DNA of 64,000 nucleotides from the IMG/VR virus record IMGVR_UViG_3300009502_000028, positions 1-64,000 of that record, one strand, 5' to 3'. This document shows positions 1 through 64,000 of this stretch, in pieces. Below the pieces are notes generated by a model, which worked only from the letters and a program-made list of their open reading frames with translations, was not told the origin of the DNA and searched no databases. Source of the stretch: a virus. A program made the position numbers and the translations under genes. The first letter of the stretch is position 1. Each line of letters opens with the position of its first letter.

Positions 1-112
1 AAAAAAAAAAAAAAAAAAAAAAAAAGGCACGGTGGGGGCGGCCGCCCCCCCCCCCCCTCCACTTACCATCCCCCCCCCCCCCCCCCCCCCCCCCCCTATG
101 GCATAGGCTACA
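1..112. other. Low-complexity contig edge (poly-A, poly-C)
   Basis: The window opens with 25 A, then a G/C-rich stretch containing a NotI-like GCGGCCGC and two long C runs. Nothing else in this AT-rich genome looks like it. It is most likely an assembly or library artefact at a contig end, so the biology should be read from about position 113. Confidence 0.7.
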
Positions 113-183
113 GGATAGGCATTTGCTGGCGTCTACGTGCCGATGGTGGCGATTGGATTTTAGTCTGGTATGTGGGTATGTAC

Positions 184-211
184 AAAAAAAAGGATCGCCC
201 CTTGGCGATCC
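184..211 (-). terminator. Rho-independent terminator
   Basis: Read on the minus strand, an 8-bp stem GGATCGCC/GGCGATCC with a four-base loop is followed by eight T. It lies downstream of the 161-codon gene at 241-726. Confidence 0.8.
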
Positions 212-240
212 AGTGAATTCTATTGGCCTATTCTATTGGC

Positions 241-726
241 CTATTCTAGGACCAAAAACCATGATTTCCTGGGCTTTTTTGCAATTGCGTTTTTGCGTCG
301 ACTGATTCTCCCTTCCTTGCTTGCATCGGAATTCCGATCCGCATCCTCTTCATTGCTCATTTGGATACCGATTGCCTGCCCGCTTTCCGTCATAACGACG
401 GAGAGATTTTGTTCAAATGTCCGATCGGGATACTTGTCGTAGCCGTTTATGGCCCTGGCGGCGGAGATGATGGCCTCTGTAGTCATTCCCTGATGTACGT
501 TTTTGGCGGTACCGTCAATGACGGCACCGTTTTCGATGAGAATGCGGGCGATTAAATTGCGGCAACCATTCCCGCCACTCTCGCAATCCGTCCAGCACGG
601 GCGAAATAGGCTAGGGATACCCATACCGGCCTGTACGGAAGCCAGTTCCGTTGCCGCCGTCCGAATTGCATTCTGGTATTCCGCACCATTTTCCAGCCTA
701 GGTCCGAAGAGTGATTTTGCAGTCAT
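241..726 (-). CDS. Hypothetical phage protein, 161 aa
   Basis: Not recognised. The protein has a cysteine cluster near residues 45-55 (CWTDCESGGNGC) and a strongly basic C-terminus (RRKNAIAKKPRKSW). It starts with ATG at 726. A TATAAT-like box lies about 35 bases upstream, and a clear terminator follows at 184-211. It appears to be a single-gene transcription unit like the next cassettes to the right. Confidence 0.75.
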   Translation of the reverse strand: MTAKSLFGPRLENGAEYQNAIRTAATELASVQAGMGIPSLFRPCWTDCESGGNGCRNLIARILIENGAVIDGTAKNVHQGMTTEAIISAARAINGYDKYPDRTFEQNLSVVMTESGQAIGIQMSNEEDADRNSDASKEGRISRRKNAIAKKPRKSWFLVLE

Positions 727-853
727 ATTTTGATTATTTAATTTGAACTATTCAGAGATTATACGTTTCGCAAAATAAAGCAAGGGAATAACTCTAATTT
801 TGCAAAATATCTGTAAATACCTATAAATGCGATGTTTACAGAAGCAAGGTTTA

Positions 854-875
854 TTAACTCTAAGGTTAGAGTTAA
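854..875. repeat. Dispersed perfect palindrome, first copy
   Basis: TTAACTCTAAGG followed by its mirror image forms a 22-bp palindrome. Full or near copies recur at about 1322, 1733, 2716, 3614, 4074, 5026, 5418, 6197, 7527, 8965, 9909, 11161, 14124, 16031, 16061, 16108 and 16141, always between genes. In the cassette region it sits between one gene's terminator and the next gene's promoter. The function is unknown; a regulator site, a replication-related site or a recombination linker are all possible. Confidence 0.8.
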
Positions 876-954
876 TTTTGGCGAAATCATTGATGTTTTG
901 GTGAAATTAATAGATTGGTGGAATAACTCTAACTTATCGGTGAAATGTACATAA

Positions 955-981
955 AAAAGCCCACCTTTTTAGGGTGGGCAT
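955..981 (-). terminator. Rho-independent terminator
   Basis: Minus-strand stem GCCCACC/GGTGGGC followed by a T run, directly downstream of the gene at 995-1240. Confidence 0.8.
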
Positions 982-994
982 GCGTGGGGATAAA

Positions 995-1240
995 CTATAC
1001 AAAGATTTTTAGCCCATTGGCTACACCCACTGGGTGTGCTCCGGCTTTGATGAAAGCGTGCGCCAGGACCATCGCCACCGTACGATTGCCCTTAGCTAAC
1101 CGTGAGAGCAAGGCACCATAATCCGCATAATGGTGCTGGGTTGTTTCCGGCTTCGCCTCTATTTGCGCCATTTCGGGCGCAAGGTCAATCGCAAGGTCGG
1201 CAATTAATTGTTTTTGTTTTTCAGTAAACATAGCGTTCAT
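995..1240 (-). CDS. Hypothetical protein, 81 aa
   Basis: Not recognised; mostly helical in appearance. The start is placed at the ATG giving MNAMFTEKQK because a promoter (TTGCAA, 16 bp, TATATT) ends seven bases before it, so the mRNA would begin almost at the start codon. A longer upstream ATG in the same frame would lie inside this promoter. A terminator follows at 955-981. Confidence 0.65.
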   Translation of the reverse strand: MNAMFTEKQKQLIADLAIDLAPEMAQIEAKPETTQHHYADYGALLSRLAKGNRTVAMVLAHAFIKAGAHPVGVANGLKIFV

Positions 1241-1352
1241 GTTTAACAATATACTAATTATGACATGAATTGCAAGAGATAATTTCAATTATTTTAGACA
1301 CCGGCTTCGCCAGGAGGGCGATTAATTCTAAGATTAGAGTTAATGGAATTGA

Positions 1353-1384
1353 TGTACAAAAAAAAGGCCCCGCACTTGCGGAGC
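1353..1384 (-). terminator. Rho-independent terminator
   Basis: Minus-strand stem GCTCCGC/GCGGGGC with AAGT loop and eight T, downstream of the gene at 1400-1639. Confidence 0.75.
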
Positions 1385-1399
1385 ACTGTTTTGGGTGGC

Positions 1400-1639
1400 T
1401 TATGCGTCTATGTACCGGCGCTTTGTCGTGCGGTGCCGTGATTCCATCCATTCCTCGGCATCCCTTGCGGCTTGAATTTGAGGTTTAACTTCCCGCATGA
1501 TAGATGCCCGCAAGGCACAAAAAGCTTCCCAATTATTTGCTTTGGGGTTGACCCTTCCCAGCCTTCGCATAAGGCGGGCAGAAGTTGCGACACTGATTTT
1601 ATTTAATTTACGTGCGATTCGGACTGTGTTTATGTTCAT
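1400..1639 (-). CDS. Small basic protein, possible HTH, 79 aa
   Basis: The N-terminal half (INTVRIARKLNKISVATSA, residues 3-21) looks like a short helix-turn-helix and the rest is basic and helical, but no family is recognised. The start is set at 1639 because TTGACA and TACTCT boxes lie immediately upstream, giving a leaderless-type transcript. It is a single-gene cassette with its own terminator. Confidence 0.65.
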   Translation of the reverse strand: MNINTVRIARKLNKISVATSARLMRRLGRVNPKANNWEAFCALRASIMREVKPQIQAARDAEEWMESRHRTTKRRYIDA

Positions 1640-1870
1640 GTTCAAGAGAGTATCAGAAAGTATTTGAATGTCAATTGGAATATCAAAATAATTCAAATTA
1701 TTTTAGACACCGGCGTTGTCAGCATAAGCGATCAACTCTAAGGTTAGAGTTAATAAATTTGCTTGCTTTTCGGTGAAATACCGGAAGAATGGTGAAAGTG
1801 GAGGAAGGAGGAGGAGGAAAAAACTATCTGGTGAAACTTAGTTTTTTTCTGGTGAAATCAACAAAAAAAG

Positions 1871-1901
1871 TCCCTCGCAAGATTACCAGTCAAGCGAGGG
1901 A
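1871..1901 (-). terminator. Rho-independent terminator
   Basis: Stem TCCCTCGC/GCGAGGGA with a T run on the minus strand, downstream of the gene at 1945-2382. Confidence 0.75.
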
Positions 1902-1944
1902 AGGACAAAGAGCACCGCCAAGTGCTCCGTGTATTCAAGATGTA

Positions 1945-2382
1945 CTAACTCCAATTCTTATTGTCATCTGTTCCCATTTTGGGAAATCCATTCTGGCGGA
2001 CGTATTTAATGAACCTATGCCAGTCCTCTATCGCCCACTTAGCCTGTGCCAGTCCGCATTGCGTATTGGGGGCGGAGTTACAAACCACTTCCCGCAAGAT
2101 TTTTATTGCGGCGATCTTATGATCGAGCGCAATATTGTTGTTAACATCAAAGCAATTAGTGTGGTGCAGATCGGCAATCAAATTGTCTGCCGTGATGGCG
2201 GGATTGAAGACGTTCGTGGCCGGGTATGGGCGGTGGTGCAGGTCGGCAATCAAATTGTCTGCCGTGATAGCATGGGAAACGGGTATAGCGTTCAGTCCCT
2301 CGATTTCGATTGTTAGTTCCGGTAAAGCGTAATGGTGCCGGACGATTGCGGTTAACTCCGATACTGTTAATGTAAGTTTCAT
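1945..2382 (-). CDS. Hypothetical protein with internal duplication, 145 aa
   Basis: The peptide AITADNLIADLHH occurs twice, 24 residues apart, encoded by nearly identical DNA at about 2166-2196 and 2238-2268, so a 72-bp in-frame tandem duplication is recent. No family is recognised. The promoter TTGCTT-16-TAGAAT ends seven bases before ATG. A terminator follows. Confidence 0.7.
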   Translation of the reverse strand: MKLTLTVSELTAIVRHHYALPELTIEIEGLNAIPVSHAITADNLIADLHHRPYPATNVFNPAITADNLIADLHHTNCFDVNNNIALDHKIAAIKILREVVCNSAPNTQCGLAQAKWAIEDWHRFIKYVRQNGFPKMGTDDNKNWS

Positions 2383-2426
2383 GGTTGTTATTCTACTGGT
2401 TATATTGAAAAAAGCAAGAATTATTT

Positions 2427-2633
2427 TTAATTTCCCGTTTTATCTTCCCCTCGTTCTGAAATTTCTTGATCTAGAATTTCTTGATACCGAGCCGCACAAT
2501 TCGCTGGGGTCCAGGCAGAACCATACCCACCGAACAACCAGGCACAGGCATCGACTTGTTCTTGCGTCATTGTCTTGACGGCTGCTTGATACCGTTGCAA
2601 TTTTTCTGTTCGACTTCCGTAGATTTTGTTCAT
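2427..2633 (-). CDS. Hypothetical protein, 68 aa
   Basis: Not recognised; aromatic-rich centre (CAWLFGGYGSAWTP). The start MNKIYGS is preferred over an upstream ATG because TTGACT and TATCGT boxes spaced by 17 bp overlap the longer frame and end six bases before this ATG. Confidence 0.6.
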   Translation of the reverse strand: MNKIYGSRTEKLQRYQAAVKTMTQEQVDACAWLFGGYGSAWTPANCAARYQEILDQEISERGEDKTGN

Positions 2634-2751
2634 GTCAACACGATACCGTTTTCCCGGTTTGAAGTCAAACACCTTTTGAAAATATTTTAGACACCGGCGT
2701 TGTCAGCATAAGCGATCAACTCTAAGGTTAGAGTTAATGGAATTGATGTAC

Positions 2752-2945
2752 AAAAAAAGCCCACGTTTTTAGGGTGGGTGTGAAAAAGTGGGCCGACAAA
2801 CTATCCTGACCGTGAAAAAGTGGGCCGTTAAACTACGTTAATTTCCACAATTACTAGTGTAAATTCGTTGGGAAAAGAGTCAGAATCTGAAATCAGATCA
2901 AATTCCTCTTTTCTGATACTATCAGAATTATTCTAAAATGTCAAG
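2752..2945 (-). ncRNA. Candidate small RNA: promoter without ORF
   Basis: A strong promoter (TTGACA, 17 bp, TAGTAT, around 2912-2945 on the minus strand) reads into about 150 bases with no plausible reading frame and ends at a hairpin plus seven T (2752-2782). The segment also has an inverted pair around AATCTGAAATCAGATC. A short non-coding RNA is the simplest reading; a decayed gene behind an intact promoter is the alternative. The rest of the 348-bp gap holds the hairpin at 2944-2971. Confidence 0.4.
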
Positions 2946-2971
2946 TCTGCCGTCAAACTTTCGGCGGCAGA
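2944..2971. terminator. Hairpin after the 156-aa gene
   Basis: GTCTGCCG/CGGCAGAC inverted repeat directly downstream of the stop at 2982. The T run is weak, so terminator function is likely but not certain. Confidence 0.5.
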
Positions 2972-2981
2972 CTAAAAAGGA

Positions 2982-3452
2982 TCAACTGTAGATATAGCTC
3001 CGCACACCTTGACCAATCCGCACCGTGTTGTCTTTGATAGAGATAATCCCAAAATCATCCGGTTCATCTCCCTGCCATTCAACATCTCCCGTAAGTGAAT
3101 ATCCCCGAGGTTCAATAAGATTCTTAATCAAATAGTTAATCCATTCAATGTATTCATAGAACTTCTCATTGCAATCCCAGATAATAGCCGTTCCATCATC
3201 GTTTGGCACCCATTGGCACCAATATCCAGGTTGAGTTTTGGGAGGGCAGTTATTGTCAAGAATGGTTTCATCCTTATCCTGACCAAATATCCCGGCCCCA
3301 TCTACATAGAATTCCCCTTCAATACCATACTTTGCATCAACCTTACGAGCCATCCGGCGTGTCTCCGAAAGCGTGGTTAGAAACTCTTTATCCTTTTCGG
3401 AAAGAGGTTTGTTTAGATTGAACTGACCAGTAAACTGCGTGTTGTATCCCAT
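2982..3452 (-). CDS. Conserved phage-type hypothetical, 156 aa
   Basis: Acidic, tryptophan-rich protein beginning MGYNTQFTGQFNLNKPLSE. I believe similar proteins occur in other phages, but no function is known to me. Upstream (3498-3640) lies a copy of the promoter and first codons of the gene at 3687-3977, which here give a 15-codon leader ORF before this start. Confidence 0.75.
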   Translation of the reverse strand: MGYNTQFTGQFNLNKPLSEKDKEFLTTLSETRRMARKVDAKYGIEGEFYVDGAGIFGQDKDETILDNNCPPKTQPGYWCQWVPNDDGTAIIWDCNEKFYEYIEWINYLIKNLIEPRGYSLTGDVEWQGDEPDDFGIISIKDNTVRIGQGVRSYIYS

Positions 3453-3497
3453 ATATGTATTTAGTTAATTATTATAAAATGTCTACTATCGTTTTCT

Positions 3498-3640
3498 GTT
3501 CCGTAGGTATTGATTTCATTGTCAACACGATACCGGTTTTCCGGTTTAAAGTCAAATACTTCCTACAATTTATTTTAACCTATTTCACCGGCAATTTCTC
3601 GCTCGCTCTTGTCGATCAACTCTAACCTTAGAGTTAATTT
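3498..3640 (-). promoter_or_regulatory. Duplicated promoter block with truncated leader ORF
   Basis: About 140 bp nearly identical to 3956-4097, including the palindrome, the promoter (TTGACT-17-TATCGT) and the ATG. Here the frame reads MKSIPTEQKTIVDIL and then stops, just before the start of the 156-aa gene. The promoter block was probably duplicated together with the 5' end of a neighbour gene. Confidence 0.65.
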
Positions 3641-3653
3641 CAAATAAACTATT

Positions 3654-3681
3654 GGAGCCGCCCATCTTTATGAGCGGCTCC
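3654..3681 (-). terminator. Hairpin terminator
   Basis: Stem GGAGCCGC/GCGGCTCC downstream of the gene at 3687-3977. Confidence 0.65.
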
Positions 3682-3686
3682 AATGA

Positions 3687-3977
3687 TTAAATTGCTTTTT
3701 CCCGATAGATATTATCCAGGAGTATGTAAACGGCTCCCCGGAACGGAGCGTCGAACCGCTCAATTCCGATATAGGGTATTACCCCTCCAGTATATGTAAA
3801 GTCCCCTAAGCTCACGTAAGGACGAAAAAAGGTAATTGCTTCTTCCGTCTTGTTGATGACGACAAGCTGATTAAATCCAGTATCTACTACTTCTCCAGTA
3901 CATAGGAGTCGCACGACATCACCGATACGGAGATTCCTGTCTTCTATCGTTATCTGTTCCATAGGTATTGATTTCAT
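3687..3977 (-). CDS. Hypothetical protein, 96 aa, beta-rich
   Basis: The start MKSIPMEQITIED is chosen because the promoter (TTGACT-17-TATCGT) ends seven bases upstream. The sequence RIGDVVRLLCTGEVVDTGFN looks like a small beta-barrel (SH3-like) fold. No function assigned. Own terminator at 3654-3681. Confidence 0.65.
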   Translation of the reverse strand: MKSIPMEQITIEDRNLRIGDVVRLLCTGEVVDTGFNQLVVINKTEEAITFFRPYVSLGDFTYTGGVIPYIGIERFDAPFRGAVYILLDNIYREKAI

Positions 3978-4204
3978 TGTCAACACGATACCGGTTTTCC
4001 GGTTTGAAGTCAAATACTTTCTACAATTTATTTTAACCTATTTCACCGGCAATTTCTCGCTCGCTCTTGTCGATCAACTCTAACCTTAGATTTAATTTCA
4101 AATAAATTGAAATTTCGATTGACTTTTCGTACGGTTTTCGGTACATTGTACGTGTACCTATCCTGGTCTAATTCCGATAACGTTACCGAAATAAAGCAAA
4201 TAAA

Positions 4205-4236
4205 AAGAGCGTCCAGCCCAATGCTGGAACGCTCCC
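4205..4236 (-). terminator. Rho-independent terminator
   Basis: Long stem GAGCGTTCCAGC/GCTGGACGCTC with five T on the minus strand, directly after the 208-aa gene. Confidence 0.85.
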
Positions 4237-4248
4237 TGTTAACCCGTC

Positions 4249-4875
4249 TTACACTGCAACGGCAGGACTGGCGATTGTTATTGGGGGCAATTCCGCCAAA
4301 GAATTGAAATCGGTTCGCAGTGCATTAATTTCAATGGATTTGCCATTATGACGAGCCATAATGAAATTTGCTGGCGTGATAACGAATTCCCGAACCCTGG
4401 TATTCTTAAGCCCCTTGCGAAGCTTGTTTTTGGCGATAGTCTTGTCACTAGACTTAACTTTCTTATAGGTGCCTTCCGTAATAACCTCTTTGCCGATGGA
4501 ATACCCTCGCACGTAGGCAATGTCCTTTACCGACACCTGGACGTTACCGTTACCCTCGGCAGTGTAATAACCCTTCTTTGTATAAAGCTTGTTGCTGCCC
4601 GTTGTCAAAGACTCCGTAATGCTGGCCACCAATTCATCACAGGCTTGCGCTTCAATGCCCGTAAGGCTAGGGCGCAAGGCAGTAAGGCTAGCCAGGTCAA
4701 CTTTCAAGCACCGCTCCCGCTTGACGTTTAACAGCAGCGTATGACGAGCCACTTCCCCGCTTTCCTTTGTCCGATAGAGCAAAGAAATGAAACGGGCCGA
4801 CTTGTTACCGTCCAGTAAGCTGACAAGGGCAGTGAAGTCTAGCACCGCTCCCGTATCAGTAGTTTTATTTAGCAT
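4249..4875 (-). CDS. Hypothetical protein, 208 aa
   Basis: Not recognised. It has a lysine-rich middle (KKVKSSDKTIAKNKLRKGLK) and a hydrophobic C-terminus. The promoter TTGCAA-16-TAAGAT ends six bases before ATG, so the transcript is probably leaderless. A strong terminator follows. Single-gene unit. Confidence 0.75.
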   Translation of the reverse strand: MLNKTTDTGAVLDFTALVSLLDGNKSARFISLLYRTKESGEVARHTLLLNVKRERCLKVDLASLTALRPSLTGIEAQACDELVASITESLTTGSNKLYTKKGYYTAEGNGNVQVSVKDIAYVRGYSIGKEVITEGTYKKVKSSDKTIAKNKLRKGLKNTRVREFVITPANFIMARHNGKSIEINALRTDFNSLAELPPITIASPAVAV

Positions 4876-5086
4876 GTCCTAATCTTACGGGTTGCCGGTT
4901 AATTTGCAAGAATATTCGCAACTTATTTTACTCTTTCCGGCTTTCCCCCGGCAACTAAGCATAGATGATGCCATACGCCAATTAATCGCCGATATATCGG
5001 CAATTATACTGTACCAGGACGAGTGATCAACTCTAAGGTTAGAGTTAATAAAATTGCTGATTGTTCGGTGAAAAGTACAAAAAAAA

Positions 5087-5104
5087 GGCTCCCCGAAGGG
5101 AGCA
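5087..5104 (-). terminator. Rho-independent terminator
   Basis: Stem GCTCCC/GGGAGC with a UUCG-type loop and eight T on the minus strand. Confidence 0.8.
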
Positions 5105-5124
5105 TGATTTGTGGGCGATTAAGA

Positions 5125-5316
5125 CTAATAACCGTTTTCAATGCGACGGCAACACGCATCACACTTGTCGTATTGGGGCATCAACATTACATGACGACCG
5201 CAAATGGAGCACACTTTCTCCACTGAATTATTCTGGCAGTGGCGATAGAACGACATTGTTTCGTCTCTATCCTCGCCGTCCAGTTCCCAATTACCGAAGT
5301 TATCGTCGTATGGCAT
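5125..5316 (-). CDS. Small zinc-ribbon protein, 63 aa
   Basis: CSICG near residue 36 and CDACC near residue 53 give a CxxC...CxxC pattern, typical of a small zinc ribbon that binds nucleic acid or protein. Transcribed from the repeated TTGCAA-16-TAGAAT promoter block also found before the genes at 5754 and 7014. Confidence 0.7.
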   Translation of the reverse strand: MPYDDNFGNWELDGEDRDETMSFYRHCQNNSVEKVCSICGRHVMLMPQYDKCDACCRRIENGY

Positions 5317-5497
5317 ATATTTATTTAACTATGGACATTCTACGGATTATTCCCGGTATTGCAAGACTTATTTTACTCTATTTTAGCCACCGGCAATTTC
5401 TCTCTCACAGTAGCCGATCAACTCTAAGGTTAGAGTTAATAAAATTGCTTGCTTTTTTGAGAAAAACCGAAATGATTGGAACACGAGGAAAAAAGAG

Positions 5498-5530
5498 TTT
5501 CCCACTTGACTGGTGAAATCAAGCGGGAAA
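5498..5530. terminator. Hairpin terminator with GGTGAAA loop
   Basis: Stem TTTCCC-CTTGA / TCAAG-GGGAAA with loop CTGGTGAAA. The same loop motif occurs in the terminators at 6289 and 7619. Confidence 0.6.
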
Positions 5531-5547
5531 TTTGTTTTATCTAGGTT

Positions 5548-5715
5548 TTATTCTTGGGCAGTACGAATCGCTTTTTTCGCTGCCCTTTTCACTGATATTT
5601 CATCGTTGTACCAATCTTGATAGCAACAATCGGGAAGATCGAGTAAAGACACTCCCGCTATCGCTTGAATTTCAGCATCTACTCTATCCAGCCATTGTTC
5701 AAATGTTTGTTTCAT
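5548..5715 (-). CDS. Small conserved phage-type protein, 55 aa
   Basis: Begins MKQTFEQWLDRVDAEIQAIA, then GVSLLDLPDCCYQDWYNDE and a basic RAAKKAIR tail. This W...G...DLPD...Y.DWY pattern resembles a small family found in phages and plasmids, from memory only. The promoter TTGACT-16-TAGAAT ends seven bases before ATG, and a terminator hairpin follows. Confidence 0.7.
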   Translation of the reverse strand: MKQTFEQWLDRVDAEIQAIAGVSLLDLPDCCYQDWYNDEISVKRAAKKAIRTAQE

Positions 5716-5753
5716 TGTTGATATTCTATAGGTTATTGTTGGAAAGTCAAATA

Positions 5754-6092
5754 TTATTTGTATGCGTGTTTAGTATCTTTCCGAAATTGTGCTGGGGAAA
5801 CGGTTTGGGTAGTATGCGGGCGGAATTCAAATTCACCCTTCGCATTCGTGGTGACATATCCATGTTCTGCTCTTGTGGTGGCTGGGATACTGAAAAAAGT
5901 ATCAGGAACATCTAATCTTACCATTACAAGTTCCTGTGTGCCCGCATGAATCACTATCCCCCTTCTACGGAATTGACCGTAATCAGTGTTCATCATTTCT
6001 CCTTCGACCCATGTAGTTGTGCCCGTCCCATACGTCGGGACAATGGACATACCGTAATAATTTCCAGTGCGAGGAAGTATTTGTTTTTTCAT
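5754..6092 (-). CDS. Hypothetical protein, 112 aa
   Basis: Not recognised. Threonine- and glycine-rich N-terminal part, then a segment VMVRLDVPDTFFSIPATT suggesting beta structure. The start at 6092 is set by the repeated promoter block (TTGCAA, TAGAAT) ending seven bases upstream. Confidence 0.65.
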   Translation of the reverse strand: MKKQILPRTGNYYGMSIVPTYGTGTTTWVEGEMMNTDYGQFRRRGIVIHAGTQELVMVRLDVPDTFFSIPATTRAEHGYVTTNAKGEFEFRPHTTQTVSPAQFRKDTKHAYK

Positions 6093-6288
6093 TGTCAACA
6101 TTCTACGGATTATTCCCGGTATTGCAAGACTTATTTTACTCTATTTTCCAGCACCGACAACTTTCCCCCCCGCTCTCAGTCTCTCACAGTAGCCGATCAA
6201 CTCTAAGGTTAGAGTTAATAAAATTGCTTGCTATTTGTTGAAAAACCGGAATGTTGAATGAGCGGTGAAAAAAAGGAGAAAAATGTCT

Positions 6289-6315
6289 CCCAGTCGATTG
6301 GTGAAATCGACTGGG
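6289..6315. terminator. Hairpin terminator
   Basis: Perfect 9-bp stem CCCAGTCGA/TCGACTGGG with loop TTGGTGAAA. Confidence 0.65.
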
Positions 6316-6344
6316 AAATTGGTGAAATCCACTAGTGATATAGA

Positions 6345-6378
6345 GTGATATAGTAACTGGTCTGTTCCAGCACTTCAC
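6345..6378 (-). repeat. Solitary CRISPR-type repeat at a gene end
   Basis: 34 of the 36 array-repeat bases, sense on the minus strand. It begins one base inside the TAG stop of the 190-aa gene, so the hairpin is the immediate 3' end of that coding region. Confidence 0.85.
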
Positions 6379-6950
6379 TAAACAATTGCGCCAAGGTTAA
6401 TATATTCCCGTTCTTTCCAATTGGGAATTCGACATAGGCTATACCCATATCGAAAGGTACTACCTTTAACCCATGTCAGGAAATCCGTTTTTATTCCATG
6501 TTGGAAAGAAATAATTTCAGTAAATTTAACCAAGTCACCGGCTTTCACTTTAGGCGCATTAGCTTTCCTGTTAATTCTATCCCAGCACCGCTTACGCCAA
6601 TTAATAGCATACTCGCTCGTTGTTGGGGTAAGCAAATTCAAAATTGTTTTCGGGCACTTGCTTTCGTATGGCCCCATATTTTCCGTCATGTCCTTATAGC
6701 CAAAAGTGTAGCCGTCTTTAGCATTAGGAACATGGCGAAGCAAACATACAATTGCGATAACATCTCTTTTGGCTGGCGATTCCGCCGTTGCCGGAATTTT
6801 AACTTCATACGCAATATAAGCGGTTGTCCACGTAGAAGAAAACCGGATGATATTACCGCTTCGGCCCTCGTCCGGCTTGTCATAGTTGAATGCTCGCTCG
6901 AAGAATTCTTTGGTTGTCTGTGAACCTTTATTTGTAAATGTCCAGCCCAT
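6378..6950 (-). CDS. Conserved mobile-element type protein, 190 aa
   Basis: Begins MGWTFTNKGSQTTKEFFERA and contains TAYIAYEVK and DVIAIVCLL. The opening and layout recall a family seen in phages and integrative elements, but the function is unknown to me. Its stop codon abuts a solitary CRISPR-type repeat. Confidence 0.7.
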   Translation of the reverse strand: MGWTFTNKGSQTTKEFFERAFNYDKPDEGRSGNIIRFSSTWTTAYIAYEVKIPATAESPAKRDVIAIVCLLRHVPNAKDGYTFGYKDMTENMGPYESKCPKTILNLLTPTTSEYAINWRKRCWDRINRKANAPKVKAGDLVKFTEIISFQHGIKTDFLTWVKGSTFRYGYSLCRIPNWKEREYINLGAIV

Positions 6951-7013
6951 AATATTTGTTTAGCTTTATTTGTTTAATTAACTATGAGTAGTATATGAGT
7001 TATTGCCGGGAAG

Positions 7014-7412
7014 TCAAATAGTATTGAATTTTATCCACACTTTACGATTCCCGGAAAGAGAATAATTCTTTCCTTTGCCCATTAGTCTTCGTAAAATCGC
7101 ATCTATAGTTGATTCCGCAAATCCAAAATAGTGCGCTGAAGGGAAATAGAGGCGACCGTTTAAGAGAGTCGGTTGTTGTTCCATACCGGATAGGTTCCAG
7201 GCCCAATAACCACCCGATTGACATAGTTTTATCAAAGAAAACCCCGGCTGTTCATTTGAAGATATAACCATTTGCAATGAATTAAGATTCAACGCAATAG
7301 GAAATATGTTGTCAATAGGGGACTTACACAAGACAACGCTCCCGAATTCGGTTTGACCCTTCCAAAAGACTTCGCCATCGGCACGTATAAGATTGATTGT
7401 TATTCGTTTCAT
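7014..7412 (-). CDS. Hypothetical protein, 132 aa
   Basis: Not recognised; alternating beta-like segments with glycine turns. The start MKRITINLIR is set by the repeated promoter block (TTGCAA-16-TAGAAT) ending seven bases upstream. Confidence 0.65.
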   Translation of the reverse strand: MKRITINLIRADGEVFWKGQTEFGSVVLCKSPIDNIFPIALNLNSLQMVISSNEQPGFSLIKLCQSGGYWAWNLSGMEQQPTLLNGRLYFPSAHYFGFAESTIDAILRRLMGKGKNYSLSGNRKVWIKFNTI

Positions 7413-7618
7413 TGTCAACATTCTACGGATTATTCCCGGTATTGCAAGACTTATTTTACTCTATTTTAGCCACCGGCAATTTCTCTCCCACTCTCACAGT
7501 CTCACAGTCTCTCCCACACTTGCCGATCAACTCTAAGGTTAGAGTTAATAAAATTGCTTGTTTTTTTGAGAAATACCGGAATATTGAATGAGCGGTGAAA
7601 AAAAGGAGAAAACTGTCT

Positions 7619-7645
7619 CCCAGTCGATTGGTGAAATCGACTGGG
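7619..7645. terminator. Hairpin terminator
   Basis: Same sequence as the hairpin at 6289-6315 (CCCAGTCGA/TCGACTGGG, GGTGAAA loop), downstream of the 83-aa gene. Confidence 0.65.
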
Positions 7646-7665
7646 AAATTGGTGAAATCAAATTC

Positions 7666-7917
7666 TTATTTCATTTCTTCCCGAATGAACCCATAAGATT
7701 CTAATCGTTCGGTAATACCATCTACCACGATTTCGCTACTGGTTTCCATGATAAATGAATTTCCCGGAAAAGACAACATCAAATTGATCTTAGTTACCCA
7801 AGATACTGCCGTTGCTGCTCCCAATAACCACATTTGAGTACGACCATACAATCCATCTCGTTTAATACATAACGCATCACATTGTGCTTGTGTCGGCATT
7901 GTGAATCTATATTTCAT
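7666..7917 (-). CDS. Hypothetical protein, 83 aa
   Basis: Not recognised. The middle (WLLGAATAVSWVTKINLML) is hydrophobic but too polar for a clear membrane helix. Promoter TTGACA-16-TATGAT about 24 bases upstream of ATG. Confidence 0.65.
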   Translation of the reverse strand: MKYRFTMPTQAQCDALCIKRDGLYGRTQMWLLGAATAVSWVTKINLMLSFPGNSFIMETSSEIVVDGITERLESYGFIREEMK

Positions 7918-8020
7918 ATTGTTTTATTAGAACTATCTATAATCATACCGGATTTTTAATGAATGTCAACGGTAATATTTAACTTCCGAAAGATAATCAG
8001 CTTGAATTGTTTTAACAAAG

Positions 8021-8194
8021 TCAAGTCTCCGTGATGGAAATTATTGTAAATTTATTACCAAGTCGAAGTTCACGCACTCTCCATGAATTTATTGCTGTCT
8101 TACAAGTTTCCATGTCGGCAGCTTCAACTATAACACGGTAAACCTTTGGTGCTAAAAAAGAAGTGCTGGATCGGTACTTAACGTTGAATTTCAT
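8021..8194 (-). CDS. Small hypothetical protein, 57 aa
   Basis: Reads MKFNVKYRSSTSFLAPKVYR and continues for 37 residues to a TGA. The promoter TTGACT-16-TATACT lies seven bases upstream. The same promoter sequence precedes the next gene at 8501, and a decayed third copy lies after this stop. No family recognised. Confidence 0.65.
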   Translation of the reverse strand: MKFNVKYRSSTSFLAPKVYRVIVEAADMETCKTAINSWRVRELRLGNKFTIISITET

Positions 8195-8231
8195 ATTTCA
8201 AAGTATATGAACTGTTTTAACAAAGTCAACA

Positions 8232-8501
8232 TTAATACACAAATATTTTTCGTTTCTTTGCAATGAACCAACATGAACCGGCATTGCCATAGCAAGTGCT
8301 ATAAATCCTAAACAGCTTGCCATTAAAATTAATTTTAAGACTTGTAGTCAATTTAGCACCGTAGCCAGTAGCGGTTTCCTGTAAACACCGTTCTTGCCAA
8401 GGTAGCATGTCCGTAATCAATTCCGATCGATTAACCGAAAGTGAACCGGCACCCACAATTGCCCCGTGTGGCGTAACATCAATATCAGTGAATAATTTCA
8501 T
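8232..8501 (-). CDS. Hypothetical protein, 89 aa
   Basis: Not recognised. Begins MKLFTDIDVTPHGAIVGAG and has a basic C-terminus. Its promoter and first bases are a near-copy of those of the 57-aa gene at 8021-8194. Confidence 0.65.
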   Translation of the reverse strand: MKLFTDIDVTPHGAIVGAGSLSVNRSELITDMLPWQERCLQETATGYGAKLTTSLKINFNGKLFRIYSTCYGNAGSCWFIAKKRKIFVY

Positions 8502-8532
8502 ATTTCAAAGTATATGAATTGTTTTAACAAAG

Positions 8533-8859
8533 TCAACCCTCTTCTTCCCGGCGAACGAGTTCTTCCATCATTATTTTATCGGCCTCATCGCTCGTCCATC
8601 CATTATGACGAGCAAGACGCCATTGTGCATGCAAACGGGAAAAGGCATTATAACTTACATCCGGTAATTCCCAAAGATTAACAATTTCATAGCTTAGCTT
8701 AGCAAGCGATTCGGTTGAATCATGAGTCCCCGATATGTTTTCGTAAGCCTGTTCTATCGCCGCCAATTTGCTATTGCCCTCGGCCCAATCACCATCTTGT
8801 CCAACCGAACAAGTTGGATTGAAGGCCACCGTGATAAGGTTTTTATTGTTTTTAATCAT
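8533..8859 (-). CDS. Hypothetical protein, 108 aa
   Basis: Mostly helical, acidic at the end (MMEELVRREEEG). No family recognised. TTGACT-16-TATGAT ends six bases before the ATG, a clear leaderless arrangement. Confidence 0.7.
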   Translation of the reverse strand: MIKNNKNLITVAFNPTCSVGQDGDWAEGNSKLAAIEQAYENISGTHDSTESLAKLSYEIVNLWELPDVSYNAFSRLHAQWRLARHNGWTSDEADKIMMEELVRREEEG

Positions 8860-9173
8860 GTCGCCATCATACCGATACCATAAAAAAAGTCAACGAAATA
8901 TCAAAACTATTTCACGGCAAAGCGGGTTCCTGCCATTATGGCATACTAGAAGTCACCCCACGGGATCAATTCTAACCTTAGATTTAATAAAAACCGGAGC
9001 TTGACTTTCTGAAAAAATCGGTATAATGAAAATCGCCGGTGAAATAGGAAAAAATAGATTCGGTGAAATCGGTGAAATCTGAAAAATAATTGAAGAAAAT
9101 TGTTGACTTTCATCCCGAAATCAATAAATTGGTGAAATCATAGTTGAAAAACAATTAAACCAAAAACAAAATT

Positions 9174-9359
9174 ATGGGCAGACCGAGAAAGAATAAAAAC
9201 GTAGAAGTTAATGAATTCGGTGAAATCATCGGATCAATAGATGCCGAAAATGTCGGTATAATGGGATTATTTCAACCCCAAGAATGCGATATTATAGACG
9301 AAATGCAAACCAATGAAGCTTTGCGCCAATATCGCCTAGAAAAATTAGAAGAAGAATAA
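9174..9359 (+). CDS. AT-hook protein, 61 aa
   Basis: Starts with GRPRKNK, an AT-hook-like minor-groove binding motif, followed by an acidic tail. One of the few plus-strand genes in this part. TTGACT and TAAATT boxes lie about 50-70 bases upstream. It is followed by a solitary CRISPR-type repeat at 9372. Confidence 0.65.
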   Translation: MGRPRKNKNVEVNEFGEIIGSIDAENVGIMGLFQPQECDIIDEMQTNEALRQYRLEKLEEE

Positions 9360-9371
9360 TTTAGTAATTTA

Positions 9372-9414
9372 GTGATATAGAGATATAGAGACTGGTCTGT
9401 TCCAGCACGTCACT
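9372..9414 (-). repeat. Solitary CRISPR-type repeat, expanded
   Basis: Repeat with a short internal duplication (ATATAG twice), lying 12 bases after the stop of the 61-aa gene. CTGG/CCAG core intact. Confidence 0.8.
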
Positions 9415-9433
9415 AAATATATACATTTATTAG

Positions 9434-9461
9434 TTGACTCCTATCCGTAAATCCGTATAAT
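9434..9461 (+). promoter_or_regulatory. Promoter of the 90-aa gene
   Basis: TTGACT at 9434 and a perfect TATAAT at 9456 with 16 bp spacing. Confidence 0.75.
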
Positions 9462-9504
9462 CATATCACAGTAAAAAAACAATTAACCGATTAAAAACAA
9501 AAAT

Positions 9505-9777
9505 ATGCTTGACTTTATGCTTGACTTAAAGATGATGGTAGCCGGGATTAACAGTAATGGAGAACCAGACTTTTACTTTTGTAAATTAATCTGTACCGAA
9601 GATGATTACGATAATGGGTATCATTATAAATTTGCTATGAATAAAGCGGAACAAGCGGATTTTGAACCCAAATTGGCATTTGATCAAGATGATGCTGCCG
9701 GTAAAGCAATCGTAGATCATTTTAGTTGGGAAAGTGCTGATACCTTTACCGTACAGTCTGAGTGTTTTAGTGACTGA
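9505..9777 (+). CDS. Acidic hypothetical protein, 90 aa
   Basis: Contains FYFCKLICTEDDYDNGYHY, then an acidic C-terminal half. Similar small acidic proteins seem frequent in large phages, but I know no function. A good promoter lies at 9434-9461. The stop codon runs into a degenerate CRISPR-type repeat. Confidence 0.7.
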   Translation: MLDFMLDLKMMVAGINSNGEPDFYFCKLICTEDDYDNGYHYKFAMNKAEQADFEPKLAFDQDDAAGKAIVDHFSWESADTFTVQSECFSD

Positions 9778-9795
9778 TATATCCCAGCACGTCAC
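9769..9795 (-). repeat. Degenerate solitary CRISPR-type repeat
   Basis: Shortened copy overlapping the TGA stop of the 90-aa gene. Confidence 0.6.
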
Positions 9796-9853
9796 TACAT
9801 ATATGCCGGAGAAGGGTGATAAAAAATTATTACTCCTTCTCCGGTAGTGTTTT

Positions 9854-9880
9854 AGTGACTGGTCTGTTCCAGTAATTCAC
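9854..9880 (-). repeat. Solitary CRISPR-type repeat, short form
   Basis: GTGACTGGTCTGTTCCAG core with symmetrical GTGA/TCAC ends; the ATATAG part is lost. Confidence 0.75.
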
Positions 9881-9932
9881 TAGAAATTTCAAAAAAATGC
9901 AATTCGTTTTAATTCTAATCTTAGAGTTGATA

Positions 9933-9958
9933 GTGACTGGTCTGTTCCAGTAATTCAC
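9933..9958 (-). repeat. Solitary CRISPR-type repeat, short form
   Basis: Same short form as at 9854, next to a palindrome copy (9909-9930). Confidence 0.75.
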
Positions 9959-9969
9959 TAAATATATAA

Positions 9970-9998
9970 AAAATCCCCCGTCACTTGACAGGGGATTT
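9970..9998 (-). terminator. Rho-independent terminator
   Basis: Stem AAATCCCC/GGGGATTT with a T-rich tail on the minus strand, after the two-gene unit ending at 10019. Confidence 0.75.
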
Positions 9999-10000
9999 GT

Positions 10001-10025
10001 AGATTAGATTAGATTAGATTAGATT
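10001..10025. repeat. AGATT x5 microsatellite
   Basis: Five tandem AGATT units. The stop codon of the gene ending at 10019 lies inside it. Confidence 0.9.
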
Positions 10026-10342
10026 CCTTTGATTCGATTTCGGATAGCCAGAGAAGGAATATCCCCGGCTACCCTAAGAACATCGGTAACGAATTCCTCA
10101 TAATGCCGGTGATCAATTCTATTATCTCTTTCCATTGCCAACACTTCAATACGCCTACCCTCTTTATAGTCATTAAGAACTTTAAGACGAGCAATCATAT
10201 AAGGGTTTTCTTTGGTCGTATCCGTGAGCGTAGAACCCGGCTCCTTGCCTTTAACAGGAACATTAGGCAATCGTTGCTCAGTCTTGTTAAATTGAGCTAC
10301 ACGGTTCGTATATGTTTCAGGGATAGGCTTATTCGATTTCAT
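10019..10342 (-). CDS. Hypothetical protein, 107 aa
   Basis: Charged, helical, not recognised. It starts two bases after the stop of the upstream 216-aa gene, so the two are probably co-transcribed and ended by the terminator at 9970. Confidence 0.7.
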   Translation of the reverse strand: MKSNKPIPETYTNRVAQFNKTEQRLPNVPVKGKEPGSTLTDTTKENPYMIARLKVLNDYKEGRRIEVLAMERDNRIDHRHYEEFVTDVLRVAGDIPSLAIRNRIKGI

Positions 10343-10344
10343 AT

Positions 10345-10995
10345 TTACACAACTTGAAACAATTGAGTTTCCTTCCCCTTAGCATTACGCCTCTCGGTAC
10401 GGGTTCGCTTTACCGTCCCAGCCGCTTCACAGTCCCTCAAAAACACTGCCGCCACAGAATAATCAGTATTGTTTAGTTTACATAGCTCCGTTGTACTAAA
10501 CTCCCCCGACGGAATACTTAGCAACGGACGATCATTCTTGGGCCGTCCCCTCGACTTAGTAACATTAGACGGCACTTCATTTGTATCTACATTATCGTTT
10601 TCAATCATATTATTAGTTTCTTCGATTTCTTCAATTTCTATTAGTTCTTTTGTAAGCTGTTCAAATTTCCATCGTGCCCCGCCAGCTTGATAAGCGGGAT
10701 ACGACCAGGCTGATATTCCAAACTTAGACGCCCCAGGATATTCCTCAAAATCCTCAGCATACGTAATTGATTTGCCACCAGGTAACGAATACGTTCCTGC
10801 CTTCTTTATCGAAGGCGCAATAACTTCAAATCCAAATGTTTCCCCTTCTTTATCTCCAATCGCATGAATACGTTCATATATGTATACAGCTTTACCTTTA
10901 GGGGTAAAACCTTTTTTAATTTGCCGGAAAAATTGCATCCCGGTGCCATTGGCATTAGTTTTGAATTCAACTTCAATTTGTTTCATCTTGCTCAT
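10345..10995 (-). CDS. Putative DNA-binding protein with AT-hook, 216 aa
   Basis: Three parts are visible: a beta-rich N-terminal domain (1-110), an acidic linker, and KSRGRPKNDRP (about 147-157), an AT-hook. The C-terminal part (FSTTELCKLNNTDYSVAAVF) looks like a winged helix. The two AT-hook proteins at 9174 and 13402 share the GRPR/GRPK core. Promoter TTGACT-16-TATAAT upstream. Confidence 0.65.
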   Translation of the reverse strand: MSKMKQIEVEFKTNANGTGMQFFRQIKKGFTPKGKAVYIYERIHAIGDKEGETFGFEVIAPSIKKAGTYSLPGGKSITYAEDFEEYPGASKFGISAWSYPAYQAGGARWKFEQLTKELIEIEEIEETNNMIENDNVDTNEVPSNVTKSRGRPKNDRPLLSIPSGEFSTTELCKLNNTDYSVAAVFLRDCEAAGTVKRTRTERRNAKGKETQLFQVV

Positions 10996-11031
10996 TATAC
11001 CGATACACCATCAAAAGTCAACTATTTTCAA

Positions 11032-11054
11032 TGTCGGTTTGTTCCAGCACTTCA
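11032..11054 (-). repeat. Partial solitary CRISPR-type repeat
   Basis: Half repeat (GTTCCAGCACTTCA) just upstream of the promoter of the 216-aa gene. Confidence 0.6.
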
Positions 11055-11090
11055 TTATCGCATACAGTAGCACATATTCCCAGTGTTTTA

Positions 11091-11116
11091 GTGACTGGTC
11101 TGTTCCAGCACTTCAC
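11091..11116 (-). repeat. Solitary CRISPR-type repeat
   Basis: Short form. The flank TGTCTATCATATATAGCA is repeated after the next copy at 11220, so repeat and flank were duplicated together. Confidence 0.8.
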
Positions 11117-11219
11117 TGTCTATCATATATAGCACTTATCCCCGAAACATGCAAGTTATTTTAACTCTAACCTTAGATTTATTCACAAGGGATAAATTTA
11201 AAAAAGATAACAACATAAA

Positions 11220-11253
11220 GTGATATAGTAACTGGTCTGTTCCAGCACTTCAC
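11220..11253 (-). repeat. Solitary CRISPR-type repeat
   Basis: Near-complete copy identical to the array repeat over the central 34 bases, with the same flank as the 11091 copy. Confidence 0.85.
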
Positions 11254-11326
11254 TGTCTATCATATATAGCACATATTCCAGAACATGCAACCACCGACTT
11301 AAATTATACTGCTTTAGTTGGAATTG

Positions 11327-11539
11327 TCAAGCCTTTGCTTCGTTTTCTGGTTGAACCATTTTAAATGATAATGCTGGCTTGCTCTCGATTTCTTCCATTT
11401 CCGCATCATCAATCATATCCCCCGTTTCATCTTCAAATTCAACCACGTCCCCGGCAACAAAGTCTTGTCCAACCCATTGTTTTTTTTCTGTATCCCATTG
11501 TTGAACTACAAACCCATAGGTAATTTTGTTAATAATCAT
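11327..11539 (-). CDS. Acidic hypothetical protein, 70 aa
   Basis: Acidic protein (DETGDMIDDAEMEEIE). Not recognised. Its start is preceded by TTGACA and TATACT-like boxes. Confidence 0.6.
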   Translation of the reverse strand: MIINKITYGFVVQQWDTEKKQWVGQDFVAGDVVEFEDETGDMIDDAEMEEIESKPALSFKMVQPENEAKA

Positions 11540-11619
11540 ATTAGGATAATATACTACATTTCTGTTTTGTCAAGACTTAGTTCCCCGCCCTGTTATAGAC
11601 GGGAAACTAATAGATTTAA

Positions 11620-11925
11620 TTAATCCGGTTTTCCATCCAAATAAATTTCCGTGTTCATTGCATGCAATAATGTTAGTTGAATTTCTTCACCCGTTGTATC
11701 CGTGAGAAATAAAGAATTCCCAATCGCTTTAACTTCTTGATTATCTTGTCGATAGAATTCCACCAGAAACACTTTCCCGTGTTCATCCGTAGAGTCTAAG
11801 GACAAAAACATTTTTGGCTCATTATCCTCATCTTGCAATGCTGGGAATGTAAGAAAATAATCCGCCCAAATAACCGCCGAACAATCTTCCAATAACCGAT
11901 ATGCTTGATTCAATGTAATTTTCAT
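11620..11925 (-). CDS. Hypothetical protein, 101 aa
   Basis: Not recognised; mixed alpha/beta appearance. It starts 13 bases after the stop of the 103-aa gene, so the genes at 12455, 12250 and 11925 probably form one minus-strand unit. Confidence 0.7.
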   Translation of the reverse strand: MKITLNQAYRLLEDCSAVIWADYFLTFPALQDEDNEPKMFLSLDSTDEHGKVFLVEFYRQDNQEVKAIGNSLFLTDTTGEEIQLTLLHAMNTEIYLDGKPD

Positions 11926-11938
11926 GTTTTTATTATTC

Positions 11939-12250
11939 TTATACCGTCATATTACTGATTTCTGTCTCTTTTGCAAGTGTTTCTTTCACCCATTCATACG
12001 ATTTATCGTCCCCATCAATTTCAATTCCAAGCGCATTCTCATAACAGGAATCTACCATTGCCGCCACCATTTCATCACACTGCGAATAAACCAATCTAAA
12101 GAATTGATCATCCGGCAAATTCATTTGCAAAAGAGAAAAACAATTCCCGTACGTTTGCCCTTGATCATCATACGCACGGTATCCGTAAGTCTGATTTTGG
12201 GTGTTCCAATTAGTAAATATTGTTCGCTGTAGGGTAACTCTATTATTCAT
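11939..12250 (-). CDS. Hypothetical protein, 103 aa
   Basis: Start MNNRVTLQRTIF chosen because the upstream gene stops at 12267 and the longer frame would overlap it heavily. Second in a three-gene unit. Acidic C-terminal half, no family recognised. Confidence 0.65.
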   Translation of the reverse strand: MNNRVTLQRTIFTNWNTQNQTYGYRAYDDQGQTYGNCFSLLQMNLPDDQFFRLVYSQCDEMVAAMVDSCYENALGIEIDGDDKSYEWVKETLAKETEISNMTV

Positions 12251-12266
12251 GTTCATAGTGTTAACA

Positions 12267-12455
12267 TTAATCTTCAAGCAATTCGATAAGACAATCACCA
12301 TAGGAATACAAGTTTCCCCCTGGCTCAAGTGTTTGATCAGTATCTTCATTATAGTATCCCAGTAAGGTACCGCCAGAAGAAAGCAATTCCTTACCATTAG
12401 CAGTCTCTTTAACATATCCCCGGCACTTTGCACCGGGACCAAGTATTGTTCTCAT
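12267..12455 (-). CDS. Conserved small phage/plasmid-type protein, 62 aa
   Basis: ILGPGAKCRGYVKE and GGTLLGYYNEDTDQT form two similar beta-hairpin units. This GPG..lG/G.llGYY...D.T pattern recurs in small proteins of phages and plasmids as far as I recall. Function unknown. TTGACT-TATTCT promoter upstream. Confidence 0.7.
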   Translation of the reverse strand: MRTILGPGAKCRGYVKETANGKELLSSGGTLLGYYNEDTDQTLEPGGNLYSYGDCLIELLED

Positions 12456-12506
12456 AAATAAAAGAATACCGTTAACTTGATTAAAGTCAACGGTATTTAG
12501 TGTTTT

Positions 12507-13316
12507 TTATGCCGCTATTTTATCGGCAAAAACTCGTTTAACTTTCCAGCCTTCTGCACTATTCTGCTTTTTAACTTTCTTGTCACCAAAATATTTGGCT
12601 TTATATCCACCTTTGCCATGCGTTTTAATTTTCTGCCATGCTTTACTAGCCTTTGTTCCCGCCGGTTGGATGCCATGTATGACAATGGCAAAGTCCTTGT
12701 CATAATTCCAGACATGCGAATCATCATGGTCAATTTGAAGCTTCCATTTCCGGCGTGCCTCTCGCTCAGATAACACAACCCGCACCGACCGCAACCCAAA
12801 CATTTCAATCAAATTGTCATGCGTCCCACCCCTTGAGGCTACAATCCTAAAATTAGCAGGAATTGCCTCTAATCGCTTTACCCAATAAGGCAATGCCTTA
12901 GTATAACCATAGAAAATTAGATTAGAATGATTTTGAGCAACCATAAGCCAAGCATCGAAATATGCTTGCGAAAAGAAATCGCCGCTTTGATGAAATCTAA
13001 CCAATTTGATTTTTTTCTTCCCTTCCAAAGATTGTTCAATCAAATTTGCCATACCGATTGTTGTTTTAGCGTTTTTAATAAGCTCAAAATTATTCCACCG
13101 ACTTCTCCGTATGTTAGGAAATAAACACTCTGCCGTTGTGGCATAACAACGGAATTGCGTATGTGGACCATCTTTAATCTTGCCGGTAACTTTATCCGAA
13201 CAAGACCGGCACTCGTTCGCAAAAGGACATGTATATCCTGCCGGAAGGGAAAGAATTGCAGTGTCTTTTGATAACTTTGCATTGCCGTGAGTGAAACTTA
13301 ATTTTGTTTTATTCAT
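12507..13316 (-). CDS. Gp88-like phage protein, 269 aa
   Basis: Contains SLPAGYTCPFANECRSCSD (residues 23-41), DGPHTQFRCYATT and VRFHQSGDFFSQAYFDAW, which match the Gp88 family of phage proteins in order and spacing. The cysteines may bind a metal. The function of the family is unknown. The DNA lies between a short-leader promoter and the AT-hook gene. Confidence 0.8.
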   Translation of the reverse strand: MNKTKLSFTHGNAKLSKDTAILSLPAGYTCPFANECRSCSDKVTGKIKDGPHTQFRCYATTAECLFPNIRRSRWNNFELIKNAKTTIGMANLIEQSLEGKKKIKLVRFHQSGDFFSQAYFDAWLMVAQNHSNLIFYGYTKALPYWVKRLEAIPANFRIVASRGGTHDNLIEMFGLRSVRVVLSEREARRKWKLQIDHDDSHVWNYDKDFAIVIHGIQPAGTKASKAWQKIKTHGKGGYKAKYFGDKKVKKQNSAEGWKVKRVFADKIAA

Positions 13317-13401
13317 GGGTATAGTGTATGAATATAATATAAAAAGTCAAGAAAAGACGGAAAGAATATTTTACTTTTCTCGCCGTCTTTATTGTAAACC
13401 A

Positions 13402-13854
13402 TTATACCGTCACCAGATTCTCCACCGCATCAGTCACCGGAACCGCATCAGTCACCGCAACCGTATCAGTCACCGGAACCGCAACCATATCCACCGGAGG
13501 GGCCACCGGAAGCTTGCTGTTCATCTTACGAGTCTTTGCAGCCTTCTTTGCCGCCTTAGACCGTTGCAATGCCGCAACCGCAATAAACACAGTCAATGGC
13601 TTTCCCACCCCGCCCGTAGGAATTCGCTCCCCACTATCCACACACCAATTTTCCGCAATCCACCTATTCTTATGCTGATATAAACTCAATGCACAAACAT
13701 CAGGGTTCAATGCCTTAACATCATTCATTGTCCACGTATTTGTCTCCGGCTTCTTAATTTCAAACCTGGGCCGCCCACGCCCACGCTTAACTTCTGTCGC
13801 CGTTACCGTTTCCGTTTCCGTCACAACAACTACTTCCGTATTTTGTTTTTTCAT
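13402..13854 (-). CDS. AT-hook protein with repetitive C-terminus, 150 aa
   Basis: GRGRPRF at residues 25-31 is a classical AT-hook. The last 30 residues repeat a short VPVTD/VAVTD motif encoded by near-identical GGTGACTGATGCGG units (13425-13490), a small expandable tract. Probably a DNA-binding protein; the rest is not recognised. Promoter TTGACA-17-TATAGT upstream. Confidence 0.7.
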   Translation of the reverse strand: MKKQNTEVVVVTETETVTATEVKRGRGRPRFEIKKPETNTWTMNDVKALNPDVCALSLYQHKNRWIAENWCVDSGERIPTGGVGKPLTVFIAVAALQRSKAAKKAAKTRKMNSKLPVAPPVDMVAVPVTDTVAVTDAVPVTDAVENLVTV

Positions 13855-13950
13855 TTTTTATTGTTTTATTTGTTTAATCGCTTAACTTTACTAACTATAC
13901 CGATATTTTTTATTTTGTCAATGATTACTTGTTTCGTCTTACGTCTTATT

Positions 13951-13976
13951 GTGTCTGGTCTGTTCCAGCACTTCAC
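13951..13976 (-). repeat. Solitary CRISPR-type repeat
   Basis: Short form in the 386-bp gap 13855-14240, which also holds the repeat at 14032, a palindrome at 14124 and a small promoter-terminator unit at 14164-14230, but no gene. Confidence 0.8.
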
Positions 13977-14031
13977 TAAATAAATTATACCGGTTTATTC
14001 AAAATTATCAACTACAAAGTTTCATTTTTTA

Positions 14032-14064
14032 GTGATATAGTGTCTGGTCTGTTCCAGCACTTCA
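14032..14064 (-). repeat. Solitary CRISPR-type repeat
   Basis: Near-complete copy, followed on the plus strand by ATATTCCAGAACATGCAA, the same flank as after the 11220 copy. Confidence 0.85.
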
Positions 14065-14163
14065 CTATTGCATATTCCAGAACATGCAAAAGTCAAACGA
14101 AATCATATCCCCCCCCCACAGTTGATCAACTCTAACCTTAGAATTGTTGCCGGTGAATAAATA

Positions 14164-14235
14164 AAAAATGCCCCTCCCGGCACTATACCGAGAGAGAGCA
14201 GATAACACTATACCGATTGACCAAAAAAAGTCAAG
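14164..14235 (-). ncRNA. Candidate short RNA: promoter to terminator
   Basis: TTGACT-16-TATAGT reads into only about 50 bases that fold as TCTCGG/CCGGGA and end in six T. No start codon lies between. It may be a tiny RNA or the remains of a deleted cassette. Confidence 0.35.
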
Positions 14236-14240
14236 CGAAA

Positions 14241-14504
14241 TCAGTAATAATTTTTACGGTCTTGTGTATCGGTATAGCTCTTTCGGTCTTGTCCCTCAGT
14301 GCCATCCGGTTCAGGGATTTCTACCGCTTCTTTTGAAATAATTTCTTCGATAATTATTTCTTCTTCGTCCAACGTATCAGCAATATCAATATCAAGATGT
14401 TGAATAACTTCTTCTTTCTTAGGAACATGAGCACACCGAACAAGATAAAATCCGGCTCCATACTCGTGACGATGTATCACTGCATATAATGTTTTATTTC
14501 TCAT
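14241..14504 (-). CDS. Acidic hypothetical protein, 87 aa
   Basis: Begins MRNKTLYAVIHRHEYGAGFY, then a strongly acidic stretch (LDEEEIIIEEIISKE) and a tail repeating DRKxYTD. Not recognised. Leaderless-type promoter. Confidence 0.65.
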   Translation of the reverse strand: MRNKTLYAVIHRHEYGAGFYLVRCAHVPKKEEVIQHLDIDIADTLDEEEIIIEEIISKEAVEIPEPDGTEGQDRKSYTDTQDRKNYY

Positions 14505-14542
14505 TATCAGAATTATACCGATTTATTTGTTTTTGTCAAATT

Positions 14543-14575
14543 AAAAAAGAGAGGGGGTTTTTAGGCTCCCTCCCT
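14543..14575 (-). terminator. Rho-independent terminator
   Basis: Stem GGGAGGG/CCCCCTC with six T on the minus strand, 12 bases after the stop of the DUF932 gene. Confidence 0.75.
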
Positions 14576-14587
14576 GATTCCTCACCC

Positions 14588-15616
14588 CTAATCTTTAGCA
14601 GTATTCACTAACAATTCTTCGCCCCGTGCTCTGGTTGTTTCCCGCAATTCCCCATTCCTAACCAGATTCCAGAATTCTGCTTTGTTGGCTTGACCAGACC
14701 CATAATCGCTCGATACCATTTGTCGCATCACATTTTCACCGCCAGAAGAAAAGTGAGTGTAAAAGTCCGTGGTAGCTGAAAACGCATCGGCCAACGTTTC
14801 ACCCCTGTTTCCCCGCCCATTGACAAACAAATCATCCAACTTGGCAACCGTGTTGACCGCCCTAGTTGATAACCCCTTGGCTTTATCCGATACATTGCGC
14901 CCAATGAACCCAGCAAAGAGCTGGGTAACTCCGTTTCGGCTTACGGCTATTGCAGCTAGCTTGTCCATTTCCAGCTTGAATTCCGCCTGTACCCTAATAG
15001 CCTTATCTACCATTGAAGCAATGTCCGGCAACCGCAATTTAACATTCTTAGTATGCCGCTGGCTGATTCGGACGTTATCATCATCCGTCTTAGTCACCTT
15101 ATTTTCTACAGATACCAGATTGCACGAAAACGTATTGTCGCAAACCGTACAAATGTTGCTGGTATTGACCCAAAGTACCGAAGACTTATCATGTCCATTA
15201 CCGAAATTCAGGAATGCACCAAAATCCCGGCCCGCCGCCTTGAATTTCTCCATTCCCATCAATTCAATGCTCACAAATACCCGGCCCCGATTGCGCAAGG
15301 AACCTACTGAACTCACCGTATGCGGTGTGCCCGATATGCTGGCCTTAATCATATCCAAGAAATCCGCATTGTTCACCGGCTGAAAAGTCGCCGGATTATA
15401 TGGCTGGCCAACACGAATAACCGAATTATCCGAACAACGCAGATACACCCAAGGCAATTCTTCGTTATTTTCCAAATCCGCAATCTTGCGAGGAACCAAA
15501 TCCCATTCCCGCAACCAATTGTTGTCCAATGTCAAATCCGGCGTGATTACCGTCTTACCGTGCCATGCTTGCTCCTTACCCTGCTGCCTGTCATACTCAA
15601 AGATGCGATGCGCCAT
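14588..15616 (-). CDS. DUF932-family phage/plasmid protein, 342 aa
   Basis: N-terminal AHRIFEYDRQQGKEQAWHG, central ISGTPHTVSSVGSLRNRGRV and VSIEL..., then SVLWVNTSNICTVCDNTF match DUF932 (phage/plasmid-like protein TIGR03299) in order. The C-terminal AFSATTDFYTH part is also typical. These proteins are common in phages and mobile elements; the function is unproven, with single-strand DNA or replication roles suggested. Own promoter and terminator. Confidence 0.85.
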   Translation of the reverse strand: MAHRIFEYDRQQGKEQAWHGKTVITPDLTLDNNWLREWDLVPRKIADLENNEELPWVYLRCSDNSVIRVGQPYNPATFQPVNNADFLDMIKASISGTPHTVSSVGSLRNRGRVFVSIELMGMEKFKAAGRDFGAFLNFGNGHDKSSVLWVNTSNICTVCDNTFSCNLVSVENKVTKTDDDNVRISQRHTKNVKLRLPDIASMVDKAIRVQAEFKLEMDKLAAIAVSRNGVTQLFAGFIGRNVSDKAKGLSTRAVNTVAKLDDLFVNGRGNRGETLADAFSATTDFYTHFSSGGENVMRQMVSSDYGSGQANKAEFWNLVRNGELRETTRARGEELLVNTAKD

Positions 15617-15712
15617 AATTTTTGTTTCTTTCGATTCTGCTTTTTGTTTACCGTGTTTATCTATTACACTTCAAACTATACCGATTTATTTGTTTTTGTC
15701 AACCAGATTGTT

Positions 15713-15898
15713 TTATTTCTTCGGATATTTCTCACACGCCGTTTCCCAAGCATCTTTTTCATTCTTCCCATGTCCAAAGACATTCTCCTTACATTGTGGA
15801 TCACAAGGTTCATTATAGCACTTCACCATAACACCCTTCTTATCCGGTATCGCCGTCATTGACCCATCACATAGAGGACATTTATATTTAGTTATCAT
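15713..15898 (-). CDS. Small zinc-ribbon protein, 61 aa
   Basis: CPLCDG at residue 7 and CNEPCDPQC around 28-36, then DAWETACEKY at the end. The layout resembles Lar-type restriction-alleviation zinc ribbons, but identity is too weak for that name. Confidence 0.6.
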   Translation of the reverse strand: MITKYKCPLCDGSMTAIPDKKGVMVKCYNEPCDPQCKENVFGHGKNEKDAWETACEKYPKK

Positions 15899-16030
15899 AT
15901 TCCTTACATCTTACTACTCCCTCGTAAAAAAGCAAGCTATTCTTTCCGCAATCTTTCCAATCCAAATATCCCGCTCTCTCCCCTCCCTCCCTCTCTCCCT
16001 CCCAGTACGTACAACTATACCCATATCCCG

Positions 16031-16162
16031 ATCAACTCTAACCTTAGATTTATTCCTCTCATTAACTCTAACCTTAGAGTTATCCCGTCAAGTGGTATTT
16101 TCACCGATTAATTCTAACCTTAGATTTATTAAAAAAAAAAATAACTCTAACCTTAGAGTTAT
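16031..16162. repeat. Cluster of four palindrome copies
   Basis: Four copies of the AACTCTAACCTTAGAGTT-type palindrome at 16031, 16061, 16108 and 16141 lead into the tandem repeats at 16151. This is the densest cluster in the window. Confidence 0.8.
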
Positions 16163-16393
16163 TAATTATTTTATAAAAATAAATTGGTGAAATACCCATT
16201 CTTAGAGTTAATATTTATTTTATAAAAATAAATTGGTGAAATACCCATTCTTAGAGTTAATATTTATTTTATAAAAATAAATTGGTGAAATACCATTTTT
16301 AGAATTAATAATTATTTTTATAAAATAAATTGGTGAAATACCATTCTTAGAGTTAATATTTATTTTTATAAAAATAAATTGGTGAAATACCCG
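16151..16393. repeat. Iteron-like tandem repeats, five units of ~49 bp
   Basis: Units begin CTTAGAGTTAATATTTATT and end AATTGGTGAAATACCCATT; spacing is 48-50 bp. Each unit contains half of the dispersed palindrome and an AT-only inverted repeat. The AT-rich non-coding setting next to the CRISPR locus would suit a replication origin or a regulator-binding array. No gene lies in 15899-17045 apart from possible micro-ORFs. Confidence 0.8.
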
Positions 16394-16758
16394 TTTTAAA
16401 TGAAACTTTTTGTCGCCAGCCTATCCTTTTATAATTATTTATAAAATCATTAATATAGGATATATCGGCAATATATTATGTTATATAAACCACTGCCGTT
16501 ATAAGCTTTATAAACTATTATCGCCATAATTCTTTATACGTATTTATGGATATATTTTTGTAAATTATTGGTGAAATACATTAATATAGTATAAAAAAGG
16601 CGTGTATATACGTATATACACCCTATAATCTACTAATATTGTAGATATTTAGTTTTTATAAAATAGCATATAGCGATGGGGGAAGGGTATAGAATATAAA
16701 AAGGAATAAGGGTATATTTTATTTTTTGGTGATATGGGGGGGGAGGGGGGGGATATAG

Positions 16759-16794
16759 GGTGGTATAGTAACTGATATGTTCCAGCACTTCACC
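16759..16794 (-). repeat. Solitary CRISPR-type repeat, first downstream of cas12
   Basis: 36 bp, four differences from the array repeat by eye. Followed on the plus strand by TTTAAGAATACGTAGATATG, which also follows the 16960 copy. A run of G (16737-16752) precedes it. Confidence 0.85.
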
Positions 16795-16844
16795 TTTAAG
16801 AATACGTAGATATGTTTTTATATTTTGAATATGTAGATATATCT

Positions 16845-16934
16845 TTATGTAGGTAAGGATATTTTTTTTACTATATAGATGAGAGGGGACAGGGTTTCGG
16901 TATCATATTGTTTCATATCTGTTTTTGTATTCAT
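16845..16934 (-). CDS. Possible micro-ORF, 29 aa
   Basis: ATG to TAA frame (MNTKTDMKQYDTETLS...) starting 26 bases after the repeat at 16960 on the same strand. The ATG region ACCAATATGAATG-like sequence is shared with the micro-ORF at 17105. No promoter lies between repeat and ATG. Weak evidence. Confidence 0.25.
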   Translation of the reverse strand: MNTKTDMKQYDTETLSPLIYIVKKISLPT

Positions 16935-16959
16935 ATTGGTATGTTACCGATATTATATC

Positions 16960-16995
16960 GGTGATATAGTAACTGGTCTGTTCCAGCACTTCACC
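16960..16995 (-). repeat. Solitary CRISPR repeat, perfect 36-bp copy
   Basis: Identical over all 36 bases to the array repeat (reverse orientation in the window). The perfect match implies recent copying or selection. Confidence 0.9.
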
Positions 16996-17045
16996 TTTAA
17001 GAATACGTAGATATGTTTTTATATATATATAATATAAAAAACGGG

Positions 17046-17105
17046 TTAATTTTGACAAGGTTTTTTATGGGCGGTTAACCGTCCACATACCAATGATTCA
17101 TTCAT
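17046..17105 (-). CDS. Possible leaderless micro-ORF, 19 aa
   Basis: TTGACT-16-TATCAT ends six bases before an ATG that opens MNESLVCGRLTAHKKPCQN and a TAA. The promoter-to-ATG geometry equals that of many genes here, so the unit may be real. Its transcript would run into the perfect repeat at 16960. Confidence 0.35.
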   Translation of the reverse strand: MNESLVCGRLTAHKKPCQN

Positions 17106-17183
17106 ATTGGTATGATACCGATATTTTTGAAAAAGTCAAGCAGAAAGCATTTCTTTTGTTTCTGCGAGAGTTCACAGTTCGCC

Positions 17184-17218
17184 GGTGATATAATAACTGA
17201 TATGTTACAACATTTGGC
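17184..17218 (-). repeat. Degenerate CRISPR-type repeat at cas12 3' end
   Basis: Diverged copy (GGTGATATAATAACTGATATG and further changes) three bases after the cas12 stop codon. It lacks the CTGG/CCAG pairing. Confidence 0.65.
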
Positions 17219-17220
17219 GA

Positions 17221-20200
17221 TTATGATAGTTTCCAATTTTTGTGAAGTTTTTCACATACACTCCATGGGTAGTAGGTATTAGTATTATCTAATTTATAAT
17301 ATTTGGCTGTATTTTCTTTTGTGGCGGTGATTTTTTTATTTTTAATGACATCGGTTGCAGTTAAGTCAGGTAGTAAGGCAACACCGGCACCGGTGTTTGT
17401 GGTATGGATTTGGTATACGGTAGCGGAATAACCATGTAGAAGAGTTTCTGCTCCACGGAGTCGTTTTGCCGCTCCACTTTGGTCATTTTTTGTGGTATCG
17501 AACAATTCATATGTATTAACGTACTTTCCATTTTCTATTTCGGTTAAACTTCTACAATACAGATTAGTATGATGAGTAAGTCCTCGTAGAGCGATCATTC
17601 GAGAGGCGTTTACATCGGCGTGCAATTTTTTATTAGGTAGCCATAGATTTGCACCATCACGACAACCATAAATACCGGAATCGGCATCATGGCGACTGGT
17701 TCCATTTTCATCGACATATTGGATTAATATACCCATATAACTAAACGCATCTTCGGCAGATTTTTTCATTTGTCCTCTGGGCCAGATATTAAACATACGA
17801 TTACTTTGTTTAGTATTTTTAGATGATCCCATTATATCAAGATTCTCCATTGCTACGATACCGATTCCTAATTCGTAACAGCGGTGAGCGATTTGGGAGA
17901 ATAATTTTTTAATGAAATAATCTTTAACATTATCCCGCCACTCTAAAATACCTTTACAGAAGTTTTCTTCTCTTAGAGTACACCGTTGTTTTTCTCCTTC
18001 GGCATATACATGATCTTTAGGAAGCATTTTAATTCCATCACCGGAATCATTGAATGTTTTTTTAAGATTATAATAAGCATCAATCAATTCAATTAATGGG
18101 GGAGCCGACAACCAATTTTTCTTCTCGGTGAGATGATTATTAGAATCTCTATTTCCCCGAATACCATTCATTGTTTGAGTAATAACATACATTAAATTAC
18201 TGATAACCCAATATTCTTTCTTTTTCCCTTCAACCGGGAGTTTTCCTTTAATGTCTCGTATTAACTTTCCCTCTTGTTTTGCTTTTTTAATATCTTTAAT
18301 GAATTGATCGATAGTAATTCGTTGTTCGGATGGGAGTAACTCCATGAGTTGATCAAAACTTTTAATATCATCTTTACTTAGCTTTAATTCACCGCTCTCT
18401 TGTAAGTATCGACGGGAGGCACGAATGATATTTATAAGTTGGTATATATTCCCTTTGAGTTGAATATACTGTTCATTAAAAACCGTAGAAACAATTTCAT
18501 TTCCCGTTTCTTTGATTTGAATACCTTCTTCTGTTCCCACCACGTTATAATAACTAACCGTATATGGATTACTATATCCAAGGTCTATTCCCGCATATTT
18601 CAAAGTTCTACCGGCAAAACGTTTACTTAGGTCTTTATCCAAAACACAGCTTTGAACATTACGTTTAGGCGTGCGAACTTCATCCCATGCCTTTTGGAGC
18701 TCCGATCTAATTTTGAATAATTCCTTGGAATTGAATTCATTATTGGCGTGATATTCAACAAAAATATTAGTTGGAAGAATAACATAATATTCACCATTAG
18801 ACGGGTTGCGTCGAAAATATAATGTTTTTACGACAGCAAACACCGGTATTTTACCGGCTCGGGCATATTCAAAAATATAACACTTTTCAAGTGATGCCTC
18901 ATGTATTTCTTTGTCCGTGAGTTCACGATTTTCTGCTTTGGCTAATGCAAGCAACTCCTTCTCACTACGAGGTAATCTTGTTGTAAGCCCATTATAATAA
19001 CATTTAGTTTCATGTTTACGTCCATACGCAGCTACATAAGAACGTTCTTCTTTATTGGGAAGTTCGATAGTAATGGTTAATTGACGATTGGCGGTATCAT
19101 TATCTATACGGACTAATTTAGCCGCATTGCGATCCATTGAGAAACCGATTGGAATGGGAGATTCTTTTGAAATTAAAGTAAGGGAAGCTCCTTTACGATA
19201 ACGACCATGTTTATCAAATAATTCAACATATTTTTCAAATCTTGGATCAGACAAAAGGCATTTATCAGATTCCCATAAACTTCTTCGTCGGAACAATTCT
19301 TCACTAATTTTTGGATTGAAAGAATAAGCAACTTGATTTTTTTTATTGGTGTGTTTATTATTTGCCAGCCAAAATCCTTCTAGCAATCCGGTGTTATTAG
19401 CAATTGCATTGGGTCGCCAGCATTCCTTAAAAAACGATAAAAATTTATAATTCAAATAAGAAGTATCCGTGTATCCTTCTCCTAGTTCTTTAGTGTATTG
19501 TAACAAGCCCATCAAATCGGTTATAACTTCGCTCCCATAATCACCGGATAATTCCGAAGACAACTCCGTTAATCGGTTATCTATCTCAGCATAATTTGCT
19601 TGAGCCGCAATATCACATGCGTTCCATCCTTTAACTCGTGCATGGAATCCACTGAATACATTTTGGTGATAGTTATTTTTAAGATGTAACTGAGAGTTGT
19701 GCGATAGAGGGAGCGGAAAAATGTCGGCAAGTCGCCATTTGGCAAACTGAAGAATCTCTTCAGAATGTTTAATTCTGTTTGCTGCTTTTCTAAGTTCATT
19801 TTTATGTTTTTTTACATCACCGGTTGACATTTTTGTCAAATCCGCTTCTTCAAGCTTAGCATACTCTTCCTGTTTTCGACGAATATCTTCTTTGACTTTC
19901 GCTATACTTTTAAATGTAGCCCGCACCATTGGATTGGAAATTGAAATTGGCTGACCTTCCCAATTAATTATTTTATAATAAGCCTCTTGTTCTTCGGGGG
20001 TTGCTTTGCTACCATCGACCACCATGTTGTTGGTTTTGTCATATAGCTTTAGTCCAGATAATTTATATGTCGCAGTCTGAATTTCTCTAGCAGCCTCTTG
20101 GTGGTCAGAGATGAGAGTATCGAGTTCTTGATGTTGATCTGGATTCAACAATATCCGCAAAATACCCGCCCGTGTTACGGAGTCTTTTTCTACTTTTGCC

Positions 20201-20232
20201 TTTTTGGTTTTTTTGATTTTTTCTTTTGTCAT
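17221..20232 (-). CDS. Cas12-type CRISPR effector, 1003 aa, subtype unassigned
   Basis: RNA-guided nuclease with a C-terminal split RuvC domain: motif I LKYAGIDLGYSNP around residue 548, motif II GIVAMENLD around 794, motif III HADVNASRMIALRGL around 874, so D, E and D are all present. No CxxC zinc ribbon is seen between motifs II and III. The N-terminus is lysine-rich and about 540 residues of unrecognised helical sequence precede RuvC. At ~1,000 aa it is longer than TnpB and CasPhi. Its place next to an array supports a type V effector, but I cannot assign a subtype. It is divergent from cas3, with the promoter TTGCTT-17-TAGGTT ending six bases before ATG. No adaptation genes are nearby. 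Confidence 0.85.
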   Translation of the reverse strand: MTKEKIKKTKKAKVEKDSVTRAGILRILLNPDQHQELDTLISDHQEAAREIQTATYKLSGLKLYDKTNNMVVDGSKATPEEQEAYYKIINWEGQPISISNPMVRATFKSIAKVKEDIRRKQEEYAKLEEADLTKMSTGDVKKHKNELRKAANRIKHSEEILQFAKWRLADIFPLPLSHNSQLHLKNNYHQNVFSGFHARVKGWNACDIAAQANYAEIDNRLTELSSELSGDYGSEVITDLMGLLQYTKELGEGYTDTSYLNYKFLSFFKECWRPNAIANNTGLLEGFWLANNKHTNKKNQVAYSFNPKISEELFRRRSLWESDKCLLSDPRFEKYVELFDKHGRYRKGASLTLISKESPIPIGFSMDRNAAKLVRIDNDTANRQLTITIELPNKEERSYVAAYGRKHETKCYYNGLTTRLPRSEKELLALAKAENRELTDKEIHEASLEKCYIFEYARAGKIPVFAVVKTLYFRRNPSNGEYYVILPTNIFVEYHANNEFNSKELFKIRSELQKAWDEVRTPKRNVQSCVLDKDLSKRFAGRTLKYAGIDLGYSNPYTVSYYNVVGTEEGIQIKETGNEIVSTVFNEQYIQLKGNIYQLINIIRASRRYLQESGELKLSKDDIKSFDQLMELLPSEQRITIDQFIKDIKKAKQEGKLIRDIKGKLPVEGKKKEYWVISNLMYVITQTMNGIRGNRDSNNHLTEKKNWLSAPPLIELIDAYYNLKKTFNDSGDGIKMLPKDHVYAEGEKQRCTLREENFCKGILEWRDNVKDYFIKKLFSQIAHRCYELGIGIVAMENLDIMGSSKNTKQSNRMFNIWPRGQMKKSAEDAFSYMGILIQYVDENGTSRHDADSGIYGCRDGANLWLPNKKLHADVNASRMIALRGLTHHTNLYCRSLTEIENGKYVNTYELFDTTKNDQSGAAKRLRGAETLLHGYSATVYQIHTTNTGAGVALLPDLTATDVIKNKKITATKENTAKYYKLDNTNTYYPWSVCEKLHKNWKLS

Positions 20233-20348
20233 GGTGTTAACCTAACACTATTGTCGAAAAAAAGCAAGATTTATTTTAGGGAAAATCGATTGATCCAAAA
20301 AACCGAATAAAATATTGACTTTGCGGAGGAAAAAAGTTAAGCTAAAAA
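20233..20348. promoter_or_regulatory. Divergent cas12/cas3 promoter region
   Basis: Minus: TTGCTT, 17 bp, TAGGTT, six bases, ATG of cas12. Plus: TTGACT (about 20314), 17 bp, TAAGCT, five A, ATG of cas3. Both transcripts would be leaderless or nearly so. A GGAGGA sequence lies between the cas3 promoter boxes and cannot serve as its ribosome site if the start is as predicted. Confidence 0.65.
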
Positions 20349-22625
20349 ATGCTGACAGAAAATTTTGCCCATTCCGGTTATCAGGTGAACGCATCGAACC
20401 GTACAGTTGCTCCGCAATTATATCGGGATCACATTCATGCGGTACGTAATAACGCCTTGCGGGAGTTTGATCGTAGATTTCGTCATTATAAGAATAGAAA
20501 AATGGTAAATTTCTATCGGAAAATACTTGAAACTGCTACAGAATGGCATGATTTGGGAAAATTGATGCCGGAATGTCAAGCAATTCTTTCACAATCAAGC
20601 GAAAGCGATACGTCAATGCTTAACCATGTTGATGCAGGAGTATCGCATTGTATTAAGGAATATGAACGAACCAATGAATTATATTATCTTTTAGCAGCGT
20701 GGCTGATATTGGCTCATCATATTGGTTATATAGATTGGGAAGAATTAACTAAAATTACTCTTGTTAATCCGTCACAAATGTTATCGCCGACCAAAATACA
20801 TCTTAAAGAAAAATGGCGGGATTATCGTATAAGAGATTATGTAGATGCTAATCTTATTATATGGGAACAACTACATAAAGAAGATATAATTATTACGGAT
20901 TCAATGCCGGATGTTGGGTATAACATTAATATTAAAAATGTTGATTGGCATGATATATCAGAGTGTTTTTCCTGCATGGTGTCTGCTGATCACGCCGACA
21001 CCAATCAATTTCGTAATGATGGATATGTGCTACCTGAGCCATATAAACTTCGAGAGGATGAGCGTATTGAAAATTTTGATAAATATAATGATGGATTAAG
21101 TAAAATAAATCCCGGTAAAAGAATTAAAGATCGGAAGCTTCTTTATGCGTCGGCGGATAGGGAATCTATCTCATCTTGGATAAAAAACGATGGTACGGTA
21201 GGTTCGGGTAAAACCAATGCTAATCATAAAAAGGCATTGAAAATGGCAAAAAAATATGGGTGTGAACGAATATTTATTGTGGCCCCATATATTAATGTTA
21301 TCAATCAACTTGTTGGTAAAGCAAAAGAATCTCTTTTGTTACCGGGAGAGTATCAGGTAGGGGTTATTAACGAGCATCATTCTATGGTTCAGTTTACAGA
21401 TTGGCGGTTGCGAAAATATAATAATAGATTAGATGGTCCATTAACGTATACTACTTGCGTGCAATTTTTCGAGGCATTGACTACTTATCATCCCGCAGCG
21501 ATAGGGAAACTCATTCATTTTACGGATTCGGTCATTGTTCTTGATGAGTATCATCAAGCGATGCCATATGAATTATGGTCACATGCGTTATTTTTATTAG
21601 AAAAATTAGTAAACAATTATAATGTTCACGTTATTTTTAGTTCCGGGACTCCCATTGATTTTTGGGATTTATATCATAAAAATATAGTAGTGGATAATAT
21701 GCTTACACATACGGAATGGAAGCATTTTCAGGCGAGAGAAAATACACGGGTTAAAAAATCGCATCTGGGAGCTATTGGATTAGGTAAATTATGTCGGCAT
21801 ATAACTAATGGATATAAAAACAAACATTCTACTTTAATAGTATGTAATACCACTAATAATGCGAAGGTTTTATTTAAATTATTGAATAGCGGAAATGGGA
21901 ATGTCTATCATTTGAGTAGTCGAGTGACACCGGAGTTTAGAGAAAAAAGATTGGAATTAATAAAACAAAAAATAAAAGATGAATTACCGGTCATATTAAT
22001 TGCCACCTCAATGGTAGAATGTGGTATTGATATATCATTTGAGCGGTGTTATCGAGAAGAAACCAGTTTAGATTCACTTCAACAATGCACCGGAAGATGT
22101 AATAGGAATAATGAATTTAAAATCGGAAAAGTATATGTTTTTTGTTTTTCTGAATCATTAATCCGAAAGGGAACAATAACTATTAATCCTACGACACAAA
22201 GAGCGATTAATGTATTTCGTAAATTAGAAAAAAATGAATGGATTCCGGCAATGGGAACATCGGCAGCGAGAGACACGTTAACAACTAGCAATTGGAATAT
22301 GATTTCTCGGATTGAAGATAACTTTTCCAAGGGAAATCTCCGCACCGTAGGTAATTTAATGCGATTGATAAAAACTCAAAAATTTACAGTTGTAATCGAT
22401 CCGACTGTCATTGAAAGAATTAAATCTAAAGATATTACCCTCGGATATGCGGATATTAGCAGAAATTCGGTAACGGTATTTGGAAATGTACACCAACGAT
22501 TACTTAATGCCGGAATTATTGAACCGCTAGAGAAAATTCGGGACGATGCCGATGACCCAATTACAATGTGGGCATTGAATAACTATCATATTAATTATGA
22601 TATTGAGCTGGGACTTTTATGTTAA
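20349..22625 (+). CDS. cas3: Cas3-type HD nuclease-helicase, 758 aa
   Basis: HD domain: WHDLGK near residue 65, NHVDAGVSH near 96 and LAHHIGY near 122. Superfamily 2 helicase: Walker A-type TVGSGKT near 284, DEYHQA near 398, FSSGTP near 431 and motif VI QQCTGRCNR near 577. This is the complete order of a Cas3, which in type I systems unwinds and degrades DNA marked by Cascade. No Cascade gene is present; the neighbours are a Cas12-type effector and an array. It may therefore assist the type V effector, act with host Cascade, or have another role. Length is normal for Cas3. Confidence 0.9.
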   Translation: MLTENFAHSGYQVNASNRTVAPQLYRDHIHAVRNNALREFDRRFRHYKNRKMVNFYRKILETATEWHDLGKLMPECQAILSQSSESDTSMLNHVDAGVSHCIKEYERTNELYYLLAAWLILAHHIGYIDWEELTKITLVNPSQMLSPTKIHLKEKWRDYRIRDYVDANLIIWEQLHKEDIIITDSMPDVGYNINIKNVDWHDISECFSCMVSADHADTNQFRNDGYVLPEPYKLREDERIENFDKYNDGLSKINPGKRIKDRKLLYASADRESISSWIKNDGTVGSGKTNANHKKALKMAKKYGCERIFIVAPYINVINQLVGKAKESLLLPGEYQVGVINEHHSMVQFTDWRLRKYNNRLDGPLTYTTCVQFFEALTTYHPAAIGKLIHFTDSVIVLDEYHQAMPYELWSHALFLLEKLVNNYNVHVIFSSGTPIDFWDLYHKNIVVDNMLTHTEWKHFQARENTRVKKSHLGAIGLGKLCRHITNGYKNKHSTLIVCNTTNNAKVLFKLLNSGNGNVYHLSSRVTPEFREKRLELIKQKIKDELPVILIATSMVECGIDISFERCYREETSLDSLQQCTGRCNRNNEFKIGKVYVFCFSESLIRKGTITINPTTQRAINVFRKLEKNEWIPAMGTSAARDTLTTSNWNMISRIEDNFSKGNLRTVGNLMRLIKTQKFTVVIDPTVIERIKSKDITLGYADISRNSVTVFGNVHQRLLNAGIIEPLEKIRDDADDPITMWALNNYHINYDIELGLLC

Positions 22626-22671
22626 TTTGCGAGCGGTTAGGTGGCGTCAAATATGCCGTAGCCGCTCGCAA
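22624..22671 (+). terminator. Hairpin after cas3
   Basis: TTGCGAGCGG/CCGCTCGCAA inverted repeat immediately after the cas3 stop. The half CCGCTCGCAA recurs in the array leader (22750) and in its copy near 39120. Confidence 0.6.
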
Positions 22672-22689
22672 CTTGTAACTCGCTGATAA

Positions 22690-22804
22690 TATGGAACTTA
22701 CGAAATATGATATTTGATGTTGACAAACCGGGGATAATAGAATACACTGCCGCTCGCAAATTGATACACAGTTCTTTGATAATACGTTACTTACGAGGGA
22801 TACA
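22690..22804 (+). promoter_or_regulatory. CRISPR leader with promoter
   Basis: TTGACA at 22720, 17 bp, TACACT at 22743, reading into the first repeat at 22805. The variant repeat at the far end of the array also supports a leader on this side. The block 22690-22840 is duplicated at 39039-39189. Confidence 0.75.
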
Positions 22805-23784
22805 GGTGAAGTGCTGGAACAGACCAGTTACTATATCACCGTTCGAGTTGGCGAAATATAGTGATAACTTGCATTTGGTGAAGTGCTGGAACAGACCAGT
22901 TACTATATCACCACCGCTCGCATTAGCCTTCTGGGAATGGAGTAAAGAAGGTGAAGTGCTGGAACAGACCAGTTACTATATCACCCACGATTGATTTGCC
23001 CGAACCAACTGGAAAATATGGGTGAAGTGCTGGAACAGACCAGTTACTATATCACCTATCATAGTAATGGATATTCCAAGTGCTGAACTCTACGGTGAAG
23101 TGCTGGAACAGACCAGTTACTATATCACCAGAGCCAAGTCTCTGCTCATAGAGCAATAAAAAAAGAGGTGAAGTGCTGGAACAGACCAGTTACTATATCA
23201 CCAGAGCCAAGTCTCTGCTCATAGAGCAATAAAAAAAGAGGTGAAGTGCTGGAACAGACCAGTTACTATATCACCCGCAGCATATTGGCTTTCATCAAAA
23301 GCAAACTCTAGGTGAAGTGCTGGAACAGACCAGTTACTATATCACCATGAGTAATACATATCCTTCCTATGGTATCCTTTCAAGGTGAAGTGCTGGAACA
23401 GACCAGTTACTATATCACCATCAGTAGAGAATCCGGTTTATCATCTTCTATCTGGGTGAAGTGCTGGAACAGACCAGTTACTATATCACCTATCCGAATT
23501 GTTGCACCAGAGGCAATGCATATTCAGGTGAAGTGCTGGAACAGACCAGTTACTATATCACCACCGCTATATAGGAAAAGCCCCTAACTCAGTCGCCTAG
23601 GTGAAGTGCTGGAACAGACCAGTTACTATATCACCGCCGTTATATGTATATGCTATAAAGAAACATCGGTAATGGTGAAGTGCTGGAACAGACCAGTTAC
23701 TATATCACCACCTCGTGGTAGCGGTCCTTGCCGAGCAGGTGCTTCGCCGGTGAAGTGCTGGAACAGACCAGTCACTATATCACC
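22805..23784 (+). CRISPR. CRISPR array, 14 repeats and 13 spacers
   Basis: The 36-bp repeat starts GGTGAAGTGCTGGAACAG and ends ACCAGTTACTATATCACC. It folds on itself (GGTGA/TCACC, AGT/ACT, CTGG/CCAG, loop AACAGA). Repeat starts: 22805, 22877, 22950, 23021, 23094, 23167, 23240, 23311, 23384, 23455, 23527, 23600, 23674, 23749. Spacers are 35-39 bp. Spacers 5 (23130-23166) and 6 (23203-23239) are identical. The last repeat carries GTCACT instead of GTTACT. No cas1, cas2 or cas4 is in the window. Confidence 0.98.
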
Positions 23785-23980
23785 TATCACCCGCTGGAAA
23801 CCGTTGATTTAGTGGTAGAGCGGAGAATTTGGCGAAGAGAATTTTCAATTTTTCTTCACGGCAATCATCTCGGAGGTAAGTTTCGTGGAGAAAAGATATT
23901 TCAGACCAAGGTTGTAACTTAACCCATCGTTGGAACTGCTGAATATCTTTACGAGATGCGGTTTTAATTGAAATAGTCAT
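23780..23980 (-). CDS. Hypothetical protein ending in the array, 66 aa
   Basis: ATG at 23980 behind TTGACT-17-TACATA. Begins MTISIKTASRKDIQQFQRW. Its TGA stop is formed by the end of the last CRISPR repeat, so either the gene lost its 3' end to the array or it uses the repeat hairpin as its 3' end, as other genes here do. The opening recalls GNAT-type proteins but is too short to judge. Confidence 0.5.
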   Translation of the reverse strand: MTISIKTASRKDIQQFQRWVKLQPWSEISFLHETYLRDDCREEKLKILFAKFSALPLNQRFPAGDR

Positions 23981-24037
23981 ATTTATATATGTATCACAGA
24001 GTGCGATAAAAGTCAATAAATTATTTTATCTCTGTGT

Positions 24038-24081
24038 CGCCAGAAAACCCAAGTGTCTTTAGACCTTGGGATGAATGGCGA
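24038..24081 (+). mobile_element. Left end of TnpB element 1
   Basis: Nested hairpin: CGCCA/TGGCG outside, CCCAAG/CTTGGG inside with a TTTA-type loop, upstream of tnpB at 24162. This is the layout of an IS200/IS605-type left end. Confidence 0.6.
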
Positions 24082-24161
24082 CCAATAAAATATTTTAAAT
24101 TATTTTGATGTTTTGAGAAAATGAACGATATGTATTATACGAGAAACAAAATTTCGTATAA

Positions 24162-25358
24162 ATGAATAGACAATATACATATAAATTTAGAATCTATCCT
24201 ACAAAGGAACAAGAGATATTATTGTCTAAACATTTCGGAAGTATTCGTTATGTGTATAATCTATTTTTAGATAAACGAACTAAGTTTTACTTAAATGCAA
24301 AAGAAAAACAACTTGCTAAAAAATCATTAAATTATAATGAAATGTCAGCAGAGTTAACAAAACTCAAATCAAACACGGAAACCGAATGGTTAAATGAGTG
24401 TAATTCTCAATCACTCCAACATTCTTTAAAACATCTAGAAACTGCTTTTAATCGTTTCTTTAAGAAAAAATCCAAATATCCAAGATTTAAAAATAGAAGA
24501 AGTAAACAATCATTTAGATTACCACAATTTGTCTCTGTAGAAGATGGAAGAATATATTTTCCCAAATTTAAAGAAGGAATAAAAATCGATCAACATCGTA
24601 AAATTGAAGGATCAATTGAAAATGCTACTATTAGTCGTAATGTAGCAGGACAATATTTTGCGTGTATTGGTGTTACTAAAAACATTGAAATCAAATCAGA
24701 ATTAAATAATGCTGTTGGGATTGATTTGGGAATTAAATCCTTAGTAGTATGCTCAGACGGAATTAGATTTAAAAACATAAAACCGCTCAAACAATTAGAA
24801 AAATTAGTTAGAATTAGACAGAAATCAGTTAGTAGGACTGGGAAAAAATCCATCGGGAGAATTAAAGCAAGGTTAAAACTCGGAAAACTCCACGTTAAAA
24901 TTGCCAATATTCGTAGTAATCATTTACATCAAATATCTCACAAGTTAGTGAGCGAAAACCAAACTCTTATACTTGAAGATTTGTCCGTAAAAAATATGAT
25001 GGGAGATCATAGATATGCTAAATCCATTGGAGATTGTTCTTGGTCAGAATTAGTAAGACAGATATGTTATAAAAGTGAATGGTATGGAAGAAAAGTCATT
25101 AAAATTGATAGATACTTCCCATCCAGTAAAACTTGTAGTAACTGTGGATATATTAAAGATGATTTAACACTTAAAGATAGAGAGTGGAATTGTCCAAAAT
25201 GTAACTACAAACACGATAGAGATTTAAATGCATCTCTGAATATCCTAAAACAAGGATTAAATTTAACAGTCGGAACGACTGGGTTAGCCGTTTGTCCTGA
25301 TGTAAGACCTATTGGAAACAATGGGCAATTGGTTGGAACGGAAACCCACTCTCTTTAG
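24162..25358 (+). CDS. tnpB: TnpB (IS605-type RNA-guided nuclease), 398 aa
   Basis: RuvC motifs GIDLGIKS (near 187), LILEDLSVKN (near 270) and RDLNASLNI (near 355) with a zinc ribbon CSNCGY...CPKCNY between the last two. Length is typical of TnpB. Such proteins are guided by an RNA made from the element's right end. No Y1 transposase gene lies nearby, so the copy is not autonomous. The right-end hairpin (25342-25367) overlaps the 3' end of the gene. Confidence 0.92.
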   Translation: MNRQYTYKFRIYPTKEQEILLSKHFGSIRYVYNLFLDKRTKFYLNAKEKQLAKKSLNYNEMSAELTKLKSNTETEWLNECNSQSLQHSLKHLETAFNRFFKKKSKYPRFKNRRSKQSFRLPQFVSVEDGRIYFPKFKEGIKIDQHRKIEGSIENATISRNVAGQYFACIGVTKNIEIKSELNNAVGIDLGIKSLVVCSDGIRFKNIKPLKQLEKLVRIRQKSVSRTGKKSIGRIKARLKLGKLHVKIANIRSNHLHQISHKLVSENQTLILEDLSVKNMMGDHRYAKSIGDCSWSELVRQICYKSEWYGRKVIKIDRYFPSSKTCSNCGYIKDDLTLKDREWNCPKCNYKHDRDLNASLNILKQGLNLTVGTTGLAVCPDVRPIGNNGQLVGTETHSL

Positions 25359-25375
25359 AGGGTGGGTAGTTCATC
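25342..25375 (+). mobile_element. Right end of TnpB element 1
   Basis: ACCCACTCT/AGAGGGTGGGT hairpin then TAGTTCATC. The end of tnpB and the right end overlap, the usual site of the guide-RNA scaffold. A similar solitary end lies at 40339-40385. Confidence 0.65.
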
Positions 25376-25380
25376 TTAAT

Positions 25381-26130
25381 ATGATTAAGTTAAAAGATAT
25401 ATTGAGTGAGGGGGTGTGGTTAATATTAACCGAATCTAATTCTGGTTATAGTGATCACCGGCTTCATCAATATATTTCCAATAAAATATTCAATTGCTGG
25501 CTAGAATTATTAGAAGAAGTAAAGGACAAAGATAATAGCATTGAGGATATTCTATCGGGAGATAAAACATATTTTAAAAAACAGATTGACGATGGAAGTT
25601 CTTTTATTATTAAAGAACATGAGGTTGATTTAAATATTGAAAAAGAACAAAGAGTTGATGTTTTATTAGCATTGGAAAATAAAAGAGAAGATATTATAAT
25701 AAATGGAGCCGTCGTTGATTTGTATCGTAATCCAATTGAGATTTATTTACAAATTAATCCGGTATATTCCGTAAATAATATTTTAATACACCGGGATTAT
25801 ATTGAGGAGTTAGCTCATCATGAGGCGGTACATTTAGTTAAATTTATTCAAAAATTATATCAAATTTCTTCTAAAGGAAATGCCCGAAATGAGAATGAAC
25901 AAGAATGGTATAATAACTATTTAACTCAGAAATCAGAGATACATGCTTACGTATCGCAATTAAATAATGAATTGAAGCATATTAAGTTAAAATATCCGGA
26001 TATATCTTTTAGTGAGTCGATCAGACATTCCAAAATATTTAGCCGGTATGAAAGAGGAGTGTTTAATAAGAATCCAAAATTGAAAAATAAAATGTTATCT
26101 AAACTAGCGAATTATTGGAATAAAATATGA
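25381..26130 (+). CDS. Putative zinc metallopeptidase with MIKLKDIL tag, 249 aa
   Basis: LAHHEAVHLVKF near residue 145 contains HExxH, the zinc-protease signature. A possible third ligand (E in KSEIHAY) follows about 40 residues later. The first residues MIKLKDILSE are shared with the next gene and others here. Overlaps the next gene by ATGA. The insertion of the TnpB element lies just upstream. Activity is an inference from the motif alone. Confidence 0.6.
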   Translation: MIKLKDILSEGVWLILTESNSGYSDHRLHQYISNKIFNCWLELLEEVKDKDNSIEDILSGDKTYFKKQIDDGSSFIIKEHEVDLNIEKEQRVDVLLALENKREDIIINGAVVDLYRNPIEIYLQINPVYSVNNILIHRDYIEELAHHEAVHLVKFIQKLYQISSKGNARNENEQEWYNNYLTQKSEIHAYVSQLNNELKHIKLKYPDISFSESIRHSKIFSRYERGVFNKNPKLKNKMLSKLANYWNKI

Positions 26131-26831
26131 TTAAGTTAAAAGATATATTGATGGAGATGAGCAATCAGTCTAAACCACTAACAGAGAAGCCGGATGAAAT
26201 GATAAAGGAACAGGAGGATTATAGAGGCCCACATACCGCACCGGGCAAAACGAGTAGTGCGCCACTGTATGATTTGACTAAAATATATCCTGATGACGAA
26301 TTTGGCATTTATTCGAAAAATGCCGCCAGATGTTATGGAGATAACGGCGGCGATGATAGAGATAAGAATAGTGTTAGTATGATGCAATTCTATCGAAATA
26401 AACCGAATGCAGAGGTGAAGATATATAGAGCAGTGCCAAATATCCATTCAGAAATCGAAGATAAAATCAGATATTATAATAAGTTAAGGAAATATTTTAT
26501 TGAATATGGATTTCCACCAATGAAAGATTCAAAGGAAAATGATGTGTTTAGAAAAATGAAATATAATAAACAGGAATATCTTGATAAATTAAACAACGAT
26601 ATAAAAATAATAGTAGAGAAGCATAAAAAGAATAAATTAAAAATAAATCCCGGCGATTGGGTTACGTTGAATTTAGATTATGCTATTGAGCATGGGAAGA
26701 ATCACGTCAACGGTAATTATAAAATATTAAGTCTTACGGTTACGGCGAAAGAGTTATATAGTAGTGGAGATAGTGTACATGAGTTTGGATATGTTCCAAA
26801 ACGTAAACCTCGGCGTAAACCTCGGCGTTAA
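26127..26831 (+). CDS. Putative ADP-ribosyltransferase-like protein, 234 aa
   Basis: Begins MIKLKDILME. VKIYRAVPN (near residue 97), PGDWVTLNLDYAIEHG (near 173) and DSVHEFGYVP (near 216) resemble the R, S/T and E blocks of arginine-type ADP-ribosyltransferases. The end is a small repeat KRKPRRKPRR. The likeness is from pattern only. If right, it fits the NAD/ADP-ribose genes at 47-60 kb and phage Alt-type enzymes delivered with the DNA. Confidence 0.45.
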   Translation: MIKLKDILMEMSNQSKPLTEKPDEMIKEQEDYRGPHTAPGKTSSAPLYDLTKIYPDDEFGIYSKNAARCYGDNGGDDRDKNSVSMMQFYRNKPNAEVKIYRAVPNIHSEIEDKIRYYNKLRKYFIEYGFPPMKDSKENDVFRKMKYNKQEYLDKLNNDIKIIVEKHKKNKLKINPGDWVTLNLDYAIEHGKNHVNGNYKILSLTVTAKELYSSGDSVHEFGYVPKRKPRRKPRR

Positions 26832-26904
26832 TATCATATATATATAAATCATAGTTCCGGCTATAATAACTTGCTATTCAAGTTAATTGTGATATGATAT
26901 TATT

Positions 26905-27285
26905 ATGAAAAGTCACAAAAAGAATAAATTGCCGGTAGATTTATATGAGGAAGCCTTGAAGTTATTAAATGCTTCTGAAATACTTAAAAAGACAGTTATT
27001 TGGCAGGACAAACAAGTTGATAAATTCTTGAAGAAATACCCATCGGAAATAGTAGATGAATTACCATGGGATGAGCGGGAAAGAGTAAGAGGAGAGATGG
27101 AAGAGTTATATGCGAGGTTGAATGAATCGGTGAGGGAATTAAATGGGATGGATAAAAAAATGCAAATATTAAAGGAGAATGTAAAAAAAAGATGTGGGAG
27201 AGATGTAATGTCATCTAAGACATCGAAATCAAAGAAGATTAATTTAAAAGAATTATTGGGAGGAGAAGGGATAATGTTAGTATAA
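26905..27285 (+). CDS. Coiled-coil hypothetical protein, 126 aa
   Basis: Charged heptad-like sequence over most of its length, lysine-rich end. Promoter TTGCTA-16-TATGAT ends six bases before ATG. Head of a plus-strand series (26905-28942) with short gaps. Confidence 0.7.
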   Translation: MKSHKKNKLPVDLYEEALKLLNASEILKKTVIWQDKQVDKFLKKYPSEIVDELPWDERERVRGEMEELYARLNESVRELNGMDKKMQILKENVKKRCGRDVMSSKTSKSKKINLKELLGGEGIMLV

Positions 27286-27288
27286 AAT

Positions 27289-27693
27289 ATGAATTTGGTT
27301 TGGGGAATAGCATTGACGGTAGTTGGAATTCTTATAGGGATAGCCATTGTGATTAATTTGATAGAAATAAAAAAACTTCTATTATTAAAAGAAGAATCAC
27401 CATTACATTCAGAGAAAATTCAACCGAGCAGTAATACCGGCGAACAAATAGGGAAAGAATTACTAGAATTAAATGAGAGATTAAGGGAGCGAGATCGAAG
27501 GGAGAGCGATGAAGAATTAGCTGAGTATGCGAACAGTCGCCGACAAAAAACACCGGTAACTAATCCGATATTAGGATGGACAGGTGGAGATGATAGAATA
27601 CATACAAAAAATCCGGCTGGCGTCAATCTGCTTATACCAGAACATCTTAGTGAACAGGATAAAGAAATTCTGAGACAGTTTTACGATTTGTAG
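27289..27693 (+). CDS. Membrane-anchored hypothetical protein, 134 aa
   Basis: One N-terminal membrane helix (GIALTVVGILIGIAIVINLI), then a charged soluble part (LNERLRERDRRESDEELAEY). Starts three bases after the upstream stop, so probably co-transcribed. Confidence 0.7.
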   Translation: MNLVWGIALTVVGILIGIAIVINLIEIKKLLLLKEESPLHSEKIQPSSNTGEQIGKELLELNERLRERDRRESDEELAEYANSRRQKTPVTNPILGWTGGDDRIHTKNPAGVNLLIPEHLSEQDKEILRQFYDL

Positions 27694-27724
27694 AAATCAA
27701 CAACAGTAGAAAAAATTAAAATAT

Positions 27725-28078
27725 ATGAAGAATATTAATACATCTAAAAATATCATTATGAGTGCGGCATCAAAATTGAGATTCATCAGCGACACTCAAA
27801 TAAATTCGCTTACCGCCCAAATTGAAGCCGAACTATTAATCCTATTTCCCTGTCTAGAGGGTAAAGAAGAAGACGGTGTAGAAGATTGGGCTTGCGACAT
27901 TGTTAATGCCAGTGGAGATGATGAAATTGGGGCAATTTTACATCGAATTGAAGGAATTGAACAAGAGAAGATTAATAAGTTTAAAATTGAACTATTACAT
28001 ACACGGTTGAATGACCTCAATCTTGAAGTGAATGAAATTGAAAATGAACTGAATAGATTGGAAACTGAAAGCATCTAG
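27725..28078 (+). CDS. Hypothetical protein, 117 aa
   Basis: Acidic, helical, C-terminal coiled coil (LNDLNLEVNEIENELNRLE). Not recognised. Confidence 0.7.
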   Translation: MKNINTSKNIIMSAASKLRFISDTQINSLTAQIEAELLILFPCLEGKEEDGVEDWACDIVNASGDDEIGAILHRIEGIEQEKINKFKIELLHTRLNDLNLEVNEIENELNRLETESI

Positions 28079-28083
28079 TCGGC

Positions 28084-28683
28084 GTGAATAGAAGAAACTT
28101 TATTAAATCGGGAGTCATAGGGGCAGTTGGTGCTCCTATGATCGTATCTGCAATATCTTCACCTCCCATATTATTGTCAGACAAAGCAGAACATATCTAT
28201 ACACGGGGTGAGTTTTATGAAATCATACCTATTGCGTGGTTAAAGCCTTATGGAATACGGGCATCTGATTACTGTATGACGTTCGTGGATAAAAATGGTT
28301 ATTTTGCTCACGAACATGAATCTAAAGCTTGTGGCTCGGGATATTCGGATGTTTTAAACAAAGAAGCAATTGTTCGTGGCGGTGGAAACTTTACAGTATT
28401 TATCGTAAAAACGTATAGATTACAATGTTTACCAATAATTCATTCGGATAACCCATCTTATGTTAACCCGGTGATTGGCAAGGTTCGGGGTGGCGTTAGA
28501 CTAGATGGTAGTGCGTGGTCAGTTGAAAAAATAGTTGATGAAATTAAAGACACAATGGAATACGTGTGTTCAGTTTCTTATGCCAGAGTAGATAAAACGC
28601 CCGATTGCGATCCTCAATTTGTACCATTTGCCCGAGGTTTATCAAAATATCATTATAATTTATACCTCAAACAAATGAATTAA
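28084..28683 (+). CDS. Protein with twin-arginine-type signal, 199 aa
   Basis: Starts with GTG. MNRRNFIKSGVIGAVGAPMI fits a Tat signal (RRxFIK then a hydrophobic stretch), after which the chain is soluble. The rest is not recognised; cysteines at about 73, 82 and 118. A Tat-exported product is unusual for a phage and suggests a host-derived gene. The GTG start is set by the motif and by the stop of the previous gene five bases upstream. Confidence 0.65.
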   Translation: MNRRNFIKSGVIGAVGAPMIVSAISSPPILLSDKAEHIYTRGEFYEIIPIAWLKPYGIRASDYCMTFVDKNGYFAHEHESKACGSGYSDVLNKEAIVRGGGNFTVFIVKTYRLQCLPIIHSDNPSYVNPVIGKVRGGVRLDGSAWSVEKIVDEIKDTMEYVCSVSYARVDKTPDCDPQFVPFARGLSKYHYNLYLKQMN

Positions 28684-28696
28684 TAAATATAAAAAT

Positions 28697-28942
28697 ATGA
28701 AAACGTGGTATAAAGCTGTTTGCGACGAGCATAAAGAGATGTGTGATTGTTTTATTAATAATCCTCTAACTACCGCACATCTTTTGAGTGATAAAAATGA
28801 GGATATCCATCAATGGTTTAGTTTGCATTATAACTGTAAACTCAGACTAATTCATTATGACTCTGACAACGAAGAATGTTGGGATAAAGGATACACCGAT
28901 ATCTTATTCGATTATCTCACACGAAAAACAGAAAAAGATTAA
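28697..28942 (+). CDS. Hypothetical protein, 81 aa
   Basis: Acidic, with three cysteines near the start (KAVCDEHKEMCDCF). Not recognised. Follows the Tat-signal gene by 13 bases. Confidence 0.65.
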   Translation: MKTWYKAVCDEHKEMCDCFINNPLTTAHLLSDKNEDIHQWFSLHYNCKLRLIHYDSDNEECWDKGYTDILFDYLTRKTEKD

Positions 28943-28943
28943 T

Positions 28944-29057
28944 GTGATTGAAAATACGTTTAAGGTGGGTGATGTAGTAACTATAACTGATACAAATCAG
29001 GAATTTTGTGTATATTATTGTGTAGTACATGTGGAAGGTCAACAACCCCTACCCTAA
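28944..29057 (+). pseudogene. Gene start cut by a TnpB-element right end
   Basis: GTG start, frame VIENTFKVGDVVTITDTNQE..., ending QQPLP where the last codons come from the element end at 29038. The opening looks like a normal small beta-barrel protein, so the downstream part was probably lost. Confidence 0.5.
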
Positions 29058-29071
29058 AGGGATAGGGGCTT
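29038..29071 (-). mobile_element. Solitary right end of a TnpB element
   Basis: Exact reverse complement of the right end at 45487-45520 (hairpin CCCCTA/TAGGGG around CCCTAAAGGG). No left end or tnpB is attached. Confidence 0.75.
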
Positions 29072-29150
29072 GAACGGCCCCGATAAATTCCCATTGGTGG
29101 ATTGGTTATATGGTTTGGTGATCACGGAAATTTACTTAAAGAAATGATAT
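29072..29150 (+). pseudogene. Fragment duplicating part of the next gene
   Basis: CCGATAAATTCCCATTGGTG at 29080 repeats 29356 and codes the same PDKFPLVDWLY peptide. It is the remains of a tandem paralogue cut by the element end. Confidence 0.6.
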
Positions 29151-29170
29151 CCACGTTTTATAATAAAATT

Positions 29171-29551
29171 ATGAATAAACTAACAGAAAAATGGAGAGTA
29201 ACGGGATTGCTTGATGGTTTGATAAATGAGACTACCTGTGATAAACTTGCTGGTTATTTGGATACCGTTGCAACTCGGTTAATAAAAGAGAAAAATTCAG
29301 AGCATTTATGCGGCATGATGATTCCTATTGTCAGACGTGTATATGATCGTGTTCCTCCCGATAAATTCCCATTGGTTGATTGGCTATATGATGATTGTAA
29401 GAAATGGGTGGATGGTCATAAAAAATTGCTCGAAAGATTAATGAATGAGTCCTATAATAAGATCGATGGAGAGGCTGAATTTGTTGCTCTTTACACCGAT
29501 GATGTTGTTAACCGGATTCTTTTGGTTGGAGAAGTTAAATATGGACATTGA
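29171..29551 (+). CDS. Hypothetical protein, 126 aa
   Basis: Start MNKLTEKWRVTG chosen because the longer frame would begin inside the gene fragment at 29072-29150. Helical, not recognised. Overlaps the next gene by 11 bases. Confidence 0.65.
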   Translation: MNKLTEKWRVTGLLDGLINETTCDKLAGYLDTVATRLIKEKNSEHLCGMMIPIVRRVYDRVPPDKFPLVDWLYDDCKKWVDGHKKLLERLMNESYNKIDGEAEFVALYTDDVVNRILLVGEVKYGH

Positions 29552-29978
29552 ATATCTAGCAGACTACACTCAAGAAGAAAAGAAAGAATGGGTTGCACAA
29601 CTTATTCTAACTTTGATGGATTATACGGAACAATCAGATGATGAAACATTTTGGTGTGATCTATATGATAAATATAAGTCATTAAAAGAAAAACATGTTA
29701 TCATCGATCAACAACGGTCAATTGAAAGACAATATAAAAAAGAGATTGGAGATATATTCCTTCGTAACGGTTCTGCTATGGAAAAAGTAGAATGTCTAAA
29801 CAAATATTTCGTAGAAACTCCATATTTCGTGAGACAAATAGAACTGCACGAACTAGATAATATTCTAATGGTGAGTCCCATCGGAGGTAAGCCTACCGCA
29901 GATGAATTGGAAAAGGTTCGAGCAATTGAAAATGTGCTGTATCAAATTAAATCACCGCCTTCAGGTTGGAGAAGTTAA
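29541..29978 (+). CDS. Hypothetical protein, 145 aa
   Basis: Acidic and helical. The start is set by GGAGAAG six bases before ATG, one of the clearer ribosome sites here. The sequence TTGGAGAAGTTAAA is repeated before thyX. Not recognised. Confidence 0.7.
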   Translation: MDIEYLADYTQEEKKEWVAQLILTLMDYTEQSDDETFWCDLYDKYKSLKEKHVIIDQQRSIERQYKKEIGDIFLRNGSAMEKVECLNKYFVETPYFVRQIELHELDNILMVSPIGGKPTADELEKVRAIENVLYQIKSPPSGWRS

Positions 29979-29983
29979 AAAAC

Positions 29984-30655
29984 ATGAATAATACAGTAGA
30001 ACTTATTGGGCACTATGGGGACGATGAAATCCATGCGTTATCTGCATGGACATCTACAAGTAGAGATTTGACCGAAGAGAAAAGAAACCGCATTCCCGAA
30101 TTGTTAAAGACCCTCGCAAAGAATAACCATCATACCCCATTTGAAAAATCATCTCTGCATTTTCTCGTAGATACTGATATCGCCAGTCATATTCACCTAC
30201 TTAAACATCGGGTGGGAGTATCCATCAATGGGGAGTCGGCTAGATATAAAGAAATAAAAGAAGACAAGTATCTTATTCCAAATGATTGGGTTGGTATCAA
30301 AGTAGATATGGGAGAATCTGAGTTTGCCGGGACATTTAAAAATTATGATTGGGCGAAATCATTAGAATCCTATACTCAATTAGGTAATAAGCTATATCAC
30401 CAATGCTTGTCTGAATTAGAACCTATTTTGGGACGGAAACGAGCCAAAGAGTCGGCGAGATTTTTTAAGACATACAATTCACAAATACAAGCGGATGTAA
30501 TGTTCAATTGGAGGTCATTCTATCACTTTTTAGAACTTCGTAATAAACCATCGGCTCAAAAAGAGATAAAAGAAATTGCGGCAGAAATGTTGCGGCTTGT
30601 AAAAAATATTGACAAAAATCCATTTCAATATACAATATCCGCATTTGAATTATAA
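29984..30655 (+). CDS. thyX: Flavin-dependent thymidylate synthase ThyX, 223 aa
   Basis: Makes dTMP from dUMP with FAD and methylene-tetrahydrofolate. KHRVGVSINGESARY (near residue 78) is the ThyX signature RHRxxSxNxxSxRY with Lys for the first Arg. The C-terminal RAKESARFF region also fits. Length is normal. The start is taken at MNNTVELIG; GGAG lies 12 bases upstream. With the dCMP deaminase at 55 kb it supplies dTMP for phage DNA. Confidence 0.92.
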   Translation: MNNTVELIGHYGDDEIHALSAWTSTSRDLTEEKRNRIPELLKTLAKNNHHTPFEKSSLHFLVDTDIASHIHLLKHRVGVSINGESARYKEIKEDKYLIPNDWVGIKVDMGESEFAGTFKNYDWAKSLESYTQLGNKLYHQCLSELEPILGRKRAKESARFFKTYNSQIQADVMFNWRSFYHFLELRNKPSAQKEIKEIAAEMLRLVKNIDKNPFQYTISAFEL

Positions 30656-30660
30656 ATAAT

Positions 30661-31035
30661 ATGAATTCTATTCACTTTGAAATTAAAGGACGTAAAGCTA
30701 TTGAGAAGATGGGAATGGTCTATACAGATACCGATATTAACTGTCGTGAGCACGTATTAAGCTGCGTGCCAATTAAAATAGACGTAAGAGATCAACCTAA
30801 TTATAGCCTAAATAAAATCGAGAAAGATTTAGATATTGTATTTAGAAAACTATTGAAATCGGAATTACTCTTCAGTAAAATTAAAAAACTTCATAGTGTG
30901 GTTTGGGATCGAATCTACATTATTGGCGATGAATGGAATGTAAGAAAATTCGAAGCAAGATACTGGATAAGAATATTAGGAGAAGATGCACCGGGGACAG
31001 CTACTCCTGTCTGTTTAGAATGCTCTGGGGGATAA
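30661..31035 (+). CDS. Hypothetical protein, 124 aa
   Basis: Not recognised. Starts five bases after thyX. Its 3' end overlaps the convergent gene at 31015 by 21 bases. Confidence 0.65.
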   Translation: MNSIHFEIKGRKAIEKMGMVYTDTDINCREHVLSCVPIKIDVRDQPNYSLNKIEKDLDIVFRKLLKSELLFSKIKKLHSVVWDRIYIIGDEWNVRKFEARYWIRILGEDAPGTATPVCLECSGG

Positions 31036-31893
31036 CTCCGCTTTGTTTTCCTGAGCATAATCCTCAAGCGCCATAATTTGTTTGGGGCTCGGTGGTCTCG
31101 TTCTCGGAAAATCATATTCAACTACTTCTCTACCGAAAGAAGTCACATGTGATGTCCGATACCATCCAAGCTCTGCCATTTTACCCAATATATCCCCATC
31201 ATCTGGCATTTTATTTATTTTAGTTAAATATGCGGTCGCCCATGGATCATGCTGATACATTCCTACTTTAATAAATTCCCCGCTCGGATTTAGCCAAAAC
31301 AGTCTCGGATATATATTTTCATTCAATAATCCCCGGTTAACCGGTGGCGCACCGTCTTGGAATTCCTTATATGGTTGTAATTGAGTATCTCCATAACCAC
31401 AAGGTTGATATAGAACTTCGGCGGGATTATATTTAAAATCTTTTAGAAATTGAAAGATAATAGGCATTATGCTTCTTAAGGTTGGTGTAGCATCCCAGAA
31501 ACTAAACACGCACTGATTATATATTTTAAATAACCTCGCACTAGTATATTCTTCCCAATTGATCGGACTTGCTTTAAGAGCATTCATTATAACTTTTCTC
31601 ATCTCCATATGAGCACAAGCTCTGCCGCCAGATATTTGATTACTTGCTCCTTTAGCTATGGCATCTGCCAATAATGCATTTATTTTAGGGTCTGAACAAA
31701 GAACGGTTTTTTTCGATGGGAAATAAACCATATAACTATTTATACTGTCGAGGGTTCCGAATAGAACAACCGCCTCTACGCCATCATTTACATCATAAGA
31801 GACAAATCCATTTTTGGTTTCCAGACTATCTGGATCTTCAAAAATTTGTTTTACGATTTCTTTAATTAATTTTCGAAATTGACTTTTACGCAT
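31015..31893 (-). CDS. Hypothetical protein with RKLIKEI leader, 292 aa
   Basis: Starts MRKSQFRKLIKEIVKQIFED, a basic amphipathic N-terminus like the MIKLKDIL-tagged proteins. The rest (YMVYFPSKKTVLC, CVFSFWDATP) is not recognised. The start at 31893 is preferred to a longer frame without a promoter. Confidence 0.65.
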   Translation of the reverse strand: MRKSQFRKLIKEIVKQIFEDPDSLETKNGFVSYDVNDGVEAVVLFGTLDSINSYMVYFPSKKTVLCSDPKINALLADAIAKGASNQISGGRACAHMEMRKVIMNALKASPINWEEYTSARLFKIYNQCVFSFWDATPTLRSIMPIIFQFLKDFKYNPAEVLYQPCGYGDTQLQPYKEFQDGAPPVNRGLLNENIYPRLFWLNPSGEFIKVGMYQHDPWATAYLTKINKMPDDGDILGKMAELGWYRTSHVTSFGREVVEYDFPRTRPPSPKQIMALEDYAQENKAELSPRAF

Positions 31894-31925
31894 ACTGTAT
31901 AAATATACGACAAAGCCGGAATTGT

Positions 31926-32063
31926 TTATTTTATTGGGCAATTACACGGCTTCATTCGTCCATTGGGGTGCTTAGGGAATGGTTTGCCACAAAGCCTACA
32001 GATTGTTTTCCATTTCTTTTCGCAACTGGCACAGCAACACCACGATGTATGTTTACGTTTCAT
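31926..32063 (-). CDS. Cysteine-rich small protein, 45 aa
   Basis: WCCCASCEKKW and ICRLCGKPF give two CxxC pairs and a further CNC near the end: a small zinc finger. Its start overlaps the stop of the gene at 32060, so the two are coupled. Confidence 0.6.
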   Translation of the reverse strand: MKRKHTSWCCCASCEKKWKTICRLCGKPFPKHPNGRMKPCNCPIK

Positions 32064-32257
32064 TTTTTAATTTTTGATTCAACTACCACTCGCTGACAAA
32101 AGTCACCCACAAACCGCATTGTTTCTGGGTTAGCGTCGATATTCCAATCTAAAACATCTGGCGGTAAAACTCCGTACTTTATCCACCTTGCCAACATGTC
32201 TTCTCGTTCCTCACGGGAGATTTCCACGGCGGGAACGGTTATTGTAGTTTTAATCAC
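32060..32257 (-). CDS. Hypothetical protein, 65 aa, GTG start
   Basis: GTG start six bases after CACAAT of a TTGACT-17 promoter. Helical, not recognised. Confidence 0.6.
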   Translation of the reverse strand: MIKTTITVPAVEISREEREDMLARWIKYGVLPPDVLDWNIDANPETMRFVGDFCQRVVVESKIKK

Positions 32258-32288
32258 AATAATATTGTGTCAGAGTTATTATAACAAG

Positions 32289-32471
32289 TCAAGCTTTTGT
32301 CAGTCTTACCGGCGTGCTATATTTATATAGCGGACCCCAAGAATCATATTTAGCACATTTCTCCGAACAATATAATCCAATTGTTCTAAACTGACTTTTC
32401 AACTGAATAGTCCATGTTTTGGACGGGGTGATATGCTTACTACAAAACCAACACTCATTTTTTATTTTCAT
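32289..32471 (-). CDS. Small zinc-finger protein, 60 aa
   Basis: CWFCSKHI near residue 7 and CSEKCAKY near 34 form an FCS/MYM-like zinc finger. Last gene of a tightly overlapped four-gene unit starting at 32855. Confidence 0.65.
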   Translation of the reverse strand: MKIKNECWFCSKHITPSKTWTIQLKSQFRTIGLYCSEKCAKYDSWGPLYKYSTPVRLTKA

Positions 32472-32545
32472 GGGAGGGATTCGTCAATTCTTCCGGAAAT
32501 ATATCCTATTAGGAATGTAATAATTATGGAAATTATGAACATCAT
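32468..32545 (-). CDS. Membrane micropeptide, 25 aa
   Basis: MMFIISIIITFLIGYISGRI and five more residues: a single membrane helix. Both ends overlap neighbours through ATGA junctions. Shares FLIGYxxGR with the micropeptide just upstream, so the two are paralogues. Confidence 0.5.
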   Translation of the reverse strand: MMFIISIIITFLIGYISGRIDESLP

Positions 32546-32643
32546 AGTTTAAAATTACCATTTCTCCCGAAATTATATCCAATTAAAAATGCCAATAAAT
32601 TAAAGAAAATTAAAACCTCAACCGAAATTTCAGAATACATCAT
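32542..32643 (-). CDS. Membrane micropeptide, 33 aa
   Basis: MMYSEISVEVLIFFNLLAFL then IGYNFGRNGNFKL. One membrane helix. It begins two bases after the stop of the 69-aa gene and overlaps the next start by four bases. Confidence 0.5.
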   Translation of the reverse strand: MMYSEISVEVLIFFNLLAFLIGYNFGRNGNFKL

Positions 32644-32645
32644 AA

Positions 32646-32855
32646 TTAATCAAGTTTACCAAGCAGTTGGACTCCATATCCTTCGGTATACCCTTCTACA
32701 AACAATGCTAATCTAATTAAATCCTGTTCCTGCTCTAATCTATTATAAGTAGTCCAGCGAGTTGGATCATAATTGAAGCAAATCTTATTGTCTCGCTTTC
32801 CAGAAACAACTCCTAACTCATATACATTGTGATTCTCAGTTTCTTCGGTTTCCAT
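32646..32855 (-). CDS. Hypothetical protein, 69 aa
   Basis: Start METEETENHNVY because TTGACA-17-TAGATT lies inside the longer frame and ends seven bases before this ATG. First gene of a four-gene overlapped unit. Not recognised. Confidence 0.65.
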   Translation of the reverse strand: METEETENHNVYELGVVSGKRDNKICFNYDPTRWTTYNRLEQEQDLIRLALFVEGYTEGYGVQLLGKLD

Positions 32856-32967
32856 TAGGGATAATCTATCAGATAGTTGATTACTTGTCAACAAATTTAA
32901 TATTGAATTTGATATACAAAAACTTGACTGGTGTTAAGAGGCGGAATAAGCAAACGATGGAAAATGG

Positions 32968-33041
32968 TAGCAATGGTGGGACTCAAACCCACAACCAAGC
33001 CTTTATAAAAGACACGCTCTATCAAATTGAGCTACATTGCT
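32968..33041 (-). tRNA. tRNA-Ile (UAU)
   Basis: Full cloverleaf: acceptor AGCAATG/CATTGCT, D-stem GCTC/GAGC, T-arm GTGGG-TTTGAGT-CCCAC, anticodon loop TTTATAA (TAT, reads AUA), CCA encoded. The anticodon stem has one T-T mismatch. AUA is a frequent codon in AT-rich phages. Confidence 0.75.
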
Positions 33042-33048
33042 ATAAAAT

Positions 33049-33118
33049 TGGTGGGCGGGAATTCTCGTCATTATTTAGTGTTCAACGGAGCAACCCGTTG
33101 TAGAGCTATCAGACGCCG
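33049..33118 (-). tRNA. Aberrant tRNA-like gene with encoded CCA
   Basis: GGGCGG/CCGCCC acceptor, then A and CCA, and a CAACGG/CCGTTG hairpin in the middle, but a very weak D-arm and a 3-bp T-arm with loop GACGAGA. It lies in the usual tRNA spacing. Possibly a decayed tRNA or another structured RNA. Its 5' part is duplicated at 34482-34518. Confidence 0.3.
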
Positions 33119-33143
33119 CCCATACTGTAAAATCAAATAGAGT
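33107..33143. repeat. 37-bp direct repeat, copy 1
   Basis: Starts TATCAGACGCCGCCCATACT. Perfect second copy at 34482-34518. The pair encloses the HNH element and a small zinc-ribbon gene. Confidence 0.85.
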
Positions 33144-33379
33144 CAATTACCCACAACCCTAAAGGGTTGGGGCTTGCCAGACAAGTTTCCAGCATAAGGC
33201 TCTTTGACTATAGCCTGCCCTTCCATTAAGTTTTTACACATACTGGAGGGAAGTTGAAGATAACGGTTTCTTATATTATTTGCAGCATTTATATCGGCAT
33301 CTAATATCTTGTTATCTACTCCTACATACCTACACGTTCCTTTTACACGTTTGCCAACCATATTAAAATTTCCTATCAT
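33143..33379 (-). pseudogene. TnpB C-terminal remnant
   Basis: Retains GTCRYVGVDNKILDADINAA, the last RuvC motif of the TnpB type found at 41824 and 44363, and the tail that runs into the right end. The N-terminus, core and first two catalytic motifs are missing. It starts inside the end of the HNH gene (17-base overlap). Confidence 0.8.
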
Positions 33380-34194
33380 TTGAAAATCTACTTATTTGAT
33401 TACACATAGAAATGAAACTTTCTTGAGAATCATTATTTTTCATTGCATTTATTCTCCAAGTGCATAATACGATGTTTTCGTTTGTATATCCTTTAGAAGA
33501 ATCAATTCTATCAATACTCATCTTTGTTGGTGATTTAGCAATGGGAGACATAAGTTGTTCACTATAAAAACATTTTCCATTTTGGAGTTTATATTGATTG
33601 ATGATGTCTTCAACACTTATTGAAAATGGAACATTTTCTTTTTTACATCTAATTTTTGTCGAGTTCCATAATATGATTGCTCTTTTTTCGGGAGAACTAT
33701 TGAATCTTTCATTGTATTTTTTTTGTTCACACGTTTTACAATAGGGACTATAATTCAACTTACCATTTTTTCTTTTTTTATTTCTATAATAGAAATTTTC
33801 TATCGGTAAATTGTGTTTACATAAAGAACATACTTTTTCTGTAGGTATAACATCGTGAAATCTCTTCGTATGACCTTGTTTACCGCATACAGTGCATTTG
33901 ACTAACTTTGGAAGACATTGAAGGCAAGACCTGCTTCTTCGTTCACATACTTGGCAACTACTTTTTGATTTATGATATATTTCATTTTTACAGAATGGAC
34001 ATATTCTATACCATTGGGCTTTCTCTTCGTTGTATTTCATATGTAATACATATGTGTGGTTATTTCAAAAACACAACAAATTTTGTTTATGGGGAAGATT
34101 TACGAAACATTAAATTATTTTCAATTATTTTAGATTGGTCACAATTCCTCCCCCCCTACCCTAAAGGGATAGGGGCTTCCTTGCTCCAAGAAAG
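33146..34194 (-). mobile_element. IS605-like element carrying an HNH gene
   Basis: Left end (34132-34194, GCCCCTATCCCTTTAGGGTA with the GGAGGAATT flank) and right end (33146-33180, CCAACCCTTTAGGGTT hairpin) match those of the TnpB elements. Between them lie an HNH nuclease gene and only the C-terminal piece of tnpB. About 1.05 kb. Confidence 0.65.
33363..34040 (-). CDS. HNH-type nuclease with zinc fingers, 225 aa
   Basis: Four CxxC pairs in the first 100 residues (CPFCKNE, CQVC, CTVCGK, CSLCKH) and CKTCEQKK, then a C-terminal part KCFYSEQL...MSIDRIDSSKGYTNEN typical of phage HNH endonucleases (the IDRID..kGYt.eNi block). Probably a homing or mobile nuclease. It occupies the position of TnpB between the element ends. 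Confidence 0.75.
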   Translation of the reverse strand: MKYNEEKAQWYRICPFCKNEIYHKSKSSCQVCERRSRSCLQCLPKLVKCTVCGKQGHTKRFHDVIPTEKVCSLCKHNLPIENFYYRNKKRKNGKLNYSPYCKTCEQKKYNERFNSSPEKRAIILWNSTKIRCKKENVPFSISVEDIINQYKLQNGKCFYSEQLMSPIAKSPTKMSIDRIDSSKGYTNENIVLCTWRINAMKNNDSQESFISMCNQISRFSNDRKF

Positions 34195-34215
34195 TGAATT
34201 TATGACTGCGGATCA

Positions 34216-34389
34216 TCAATTGTCCTCCTGCGGATCATCAGCATAATTGAGATAAAGCCCACAATGTGGACATATACCATCTTCACCCTCATCGTTTATC
34301 TGCGGAGCATCAAAATAAAGCCCACAATTTGGACATATACCCGAATCACCAACCGTTATATCATAACCGGTGTTTTCGTTTTTCATCAT
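34216..34389 (-). CDS. Double zinc-ribbon protein, 57 aa
   Basis: GICPNCGLYF and GICPHCGLYL, 21 residues apart, show an internal duplication of a CxxC unit. TTGACA-17-TATATT ends six bases before the first ATG. Lies between the element and the second 37-bp repeat. Confidence 0.7.
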   Translation of the reverse strand: MMKNENTGYDITVGDSGICPNCGLYFDAPQINDEGEDGICPHCGLYLNYADDPQEDN

Positions 34390-34481
34390 GGATATAATAT
34401 ACAGGAATTCTTGGTCAATGTCAACAAGATTCCTGAAATAAATGAAAAATATTTTGAGTTACGGCCATAAAATTATAAATT

Positions 34482-34518
34482 TATCAGACGCCGCCCATAC
34501 TGTAAAATCAAATAGAGT
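34482..34518. repeat. 37-bp direct repeat, copy 2
   Basis: Identical to 33107-33143. After it, 34519-34682 holds no gene but several hairpins (AGTGTGA/TCACACT, TCCTCGGAA/TTCCGTAGGA) that may be decayed tRNAs. Confidence 0.85.
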
Positions 34519-34682
34519 AATGGTATAGGTTACTCCCCCGTTTTAGTGTGAACCGCATTGCGAGCGAAAGGTTAGTTAGTCCTTCTAACGCTACACCGCT
34601 ATCACACTTATCCTACGGAACCTTTTCAACCATATTTCAGATTGTTTCCGAGGACCATTACTCGATCAAAGAACAAAATTTG

Positions 34683-34754
34683 TAGCCCGTGAGAGTGCCG
34701 CCCTCTCTTTTTAGGATTGAAAATCCTATGTCCTAGCTGATAAACGAACGGGCC
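34683..34754 (-). tRNA. tRNA-Glu (UUC), aberrant T-arm
   Basis: Acceptor GGCCCGT/ACGGGCT, Glu-like D-arm GTTTATC...AGGAC, anticodon stem TAGGA/TCCTA with TTC. The T-loop is GGCGGCA instead of TTCRA, and the 3' end encodes CAA, not CCA. Either a dead gene or an unusual tRNA. Confidence 0.5.
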
Positions 34755-34761
34755 AAATTGG

Positions 34762-34836
34762 TACTCCCGGCAGGACTTGAACCTGCGACTCGTGTTTTAG
34801 AAAAACACTACTCTAATCCAACTGAGTTACGGGAGC
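34762..34836 (-). tRNA. tRNA-Arg (UCU)
   Basis: Canonical cloverleaf, anticodon loop TTTCTAA, T-loop TTCAAGT, CCA encoded. Reads AGA. Confidence 0.92.
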
Positions 34837-34846
34837 AATGAATTGG

Positions 34847-34931
34847 TGCCGGTGGCGGGACTTGAACCCGCACAACTTTTTATAGTCCCAAGATTTTAAG
34901 TCTTGTGCGGCTGCCATTACGCCACACCGGC
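34847..34931 (-). tRNA. tRNA-Leu (UAA)
   Basis: Canonical class II tRNA with long variable arm, loop CTTAAAA, T-loop TTCAAGT, CCA encoded. Reads UUA. Confidence 0.92.
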
Positions 34932-34939
34932 AAAATTGG

Positions 34940-35012
34940 TGCTCCGGATGAGACTCGAACTCACGACCAATCGATTAAAAGCCGATTGCTCTTCCAACTG
35001 AGCTACCGAAGC
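34940..35012 (-). tRNA. tRNA-Lys (UUU)
   Basis: Canonical cloverleaf, loop CTTTTAA, T-loop TTCGAGT, CCA encoded. A TTGACA/TATACT promoter lies about 10-40 bases upstream and probably drives the tRNA series. Confidence 0.93.
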
Positions 35013-35047
35013 ATTACTTTATAAGTATACCGATATTTTTCTAATTG

Positions 35048-35392
35048 TCAACATGTTTCCCCAACAATTGCGCCTTTAAAGTATTTAACTGCCCGAGTTG
35101 CCAGCCATGCTTGGGCTTTTGCGACTTCGGCAGGAATTTTGATATTCTTAGGCAATCCATAAATAGCTCTAGTGCGAGCGATATTAATTCCCTTTGCTTT
35201 ATCAAAAATGTCACCGCTTTTTTGGTTAGCTTTACTCCAACCAAAAACGATTTTTGGACAATCACTATTTGTTAATACCGTTGCTAGAACGACGCCAATT
35301 GGCTCTCCACCACGGCGACGTTTTTGTCCGTGACTATTAACAAACACACTACTGCCCTTTTGTGTTCTCACATATTCGTATATTTCATTCAT
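35048..35392 (-). CDS. Hypothetical protein, 114 aa
   Basis: Basic protein (HGQKRRRGGEPIGVVLAT). Not recognised. Promoter TTGACA-16-TATAAT upstream of ATG with a nine-base leader. Confidence 0.7.
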   Translation of the reverse strand: MNEIYEYVRTQKGSSVFVNSHGQKRRRGGEPIGVVLATVLTNSDCPKIVFGWSKANQKSGDIFDKAKGINIARTRAIYGLPKNIKIPAEVAKAQAWLATRAVKYFKGAIVGETC

Positions 35393-35429
35393 AGGAACAT
35401 TATACCGATATTTTTCTAATTGTCAACAC

Positions 35430-35735
35430 TCATTTGTGATTCTTTGGCACAGTTCCAACGTAGGAATAGACGCTACGAAACCTTGAAACAGAAGCTTCGT
35501 TTGTTTTGCCGTTCAAGTCAACGTATCGAACCCAGCCGGATTTTATTTCTAAAATTGTATTAGTATTTCGCCATTTCCACGGACTGGAGTGAAAATCTGT
35601 ATATAGATCACCCGGTGACGGTAGTTTTGGAAAAACTTTAACTATTTCCCGCCCCGTCATAAATATTACAGATGCAATCACCGCTCCACATGCCAGTATG
35701 GGAAGAACTATTTTAATGGGGGGTTTAAAACGCAT
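35430..35735 (-). CDS. Membrane-anchored hypothetical protein, 101 aa
   Basis: One N-terminal helix (IVLPILACGAVIASVIFM), then a soluble part with tryptophans. It starts three bases after the stop of the 67-aa gene. Confidence 0.65.
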   Translation of the reverse strand: MRFKPPIKIVLPILACGAVIASVIFMTGREIVKVFPKLPSPGDLYTDFHSSPWKWRNTNTILEIKSGWVRYVDLNGKTNEASVSRFRSVYSYVGTVPKNHK

Positions 35736-35738
35736 ATT

Positions 35739-35942
35739 TTACCGTCCCCAACATGCCCATGTTTGTTTTATGGCACTGACCACAAAATATACTAAGGCGT
35801 TAATTCGTCCTTGACCCTGCCGTTTTGCACGTCTCTGATCGGCGGCACAACAATGTAATATATAAACAAACCGTCGTGGCTTTGAAAGCCCCATATCTAT
35901 TCTACTGACTCCATCTCGATCTTTAAATATACGTGTTTTCAT
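35739..35942 (-). CDS. Basic hypothetical protein, 67 aa
   Basis: Begins MKTRIFKDRDGVSRIDMGLS, basic centre RRAKRQGQGR and a hydrophobic end. Not recognised. Promoter TTGACT-17-TACTCT upstream. Confidence 0.6.
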   Translation of the reverse strand: MKTRIFKDRDGVSRIDMGLSKPRRFVYILHCCAADQRRAKRQGQGRINALVYFVVSAIKQTWACWGR

Positions 35943-36007
35943 CTTTTTAGTGTTTTATATTTAACTCCCTAAGAGTATCAGAGTTATTATAATAAGTCAA
36001 GCCCAAC

Positions 36008-36166
36008 CTAAACTTTCGTTCGAGCCGGGTATGCCACATTCCACCGCTCGTTCGCTTTTTTCACTTCCCGCTCGAATCGAATCCGGCGTGTCGGTGTGCT
36101 ATAAGCATACGCCAACCGCCGAAGTAGGCGTTGGTTCTGTGCCTTTGATGACATGTCTTTTTTCAT
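36008..36166 (-). CDS. Small basic protein, 52 aa
   Basis: MKKDMSSKAQNQRLLRRLAY and a very basic remainder. Third gene of a coupled unit starting at 36567. Not recognised. Confidence 0.55.
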   Translation of the reverse strand: MKKDMSSKAQNQRLLRRLAYAYSTPTRRIRFEREVKKANERWNVAYPARTKV

Positions 36167-36170
36167 GGCC

Positions 36171-36338
36171 TCAATTTTTATTTTTATAGTTTTTTACCAT
36201 TTTCAAATCCTCAACTACCTTCTTGAGGATGTATGCTTGCTGTGTGTCCTCCGGCGTCATTGGCTCCGCTATTAGGACGTTTAGCAACTCGGTGTAGTTT
36301 TTGATCAAATCGTTAATCATCAAATCTTTAATCTTCAT
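36171..36338 (-). CDS. Small helical protein, 55 aa
   Basis: MKIKDLMINDLIKNYTELLN and a further 35 residues. Overlaps the end of the 79-aa gene by 11 bases, so translation is coupled. Not recognised. Confidence 0.6.
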   Translation of the reverse strand: MKIKDLMINDLIKNYTELLNVLIAEPMTPEDTQQAYILKKVVEDLKMVKNYKNKN

Positions 36339-36567
36339 TGTTTGTCATTTCGGTTGATCGAACGGTAACGGGTGCGACTTTTATTTCGAAGATACCTAAT
36401 CCCAGGGGGCGGATAGCCAAATAACGAACCACGCCGCCCATGATGATTGTTTGATTCTGGTGTAGCCACTTTTTAGCAAGCGTCGTATGCACCCGCATCG
36501 GCTCACGGAGAAGACAATTTAGGATTAAGTTTTCGTTCGTTATTTCGTTTTCGTTTTCGTTTTTCAT
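36328..36567 (-). CDS. Hypothetical protein, 79 aa
   Basis: Starts with alternating E and N (KNENENEITNENL). First gene of a three-gene coupled unit. TTGACA-17-TACTCT promoter. Not recognised. Confidence 0.65.
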   Translation of the reverse strand: MKNENENEITNENLILNCLLREPMRVHTTLAKKWLHQNQTIIMGGVVRYLAIRPLGLGIFEIKVAPVTVRSTEMTNNED

Positions 36568-36639
36568 CTTGGGTAAAGAGTATCAGAGTTATTCTAAAAT
36601 GTCAACTTCGATCTGAATTTATTTATTGTTTACCAATCA

Positions 36640-36945
36640 CTAATCCGTATTCAAACTAATCTGCCCGGGATCACAACTCCAACAGTCACCGGCTTGATCT
36701 TCAACGATGATATACTTACCTCTAAACTCCACAACTCGCCCGGTAAAGTCATCATTGAAATCAGAATCATGTCGCCAGCGAACATCTACTTTGTCTCCAC
36801 AATCGAAAGTTTCAAATGTTTCGTTATTCATCTTGGATATAGTTTGATCATTTTTTCCAATAACGCAATAACCATATTCGCCACCTTGGGCAATTTCCCA
36901 CCAAGTGCCAATTTGGATTTCTTCGTATGATAAAAATGTTTTCAT
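36640..36945 (-). CDS. Hypothetical protein, SH3-like, 101 aa
   Basis: KVDVRWRHDSDFNDDFTGRV and YIIVEDQAGDCWSCDPGQI suggest a small beta-barrel. No function assigned. Confidence 0.6.
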   Translation of the reverse strand: MKTFLSYEEIQIGTWWEIAQGGEYGYCVIGKNDQTISKMNNETFETFDCGDKVDVRWRHDSDFNDDFTGRVVEFRGKYIIVEDQAGDCWSCDPGQISLNTD

Positions 36946-36993
36946 ATAAATAATAATCCACGGTTCTATAATAAGTCAACCATTGTCTGCTAT

Positions 36994-37221
36994 CTATGGA
37001 ACGTTGTTCCAATGCTCTCGGTTTTCAACATCCAGGTGATAACTACTATCGGTGTCGATCCTCCATTGGACATCCTCCGACCACGCCTTATCCGGCGTTT
37101 GTGGCTTGTTACTTATTGAACATCCATGGCCCCATTCTGCATCCGCCCCGGCGTCGTGCCCGTAACGGAACCCCGCCGCAAATGCAGCCTTAAGCAATAA
37201 TACAAGTTCTTCGTTTTTCAT
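36994..37221 (-). CDS. Hypothetical protein, 75 aa
   Basis: AAFAAGFRYGHDAGADAEWG then an acidic tail. Not recognised. The common TTGACA-17-TAGTCT promoter lies nine bases before ATG. Confidence 0.65.
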   Translation of the reverse strand: MKNEELVLLLKAAFAAGFRYGHDAGADAEWGHGCSISNKPQTPDKAWSEDVQWRIDTDSSYHLDVENREHWNNVP

Positions 37222-37276
37222 CTCGGGTAAAGACTATCAGAGTTATTCTAAAATGTCAACTTCGATCTGAATTATT

Positions 37277-37477
37277 TTAGTAAGTGTAAAGCCAGTTTAT
37301 AAACCTCTGGTCAATTCGATCATAACTATATCGCTTGTTGAATTTCATGGAAGCCAAGGCCAACGGCCTGCCGGGAGGATAACCTGCTCCATATCGCCGG
37401 CCCCAACGCATCAACAACCGCTTCTGCCAATCCGTTAATCCGTCAAATTCTGATCTGTTTATATAGTCTGTGCTCAT
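37277..37477 (-). CDS. Hypothetical protein, 66 aa
   Basis: Basic, aromatic protein (WQKRLLMRWGRRYGAGYPPG). Not recognised. Same promoter type as its neighbours (TTGACA-17-TAGTCT). Confidence 0.65.
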   Translation of the reverse strand: MSTDYINRSEFDGLTDWQKRLLMRWGRRYGAGYPPGRPLALASMKFNKRYSYDRIDQRFINWLYTY

Positions 37478-37511
37478 CTTGGGTAAAGACTATCAGAATT
37501 ATTATACAATG

Positions 37512-37805
37512 TCAACTTCGATCTGAATATATTCTATTGGCTTCCATTTGAATCACCCGCCGCATATCTATGTCAGGGATTCCAGTGTAATAAAAATCAT
37601 CTGTTTTTTTATCTACCGGCTGCAAAGCCTCAAGACACTCATCATTAACCTCGACATTCGTTCCCAGCGTTTCCTCGACCAGCGGTTCTACCCAGATAAA
37701 TGATGCCATAGCTTCTTCCACCGATATTTCCCTATGCCAGCACTGCATTAGGAGTTTTTGCATCTCGTCTTTAGTCATCACGTCATTGCTTTGTGTGTTT
37801 TTCAT
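37512..37805 (-). CDS. Hypothetical protein, 97 aa
   Basis: Contains MTKDEMQKLLMQCWHREISV, shared with the shortened paralogue at 38359-38472. Acidic, not recognised. TTGACT-17-TAGTCT promoter nine bases before ATG. Confidence 0.7.
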   Translation of the reverse strand: MKNTQSNDVMTKDEMQKLLMQCWHREISVEEAMASFIWVEPLVEETLGTNVEVNDECLEALQPVDKKTDDFYYTGIPDIDMRRVIQMEANRIYSDRS

Positions 37806-37850
37806 CTTGGGTAAAGACTATCAGAATTATTATAATAAGTCAAGCCCGAT

Positions 37851-38183
37851 TCACAGACCGAACCGATGAAACCGTCGATAACGGCGAGTCTTATCAACTC
37901 CGTTGTCAGGCACGTCCCACGACGAAATCGGCTTCCCATAGTGGCAGGGAACATCCGTTCCGCATCGGTCAATAGTTCGACTCCAACGATCTCCACAGCA
38001 GGAACAATCTGTTCCCTCGGTGCAACCGTCGAAATAGATACCATGTGATTCAGCAATTTTATTCGCCTCATTGGCGGAATGAGCTTGGACATATACTGTC
38101 TCGGCAACCTCGTTGTCAATTAGGAGCGTGCCCCCGCTGTTATTCTGGTAATATGGAAACCACTTCAATTGTTCGTTTTTCAT
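37851..38183 (-). CDS. Conserved phage-type protein with CCGDRW motif, 110 aa
   Basis: QNNSGGTLLIDNEVAETVYV, ANEANKIAESHGIYFDG and DCSCCGDRWSR form an order I recall from a widespread family of small phage proteins of unknown function. The cysteines may bind zinc. Confidence 0.7.
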   Translation of the reverse strand: MKNEQLKWFPYYQNNSGGTLLIDNEVAETVYVQAHSANEANKIAESHGIYFDGCTEGTDCSCCGDRWSRTIDRCGTDVPCHYGKPISSWDVPDNGVDKTRRYRRFHRFGL

Positions 38184-38217
38184 TGTGGGTAAAGACTATC
38201 AGAATTATATTAATTTG

Positions 38218-38472
38218 TCAATCGTTTTCCGGTTGAACTATGAGAGCATCATATTCAGCCGCTAGGTCAACCGGGTTCCAGCAATCATTCATACCATACA
38301 AGGTGATATAGTAGCTGGTCTGTTCCAGCACTTCACCACGCAATTCGTCTGCATTCAGTCACAGCGTTTCCTCGACCATCGTTTCTCCACAGATGGCGTC
38401 CAATGCGTCATCCACCGATGTTTCCCTATGCCAGCACTGCATTAGGATTTCTTGCAACTCATCTTTAGTCAT
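38218..38472 (-). pseudogene. Broken paralogue containing a CRISPR-type repeat
   Basis: MTKDELQEILMQCWHRETSV continues to a TGA at 38359 (37 aa). After the stop the same frame stays open for 46 codons, through the repeat at 38302 (translated GEVLEQTSYYIT), to a TGA at 38218. The intact relative is at 37512. The start overlaps the stop of the upstream gene (ATGA). Confidence 0.6.
38302..38337 (-). repeat. Solitary CRISPR-type repeat inside a broken gene
   Basis: One difference from the array repeat by eye (AGCTACT for AGTTACT). Confidence 0.88.
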
Positions 38473-39020
38473 GGTTCGTAATCTATAGTTTTGGGAATAT
38501 CTTGCACGAAACTTATCAAGACAACATCGGATTCCATCTCATCAATCCGATATTTCTTGTAGGATTCTATTAGGTAGGGTTTCCCGCCACAGGAGGTTTC
38601 AAACCCTTCCAGGTGGTTATCATACATTTTAGTAACCCGAACCCGACGAATCTTGTCGTGATACATAAAGCTGACCACCGGAAAGTTTAGATTCGATTTT
38701 GTATCCGGTGCCGGTGAAGAGACAGTTGGAATAATTTCAGGAGGGTCTTTGAGGGATTCCATGAAATGGGGCAGACTAGACGTCCAACGTGTGTGTGTGC
38801 AATCATATTTACAATGAACCGCCGAGATTTTCTTTGTGTTAGGATCAAACATCATCCTCTCCTCAGAAAAAATTATCTTAGTCAGAGCATCATAACTGTC
38901 ATTGTCCTCCCAATCGTATCCGAAACTAAATGCAATCCTCTGAATGACTTCGCTGTCAATCGAAGGATTGAATGACCATACTATTTTCCTGTAGTTTTTC
39001 ATATTTTTCATATTTTTCAT
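38469..39020 (-). CDS. Hypothetical protein behind a CRISPR-leader copy, 183 aa
   Basis: MKNMKNMKNYRKIVWSFNPS opening with three in-frame ATGs in a 9-bp repeat. Paralogue of the 139-aa protein at 39718 (shared YRKIVWSF/YKKIIWGF, QRIAFSFGYDWE/QRIAFTFGYNWE, FDPN, PP). Function unknown. The frame is open further upstream through the repeat to an ATG at 39083, so a form starting MDTGEVLEQIRYYIT is possible. Promoter and first repeat copied from the array leader lie directly upstream. Confidence 0.7.
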   Translation of the reverse strand: MKNMKNMKNYRKIVWSFNPSIDSEVIQRIAFSFGYDWEDNDSYDALTKIIFSEERMMFDPNTKKISAVHCKYDCTHTRWTSSLPHFMESLKDPPEIIPTVSSPAPDTKSNLNFPVVSFMYHDKIRRVRVTKMYDNHLEGFETSCGGKPYLIESYKKYRIDEMESDVVLISFVQDIPKTIDYEP

Positions 39021-39038
39021 ATTTTTATTCTGGGTGGT

Positions 39039-39074
39039 GGTGATATAGTATCTGATCTGTTCCAGCACTTCACC
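39039..39074 (-). repeat. CRISPR repeat after a leader copy
   Basis: Two differences from the array repeat by eye. It is preceded, on the minus strand, by the copied leader at 39075-39189. Confidence 0.92.
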
Positions 39075-39189
39075 TGTATCCATTGTAACTATCGTATTAT
39101 CAAAAAACCGTGTATCAATTTGCGAGCGGTAATGTATTCTATTATCCCTGATTTGTCAACATCAAACGCCATATTTCGCAAGTTCCACA
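39075..39189 (-). promoter_or_regulatory. Copy of the CRISPR leader
   Basis: Co-linear with 22690-22804 without indels: TTGACA to repeat distance is 85 bases in both, and about 17 of 151 bases differ over leader plus repeat. Promoter boxes TTGACA (39154-39159) and TACATT (39131-39136) with 17 bp between are intact. Confidence 0.9.
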
Positions 39190-39269
39190 TTGTCAAATGT
39201 TAGCTTGGTCCCCAAGTGTTTTCGTAGTTGTAATTTGGTCATATCTATTATATCTTTTAATTTAATCAT
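39162..39269 (-). pseudogene. Truncated paralogue with MIKLKDI tag, 35 aa
   Basis: MIKLKDIIDMTKLQLRKHLG continues TKLTF and then diverges into the copied leader and stops. MTKLQLRKHLGTKLTF matches the start of the 68-aa protein at 40425. Overlaps the NTase gene stop by ATGATTAA. Confidence 0.6.
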
Positions 39270-39603
39270 TTTGATCCATCCAAATTTGAATTATTTTATC
39301 ATCTTTATTTATAAAATTATATGCTCTTTGCCAACCTTTTCCATATATATTTTTGGATTTTTTTGCTTCTTCTGGTGAAACTACTTCACTTCCATATGAT
39401 TCAAAACCCAAAATATTTAAAATTTTTGTTATAGATAAAATGTCATTATGTTCGACTCTAAGATCTAAATCATGATTTGATTTTCCATATTTAGCAACAG
39501 AACCAACTATTTTTGCCCCAAGTTTATCGGCTATTGGTTTAGCCATTTCCAATGTCCAATATCTATCAAAAAATTCTAATATTATATCTTTAAGTTTAAT
39601 CAT
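39262..39603 (-). CDS. Putative nucleotidyltransferase-fold protein, 113 aa
   Basis: Starts MIKLKDIILE. GAKIVGSVAKYGKSNHDLDL (near residue 29) is the GS...DxD pattern of Pol-beta-type nucleotidyltransferases. Length fits a minimal domain. Substrate unknown. The start is set at the tag; the longer frame has six extra codons. Confidence 0.6.
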   Translation of the reverse strand: MIKLKDIILEFFDRYWTLEMAKPIADKLGAKIVGSVAKYGKSNHDLDLRVEHNDILSITKILNILGFESYGSEVVSPEEAKKSKNIYGKGWQRAYNFINKDDKIIQIWMDQND

Positions 39604-39634
39604 ATAGATATAAATATCCAACTATATACAAAAA

Positions 39635-39663
39635 GAAGCCCCATCTTTCGTTCGATGGAGTCT
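39635..39663 (-). terminator. Rho-independent terminator
   Basis: GACTCCATCGAA/CGAAAGATGGGGC stem and T run on the minus strand, after the 139-aa gene. Confidence 0.7.
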
Positions 39664-39679
39664 TTATTCTATTTTAATA

Positions 39680-39765
39680 ACAATCCCGCCGTCTGCCATA
39701 CTAATTTCTTTGGAACACTAACACAATCCCGCCGTCTGCCGTACTAATTTCTTTGGAACACTAAC
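39680..39765. repeat. 43-bp tandem duplication
   Basis: ACAATCCCGCCGTCTGCC... twice, one base different. It overlaps the 3' end of the 139-aa gene and shifts its stop. Confidence 0.85.
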
Positions 39766-40137
39766 TTGAATCGACTTATCGCTATCCACAAAAACCACAT
39801 TATCCGATTCAATGTGAACCGATAGTTTACCGTCAGTAGATTCGATTACTATTGGATTCAACGGAGGATTATTTAACATTTTAATCAAAAATTCACCTGT
39901 CCATACTACCAAATATTCCGAGGATTTATAATCCTTAACCAGATTCATTAATTTTCTGTTGGGATCAAATCCAACTCGAAAATTCTTATCAGTTATAACC
40001 ATTGGAATCATTCTCGAATATATGGTAGACGTTTCCCAATTATAACCGAAAGTAAAAGCAATCCTCTGTGGAAGTTCCAGACAAGTTACATCATCAGTAG
40101 GTTCAAAACCCCATATTATTTTTTTATATTTTGTCAT
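39718..40137 (-). CDS. Paralogue of the 183-aa protein, 139 aa
   Basis: MTKYKKIIWGFEPTDDVTCL opening and PQRIAFTFGYNWE. Clear relative of the product at 38469. The C-terminus lies in a tandem duplication and may be shortened. Function unknown. Confidence 0.7.
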   Translation of the reverse strand: MTKYKKIIWGFEPTDDVTCLELPQRIAFTFGYNWETSTIYSRMIPMVITDKNFRVGFDPNRKLMNLVKDYKSSEYLVVWTGEFLIKMLNNPPLNPIVIESTDGKLSVHIESDNVVFVDSDKSIQVSVPKKLVRQTAGLC

Positions 40138-40161
40138 ATTTTGTTTAACTGTATTTTGATG

Positions 40162-40335
40162 TTAATCTCCAATTTCCATTTTTACTGTGATTGTTTCTTT
40201 CCCACTAGTTCCAGAATATAGAAATTCTCCCGATGCATCGATAATAGAACCATTGAAAAAGTCAATTTCTTCTTTGAGATCATCAGCACCAATCTCGTAT
40301 TCTCTAATAACTGTATATATGTGCCTAATTTTCAT
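40162..40335 (-). CDS. Small hypothetical protein, 57 aa
   Basis: MKIRHIYTVIREYEIGADDL, then beta-rich to KMEIGD. Not recognised. A solitary element end lies directly upstream (40339-40385) and may have replaced its promoter. Confidence 0.6.
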   Translation of the reverse strand: MKIRHIYTVIREYEIGADDLKEEIDFFNGSIIDASGEFLYSGTSGKETITVKMEIGD

Positions 40336-40338
40336 ATT

Positions 40339-40385
40339 GATGAACTACCCACCCGCTAAAGCAGATGGGTTTTCTGCTCCCGCCA
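40339..40385 (-). mobile_element. Solitary right end, type of TnpB element 1
   Basis: ACCCATCTGCTTTAGCGGGT then GGGTAGTTCATC on the minus strand, like 25342-25375. No tnpB attached. Confidence 0.6.
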
Positions 40386-40424
40386 AGATAAAATGTTTAG
40401 GGCAGGGGTTTGCTGGCTCCCGAG

Positions 40425-40631
40425 TTAATCAAGTGTTTTCTCAAAAGAAGGATTTAAAATTGCGTTAACAACTCGTTTATGCATAGCGTGAGCGTCAATC
40501 GAAGTCCAAATAAGGGATTTGATTAATTCCAAACGTTGGTTATCATCTAGGTCCGTAAATAACATCCTGAATGTTTCTAATTCAAATGTTAGCTTGGTCC
40601 CCAAGTGTTTTTGTAGTTGTGATTTAGTCAT
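40425..40631 (-). CDS. Hypothetical protein, 68 aa
   Basis: MTKSQLQKHLGTKLTFELET opening, duplicated in part at 39162-39269. Helical, not recognised. Two bases between its start and the previous stop. Confidence 0.65.
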   Translation of the reverse strand: MTKSQLQKHLGTKLTFELETFRMLFTDLDDNQRLELIKSLIWTSIDAHAMHKRVVNAILNPSFEKTLD

Positions 40632-40633
40632 TA

Positions 40634-40837
40634 TTATTGATCATATTCATCATCATCTAATTCCTCACAATAATCCATATTGAGTCCCATAAGTCTGGCC
40701 TGTGCATCCAATTCAATCGTCATCAACTCAATTGGATTGCGACTCTTCAAGGCGTGTTCCCGTAGAGCATCCATATTGGCAATTCTGTTTGCAATGATTT
40801 CTGCTTGATCTAATGGTGGTAGGTCATTTAATTTCAT
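40634..40837 (-). CDS. Acidic hypothetical protein, 67 aa
   Basis: Start MKLNDLPPLDQAEI preferred. Acidic C-terminus (EELDDDEYDQ). Not recognised. Confidence 0.6.
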   Translation of the reverse strand: MKLNDLPPLDQAEIIANRIANMDALREHALKSRNPIELMTIELDAQARLMGLNMDYCEELDDDEYDQ

Positions 40838-40907
40838 AATTTTAAAAAATGGTGACACCCAGGCGATTTCCACGCCCCTGTCGCTTTCGCTGTCACAGTC
40901 TCAGATT

Positions 40908-41246
40908 TTACTTTCGGCTAGCTTTCTGAGCGGGTGTCATTTTTGAACTAGTCTTCCATTTTCCTTCTGCCCGCAAAAAGGCTTCCGATTTCAGACGAGC
41001 ACTTGCATTGACGACCCTCAATTTTGTATCGCAAGGGCCATAGCACAGGCGTTCAAGCTCGCTACAGGCCAGAACCTGTTTTGCGATGGATAATTGCGAC
41101 CATGCAGAATGAATCGCATTTAAGTCGCCGGTGTAGTTTGGCTGATATTGATAATAACTACCAGATTTAATTTCTTCTCCGGTAGGTTCATGATATTCTT
41201 CTCCACACACAGTTGCAATTGCAACGTTTATTTCTTGATCAGTCAT
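40908..41246 (-). CDS. Phage ABA-sandwich-type protein, 112 aa
   Basis: MTDQEINVAIATVCG at the start and PNYTGDLNAIHSAWSQLS near residue 35 fit the phage ABA sandwich family (function unknown). Its 5' leader contains a CRISPR-type repeat at 41257 behind the promoter at about 41293-41322. Confidence 0.75.
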   Translation of the reverse strand: MTDQEINVAIATVCGEEYHEPTGEEIKSGSYYQYQPNYTGDLNAIHSAWSQLSIAKQVLACSELERLCYGPCDTKLRVVNASARLKSEAFLRAEGKWKTSSKMTPAQKASRK

Positions 41247-41256
41247 GTGATATGTT

Positions 41257-41291
41257 GGTGATGTAGTGGCTGGTCTGTTCCGGCATTTTAC
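41257..41291 (-). repeat. CRISPR-type repeat in a 5' leader
   Basis: Several changes but the CTGG/CCAG core pairs as CCGG-CCAG partly. It lies downstream of TTGACA-17-TAGCAT and 10 bases upstream of the start codon of the 112-aa gene. Confidence 0.75.
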
Positions 41292-41294
41292 TTC

Positions 41295-41594
41295 CTATAT
41301 GCTATCAGATTGCATAGTCTTTGTCAACCTATTCCTTTGAAACCGATCATAATTCTCTTGCATCGCCATCCAAAAATCGGATGAGATATGGAGGGTGTTT
41401 TCCAACTTCTCGGCAATTGTCAAGGTGATCGGAGCTTGCCAATTAACTATGTTAGTAATTTTCAGCGGGGGAACATCCACCAGTTTGGAAAACTCAGATA
41501 TGGTAAGCCCATATTGGTTTATAGTTTCGAGAAGGGTTTCACCGGGATGCGAGCAATAATTTGGTTTGTAAGGATGAAGTGTTTTTGATTTCAT
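41295..41594 (-). CDS. HigA/VapI-type antitoxin-like regulator, 99 aa
   Basis: SHPGETLLETINQYGLTISE, KITNIVNWQAPIT and SSDFWMAMQENYDRFQ are the typical order of HigA-family helix-turn-helix antitoxins. No HigB toxin gene is adjacent, so it is an orphan. TTGACT-17-TAGAAT promoter nine bases before ATG. Confidence 0.85.
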   Translation of the reverse strand: MKSKTLHPYKPNYCSHPGETLLETINQYGLTISEFSKLVDVPPLKITNIVNWQAPITLTIAEKLENTLHISSDFWMAMQENYDRFQRNRLTKTMQSDSI

Positions 41595-41659
41595 GCTGGA
41601 TATATTCTATCCGAAGATTTATAAAAAGTCAACTATATTTCCAAATTTTTTTGTTCACT

Positions 41660-41800
41660 TTCTTGGAGGAAGGAAGCCTCTATCCCTTTAGGGTAGAGGA
41701 GGAATTCCGACCATTCTTAATATCCTACACCAACCACCTCAGTTTGTCAACCATAAAATAAATCACATATTTTAACTTTTTTTGATGTTTTCGTTTATCG
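41660..41800 (+). mobile_element. Left end of TnpB element 2
   Basis: GGAGGAAGGAAGCCTCTATC hairpin (CCTCTA/TAGAGG) then GGAATTCCGACCATTC, matching the left ends at 44217 and 60427. Confidence 0.75.
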
Positions 41801-41823
41801 TGTGATATATATTGTTGTAACAA

Positions 41824-42975
41824 ATGATTACTTATAATACAAAACTAATCGGTGATACAAGCGAACTTAAAAAGTTGCTTGAACATCAAAAACTTGTATT
41901 TAATTTTGCTTCTAAAGAACAGTTTTCCGAATCTAAAATTGTTCCAAAAATATTACACTCCAAAGTATATCATAATATTAGAAAACAATACCCCGAAATA
42001 ACATCACAAGTAATCATTCGTTCTCTAAATGAATGTATTTCGTCGTATCGTTCCGTTAAATCAAATAAACATAAAATAAAATCTCCGATTGAAAAAAAGA
42101 AATTATCAATGCGGTTGGATAAAAGACTTTATTCAATACCAAATAAATCTTCAATTCGTATAACAACCGCAAATAAAAGACAAACATTTGAATTCACGGT
42201 TTATCCACGACTTAAAGAATTACTTAATAAATATTCCTATCAAGACCCTCTGATTTATGAGGACATGGGAAACATCTATATTTGTTTGTCATTTGAAAAT
42301 AAACAACCTCAATTGAAACCCAGATTGGCAATTGGAGTCGATCTAGGTATTCGTAGGTCTGCCGCAACAAGCGAAGGAAAATTAATTATAGATAAAAAAT
42401 TCAATGAACGTAAACGAAGATTAAGACACCAAAAAGACATCCTCAAATCTAAGGGGACAAAATCTGCCCGCAGAAAATTAAGATATTCTTTAAGACGAAA
42501 AGAACATAATCAAAACAAAAACCAGACCCATCTAATTGCTAATTCCGTTCTCAATACCGAAGCAGACATAATTTGCTTAGAAAATCTCAAATCCATAAAA
42601 GTAAAGAAAAATAAATACCAAAACAAAAGAAGTATATCACAAGTTCCATTATTTGAACTTCGTAGAGTAATAACCTATAAGGCACAGAATCAAGGTAAAA
42701 CTGTTCTGCTCGTTTGCCCTTACAACACATCTAAAACCGATTCCGTAACAGGCAAGGTTGAAGGTGAGAGAAGAGGTTGTAGATTTTACTCTAAAGTTAA
42801 TGGAATGATATACGATGCGGATATAAATGCAGCGATTAACATTGCTAAATTATCCAAACATCCCATATCACAAACTAACCGTTTGACTTATGGGCAGGCG
42901 ACAGTCAATTCGCCGAATGAATATAAATCACTGAGAAAGCTCGGTGTCTTTCAAGCCCCCATGGCTTTAGCCTAG
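41824..42975 (+). CDS. tnpB: TnpB-like nuclease without zinc ribbon, 383 aa
   Basis: RuvC motifs GVDLGIRRSA (near 169), ICLENLKS (near 250) and DADINAAINI (near 338) are present. Where TnpB normally has two CxxC pairs there are only CPY and GCRF. Related to the proteins at 33143 and 44363, forming a separate subgroup from the one at 24162. The right end overlaps the gene's 3' end. Confidence 0.88.
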   Translation: MITYNTKLIGDTSELKKLLEHQKLVFNFASKEQFSESKIVPKILHSKVYHNIRKQYPEITSQVIIRSLNECISSYRSVKSNKHKIKSPIEKKKLSMRLDKRLYSIPNKSSIRITTANKRQTFEFTVYPRLKELLNKYSYQDPLIYEDMGNIYICLSFENKQPQLKPRLAIGVDLGIRRSAATSEGKLIIDKKFNERKRRLRHQKDILKSKGTKSARRKLRYSLRRKEHNQNKNQTHLIANSVLNTEADIICLENLKSIKVKKNKYQNKRSISQVPLFELRRVITYKAQNQGKTVLLVCPYNTSKTDSVTGKVEGERRGCRFYSKVNGMIYDADINAAINIAKLSKHPISQTNRLTYGQATVNSPNEYKSLRKLGVFQAPMALA

Positions 42976-43010
42976 GGGTTGTTGACTGTAGGCGGGAAGC
43001 TACCGATTTT
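42950..43010 (+). mobile_element. Right end of TnpB element 2
   Basis: CAAGCCCCCATGGCTTTAGC hairpin then GGGGTTGTTGAC, the shared right-end sequence. Probable guide-RNA scaffold region. Confidence 0.65.
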
Positions 43011-43020
43011 TTGAAAAATG

Positions 43021-43224
43021 TCAATTCTCAACAATCGATTTGAATATATTTTTCATACGAGGAGTCTTTGAACTATTAATACTACCCACACTAACTCCAA
43101 TGAGAATTATAAATAATATTACGAAAAAATAAATAACCATCATCTTAATAGTAGTATAAGATGATTTAACATGGTGGGCTCCTAAAAAAATACCACTTCT
43201 ACTGAATGAATATTTGGTTCTCAT
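43021..43224 (-). CDS. Membrane protein, 67 aa
   Basis: One helix (MMVIYFFVILFIILIGVSVG) between basic parts. Its start overlaps the stop of the exported protein gene at 43221, so they are coupled. Its 3' part abuts the element right end and may be shortened. Confidence 0.6.
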   Translation of the reverse strand: MRTKYSFSRSGIFLGAHHVKSSYTTIKMMVIYFFVILFIILIGVSVGSINSSKTPRMKNIFKSIVEN

Positions 43225-43706
43225 TCATATTTCGTTCTTTGATACATCATAAGAACAAATAAAAAGAATATTCCCAGCAACAATAATGCCCCACTTGGAG
43301 CTTCTGGTATCGTTAATCTAATTGAATTAAGAAACATTGTAGCATTGTCATGACTACCATCCGTTACAATAAGGGTCCAATTATTATATTTACTACCTAG
43401 AAAATCAACAATAGGCTCAGATGTAAAAGTTGTTCCCGTTACAACATCTCCGACTGAAATCAAATCATAATGAACCGGTCCATGTTGCAATACCGCCGCA
43501 ATAGAACTAATAGGCCCTTTTGATAATGAATACGATAAAGTAGCTTGAAATGGATTGGTATTAAATTGAGCACCGGGAGAAAATGTCACAGATACCGATT
43601 GTCCTTTATCGGGCACTATCTGATCGATATTATAAAGGAATGTATTGGATTGTCCGAAACAAGACAATGCCATACACAAAAATAAAATGTAAGTGAAAGT
43701 TTTCAT
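43221..43706 (-). CDS. Exported P-domain-like protein with PEP-CTERM-like end, 161 aa
   Basis: N-terminal signal peptide (MKTFTYILFLCMALSCFG). NNWTLIVTDGSHDNATMFLN and SIRLTI resemble the P/Homo-B domain (WtL.V.D...D.G.L.s..L.i). The C-terminus IPEAPSGALLLLGIFF, hydrophobic helix and YQRTKYE resembles a PEP-CTERM sorting signal. Such proteins are abundant in Verrucomicrobia and Planctomycetes. Unusual cargo for a phage. Confidence 0.6.
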   Translation of the reverse strand: MKTFTYILFLCMALSCFGQSNTFLYNIDQIVPDKGQSVSVTFSPGAQFNTNPFQATLSYSLSKGPISSIAAVLQHGPVHYDLISVGDVVTGTTFTSEPIVDFLGSKYNNWTLIVTDGSHDNATMFLNSIRLTIPEAPSGALLLLGIFFLFVLMMYQRTKYE

Positions 43707-43789
43707 TGTGATAATACATATATCAACCTTATCTAATAAAGCGTCAGTAGTTATACGGTAGGAAAAACCCCCATATCCCGCATAAAAAA

Positions 43790-43815
43790 GCCTCTCACTA
43801 TATCGGTGAGAGGCT
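43790..43815 (-). terminator. Rho-independent terminator
   Basis: 10-bp stem AGCCTCTCAC/GTGAGAGGCT with six T on the minus strand, after the DUF4326 gene. Confidence 0.85.
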
Positions 43816-43839
43816 ATAACATTAATCACAAACTAACGT

Positions 43840-44154
43840 CTAATTCGGTAAACTATTAAGCCATTTTGCTATAATATCTCCGTGACATGCAAATGGTTTG
43901 CAAAAACATCCCAGCGTTTTGTCTTTTAATTCCATTACTCGACGTTTAAATTCCGCATCATGTTGAATTCGATCTAAAAAATAATTCGTATATTCTTTAA
44001 TTGATTCTTCTCGGGTTGGTAATAAAAACATTGCTTTGACTGCGCTTTTGTCGTGCGTAAATGGATTGCAAAAATATCCATCTTTTCCAAACCCCGCACG
44101 TCCGATATAAACATCATATATATGTCCATTATTAATATTTATTATTGTAGTCAT
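43840..44154 (-). CDS. DUF4326-family protein, 104 aa
   Basis: YIGRAGFGKDGYFCNPFTHD, RVMELKDKTLGCFCKP and ACHGDIIAKWLN match DUF4326 (YIGR...GNP..., L.CwC.P..CHgd.l). The family is common in phages; function unknown, possibly metal or nucleotide binding. Start at MTTIININNG as in the family. Confidence 0.85.
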   Translation of the reverse strand: MTTIININNGHIYDVYIGRAGFGKDGYFCNPFTHDKSAVKAMFLLPTREESIKEYTNYFLDRIQHDAEFKRRVMELKDKTLGCFCKPFACHGDIIAKWLNSLPN

Positions 44155-44216
44155 CGCCGGATTCCTCCGTCGTATAAATATCAACGACCAACCAAAATCG
44201 GGAGATTTCATATTTT

Positions 44217-44335
44217 TTTGGAGGAAGGAAACCCCGACGGCTTTAGCCTCGGGGAGGAATTCCGACCATTCTTAATATCCTACACCAACCACCTCAATTT
44301 GTCAACCACAAAAATATTTTAATTTTTCGATGTTT
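44217..44335 (+). mobile_element. Left end of TnpB element 3
   Basis: AACCCCGACGGCTTTAGCCT hairpin and GGAATTCCGACCATTC. Nearly identical to the solitary copy at 60427-60545. Confidence 0.8.
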
Positions 44336-44362
44336 TCGGTTTCACAACACTATTTATTTATT

Positions 44363-45505
44363 GTGAAGACCTATAATATTAAACTTCAATTTGAAAGTAA
44401 AGAAGATAAACAACTTCTTCTTGATTCTTTAGAACTGAAGAAACAGGCATTTAATCTAATCTCCAAAATTAGATTTGAAATGGATGTATGCCAAGGTCTT
44501 AAAGGTCTCCATGATAGATGCTATTATAAAATTAAAGAAGCAATTCCAACCATTCCTTCTCAATTTATTATCAAAGCAGAACAAGATGTTGTATCAAAAT
44601 ATCAAGCTATCCGAAAAAATAAACATCAGTTAGAAGAAGCCCCACAAACCGATAAATTATCCATCAATTTAGATAAAAGAATATATAAATGGGTTGGTAA
44701 CGATAAAATCAAGCTCACTACTCATACAAAAAGAATTGTTTGTAGTTTTATTCCATATGATAAATTGAATGAAATGTATGCTAAATACAAACTCCAAGAC
44801 CCATCTCTCTTTGTTAAAAACAATGATATCTATTTATCGGTCGTATTCAATGATGAAACTTCGTTTATTGATAATCAAAAATCTATTGGTTTTGATTTGG
44901 GAATCAAACGATTAGTAGCAACCAGTGAAGGAGATATTATAAAGGGGAATGAGTTTAATACTTACAAGCGAAAAATAAGATGGAGCAAGCGAAAACTTCA
45001 ATCTAAACAAAATCATTCTCACTCGGCAAGGAAAAAATTAAACACACTTAAACGAAAAGAACATAATTTTAGTAAAAATTACATACATCATATCGTTAAT
45101 ACATTATTAAAAAATGATGCTAATACGATTGTTATTGAGGATTTATCGAAAATCAAATCAAAGAATAGGGGAAAGAAATTTAATAATAGACAATCTCAAG
45201 TACCTTATTATTTGTTAAAAACCATACTGACCTACAAAGCACAATCTCTCGGGAAGAGAGTGGAAATGGTTAAGCCTTACTTCACCAGTCAAAATGACCA
45301 TAGAGGAATTGAGAGTGGTAAGAGGAAGGGCTGTAGGTATTATGCTTCGGATGGAATTATATTAGATGCGGACTTGAATGCTGCAAATAATATTAAATTA
45401 AGAGGAAGCAAACACTCCAACTCGTGCTGTGAAGCACTTGATGGACAGGTGAACGTCAACTCACCAATTGTCGGACATAACTCTGGCAAGCCCCTATCCC
45501 TTTAG
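44363..45505 (+). CDS. tnpB: TnpB-like nuclease without zinc ribbon, 380 aa
   Basis: GTG start aligns with that of the relative at 41824 (VKTYNIKLQF / MITYNTKLIG). A longer frame from ATG at 44330 is also open. Motifs GFDLGIKRLVATS, IVIEDLSKIK and DADLNAANNI keep D, E and D; no CxxC ribbon. No Y1 transposase gene is present. Confidence 0.87.
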   Translation: MKTYNIKLQFESKEDKQLLLDSLELKKQAFNLISKIRFEMDVCQGLKGLHDRCYYKIKEAIPTIPSQFIIKAEQDVVSKYQAIRKNKHQLEEAPQTDKLSINLDKRIYKWVGNDKIKLTTHTKRIVCSFIPYDKLNEMYAKYKLQDPSLFVKNNDIYLSVVFNDETSFIDNQKSIGFDLGIKRLVATSEGDIIKGNEFNTYKRKIRWSKRKLQSKQNHSHSARKKLNTLKRKEHNFSKNYIHHIVNTLLKNDANTIVIEDLSKIKSKNRGKKFNNRQSQVPYYLLKTILTYKAQSLGKRVEMVKPYFTSQNDHRGIESGKRKGCRYYASDGIILDADLNAANNIKLRGSKHSNSCCEALDGQVNVNSPIVGHNSGKPLSL

Positions 45506-45520
45506 GGTAGGGGTTGTTGA
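45480..45520 (+). mobile_element. Right end of TnpB element 3
   Basis: AAGCCCCTATCCCTTTAGGG hairpin then TAGGGGTTGTTGAC. It overlaps the ends of tnpB and of the minus-strand gene at 45502. Confidence 0.75.
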
Positions 45521-45858
45521 CAATCCGGCTCGGGAAATTCGACTTCAGTCGCAACTGAATTGGCAATAATATCCATTTCTTTATCTATTGCGATTTGAAT
45601 GACATCATCCATTGGAATAGCGGTTTTTGTTGCCATATCCCAAACACCTGTCACCCACCACTTCTCTATGGTAAAATAGGGATCTTCACGATGAGTGCCA
45701 CAGATACTACCATATTCATAATCAAATGCGTCATCTTCCCAAATGCCACTAAACTCAATAGTAGCACCAATATATCTGCCATCCGGAAGTTCAAAATCTT
45801 CTAGAGTAAGTATTTCACTTTTAAGAGTCCAATAGCTATCACCTTTTTCAGATTGCAT
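45502..45858 (-). CDS. Hypothetical protein ending in an element end, 118 aa
   Basis: Tryptophan-rich, not recognised. Its last residues CQQPLP come from the right end of TnpB element 3, so the natural C-terminus was cut by the insertion. Confidence 0.65.
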   Translation of the reverse strand: MQSEKGDSYWTLKSEILTLEDFELPDGRYIGATIEFSGIWEDDAFDYEYGSICGTHREDPYFTIEKWWVTGVWDMATKTAIPMDDVIQIAIDKEMDIIANSVATEVEFPEPDCQQPLP

Positions 45859-45863
45859 ATATT

Positions 45864-46091
45864 TTAATTATTTTTATCTAACCATCGATCAATAAACAAA
45901 TTTACCCATAATATGAATAACACCACCATTAATGAATAAACGCCTATTTCTTTTAGTAGAACCGTAATAATAACTCCAAACGAAATTCCTCCGAACACCA
46001 ACAGACACCAATAAACAGGCACATCTTCTTCTCGCATTGCTTTCAGAGATTTCAGAATATTTGTAATAATTTTAATGGTTTTATTTGACAT
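45864..46091 (-). CDS. Membrane protein, 75 aa
   Basis: Two helices (WCLLVFGGISFGVIITVLL and YSLMVVLFILWVNLFI). Starts directly before the stop of the 134-aa gene; co-transcribed. Confidence 0.65.
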   Translation of the reverse strand: MSNKTIKIITNILKSLKAMREEDVPVYWCLLVFGGISFGVIITVLLKEIGVYSLMVVLFILWVNLFIDRWLDKNN

Positions 46092-46092
46092 G

Positions 46093-46497
46093 TTAGTCCG
46101 AAACGAGTGAACGGTATTTATCAAGCAATTCGGAACATTTTTTGGCAGAACAGGTATAGTTAAAAAATCCTTCTTCAACCAAATATTCCCGTTGTAATGT
46201 ATGAAACCACCATCTCAAGTTATGTTCTGGAGTATAACTTTTATCTTCTTCTACCGCACTTTTGTCGGTCGTTCCAAAATAACCATATCCAACTTCCCGC
46301 AATCCTCGCATAATCCCAAATGCCTCTCCATAATATCCTTCATTACAAATCACCGAATGTATTACGGGATCAATTGGATTGGCATCATCATAATTACTCC
46401 AGCGGTTCCATACATAGTTCCGGTGAGCCGCCAGCATCAATTTAATTTGATTGATAATAGCAGTTTTATGTCGGGAAGATAACTCTTTATATTTCAT
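46093..46497 (-). CDS. Hypothetical protein, 134 aa
   Basis: Aromatic, helical, not recognised (NEGYYGEAFGIMRGLREVGY). Six bases after the stop of the 120-aa gene. Confidence 0.7.
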   Translation of the reverse strand: MKYKELSSRHKTAIINQIKLMLAAHRNYVWNRWSNYDDANPIDPVIHSVICNEGYYGEAFGIMRGLREVGYGYFGTTDKSAVEEDKSYTPEHNLRWWFHTLQREYLVEEGFFNYTCSAKKCSELLDKYRSLVSD

Positions 46498-46503
46498 ATA
46501 AAA

Positions 46504-46866
46504 TTAAAAGGGAACATCGTTTTCCGGCAATTCTCCGGTTTCAGCGACACATACAATTTGCTCAAACAGTCCTACTTGGCATTTTTGCACCAACAAATCA
46601 GCCGCAGCGGCATAAACTAATCCTTCCGAATAATCTTTAAAGTCAGCAGCATGAATCTTTTCTGCCAATTTAATTGTCTCTTTTCGGATTTTTTGCCAAT
46701 CTCGATAAATTGAAAAAAATCGTTGTATCATTTCATTCCCCAATTTAGTAAACGGCTTAATGTCTTTAGTTTTACATTCCTTTAATAGCCATTCAATTGA
46801 GATGGCGACAGTATCAATTGATACATCCTGCGCCTCTAACCGTTCATGTGCTTCGTTTAATGTCAT
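46504..46866 (-). CDS. Hypothetical protein, 120 aa
   Basis: Helical, begins MTLNEAHERLEAQDVSIDTV. Not recognised. Heads a minus-strand series down to 45502. Confidence 0.7.
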   Translation of the reverse strand: MTLNEAHERLEAQDVSIDTVAISIEWLLKECKTKDIKPFTKLGNEMIQRFFSIYRDWQKIRKETIKLAEKIHAADFKDYSEGLVYAAAADLLVQKCQVGLFEQIVCVAETGELPENDVPF

Positions 46867-46947
46867 ATGTTATATTGGGTGTTAGTAAGAATTTTTTTAA
46901 GTTCACTTACACAGTCGCCGTTGATTATGTTGTGTTCTGTTGTCAAA

Positions 46948-47091
46948 TTATGTTAATGATTCACGTATCATTTGTGGTGTTCTACCGTATTCTCCTACAC
47001 GTCCTATAGTTCCAAAAAGGATTTTCTTTCCCGGATATTTATCTCGAACTTTCTGACATCCAATCCGATTCTCAACAACCGCTATATATAT
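46948..47091 (-). CDS. Possible small protein with ATA start, 47 codons
   Basis: Protein-like frame (IYIAVVENRIGCQKVRDKYP, GKKILFGTIG) right after the zinc-ribbon gene but with ATA where ATG is expected. Either a rare start, a mutation or a sequencing error. Confidence 0.3.
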   Translation of the reverse strand: MYIAVVENRIGCQKVRDKYPGKKILFGTIGRVGEYGRTPQMIRESLT

Positions 47092-47094
47092 GGA

Positions 47095-47274
47095 TTATTT
47101 CTTCTTTTTTTGTTCCACCGGAAAATAGTCACAAGCGGGGCACGATACTTTGGGCTCGGCAGTTCCAACATCCCATCCTATGATACGCCATCTGGCGTAA
47201 GTAATACTTTTGGCATCTTCAAACGTATCTATTTTGTTGCAACACAAACACTTAACTTTCCATTTTGCGGTCAT
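47095..47274 (-). CDS. Zinc-ribbon protein, 59 aa
   Basis: KCLCCNKI near residue 8 and CPACDYF near 45. Overlaps the stop of the 83-aa gene by four bases (ATGA). Confidence 0.65.
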   Translation of the reverse strand: MTAKWKVKCLCCNKIDTFEDAKSITYARWRIIGWDVGTAEPKVSCPACDYFPVEQKKKK

Positions 47275-47522
47275 TTATTTACAAAATCCAATTCGGTTTG
47301 TTTAATTTTTTCAAGAATATTATTTTCACATTCTTTAAATGCTGCCCAATTATCCTGAATGATTTCAACATCGGTAAATGTTAACATCATTACCGAATCT
47401 TTCCAATTGGTTCCAAGAAACATGGTGGGCTCTCCATTGACTTCTTGAACCGTTCCAATTTGTCGATTACCAAGCAAGATGCTAATATAATCATTATTAA
47501 AAATGCAAACTACATTGTTCAT
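47271..47522 (-). CDS. Hypothetical protein, 83 aa
   Basis: Start MNNVVCIFNND because TTGACT-16-TAAGAT lies within the longer frame and ends seven bases before. Not recognised. Confidence 0.65.
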   Translation of the reverse strand: MNNVVCIFNNDYISILLGNRQIGTVQEVNGEPTMFLGTNWKDSVMMLTFTDVEIIQDNWAAFKECENNILEKIKQTELDFVNK

Positions 47523-47608
47523 CGTTAGCATCTTATCGTTTTTTTCAAAAAAGTCAACCTTTTTTTTTGTGTTGACATTTTCATGATAACCGATATAATA
47601 CAATCAAC

Positions 47609-47806
47609 ATGGGCAAATTTTTACAGGACACCGGCGAACAAATACTATCAACAGTTTTGTTTGTGTTTTCTATTTATTGTTTGGTGAAAGGTTGTCATGC
47701 GATTTATCATGATCCGCCATCGAACCAAATTGTAACTATTATCATGGCAGTAGGATTCACGGCGGGTACAATTAAATACTTTGTTGAAAAAAGAAAAAAC
47801 CAATGA
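47609..47806 (+). CDS. Membrane protein, 65 aa
   Basis: Two helices (LSTVLFVFSIYCLVKG and VTIIMAVGFTAGTIKYF). TTGACA-16-TATAAT promoter nine bases before ATG. Overlaps the next start by ATGA. Confidence 0.7.
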   Translation: MGKFLQDTGEQILSTVLFVFSIYCLVKGCHAIYHDPPSNQIVTIIMAVGFTAGTIKYFVEKRKNQ

Positions 47807-47910
47807 AATCAATAGCAAAATTATTATGGGCGATAGAACAAATATTTGTTTTATTTATTATTCTTCCCATTTCCGTTATATTCGCATTAATATTGAGTCG
47901 ATACGAGTAA
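47803..47910 (+). CDS. Membrane micropeptide, 35 aa
   Basis: MKSIAKLLWAIEQIFVLFII then LPISVIFALILSRYE: one long helix. Coupled to the 65-aa gene by ATGA. Confidence 0.6.
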   Translation: MKSIAKLLWAIEQIFVLFIILPISVIFALILSRYE

Positions 47911-47914
47911 CTTT

Positions 47915-48577
47915 CTATGGGCTACTCGGATCAGTTTTTGCTTTACACCCCATGTAAATTTCCCCGTCTTGTAAATTATAGTGGAAGCTTTTATCAAAGA
48001 AACCATGTTTCTTTACTCTGTTTAAATAAGTCATTACACAGTGAGCAGTTCCACTGCCGGGCTTAACCCATTCACGATCCCCAAACGTCATTGCTAGAAG
48101 TATATCCGATTGAGCTACTAAAGCATTTCTTGCCCAAAATCCTTTAGCAACGTGAACCTCTGCCCCTTGTTGAATTGCGATGGATAGTTCACTCAAAGAA
48201 TTAACTCCCAACTTACGTGAGAAACGAGCATGAAGTCTATTAGCGATATCTCCGGTGGAATATCCTTTGGCTCGCTCATTATCACTTGAAGGAGTAGTAT
48301 CAAATCCCTCATCAACCCCAAGAAATTGACAGGGGAAAAAAAGTTTAAGTTTCGGAACTTCTTTATTTAAATATAAAGTAACGGCGGAGTGGTCAGCAAA
48401 CGCCGCACCCCCCGCCGCAAGTGTTGTCACATCATATCCACCCTCGTTGAATTGTTTAAGTAATACTCGAACGCATTCACACATAGCATCAAAGTGATTG
48501 CGAGAAAGACGTTCTGCATCTTGTTTCCTTCCAGCGGTACCACAAATTCCGAAAATTACCTCATTATGCACGATCAA
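47915..48577 (-). CDS. Predicted SLOG/Rossmann-type nucleotide-binding protein, 220 aa
   Basis: VIFGICGTAGRKQDAERL at the start, LAAGGAAFADHSAVTLYL near residue 53, and QSDILLAMTFGD with GSGTAHCVMTYL near 163-185 fit the SLOG fold (G.GG..GAD..a and a final GSGT loop). SLOG proteins bind nucleotides or NAD-derived signals. Stands beside the NAD genes. Assignment by pattern. Confidence 0.55.
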   Translation of the reverse strand: MIVHNEVIFGICGTAGRKQDAERLSRNHFDAMCECVRVLLKQFNEGGYDVTTLAAGGAAFADHSAVTLYLNKEVPKLKLFFPCQFLGVDEGFDTTPSSDNERAKGYSTGDIANRLHARFSRKLGVNSLSELSIAIQQGAEVHVAKGFWARNALVAQSDILLAMTFGDREWVKPGSGTAHCVMTYLNRVKKHGFFDKSFHYNLQDGEIYMGCKAKTDPSSP

Positions 48578-48848
48578 ATAATTCCGGATGATTTTCTACG
48601 ATATTACAAATTATATCTACAATTTCTTTGGGACTGAAAACGCTCTTCCAATCGCACTTTTCAGATATTTCGTTTATTTGATACATGTATAATTCATATA
48701 ATCGTTTTCGGTTTATTACACGGCGGTCAAGTAGCTCTTCAATAATCACTCGTTCCCCAATAATGATTCCATTAATATCATCATCACAGCGAACGGTGAG
48801 TTCTTTATTAGAAGAATCTGCGCCAATTATTTCACCTGAAAATAGCAT
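48564..48848 (-). CDS. Hypothetical protein, 94 aa
   Basis: N-terminal beta part (GEIIGADSSNKELTVRCDDD) and helical end. Overlaps the SLOG-like gene start by 14 bases. Not recognised. Confidence 0.65.
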   Translation of the reverse strand: MLFSGEIIGADSSNKELTVRCDDDINGIIIGERVIIEELLDRRVINRKRLYELYMYQINEISEKCDWKSVFSPKEIVDIICNIVENHPELFDRA

Positions 48849-48850
48849 AT

Positions 48851-49003
48851 TTATTTCTTTTTGTCAACAAGTTTCTCACTTGGGTTTTCAATTTTCACAA
48901 TTTGCATATTATTCTCGTCGCTAGCATCTCGTAAAAAATCGGTAAAAGCTTCCGCATCTTCGATATCATCGAATTCAAATGTTATTACTCTAGTATATTT
49001 CAT
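48851..49003 (-). CDS. Small acidic protein, 50 aa
   Basis: MKYTRVITFEFDDIEDAEAF, helical and acidic, ending in lysines. Lies between nadE and the 94-aa gene in the same direction. Not recognised. Confidence 0.6.
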   Translation of the reverse strand: MKYTRVITFEFDDIEDAEAFTDFLRDASDENNMQIVKIENPSEKLVDKKK

Positions 49004-49014
49004 GTTATTTTTTT

Positions 49015-49803
49015 TTAATATTTCAGTATCCGTTTAAAAGTGGGAATAGGAACCATTTTGTGGGCTCCCGCATTATGCCACTTATCATAAATTTTTAAAA
49101 CTTCTTTTTGTCGCTCTGTTAACCGTTCTCTCACAATATCCGAACCGCCCCCTCTCTCCGAAAATGTCATCGCCCATTCTAATTCATCATAACTTGCGCC
49201 AATTGCAATTTCGTCTGTTCTATTATCTGCCCACAATCCATCGGTAGGAATTGCTTCGCATAGTTCAGGTAGAACTTTTAATGCACGACACATTTGACGA
49301 ACTTCACTTTTCATTATATCAGCAATTGGACTAATGTCAACCCCCCCATCTCCATATTTTGTAAAGAATCCGATCCCAAAATCTTCTACTTTATTGCCGG
49401 TTCCAACTACTAATCCATCACAACAGGTAGCAATCTGATAAAGAACAATCATACGAAGACGGCTTTTAGTGTTAGCGTATGCTAAATCATTATCATACTT
49501 ACCAGCACATGCAGTTGCAAATTGTTCAAAGGTATTGGTTAAATCAAACTTATGATATGTAACAACCTCTTCACCATATTTTTTTGTAAGCCAATCTACA
49601 TGGCTTCTTGCAAGCTCCATACTATCGGGTCTAGATTGACAAGGCATTATTACACAATGCGTCGGCATTCCCGTTAACGCACATAAGGTAGATACAAGAG
49701 CACTATCTACTCCCCCAGATACCCCAACTACCCATGCCGCACGATTATTTTTAATTGCGTATTTTTCTAACCAAATAGATATCTCAACTGCTAAATTTTT
49801 CAT
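49015..49803 (-). CDS. nadE: NAD synthetase NadE, ammonia-dependent type, 262 aa
   Basis: Converts nicotinate adenine dinucleotide (NaAD) to NAD with ATP and ammonia. VVGVSGGVDSALVSTL (near residue 25) is the pyrophosphate loop; VVGTGNKVEDFGIGFFTKYG, DISPIADIMKSEVRQM and IPTDGLW follow in NadE order. No glutaminase domain. It follows pncB by six bases in the same direction. Confidence 0.93.
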   Translation of the reverse strand: MKNLAVEISIWLEKYAIKNNRAAWVVGVSGGVDSALVSTLCALTGMPTHCVIMPCQSRPDSMELARSHVDWLTKKYGEEVVTYHKFDLTNTFEQFATACAGKYDNDLAYANTKSRLRMIVLYQIATCCDGLVVGTGNKVEDFGIGFFTKYGDGGVDISPIADIMKSEVRQMCRALKVLPELCEAIPTDGLWADNRTDEIAIGASYDELEWAMTFSERGGGSDIVRERLTERQKEVLKIYDKWHNAGAHKMVPIPTFKRILKY

Positions 49804-49809
49804 ATTTTT

Positions 49810-50988
49810 TTACAGTGCTTTCAATTCTTTCTTTGTTAATTCTATGGCGTCTAACTTACCCGTATGTTTATTCATAACATCTGAAAGTTTAACCACATCC
49901 ACCGGACCATATCCGAAATCAGCAGTGGTCATTTTAATTACCATATTCAGTGGAGTTATATGTTTTCCACAGTCATTCGTGAGAAAAGTTCCTATGCCTC
50001 CGATAACCTGAGCCCATCCTCTGAAATGTTTTGTTAATCGAATAAACACTTCATCGTTCAATCCATCACTGAACACGAATTTTTTCGACGTCGCATCTAT
50101 CCCGAGTTTGGTATAATGAGTCAACATTTTTTTACCCCACGCAAATGGATCGCCACTATCCTGCCGGACCCCATCAAATAAGCGAGCGAAATAATTATCC
50201 CAATCCCGAAGGAACACTTCGGTAGTGAAAGTATCTGTGAGGGCAATACCATTAAGTCCACCGAAATGATCACTCCAATGTTTCATCCACATTTTATTTG
50301 CCATTTTAGAACCATAGAGAGCCGATAATCCCATTACCATTTCATGAGCAGACGTACCAATCGGTCGGATTTCATGTTTCATAGCTAAATGAACATTGCT
50401 GGTGCCAATGAAACCCTTGAAAAATTTCATGTGGTTTACTACACAATCTTGGGTGTCATACGAAAACCGTCGCCGGGTTCCAAAATCAGACCATTGACAT
50501 CTAGCGTTTGAAAGATTTTCAGTTTTTTTAGTAAGACGTGAATCAGTTTCAATATCCGGCGTCTGACCGGTCATTTTGAAGAAGAGTTCCGAAACTAATG
50601 CCATCAATGGAATTTCCCAAAAAATGGTTCGATACCACGATCCCTTTATAGAAATAGAAAGTTTACCTTCATTTTGTTGAACAACAACCTCGCCGGGATC
50701 ATATCGGTAATTTTTAAACCATTCCACATAGGTAGGACGAATGCCGGGAATAGTATTAAGAAAATTAGCTTCATCATCCGTTAATTTCAACGTTGCCATC
50801 TGCTCTATCTGCCAATTCAATACTTTGTCAAACTCTTTGGGAAATGAAGTATCGCCACGATTTATGAATGAATACTCAACCATCGCTACTGGTAAATCAT
50901 GGAACACTAGTTGTCCCATAAAAAACTTATAACAATCGGTATCCAGTATTGAGGTTATAATTGGTTCATCAAATTTCATTATTGGCAT
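49810..50988 (-). CDS. pncB: Nicotinate phosphoribosyltransferase PncB, 392 aa
   Basis: Joins nicotinate to PRPP. SILDTDCYKFFMGQLVFHDL at the start, the INRGD block, DFGTRRRFSYDTQD near 167, GTSNVHLA, RQDSGDPFAWG near 277 and VFSDGLN near 303 match bacterial PncB closely, more than nicotinamide-specific NAMPT. Complete length. Together with PncA and NadE it forms most of the Preiss-Handler route; no NadD was found in the window. Confidence 0.9.
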   Translation of the reverse strand: MPIMKFDEPIITSILDTDCYKFFMGQLVFHDLPVAMVEYSFINRGDTSFPKEFDKVLNWQIEQMATLKLTDDEANFLNTIPGIRPTYVEWFKNYRYDPGEVVVQQNEGKLSISIKGSWYRTIFWEIPLMALVSELFFKMTGQTPDIETDSRLTKKTENLSNARCQWSDFGTRRRFSYDTQDCVVNHMKFFKGFIGTSNVHLAMKHEIRPIGTSAHEMVMGLSALYGSKMANKMWMKHWSDHFGGLNGIALTDTFTTEVFLRDWDNYFARLFDGVRQDSGDPFAWGKKMLTHYTKLGIDATSKKFVFSDGLNDEVFIRLTKHFRGWAQVIGGIGTFLTNDCGKHITPLNMVIKMTTADFGYGPVDVVKLSDVMNKHTGKLDAIELTKKELKAL

Positions 50989-51010
50989 GATAATGATTTT
51001 GGGCGAAAAG

Positions 51011-51313
51011 TCAAGCCCGTTTTTTGATTCTCTGAGACAATTTCAATGAAATAGGATGGTTTATTTTACGCCGGTTGTCGCCAAACCAGCGATTCTCCCT
51101 AAACCATATTTGAAAATCTTTTCTGATAAGCCGTCTTCCTAATCGTTTTTCAAAACAATCTAAACAAATTATTCCCGTACGTTTTCTACTAGGAATCACT
51201 AACAACCACAATGAATTTCTAACATAGAAATCTTCGCCGTGTCCCCACGGTTCACCTCCACAATCAAAACAACACAGACTTCTCACTTTGTTCTTGGATG
51301 TGCATGACACCAT
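51011..51313 (-). CDS. Zinc-finger protein, 100 aa
   Basis: CCFDCGGEP near residue 13 and CLDCFEKRLGR near 50 suggest a treble-clef finger, followed by a basic region. The start is uncertain: ATG at 51313, 51328 or 51343. It overlaps the upstream gene in each case. Confidence 0.55.
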   Translation of the reverse strand: MVSCTSKNKVRSLCCFDCGGEPWGHGEDFYVRNSLWLLVIPSRKRTGIICLDCFEKRLGRRLIRKDFQIWFRENRWFGDNRRKINHPISLKLSQRIKKRA

Positions 51314-51486
51314 ATAACGTGTTGACATCCCAATGTAGGACACATGACGGTTGGATAATCTTGTCCTCTATCTTCAACAAAAGTTACTTCTGCTCCCGAA
51401 CACAATGCGGTATATCCACAATTTGAACATTCCGCAATATATTCATATTTTGGCTTAGAAATTTTTCCCTTTTTTATAACTTTCAT
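51283..51486 (-). CDS. Zinc-ribbon protein, 67 aa
   Basis: ECSNCGY and CPTLGCQHVIWCHAH give metal-binding pairs. Start MKVIKKGKIS chosen because it overlaps the previous stop by ATGA; a TTG start 17 codons upstream is possible. Confidence 0.6.
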   Translation of the reverse strand: MKVIKKGKISKPKYEYIAECSNCGYTALCSGAEVTFVEDRGQDYPTVMCPTLGCQHVIWCHAHPRTK

Positions 51487-51731
51487 AGTACACTTCTTGA
51501 CAATCTCATCATTAATGACTTTCGTGGCAATTTCCAATTAATCAAACAAGGCATCGTTTGTATATCTAGAGTTTTTAATCTCGTTTGAGGGAATCGCCAC
51601 ACTGCGGCTTCTTTAGATGGCTCTCGGTACAACATCCACTGTAAAAAACTTATATTTAAAGGAATTGCTTTTTTTTCTACTAAAGATTTGGAAACATGTA
51701 ATCCCCGCAATTTTATCGGACATAATTTCAT
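51483..51731 (-). CDS. Hypothetical protein, 82 aa
   Basis: MKLCPIKLRGLHVSKSLVEK opening, basic, not recognised. Lies 19 bases after pncA in the same direction and is coupled to the next gene. Confidence 0.6.
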   Translation of the reverse strand: MKLCPIKLRGLHVSKSLVEKKAIPLNISFLQWMLYREPSKEAAVWRFPQTRLKTLDIQTMPCLINWKLPRKSLMMRLSRSVL

Positions 51732-51750
51732 TTTTAGAAACGCATATTAT

Positions 51751-52527
51751 CTACCATTCAATTGTATTTGAAAGACGCATTCCACGAGTCACCATCTTTT
51801 CAACAAACTCCTGTCCCATTTTCTCACATCCCAACACGTTTGACGAAACATCGGTTAATAATACAAGTTTTTTAATATTCTCTTCCCCGATATTATCAGC
51901 AATGTCCACAACCGTATAATTAACACAATGACTTAATGCTTCTCCCGCAATTAAAATCTCATCAGCAGTTGAGAGAATTTCAATTAATTGGGTATTTAGA
52001 TGAGTAGATATATCTTCGGAATTTTCAACGACGGCTTTAACCGCACTATATTGTTCGGTAAGATAATTCATCCCTTTCATTATATAATTAACTTTACTTA
52101 GTTGAGTGATTTCCCATTCGATAAAAGCGTTTGAAACGAGAGATGAAATCATATGTCCCCAACTTCCAATTATACAATGAGGAGGCCAAATTGTTATGAT
52201 TTGCACAACGTCCATGTATCGTTGAACATATTCTTGTAAATCACTATGAAAAGGCTTCCATGTTCCACTTTGAACATCTTCTCGTGTAATGATTGTAAAT
52301 GGTGCAGGATGTTCATTTTTTAAATTCAACCAAAAAATAGGATGAGCGATATGAACACTTTGATGACTGTCAAGGGAACAATGAATTTCTCCGAATCTAT
52401 TTAAATTTTTCCTAATAAATGAAGACAATCTAGTCATATCCGGATTGGCACCGGGAACATATAATGCTCCGTTCTCTTCAGTGAAATCATTCTGAGGATC
52501 AATAACAAATAGGTGAGTATTTTTCAT
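51751..52527 (-). CDS. pncA: Nicotinamidase-like isochorismatase-fold enzyme, 258 aa
   Basis: Predicted to deamidate nicotinamide to nicotinate. FVIDPQNDFTEENGALYVPG (catalytic Asp near residue 11), the SLDSHQSVHIAHP metal site near 52, WPPHCIIGSWGH near 114, a Lys in LSKVNYIMKG and Cys in EALSHCVNYTV near 202 make the Asp-Lys-Cys triad. Longer than E. coli PncA. Other isochorismatase-type amidases are the alternative. Confidence 0.82.
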   Translation of the reverse strand: MKNTHLFVIDPQNDFTEENGALYVPGANPDMTRLSSFIRKNLNRFGEIHCSLDSHQSVHIAHPIFWLNLKNEHPAPFTIITREDVQSGTWKPFHSDLQEYVQRYMDVVQIITIWPPHCIIGSWGHMISSLVSNAFIEWEITQLSKVNYIMKGMNYLTEQYSAVKAVVENSEDISTHLNTQLIEILSTADEILIAGEALSHCVNYTVVDIADNIGEENIKKLVLLTDVSSNVLGCEKMGQEFVEKMVTRGMRLSNTIEW

Positions 52528-52665
52528 TTTATTTTATATTTTTTCGTAATTAACTAATGGCAGTGTTCCCGAAAGAATAGCATTTCAGGTTTTCATTTAT
52601 CTCCATTTACAATAAGAATATCGCCCGTTGGCACTTTAAGTCGATAATCTACTTTGATAATTTAA

Positions 52666-53100
52666 TCACCATTGTAACCAATTCAATAACATAGTCAACA
52701 GCACTCTATGCTCGGGCATAAGCATTTCCGGTGTAACAGTATGAGCATCCAGAAGTTTGATTTCGCCTCCTTTTAAGTCATCTGCCGCATTGAATTCCCC
52801 GTTCCATTTAGTAACAGCAAAGAACATTGTTTTAATTTTATCTTTGCTTTTTTTGTAGCGAGGGTCATCTATACAAGTAGATCCAATATATTCTATATTA
52901 TTACCATAAATATTTGTTTCCTCTTTAAGTTCCCGTAGAGCATCATTCTCATAGGATTCACAATTGACGTCAGCAAATCCACCGGGAAACCGCCACAAGG
53001 GTTCATTCGGTCTACGAACTAGTACAAGCATATCGTCTTCCAAATTGATTGCAGCAATATCTACGGTAGGTAGAACTTTTGGACCAGTATATTTTTTCAT
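52666..53100 (-). CDS. Nudix hydrolase, 144 aa
   Basis: GGFADVNCESYENDALRELK with EETNI is the Nudix box (G-x5-E-x7-REL-x-EE-x-G/N). TVDIAAINLEDDMLVLVRRP and FPGG around it resemble ADP-ribose pyrophosphatase and NrtR/NadM-type Nudix domains. A substrate such as ADP-ribose fits the neighbours but is not shown. The 138 bases before pncA's start hold no gene. Confidence 0.85.
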   Translation of the reverse strand: MKKYTGPKVLPTVDIAAINLEDDMLVLVRRPNEPLWRFPGGFADVNCESYENDALRELKEETNIYGNNIEYIGSTCIDDPRYKKSKDKIKTMFFAVTKWNGEFNAADDLKGGEIKLLDAHTVTPEMLMPEHRVLLTMLLNWLQW

Positions 53101-53104
53101 AATT

Positions 53105-53509
53105 TTAAAACAATTTTAAATGCCCGGTAATAGGATCAAGTCGGCTACTATAATCCGGACCCAATGCTAAACAAGTATTAGTTGATATTCCACCAAATTC
53201 AGTGTGTCCCTTATCCGTGATCAAATGAGCATCTAATCCAATATTACGAGATTTTTCTAAAATGTCAAGCAATTCTTTTTCGCTATCCACTGCTAAACAA
53301 ATTTTAAAAAATGAACCATCAATCCATTCTTTTTGTACAGACGATAGTTTTTGGCCGATGTTTGATTCGGGATTTTTTCTAATAAAATTAGTTAAAAACG
53401 CAATGCTCGCATGACACGCTTGCGCAATAATTTTTCCACTTCTAACTTTTTGCCCATCAACATTTTTTAAATCCCGTCGAATGATAATAATTTGTTTTAT
53501 TCTATCCAC
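53105..53509 (-). CDS. Peptidyl-tRNA hydrolase 2 family (PTH2), 134 aa
   Basis: IIIIRRDLKN, KVRSGKIIAQACHASIAF (near residue 22), ICLAVDSEKELLDI and ITDKGHTEFGGISTNTCLAL with GPD match the archaeal/eukaryotic-type PTH2 core in order. It would release peptides from tRNA. Occasionally found in large phages. It lies four bases from the Nudix gene. Confidence 0.88.
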   Translation of the reverse strand: MDRIKQIIIIRRDLKNVDGQKVRSGKIIAQACHASIAFLTNFIRKNPESNIGQKLSSVQKEWIDGSFFKICLAVDSEKELLDILEKSRNIGLDAHLITDKGHTEFGGISTNTCLALGPDYSSRLDPITGHLKLF

Positions 53510-53512
53510 AAA

Positions 53513-54100
53513 TTAAATTCCTAATTCCTCTAATTTTTTCTTCTGTTCATCCGTTAAATTAGAAGGAATAATAACCTTAACGTGAATTTGTAGAATTATT
53601 GTAGAATTACTATCTTTATTTACTTGAAGGTTGAATACAAACCCCGGCTGGGTTGCAGGCGGTAAATTAAATTTAAGTTTACCTACCGGAGACTCATATT
53701 CAACTTCCCCGCCTAAAACCGCCTTGGTTATAGAGAGAGGCAATTCACAGCAAATTGTTTGAGTGGATGAAAAATGAAATGTATTACCGCCTCTTCCAAA
53801 AAAATCATGAAATGGATTTCTTCCACCTTGTCTGTTCCCAAACAAATCGCCGAACATTTCATTAAGGTTGTCATCATTAAACGGAGAACCTCCCCGAGAA
53901 TGTTGCTTAGGATTAGTTATTTCATCGTAAGCCACATTTATTTTCTTCATCGTTTCCTCTGACTCTTTTTTCTTAGCGGCATCTTGATGAAGATCTGGAT
54001 GATGAGTTTTAACTAATTTTTTATAAGCAGCGGACACTTCTTCCACAGTCGAAGTTGGAGGCACTCCTAAAACTTCATAAGGATTAGAATGTTTTTTCAT
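53513..54100 (-). CDS. DnaJ/CbpA-like co-chaperone, 195 aa
   Basis: J-domain NPYEVLGVPPTSTVEEVSAA with HHPDLH (HPD loop near residue 36), then a G/F-rich linker (GNRQGGRNPFHDFFGRGGNT) and a C-terminal DnaJ_C-like part (PLSITKAVLGGEVEYESPVG). No zinc finger, hence CbpA-like and shorter than usual (one C-terminal half). Stimulates Hsp70 ATPase; may recruit host DnaK. Confidence 0.88.
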   Translation of the reverse strand: MKKHSNPYEVLGVPPTSTVEEVSAAYKKLVKTHHPDLHQDAAKKKESEETMKKINVAYDEITNPKQHSRGGSPFNDDNLNEMFGDLFGNRQGGRNPFHDFFGRGGNTFHFSSTQTICCELPLSITKAVLGGEVEYESPVGKLKFNLPPATQPGFVFNLQVNKDSNSTIILQIHVKVIIPSNLTDEQKKKLEELGI

Positions 54101-54209
54101 GTTTTTTCAGGATGAAAACCAATATGTTATAATCCCGATCGTCGGAACGATAATAGTATTTTTAATCCAAACCTTTCGTCGGTAAATAAGCCAGCGTGAT
54201 TCCGGCTTA

Positions 54210-55058
54210 TTACCATTTAAGAGTATTTCCATAACATTTATTTATAATATCAATCATTTCGGGCTGTAATCGTAATTTAGTTTCGACGAGGATGCCGGTA
54301 TTAATGCTATCTATTCCATAAAAATGTTCGGCAATCCCTCCCGCAATGGCAGCAATGGTATCTACATCTCCTTTGGAATAAACAGATAAACGAATAGTAT
54401 CTTCAAAACTAGTAGATTCTAAAAAACAAATCAATGCCTGAGGTACCGTAATATCACATCTAATATCTCGCTTTGTCCATGTTTCCCTAACAGTTTCTAC
54501 CGAGGCAGATAAATCATAACCAGTAAGTTTTACAATGTTATCTTTAATTTCCGCTTTCGTATATTTTTTCGCCGCTAACATCGCTGCTGTAGTAACTGCC
54601 AACGCCCCATTGCGAGATTCATCGCAATTATGAGTCATTTTAGTACTCTCTACTGCCTGTTCATACGCCCATGCTAACCTATCCTCAAAAGACAACTCAA
54701 TAGGCTTACCATCCACCCCCAATAGTTCTAAATTCAATGCAAATAAAGCAATCGGGCTTACTCGCATTGCAGCCCCATCACCACGACTATCATTTTGCAT
54801 GGTACCTCCGGTTGCGGCCCACTCTTTAAACGAAGATCCATATCCAAGATTAGGATTTTTATTATACCATTCCAAAAATTTTTCATGGAAAGGAACCCCT
54901 GTCAATAATGAATCCGCTACCGCAATTGTCAGATTAGTATCATCAGTAAATTTAGCTAATCCATTCAAAAAGAAAGGACGATAGTCTCGTTTATCTTGAC
55001 TTAATTTATCACCCTCATAGGGTGCTCCCGCAATATCACCAATTATAGCTCCTAGCAT
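54210..55058 (-). CDS. ADP-ribosylglycohydrolase (DraG family), 282 aa
   Basis: MLGAIIGDIAGAPYEGDKL at the start, FTDDTNLTIAVAD near residue 37 (metal ligands TDDT), DGAAMRVSPIAL near 94 and SKGDVDTIAAIAGGIAEHFY near 228 are the DraG motifs. Removes ADP-ribose from proteins or nucleic acids. Complete length. Pairs naturally with the PARP at 57833. Confidence 0.92.
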   Translation of the reverse strand: MLGAIIGDIAGAPYEGDKLSQDKRDYRPFFLNGLAKFTDDTNLTIAVADSLLTGVPFHEKFLEWYNKNPNLGYGSSFKEWAATGGTMQNDSRGDGAAMRVSPIALFALNLELLGVDGKPIELSFEDRLAWAYEQAVESTKMTHNCDESRNGALAVTTAAMLAAKKYTKAEIKDNIVKLTGYDLSASVETVRETWTKRDIRCDITVPQALICFLESTSFEDTIRLSVYSKGDVDTIAAIAGGIAEHFYGIDSINTGILVETKLRLQPEMIDIINKCYGNTLKW

Positions 55059-55059
55059 A

Positions 55060-55170
55060 TTATTCTTTATCGTCCGGATCGTTCACTTCTCGTTCAATTA
55101 CAAACATCAGTCCCCATGCAAGCATACTCACAAAACCTAAAAATAACAATAATTCCAACAATTTAATCAT
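55060..55170 (-). CDS. Membrane micropeptide, 36 aa
   Basis: MIKLLELLLFLGFVSMLAWG then LMFVIEREVNDPDDKE: one helix with an acidic tail. It ends at the DraG start and begins two bases after the deaminase stop. Confidence 0.6.
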   Translation of the reverse strand: MIKLLELLLFLGFVSMLAWGLMFVIEREVNDPDDKE

Positions 55171-55172
55171 AA

Positions 55173-55730
55173 TTATACATTATATTTCTTTCCACCCAAA
55201 TAGGCAATCTTATTAACCGGTTCTTCCACAAACACCACCTCTATTCCGGCCTCATCGAACATGGTGGTCGTAATTACATCGTCTTCTCCATATGGACTTA
55301 CCAATGAAAAAATTAATGCAGTGGGGCGATGAATAACTACTTTGCTAATACCTGCGGCTACAATCATAGTCGCACATCCCGCACATGGCATTCCAGCTAT
55401 ATATAATGTCGCTTTATTAGTTGATATTCCAAATTTTGCTCCACAAATAAGAGCATTGGCTTCCGAATGAATTGTCCATTTATATTTAGCCGGTCTTGCC
55501 AATCGTTCCGGCAAATCTTTCACATTTGAGGGCAATCCATTATACCCAAATAATATAGGACGTTTATCTTTTACCACAACTGCCCCGAATTTCGTCGAAG
55601 GATCACGGGATTTTGTTGCGACTTCATATGATAATCGCAAAAAATACACGTCCCACGAAGGAGGAGAATAATCAGAAAATGACTCTCCAATAAGAGCATC
55701 GGTGTCACGAGTTATACAAGAATATTCCAT
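55173..55730 (-). CDS. dCMP deaminase family, 185 aa
   Basis: Zinc motif HSEANAL (near residue 83) and GMPCAGCATMIVAAG (near 108), with the N-terminal SRDPSTKFGAVVV typical of ComEB/dCMP deaminases. Makes dUMP for ThyX. Start MEYSCITRD because TTGACT-16-TAGATT precedes it; the longer frame runs through the promoter. Confidence 0.9.
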   Translation of the reverse strand: MEYSCITRDTDALIGESFSDYSPPSWDVYFLRLSYEVATKSRDPSTKFGAVVVKDKRPILFGYNGLPSNVKDLPERLARPAKYKWTIHSEANALICGAKFGISTNKATLYIAGMPCAGCATMIVAAGISKVVIHRPTALIFSLVSPYGEDDVITTTMFDEAGIEVVFVEEPVNKIAYLGGKKYNV

Positions 55731-55804
55731 ATTCAATTTAGTGTAATCTATCAGTTTTAAGGAAAAAGTCAAGGTTTTCTTTCTAAAAAACCTATTTATA
55801 TACA

Positions 55805-56128
55805 ATGCAATTAACTTTGAAAAATATACTACTCGAAATCCTCTTGGAAGCATCGTTTGGAAAGAAATTTCCGATTGAAATGAAAAAGAATGGAAATTCT
55901 ACTACTTTTATTGGAATTGCATCTGCCAATGCCAAACCGGGAGAATTACCTTATCGTATTACTTGGTTCACCTCCAATCTAGCTTTAAATCGTCATATCG
56001 ATATTACTTATAATGACATGATGAATATTTTAAATATGAAATATTTCCCCCCTGAAATAGTTCAGAGAATTAAAATAAAATGGCCGGATGACGAAATGAA
56101 TGGAGATGAATATACTATCGTGTTTTAG
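55805..56128 (+). CDS. Hypothetical protein with LKNILLE leader, 107 aa
   Basis: MQLTLKNILLEILLEA resembles the MIKLKDILLE-type N-termini elsewhere. The rest (TTFIGIASANAKPGELPYRI) is not recognised. Isolated plus-strand gene overlapping the convergent metallopeptidase-like gene by 14 bases. Confidence 0.65.
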   Translation: MQLTLKNILLEILLEASFGKKFPIEMKKNGNSTTFIGIASANAKPGELPYRITWFTSNLALNRHIDITYNDMMNILNMKYFPPEIVQRIKIKWPDDEMNGDEYTIVF

Positions 56129-56798
56129 TAACAGCTTTAGCTTGTTTCTTCAAAATGAACATAACGGCATATTTCAGAATTCTTTTATATGCCATCGGAT
56201 TCGTGTTTTTAAGCCTAATTAACGCAGGATCACTCTTCAATCCCCACTCTCGTAACCACTTCATCACTTCTTCCGGCGTTACCTTCCGTATCCGCTGCTT
56301 TATCCACTCAATCTCTTGACGGGCTAATGCCATCTGCTCCCATTTAATATCGTGGTAAGCAGTCTTATTATACATGTCAAAAAATCCACCCAATCCCTTG
56401 GAATGTTTCTTCTTAACAAGAATATCTTGCTTGTAATGAACCCATTCGTGATAAATATACACAGTAACCGCTTTGAAATCAATCGCTTGACCTCCTAATC
56501 TCTCTTTTGGCTTCTTAACACAAAATACTAAATTGACAAATATTTCATTGTGCTTCGGAATATATCCCGCCTTGTTGACATTTTCTACCTCATACACAAA
56601 CCTCCAGAATATCTTTTCCAAGTGATATTTCGGAGATATTTCATTGGCATATTGCTTGATCACAGAACAAATAGCCATGTCCCACTTGTCAATGTAAGCA
56701 GATTTATTTTTATTAAAGAAATTAGAAATATTTTCTATAAAAGCATTAATAGCCTTTTCTTCTTTTGCCGGTATATTTACAACGCCATCATTAATCAT
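56115..56798 (-). CDS. Putative zinc metallopeptidase (HEWVH), 227 aa
   Basis: VTVYIYHEWVHYKQDIL contains HExxH, and a glutamate in YHDIKWEQMALARQEIEW follows about 45 residues later, a common third ligand layout. The start is uncertain: ATG at 56798 is used, but the frame stays open up to 57041 and could begin with TTG near 56850. Not assigned to a family. Confidence 0.6.
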   Translation of the reverse strand: MINDGVVNIPAKEEKAINAFIENISNFFNKNKSAYIDKWDMAICSVIKQYANEISPKYHLEKIFWRFVYEVENVNKAGYIPKHNEIFVNLVFCVKKPKERLGGQAIDFKAVTVYIYHEWVHYKQDILVKKKHSKGLGGFFDMYNKTAYHDIKWEQMALARQEIEWIKQRIRKVTPEEVMKWLREWGLKSDPALIRLKNTNPMAYKRILKYAVMFILKKQAKAVTKTR

Positions 56799-56868
56799 GA
56801 ATATAAATAGAGAAGGGACGGCAAAATGCCCCTCCCACTTCTCAATAGCTCGATTAAACAAAACTAAA

Positions 56869-57498
56869 TTAAACTTTATATCCCATGGAAGTTGTGATAT
56901 TGGTAATTTCCCGATATGAAAGACCGGTGCTTTTATTCTTACGTTTAATTGCCGATTGGATCTGTTTAATTGTAGGAGTTGCTCCAATTTTCCTACACCG
57001 ATCCATATATAGACCCACTCGCCTACGAATTTCGCCATCACTCATAGTAACCATCGTGGTATTAGCGGGAGATGCCGTAGAAGAAGATACTGAGTCCAAA
57101 GAAGGCACATTTACAACTTTATTATCCATTGGCGTTACATTGCTAATGGGAACAGGAACCGGAATAGTTGTTTGCGCAGTAGTATCTACGGAGAATAATC
57201 GATATCCCTTAGTTCGATCAAAATCATATCGCAACGGTGGAAGTCCATTGATAAGACAGTTTTGATATAATTGTTCAAAAATATCATCCACTGCGGTCTT
57301 ATGAATAGGAAAACGATTAATGGCACCGGGATTAGTATTTTCTACTGCTGGAATTTCCAGAAGACCATCATTACATTTCCGCCGAATTGCCAACGTAATG
57401 TCGTAGCGGGAGAACATCTGTCCACTATTCACGAATTCTTGAATCTGCATAAGAACCGCCGTTTGCAAAGTCACCGATAGGGTATTTGGATTGCACAT
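56869..57498 (-). CDS. Hypothetical two-domain protein, 209 aa
   Basis: N-terminal helical domain (FSRYDITLAIRRKCNDG), a proline/threonine/serine linker (about 105-150) and a basic C-terminal domain (TIKQIQSAIKRKNKSTGLSY). Both ends look like winged helices, suggesting DNA binding. Not assigned. Confidence 0.65.
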   Translation of the reverse strand: MCNPNTLSVTLQTAVLMQIQEFVNSGQMFSRYDITLAIRRKCNDGLLEIPAVENTNPGAINRFPIHKTAVDDIFEQLYQNCLINGLPPLRYDFDRTKGYRLFSVDTTAQTTIPVPVPISNVTPMDNKVVNVPSLDSVSSSTASPANTTMVTMSDGEIRRRVGLYMDRCRKIGATPTIKQIQSAIKRKNKSTGLSYREITNITTSMGYKV

Positions 57499-57583
57499 AT
57501 ATTTATTGTTTTATTGTTTTATTGTTTTCTACGTTACATCAGCATTATACGGGTTCGGTATAAAAAGTCAAGGGAATATTTTA

Positions 57584-57817
57584 TTACTTTACCATTGCGT
57601 AGCCGGGAGTAATGAACAAGAATGCACATATCCATCCTGCAACGCTGGCAAACATAATCCGAACAATATCCCATGCCACATTGACGGCATTCAAATCTGA
57701 AGATCTAATTTCCTTGATGATATCTATAATTCCACAAATAAAACATAGATATAATCCGACATATAAACCCAACGCTATCCCTGCTAAAATTAGCAGGACT
57801 CCAATTGTTTTTTTCAT
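57584..57817 (-). CDS. Membrane protein, 77 aa
   Basis: Two or three helices (IGVLLILAGIALGLYVGLYL, FASVAGWICAFLFITPGY). Lies 15 bases after the PARP gene. Not recognised. Confidence 0.65.
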   Translation of the reverse strand: MKKTIGVLLILAGIALGLYVGLYLCFICGIIDIIKEIRSSDLNAVNVAWDIVRIMFASVAGWICAFLFITPGYAMVK

Positions 57818-57832
57818 ATAATATAATATAAA

Positions 57833-59104
57833 CTATTTTACTTCTATCAAATATTTGAGACGTACTTGATTATCTCTCGGAACAATCAGTTCATCGAATC
57901 GCAGTCCGGTATTCGCCGCTTTTGCCCATATAGAATCGTATCCGACCGGTTTATTCCCGCCATAGGAATTGATAAAATATGTATTCCCCATTGCAAAATC
58001 AGCAATAAAAAGCCATCCACTACTACCATGCTGGCCACTGAACCTACCAAATGTATATTGCATGGATTTGCTACTATCCAACGCTCCATAGTGACCTTCA
58101 CCAAACATTTTTCCGGTGAGAGTTGTCGTGGATGGAGGACTTACCTTTAGGCCCGTTTTCAAAATACTTAACAAATTAGCTTCGCTGCTACCATGCCAGA
58201 TTTCCTTTATGTTTCCAGTTTTTTCATTAAAACTGTTCCAGTTATCATGAATTTTGATTTTTAGGAAAGTCATGATCCTAACATTCGAATATCCATGAAT
58301 TGCCTTATTACTCGTATTAAACCACCGTACAATTCTATCAATCTCTTTCTGATCGTTGAGCACATCAAAATCCACTTTGAATACCTGCTCCACTGACTTT
58401 GCCGTGGCATTGGTAGTGACGGGTTGTGACTGCAATGCTTGATAAGAAGATTCGAGGGAATCTAATATGTTTGATTGTTTTTGAATGGCTCCGTCGTCTG
58501 GAAAAAGAGCTTCGACACTCAGTTTCATACCCACATTTTGTGGAACAATGCGAAGATACTGGTTCACCGCACTCGACATTTTATAAGACGCCCAATCACG
58601 GAGAGAAACACAATGATTTAAAGTTACCAGCAAATTACGAGCTTCGGTAATGCCATCTGGAGTAACGATACCGAGCGGAGTACTAAACAATCCAGTTGAA
58701 GAATTAAACTGAATTTGAGTAGAGGTGGTAATGCGATGAACATTCGCTTGAATAAGCCGATCAACCAACCGATCCAGCACGGGATTTTGGGTTTTAAGTA
58801 GTTGTGCTTTAGCGATTTGGCGAAGTTCACTATTGCCCATGTGTTTTGATTCAGATACAACCGATGAAGCAGGACCGCCAACAGTTTTCAGTTCGGAATA
58901 ACCTTTCTTAATTTTGTCCCGGCGCATCTCTTCCAGTTTAGTTTCTCCGCCACCGGGGAAAAGTTTACTCTGCCCACTATTACCAACCCGTCCCCACACG
59001 GCTTCAAAGTCCCCATTGTCATAAACTCGCCCCGTCCACCAGCGGTTCATGTTCACATCTACCCCAACGTTGATTAATCGCAATTCTTTAATTACAGTTG
59101 CCAT
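57833..59104 (-). CDS. WGR-PARP ADP-ribosyltransferase, 423 aa
   Basis: Residues 1-75 form a WGR domain (WWTGRVYDNGDFEAVWGRVG). A helical region follows, with a catalytic PARP domain in the last 140 residues: EIWHGSSEANLLSILKTGL (His), GKMFGEGHYGALDSSKSMQY (Tyr) and FDELIVPRDNQVRLKYLIEV (Glu), the H-Y-E triad of poly-ADP-ribosylating enzymes. Uses NAD to modify proteins or DNA ends. TTGACT-16-TATACT promoter nine bases before ATG. Confidence 0.93.
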   Translation of the reverse strand: MATVIKELRLINVGVDVNMNRWWTGRVYDNGDFEAVWGRVGNSGQSKLFPGGGETKLEEMRRDKIKKGYSELKTVGGPASSVVSESKHMGNSELRQIAKAQLLKTQNPVLDRLVDRLIQANVHRITTSTQIQFNSSTGLFSTPLGIVTPDGITEARNLLVTLNHCVSLRDWASYKMSSAVNQYLRIVPQNVGMKLSVEALFPDDGAIQKQSNILDSLESSYQALQSQPVTTNATAKSVEQVFKVDFDVLNDQKEIDRIVRWFNTSNKAIHGYSNVRIMTFLKIKIHDNWNSFNEKTGNIKEIWHGSSEANLLSILKTGLKVSPPSTTTLTGKMFGEGHYGALDSSKSMQYTFGRFSGQHGSSGWLFIADFAMGNTYFINSYGGNKPVGYDSIWAKAANTGLRFDELIVPRDNQVRLKYLIEVK

Positions 59105-59159
59105 ATTGAAACGAGTATACCGGTTCGGTATAAAAAGTCAACTCCCTTTTTTAAAAACT

Positions 59160-59354
59160 TTAACGCCGGTAATAATAGCGATGATCCGAATGCCAATATG
59201 GCCCATAAAAAATAACAGGTGGAGGATAATAAACTGGCGAAGAATAATAGACGGGAGTAGGACAATAAACCGGACCGGGACCAACATAGGTTGTACAACT
59301 GGGAAAACTTATAAGAACAATAATCCCGAATAATATTACAAATAATTTTTTCAT
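59160..59354 (-). CDS. Small Tyr/Pro-rich lipoprotein, 64 aa
   Basis: Signal peptide MKKLFVILFGIIVLISFPSC with Cys in a lipobox-like position, then GPGPVYCPTPVYYSSPVYYP, a Y/P-rich surface-type tail. Probably membrane-anchored in the host. Confidence 0.75.
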   Translation of the reverse strand: MKKLFVILFGIIVLISFPSCTTYVGPGPVYCPTPVYYSSPVYYPPPVIFYGPYWHSDHRYYYRR

Positions 59355-59356
59355 AT

Positions 59357-59872
59357 TTAAATCGGCGAAGGATTATAATGACATATTACTAACGATAACG
59401 CTTTATCTGCCGCAAAAATCTCTCGTAAAATCGCTTCCACGATGTTCCAATTTGCTCCGCCCCGATAACACCCGATATTTTGCGGCAATCCAAGTAGCTC
59501 TATATCATTTTCAATAGCATGACTTCGCATTGCTGACACGCCATCAAATAAAGCATCATATGAGGTATATCGCTTATCTCTCCCAAAATCATATCGCTTA
59601 TCTCTCCCAAAATCAAATTGACCATAGATATTATAAATTATCTTATGAGGGACTGTCTGAATTGTTGCACAAGAAAAAATTCCAAGTTTATCTTTTGATG
59701 CCCGCAAAGTTGTTAAATCTGCGGCATATGCTTGTGGATATGCGTCTTTAATAGATTTAGCAATGCCACTTCCGAATGTATGAAAGCAGTTGCAACTATG
59801 CCCAATACCACAAGGCTTTGTTTGTTCTTCATACCATGTTAATAAATTTGTGTTTTCTAAAAAATATATCAT
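59357..59872 (-). CDS. Macro-domain protein, 171 aa
   Basis: NCFHTFGSGIAKSIKDAYPQ near residue 29 (ADP-ribose loop), LGIFSCATIQ, and LGLPQNIGCYRGGANWNIVE near 134 (phosphate loop) fit a macro domain of the ADP-ribose-1''-phosphatase/TARG type. Predicted to bind or hydrolyse ADP-ribose. Contains a recent 24-bp tandem duplication (DFGRDKRY twice) near residue 90. Confidence 0.82.
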   Translation of the reverse strand: MIYFLENTNLLTWYEEQTKPCGIGHSCNCFHTFGSGIAKSIKDAYPQAYAADLTTLRASKDKLGIFSCATIQTVPHKIIYNIYGQFDFGRDKRYDFGRDKRYTSYDALFDGVSAMRSHAIENDIELLGLPQNIGCYRGGANWNIVEAILREIFAADKALSLVICHYNPSPI

Positions 59873-60204
59873 ATAATTCGCAATGAGTTTATCGCTTGCT
59901 CCAATATCTCCACAGCATCCTCGGATTTACCGGTTTCCAGTTTTGTCAACTCTATTATAACGGCTTCTATCACATTCTCTTTTCCCTCTTGATATCCATC
60001 TTCATATGCGTCATTGACAAATTTCTGAATAACCTGCGGCTGAGTTAACCGTTCATATATTTTCGATGCAAAAATCCGAAATACTTCTCGCTCTTTCCAA
60101 TCAAGTGGAACGTCGGATAACATAGACAAATCGTCTTTCCACAGATGGATGAACGAAGGATATAGTGGACCTTCAACAAGATAATCTTTGGCATTATTAG
60201 TCAT
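59869..60204 (-). CDS. Hypothetical protein, 111 aa
   Basis: Helical, acidic C-terminal part. Overlaps the macro-domain gene by four bases. Not recognised. Confidence 0.7.
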   Translation of the reverse strand: MTNNAKDYLVEGPLYPSFIHLWKDDLSMLSDVPLDWKEREVFRIFASKIYERLTQPQVIQKFVNDAYEDGYQEGKENVIEAVIIELTKLETGKSEDAVEILEQAINSLRII

Positions 60205-60205
60205 A

Positions 60206-60424
60206 TCATTGCCAAGGATAACATTTACGACAAGGAAGTAATACGTTTGTTATAGTTGACATCCCCATATAACCTCGTCCGAGACACCGTTTACAATTTG
60301 CTTTTGGTGCCCATGGGGCTCGAATTTTATTGCCTTCTTTATCTTCTAATACAACCGGCACTTTTTTTTCCACTTTACCGGTGACCGCTTTCTCTAATTG
60401 ATATTCTACTTTAGGTTCATTCAT
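60206..60424 (-). CDS. Zinc-finger protein, 72 aa
   Basis: CKRCLGRGYMG near residue 44 and CRKCYPW at the end form a half DnaJ-type CxxCxGxG finger. Upstream of its start lies a solitary TnpB-element left end. Confidence 0.65.
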   Translation of the reverse strand: MNEPKVEYQLEKAVTGKVEKKVPVVLEDKEGNKIRAPWAPKANCKRCLGRGYMGMSTITNVLLPCRKCYPWQ

Positions 60425-60426
60425 TG

Positions 60427-60545
60427 TTTTGGAGGAAGGAAACCCCGACGGCTTTAGCCTCGGGGAGGAATTCCGACCATTCTTAATATCCTACACCAAT
60501 TACCTCAATTTGTCAACCACAAAAATATTTTAACTTTTTCGATGT
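60427..60545 (+). mobile_element. Solitary left end, type of TnpB element 3
   Basis: Almost identical over about 115 bp to the left end at 44217-44335, including the GACGGCTTTAGCCTCGG-type hairpin. No tnpB or right end follows. Confidence 0.85.
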
Positions 60546-60546
60546 T

Positions 60547-60990
60547 TTATTCAACTGTTACTTGATAAAATTCAAATTCTTCTTTTGGGACTTTATAAAA
60601 AAATTCATTTTCTTTTACAAATCGATTACTGGATTCTTTTAGAAATCTAGGTTTTATGTACTTCTGAATTTTTTCAGCAGATATAAATCCAACATATTCA
60701 TATTCTTTAGATAAAATACAGTAATGAGCTTTTCCTTTCGCAAAGAATTTAGCCTTTCTCTCTGGCACGTTTATTTCTGCATAAGGAAAAACTGCATTTA
60801 CCCAATTTAAACGATGTTCAACTTCCACTCGAATTATACCGTCTTCCGATATTAAGTCAATGTCATATTTGTTTGGATGGTCTATTAAAACCAATCCACG
60901 TTCAGCAAAAAAATCTTTAATCAATCGGCGAGATTTCGGATCGTTTTTTGTGTGAAGACCTTTATCAAACGGTTTATTCACGCCTATCAT
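60547..60990 (-). CDS. Putative PD-(D/E)XK nuclease-like protein, 147 aa
   Basis: YDIDLISEDGIIRVEVEHRL (near residue 42) gives D...ExE as in restriction-endonuclease folds, with PERKAKFF downstream. Weak assignment. Ends two bases from the solitary element end; overlaps the next gene start by ATGA. Confidence 0.55.
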   Translation of the reverse strand: MIGVNKPFDKGLHTKNDPKSRRLIKDFFAERGLVLIDHPNKYDIDLISEDGIIRVEVEHRLNWVNAVFPYAEINVPERKAKFFAKGKAHYCILSKEYEYVGFISAEKIQKYIKPRFLKESSNRFVKENEFFYKVPKEEFEFYQVTVE

Positions 60991-61571
60991 GAGGCGGGCT
61001 TTCCTGCGATCTCCTCACGAACATTTTCCCACGTCGTTATCTCTGCGGCATCATAATTAAATTTGAAATCCCGAGCGCCATTAGAATGCCCTTTGCACGT
61101 AGTAACCGACCATCCTTTAGTGTTCCTACCTATTTCCTCATTCATCTTTCCACATATTTCACAAATATGAGCCGACATATGCTCCGCCAAAGTAACCATT
61201 CCTCTAATTTTTTTGTCCCCTCCACTATAATAAAAACGCAACGATGAAAATTTTTCCTTAACCTGTAAAGCTATAACCTGCGAAATTACTGAGGGTTCCA
61301 TTAATTCGCCGTATGTCCATTTATAGGGCAAACGGAATTTAATTACCATACCATTCCAAAGCCGTTTAAACCCAAACTTAACAGATTTCTTATAGACATA
61401 AGGGGGGTTATCAATATGATGCTGAATTCCCTCGCATAAAGTGTCTAATAAAAAAAACCACCCGTTGCCTGGAAATCCCCAACACATACACGTCTCCGCC
61501 ATAGGAGCGTTTCTATCTTGAAATATTTTCGGGTATTTTTTACAAAGATATTCATCTAAATATTTATTCAT
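60987..61571 (-). CDS. Conserved phage-type protein, 194 aa
   Basis: CWGFPGNGWFFLLDTLCEGI, then QVKEKFSSLRFYYSGGD, LAEHMSAHICEICGK: an order I recall from many phage proteins of unknown function. A CxxC pair is present. Confidence 0.7.
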   Translation of the reverse strand: MNKYLDEYLCKKYPKIFQDRNAPMAETCMCWGFPGNGWFFLLDTLCEGIQHHIDNPPYVYKKSVKFGFKRLWNGMVIKFRLPYKWTYGELMEPSVISQVIALQVKEKFSSLRFYYSGGDKKIRGMVTLAEHMSAHICEICGKMNEEIGRNTKGWSVTTCKGHSNGARDFKFNYDAAEITTWENVREEIAGKPAS

Positions 61572-61606
61572 ATATTTTATATTTTATCGCTAACAATGAG
61601 TATGGA

Positions 61607-62248
61607 TTAGTGATGATCAACCGCCGATATAATTTTAATATCCATTATTTTTTTCACTTCTTGAAATGTCAATGGACGTTTAAACTCATCAAATCCAACA
61701 TCCAATATTTTTCCGTAATTGCTTTTGCTATTTGTCATCTGACAACTAGAATGGCTATGCCCGCAAAGCATCCAACTTCCTTTACCCGAATGATTCCATA
61801 TTAGGTTTGGATAATGAGACATCGCAATAAATTGATCATTAACGGATATTTCCATATAATGATTAATATAAACAACATTCTTATATCGAAGAGGATACAC
61901 TTCACTCTCTGGAGTATAATTATCCCCAAGTAATTTTTGAACTATTGGTTTATAAATATTTTTAAAATGCGGGTTTGAATGATTTCCCGCCATTAAATAA
62001 ATATTTTGGCAAATAATACGAGAAATAAGAGACTCAAATTGTTCTATAGAACAATTAAGTACCAAATCACCCAGATTAAAAAGAATATCCTCCTGACCAA
62101 CACTATCGTTCATGGATTTAATTAAAGCTTCATTATGGGTTTGAACCGAAGCATATCCCCGTTTCTCCCATACGAATGATTGTCCATGATTCCAATGCCA
62201 ATCAGAAGTAAAAAATACATTCTGGTCAGTAGTCCTAAGCGTCATCAT
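61607..62248 (-). CDS. Metallophosphoesterase, 213 aa
   Basis: Motifs FTSDWHWNHGQ (near residue 13), LFNLGDLVL (near 56), MAGNHSNP (near 86), SHYPNL and CGHSHSS are the calcineurin-type metal sites in full. Possible phosphodiesterase acting on nucleotides. Two bases from the exonuclease gene; start may be the second M. Confidence 0.88.
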   Translation of the reverse strand: MMTLRTTDQNVFFTSDWHWNHGQSFVWEKRGYASVQTHNEALIKSMNDSVGQEDILFNLGDLVLNCSIEQFESLISRIICQNIYLMAGNHSNPHFKNIYKPIVQKLLGDNYTPESEVYPLRYKNVVYINHYMEISVNDQFIAMSHYPNLIWNHSGKGSWMLCGHSHSSCQMTNSKSNYGKILDVGFDEFKRPLTFQEVKKIMDIKIISAVDHH

Positions 62249-62249
62249 A

Positions 62250-62819
62250 TTATTTTTTTACAATTTTTAGTAGTTCTTTTAACACGGCAACCGTTTGTAA
62301 TGTATCAGTCCGTGCGGTGTGTAACTCTCCTTGTGGAGATAGATTAAAATAACTCACCAGACTTCCCAATGATCCAGAAACGTCATCAGGAAACAATTTA
62401 GCCGCTCGTAAAAATTGACAGATGATAGACGTATCTATTGTCCTATAGCTAACAAAAGTATCCCATGTTCCAGCGCCAATTAAATCTTGTTTAATTCTAA
62501 GAATATCAAAATAAATTCCGTGTCCAATTGGAGTAAGTTTTTCGGCTCCGCCATTTGAATTTTTTTGTAAGAATTGATACAATTTTGGCTTTGCTGTCTT
62601 ATATGGAATGGCGACACCATCATGGGCAATTATATTAATATGATTAACGGTTAAAGCTTGAGCTGTTACAACATATTGATCATTATCAGGTTTTACCAAT
62701 AAATCAAGTTCATCTACGACATTAAGATTTTCATCTAATGCAACAAAACAAGCGGTAAACAGGCTGGTATCAAGAGTTGTACCGCCGGTTTCCGTATCAA
62801 AACAAATATATCGATTCAA
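62250..62819 (-). CDS. DEDDh 3'-5' exonuclease, DnaQ-like, 189 aa
   Basis: ICFDTETGGTTLDTSLF (Exo I: DxE near residue 8), IGHGIYFDILRIK (Exo II near 98) and LHTARTDTLQT (Exo III H...D near 166) complete the DEDDh set. Proofreading or RNA/DNA trimming. Abuts the ligase gene. Confidence 0.88.
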   Translation of the reverse strand: MNRYICFDTETGGTTLDTSLFTACFVALDENLNVVDELDLLVKPDNDQYVVTAQALTVNHINIIAHDGVAIPYKTAKPKLYQFLQKNSNGGAEKLTPIGHGIYFDILRIKQDLIGAGTWDTFVSYRTIDTSIICQFLRAAKLFPDDVSGSLGSLVSYFNLSPQGELHTARTDTLQTVAVLKELLKIVKK

Positions 62820-63962
62820 TTAACGATCTCCCTTTAAACAATTGTTGATTTCCACCCTGGCATAATTAGGAACTCCTAATCCAGTTAAACCATTATATAG
62901 AAATGTCACTTCTCGACCAATCCATTTATTTTTCTCACTCAAAAAGATTCTACCCTCTTCCATTGTTCCTTTGAATGTGGCATCAAACACCTTATCATTC
63001 CATTTAAGAGTAATAATCTTTCCGGTCCCGGCCCAATTACCGTTACCCTCTTTAATATCTAAAATAATTGCTTCTGAATCACATAACTCCTTTACTTTCA
63101 ACAAGTTCCGACTACGTTTGTGTTCATATGGCATATTCATATTCCTAAGAATATTACCTTCATCGCCACGTTTAAGGCGGGTTTTAAACTCAATATCCAA
63201 CTCTGCTTCACTATGAATTGAAATGGTAGGAACATGTTCGCAATACGCATATTTCCCTATAATTTCCGAATCAATAAACGCTTTCCGATTTCTATATGGG
63301 GAGGATTCTCCCAAATTGTCATCGGGAAAATATCCATCATAAATATAATAACGTATTAATTGTTTACTTCGAGCAAAATCCTCGGAAGAGACATGAACGG
63401 TCTTTCGACATAATTTGGCAATTTCATTTAGTTGTTGACGATAATCATCATTAAACAATTCTCCGTGTAATACCGCCGATGGATGATGTTGAAAAAATTC
63501 TTTTAAACTTTCAACAATATGAGGAATACTAACAAATTTTTCACCTTTTCGTGAGATAGCACCGCCCGAAGTTATTAGGCAGCATATTCCATTATACTTG
63601 TTCTGTGCTCCCCATTCCTCCGTGGAAAAATCTATAACATCGGCATAATCTTTATATGATTTTGCTAAAATTGGTTCAATGTATCTAACTTTATCAATAT
63701 CTGCTTCGTTTTCCCAATATCCTCCACTTTTAAACTTCTTTGACATGGCAGCTTTAGCTTCTTTAAGAGCCTGAGATTCCCCTGTAGTCTCATTCGCTTT
63801 ACCTAGATTTTTACCTTCACATACGGTCCATTCACTTGTTACAAGATTAGAACTTCCCTTTTGTCCGGTGACAAATCTATACTTATTATTATCGGTTTCC
63901 ACCCGCCATGTTTGGATCGCCCCGGTTGAAGTGCGGGAATAAAGAATAGGAAACGGTTTCAC
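62820..63962 (-). CDS. ATP-dependent DNA ligase, 380 aa
   Basis: N-terminal WGR-like part (WRVETDNNKYRFVTGQKGS), then AQNKYNGICCLIT (nucleotidylated Lys, near residue 120), LHGELFND, EGNILRN and SRNLLKVK, the ligase motifs I, III, IV and V, and an OB-fold end (GKIITLKWNDKVFDATFKG). GTG start at 63962. The last 38 bases of the window show no further gene. Confidence 0.88.
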   Translation of the reverse strand: MKPFPILYSRTSTGAIQTWRVETDNNKYRFVTGQKGSSNLVTSEWTVCEGKNLGKANETTGESQALKEAKAAMSKKFKSGGYWENEADIDKVRYIEPILAKSYKDYADVIDFSTEEWGAQNKYNGICCLITSGGAISRKGEKFVSIPHIVESLKEFFQHHPSAVLHGELFNDDYRQQLNEIAKLCRKTVHVSSEDFARSKQLIRYYIYDGYFPDDNLGESSPYRNRKAFIDSEIIGKYAYCEHVPTISIHSEAELDIEFKTRLKRGDEGNILRNMNMPYEHKRSRNLLKVKELCDSEAIILDIKEGNGNWAGTGKIITLKWNDKVFDATFKGTMEEGRIFLSEKNKWIGREVTFLYNGLTGLGVPNYARVEINNCLKGDR

Positions 63963-64000
63963 TGTTTTTGCTTGAGTTAAAAAAAGATCGAGGAAGGATA

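What the first reader, a model, noticed from the sequence alone, without database searches (positions are those of the whole stretch)
17221..23784. Cas12-type effector paired with a complete Cas3 and an array
The sequence shows a ~1,000-residue RuvC effector divergent from a full HD-helicase Cas3, with a 14-repeat array after cas3. No Cas1, Cas2, Cas4, Cas5-8 or Cas11 is present. Cas3 is the signature of type I, where it needs Cascade; type V effectors normally cut alone. A phage locus combining both suggests a hybrid in which Cas3 degrades targets found by the effector, or in which the phage exploits host Cascade or adaptation proteins. The effector lacks a visible zinc ribbon and fits no subtype I can name.
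Basis: partly seen in the sequence, partly recalled or inferred. Interest (0 to 1): 0.92.

Follow-up and report, generated by a model that had tools for sequence, protein, structure and literature searches.

The report
Phage pairs Cas12-like nuclease with Cas3
A 362-kilobase bacterial virus carries a two-gene CRISPR set (a very divergent Cas12-type cutter beside a complete Cas3 DNA shredder), four guide arrays and 19 scattered single repeats but none of the usual partner genes, a combination I found in no other sequence, although whether the two enzymes work together can only be settled at the bench.

Summary
A 1003-aa RuvC protein (17221-20232, -) lies 116 bp from a full-length HD-helicase Cas3 (20349-22625, +), followed by 14 36-nt repeats (22805-23784). 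The window belongs to a 368,758-bp IMG/VR record with 7,102-bp identical ends, so the phage genome (~361.7 kb) is probably complete. No Cas1, Cas5d or Cas7 was found in it.

In the window's array the leader overlaps the last 14 nt of cas3.

The effector keeps D550, E796 and D873, has no zinc ribbon and matches no subtype profile. Its nearest solved relatives are Cas12o1/CasJ19 and Cas12X, over the RuvC region only. Cas3 is most like type I-C Cas3. Neither protein has a close relative in IMG/VR; the effector has none in GTDB and the repeat core is absent there.

Most likely this is a phage-owned type V-like system, with spacers acquired by host proteins and Cas3 kept as a degrading partner (about 0.4). 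Host Cascade using the phage's Cas3 and arrays is the main rival (about 0.3). Precedents exist for each part; I found none for the combination.

The parts
17221..20232 (-). Cas12-like effector, 1003 aa, RuvC D550/E796/D873 intact, no zinc ribbon
   Evidence: low-confidence model with top PDB matches Cas12X2 and Cas12-2/Cas12o1
20349..22625 (+). Cas3, 758 aa, HD nuclease plus SF2 helicase, type I-C-like
20233..20348 (.). 116-bp divergent intergenic region with promoter-like sites for both genes (cas3: TTGACT-17-TAAGCT just before ATG)
   Evidence: sequence read; consensus match only
22612..22804 (+). Array leader, shared with three other arrays of the phage; homology starts in the last 14 nt of cas3; contains TTGACA-17-TACACT
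22805..23784 (+). CRISPR array: 14 repeats of 36 nt, 13 spacers of 35-39 nt, spacers 5 and 6 identical, last repeat degenerate
17184..17219 (-). Degenerate solitary repeat (9 changes) directly after the effector stop codon
16960..16995 (-). Solitary repeat identical to array repeats, 3' of the effector gene; 28-29-nt flank shared with the next copy; a phage-type promoter (TTGACTTTTTCAAAAATATCGGTATCAT) lies upstream on the same strand
16759..16794 (-). Solitary repeat, 3 changes, same shared flank
13942..14066 (-). Two solitary repeats (13942-13977, 14031-14066); a TTGATA-16-TATAAT site ends 6 nt before the first
11082..11254 (-). Two solitary repeats (11082-11117, 11219-11254); the second has a TTGACA-16-TATAAT site just upstream
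9379..9959 (-). Four solitary repeats (9379, 9761, 9846, 9924), mostly AGTG...CACT form
6344..6379 (-). Solitary repeat, AGTG...CACT form
38302..38337 (-). Solitary repeat, 1 change
39039..39074 (-). Solitary repeat preceded by an array-type leader (leader plus one repeat, no spacer), ahead of an ORF
41257..41292 (-). Solitary repeat, 7 changes, directly after TTGACA-17-TAGCAT

Best explanation
This is a small CRISPR system owned by a jumbo phage. Shown: in a probably complete genome the only cas genes recovered are a divergent Cas12-like nuclease and a full-length type I-C-like Cas3, transcribed divergently from 116 bp, with four arrays that share repeat and leader. Inferred: the leader promoter transcribes each array; the Cas12-like protein binds the mature crRNAs, finds matching DNA of rival phages, plasmids or the host and opens or nicks it with its RuvC site; Cas3, with no Cascade in the phage, loads on the opened strand and shreds the target. 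New spacers are inserted at the leader end by host Cas1-Cas2. Step confidence: real CRISPR locus 0.98; effector is a crRNA-guided Cas12 0.8; it uses these arrays 0.7; Cas3 is its working partner 0.4.
For: Only these two cas genes were recovered in the record and both keep their active sites, so Cas3 looks maintained without a Cascade in the phage. They share one 116-bp intergenic region. The leader overlaps the last 14 nt of cas3, and the three other arrays carry that stretch, so cas3, leader and array look like one inherited unit. Repeats identical to the array repeat also lie just 3' of the effector gene. The best PDB sequence matches of the effector are CRISPR effectors solved with crRNA (CasJ19/Cas12-2/Cas12o1 and Cas12X, 3e-7), with no TnpB among chains up to E = 1. 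Four arrays with 33 distinct spacers and degenerate leader-distal repeats fit polarised acquisition.
Against: No second genome carries the pair, so nothing shows the genes evolve together. The Cas3 is type I-C-like, a group known to act with Cas8c-containing Cascade. Spacers of mostly 34-41 nt look long for type V (own knowledge). The effector model is poor (mean pLDDT 47.5), so structural kinship rests mainly on about 160 residues of sequence. A huge phage with type I-C parts beside a type V effector is already described as two separate systems (PMC7162821).
Confidence: 0.4

Rival explanations
1. Two modules side by side. Cas3 and the arrays are the phage's share of a type I (I-C-like) system whose Cascade and Cas1-Cas2 come from the host; the Cas12-like protein is a separate class 2 effector that may or may not read the same arrays.
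For: Cas3 is closest to type I-C Cas3 (PADLOC Cas3c 1.2e-88; relatives in I-C operons). Spacer lengths of 34-41 nt look more type I-like (own knowledge). The array starts right after cas3. The huge-phage paper reports type I-C variants and CasPhi as two systems in the same phages (PMC7162821).
Against: No GTDB genome holds the exact 22-nt repeat core, so no host system with this repeat is known. No Cascade remnant is in the phage. Repeats identical to the array repeat also flank the effector gene.
Confidence: 0.3
2. An ordinary stand-alone type V system: effector plus arrays do everything, and Cas3 is a leftover or does another job such as degrading host DNA.
For: Characterised type V effectors need no helicase (own knowledge; PMC12669027 section 9, names no Cas3 partner), and intact RuvC residues suggest the effector can cut.
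Against: Cas3 is full length with all motifs intact and sits at the array, which does not look like decay.
Confidence: 0.2
3. The 1003-aa protein is not crRNA-guided: it is an oversized TnpB-like nuclease with its own RNA, and Cas3 plus arrays are the only CRISPR part.
For: The phage carries 15 TnpB genes, and the profile hits of the effector are to TnpB-type models (TIGR01766 6.9e-7).
Against: Its best full-sequence matches are CRISPR Cas12 effectors, with no TnpB in the PDB list up to E = 1; a profile of the phage's own TnpBs does not hit it; it lacks the zinc ribbon and has an N-terminal part of about 540 aa.
Confidence: 0.1

Closest known systems
Cas12-2 / CasJ19 / Cas12o1 (PDB 8wru, 8xca) and Cas12X / Cas12X2 (8zqb, 8zqc, 9ix6)
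   Same: RuvC-II/III region aligned over about 160 aa (phmmer 3e-7; 0.0015 for 9ix6), RuvC residues kept, similar size (about 735-930 aa)
   Different: Alignable only in the RuvC part; the N-terminal half is unmatched by sequence; the titles seen here name no Cas3 partner
Type I-C Cas3 (Cas3c)
   Same: HD nuclease plus helicase with all motifs, best profile match, 25-28% identity to I-C Cas3s
   Different: No Cas5c, Cas7, Cas8c, Cas1, Cas2 or Cas4 found in the phage; repeat not found in GTDB genomes
Huge-phage CRISPR systems with CasPhi (Cas12j) and a type I-C variant (PMC7162821)
   Same: Jumbo phage, no Cas1/Cas2, a type V effector and type I-C components in one genome
   Different: There the I-C variant has a helicase instead of Cas3 and forms a second system; here a true Cas3 and the effector share one locus and no Cascade gene is found
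Solitary repeat units / RNA anti-CRISPRs (Racr, PMC10651486)
   Same: Single repeat copies in a phage, some directly behind promoter-like sites, hairpin mostly kept
   Different: 19 in one genome, alongside full arrays of the same repeat and cas genes; the host repeat is unknown

Membership tests
Type V CRISPR-Cas (Cas12) | Single large effector with RuvC motifs I-III and catalytic D, E, D | tested here: met
   D550, E796, D873 invariant with 13 TnpBs
Type V CRISPR-Cas (Cas12) | CRISPR array linked to the effector | tested here: met
   Array 2.6 kb from the effector, beyond cas3, plus repeats 3' of the effector
Type V CRISPR-Cas (Cas12) | Match to a defined Cas12 subtype | tested here: not met
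   Pfam, NCBIfam and PADLOC give only RuvC/TnpB-level hits; PHROGs none
Type V CRISPR-Cas (Cas12) | crRNA-guided cleavage by the effector | not testable with these tools
   Needs biochemistry
Type I CRISPR-Cas (I-C) | Cas3 with HD and helicase | tested here: met
Type I CRISPR-Cas (I-C) | Cascade: Cas5c, Cas7, Cas8c | tested here: not met
   No Cas7 or Cas5d family match in the 369-kb record; I-C Cas5/7/8 queries give no significant hit
Type I CRISPR-Cas (I-C) | Adaptation genes Cas1, Cas2, Cas4 | tested here: not met
   Cas1 family no match, controls ring; Cas1/2/4 queries no significant hit
Solitary repeat units / Racr | Single repeat mimicking CRISPR repeats in sequence and structure | tested here: met
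   19 copies; pair 1-36 changed on both sides in 6 copies (shuffle control modest, 9/500 for cells changed on both sides, other measures not exceeded)
Solitary repeat units / Racr | Directly downstream of a promoter | tested here: inconclusive
   6 of 19 have a site with at most 2 mismatches within 150 nt upstream; 7.5% of random 160-nt windows do, but promoters are enriched between genes anyway
Solitary repeat units / Racr | Inhibits a host CRISPR system | not testable with these tools
   Host unknown

The most novel reading that the evidence does not exclude
A natural type V / type I hybrid: a Cas12-like effector recognises the target with crRNAs from phage arrays and hands it to a Cas3 that degrades it processively without any Cascade, with adaptation supplied by the host.
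Probability: 0.35. Interest if true: 0.93.

Novelty: new variant of a known kind. Interest (0 to 1): 0.72.

Why it matters
Cas3 is known as the executor of type I systems, recruited by Cascade; a Cas12 that recruits Cas3 would show that the executor can be swapped between classes and would be a compact tool for large deletions. Even if the two are separate, the locus holds a deeply divergent phage Cas12 and a genome with four arrays, leader-plus-repeat units and 19 solitary repeats, which makes array spread inside one phage and host-dependent spacer acquisition testable.

Tried and rejected
Effector relatives: viral-contig scans with the whole protein, with a profile that included CasJ19/Cas12X fragments, and with the RuvC region returned only the phage itself; GTDB genomes none; phage and plasmid collections none. 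These scans use exact or degenerate peptides, so distant relatives can be missed. Cas3 in viral contigs: only itself. Neighbour gene DUF932: only itself, so no related phage to compare synteny. Spacer targets: none in the phage's own genome, none credible in 50,697 phage records (best E = 2), and two spacers tested in IMG/VR matched only their own arrays, so no PAM could be derived. tracrRNA: the 3' flank of the effector gene contains anti-repeats if read on the + strand, but the clear promoter there reads the repeat-sense strand, so I do not call a tracrRNA. The effector structure model is too weak for fold-level claims. Chance as an explanation of the solitary repeats is rejected: nearly all hits have at most 9 mismatches, and raising the limit to 12 adds only two, at 10 and 11. 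Literature: I found no type V-Cas3 pairing in the papers read; the 2022 Cell survey of phage CRISPR systems is not held, so a prior report cannot be excluded.

Full report
What is there. The window holds a 1003-aa ORF at 17221-20232 on the minus strand and a 758-aa ORF at 20349-22625 on the plus strand, 116 bp apart and divergent. An array of fourteen 36-nt repeats follows at 22805-23784 with spacers of 35-39 nt. The 758-aa protein is Cas3: it passes the NCBIfam cas3_core cut-off and matches PADLOC Cas3c over nearly its whole length. Its HD and helicase motifs align with Cas3 of type I-C operons. The 1003-aa protein matches only RuvC/TnpB-level profiles. In the PDB its sequence matches Cas12-2/CasJ19 (8wru; 8xca is titled Cas12o1) and Cas12X at 3e-7 over residues 745-905, and no TnpB up to E = 1. 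D550, E796 and D873 align with the RuvC residues of 13 TnpBs of the same phage, and there is no zinc ribbon.

The genome. The window lies in an 84-kb virus record. The same DNA, one mismatch in 63,931 bases, is in IMGVR_UViG_3300025162_000016 of 368,758 bp. That record ends with 7,102 bp identical to its start, so the genome is probably complete at about 361.7 kb, although the tool's note classes such records by IMG/VR end type and gave no completeness estimate. Window position x equals 321149 - x in that record. A third record is also 100% identical over 14.3 kb. The phage carries DNA ligase, a polymerase-like protein, Thy1 and tRNAs and 15 TnpB genes.

What is missing. Cas1, Cas7 and Cas5d families give no match in the 369-kb record while the controls ring. 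Type I-C Cas1, Cas2, Cas4, Cas5, Cas7 and Cas8c queries give no significant hit, not even remnants. PADLOC on 242 ORFs, which leaves out most genes of 20-140 kb and ORFs on stretch borders, lists only TnpB-type Cas12 hits (plus generic nuclease entries) among the cas families shown; 25 of 49 and 25 of 26 families were shown.

The same repeat forms three more arrays at record positions 9141-9612, 331573-332110 and 333064-333910, all with degenerate leader-distal repeats. The four arrays hold 33 distinct full-length spacers and share a leader of about 200 bp with a TTGACA-17-TACACT promoter-like site. In the window's array the leader homology includes the last 14 nt of cas3 (GACTTTTATGTTAA), and the other leaders carry this stretch too. 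The simplest reading is that the other arrays descend from a cas3-adjacent array; the stretch is short, so this is inference. Two sites, 229885 and 282075, are leader plus one repeat without spacers.

Solitary repeats. Nineteen single copies, 15 of them in the window, all lie on one strand. Three are 3' of the effector gene. A cluster in window 6344-14066 mostly has the form AGTG...CACT, with the outer pair G-C changed to A-U in six copies. The shuffle control is modest (9 of 500 for cells with a change on both sides; other measures not exceeded), so retention of the hairpin is suggested, not proven. Six of 19 have a good promoter-like site within 150 nt upstream, as described for solitary repeat units that act as RNA anti-CRISPRs (PMC10651486).

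How it may work. The shown facts are the anatomy, the intact catalytic residues of both enzymes, and the lack of recovered Cascade and adaptation genes. The inference I rate most likely is one system: Cas12-like effector with crRNAs from these arrays, host Cas1-Cas2 for acquisition, and Cas3 as degrader after the effector opens or nicks the target. The nearest solved effectors are shown with crRNA only in their titles, and the effector's model, though weak, finds the same group first. Against this, the Cas3 is of type I-C kind, spacer lengths look type I-like, and huge phages with I-C parts next to a type V effector have been reported as two systems (PMC7162821). With no relative of the effector in any open collection, and for Cas3 only distant type I-C ones, the pairing cannot be tested by conservation.

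Comparison with the known. The 2025 classification (PMC12669027) describes many type V variants and some accessory proteins of class 2 systems; in the passages I read no Cas3 partner of a Cas12 is named. One key survey of phage CRISPR systems was not available, so I claim novelty of the combination only for what I could search. By class it is a new variant of a known kind; it would become something larger if Cas3 is shown to depend on the effector.

Noticed in passing
window 16152-16392 and 15900-17220: Five 49-bp tandem copies (TTTATAAAAATAAATTGGTGAAATACC core) in a 1.3-kb AT-rich non-coding stretch where GC skew changes sign; with repeated CTAAGGTTAGAGTT motifs (about 16 copies within record 304-320 kb). 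Possible replication origin.
   Followed up: partly
record G001 (L010-L028), e.g. window 24162-25358: 15 TnpB genes in one phage genome, several with a degenerate zinc ribbon, some IS607-type.
   Followed up: partly
G001 229885 and 282075 (window 39039-39074): Array-type leader plus a single repeat without spacer, each placed shortly before a possible gene start; may be empty arrays or reused promoters.
   Followed up: partly
G001 6806-7104, 330239-330454, 350397-350540, 361526-361822, 237042-237371: A dispersed element of up to about 300 bp whose right end abuts a full CRISPR repeat at 330454 and 350540 but not at 7104; it may have moved repeats.
   Followed up: no
G001 304-319 kb: Phage promoter-like consensus TTGAC(A/T)-N-ATCGGTATAaT, 18 matches in the record, most in the region with the solitary repeats.
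   Followed up: partly
window 49810-50988 and 54210-55058: Nicotinamide/nicotinate phosphoribosyltransferase and ADP-ribosylglycohydrolase genes, possible NAD-related counter-defence.
   Followed up: no
window 1-96: Poly-A and poly-C runs at the window start do not match the longer record (match begins at 70): probably an assembly artefact.
   Followed up: partly
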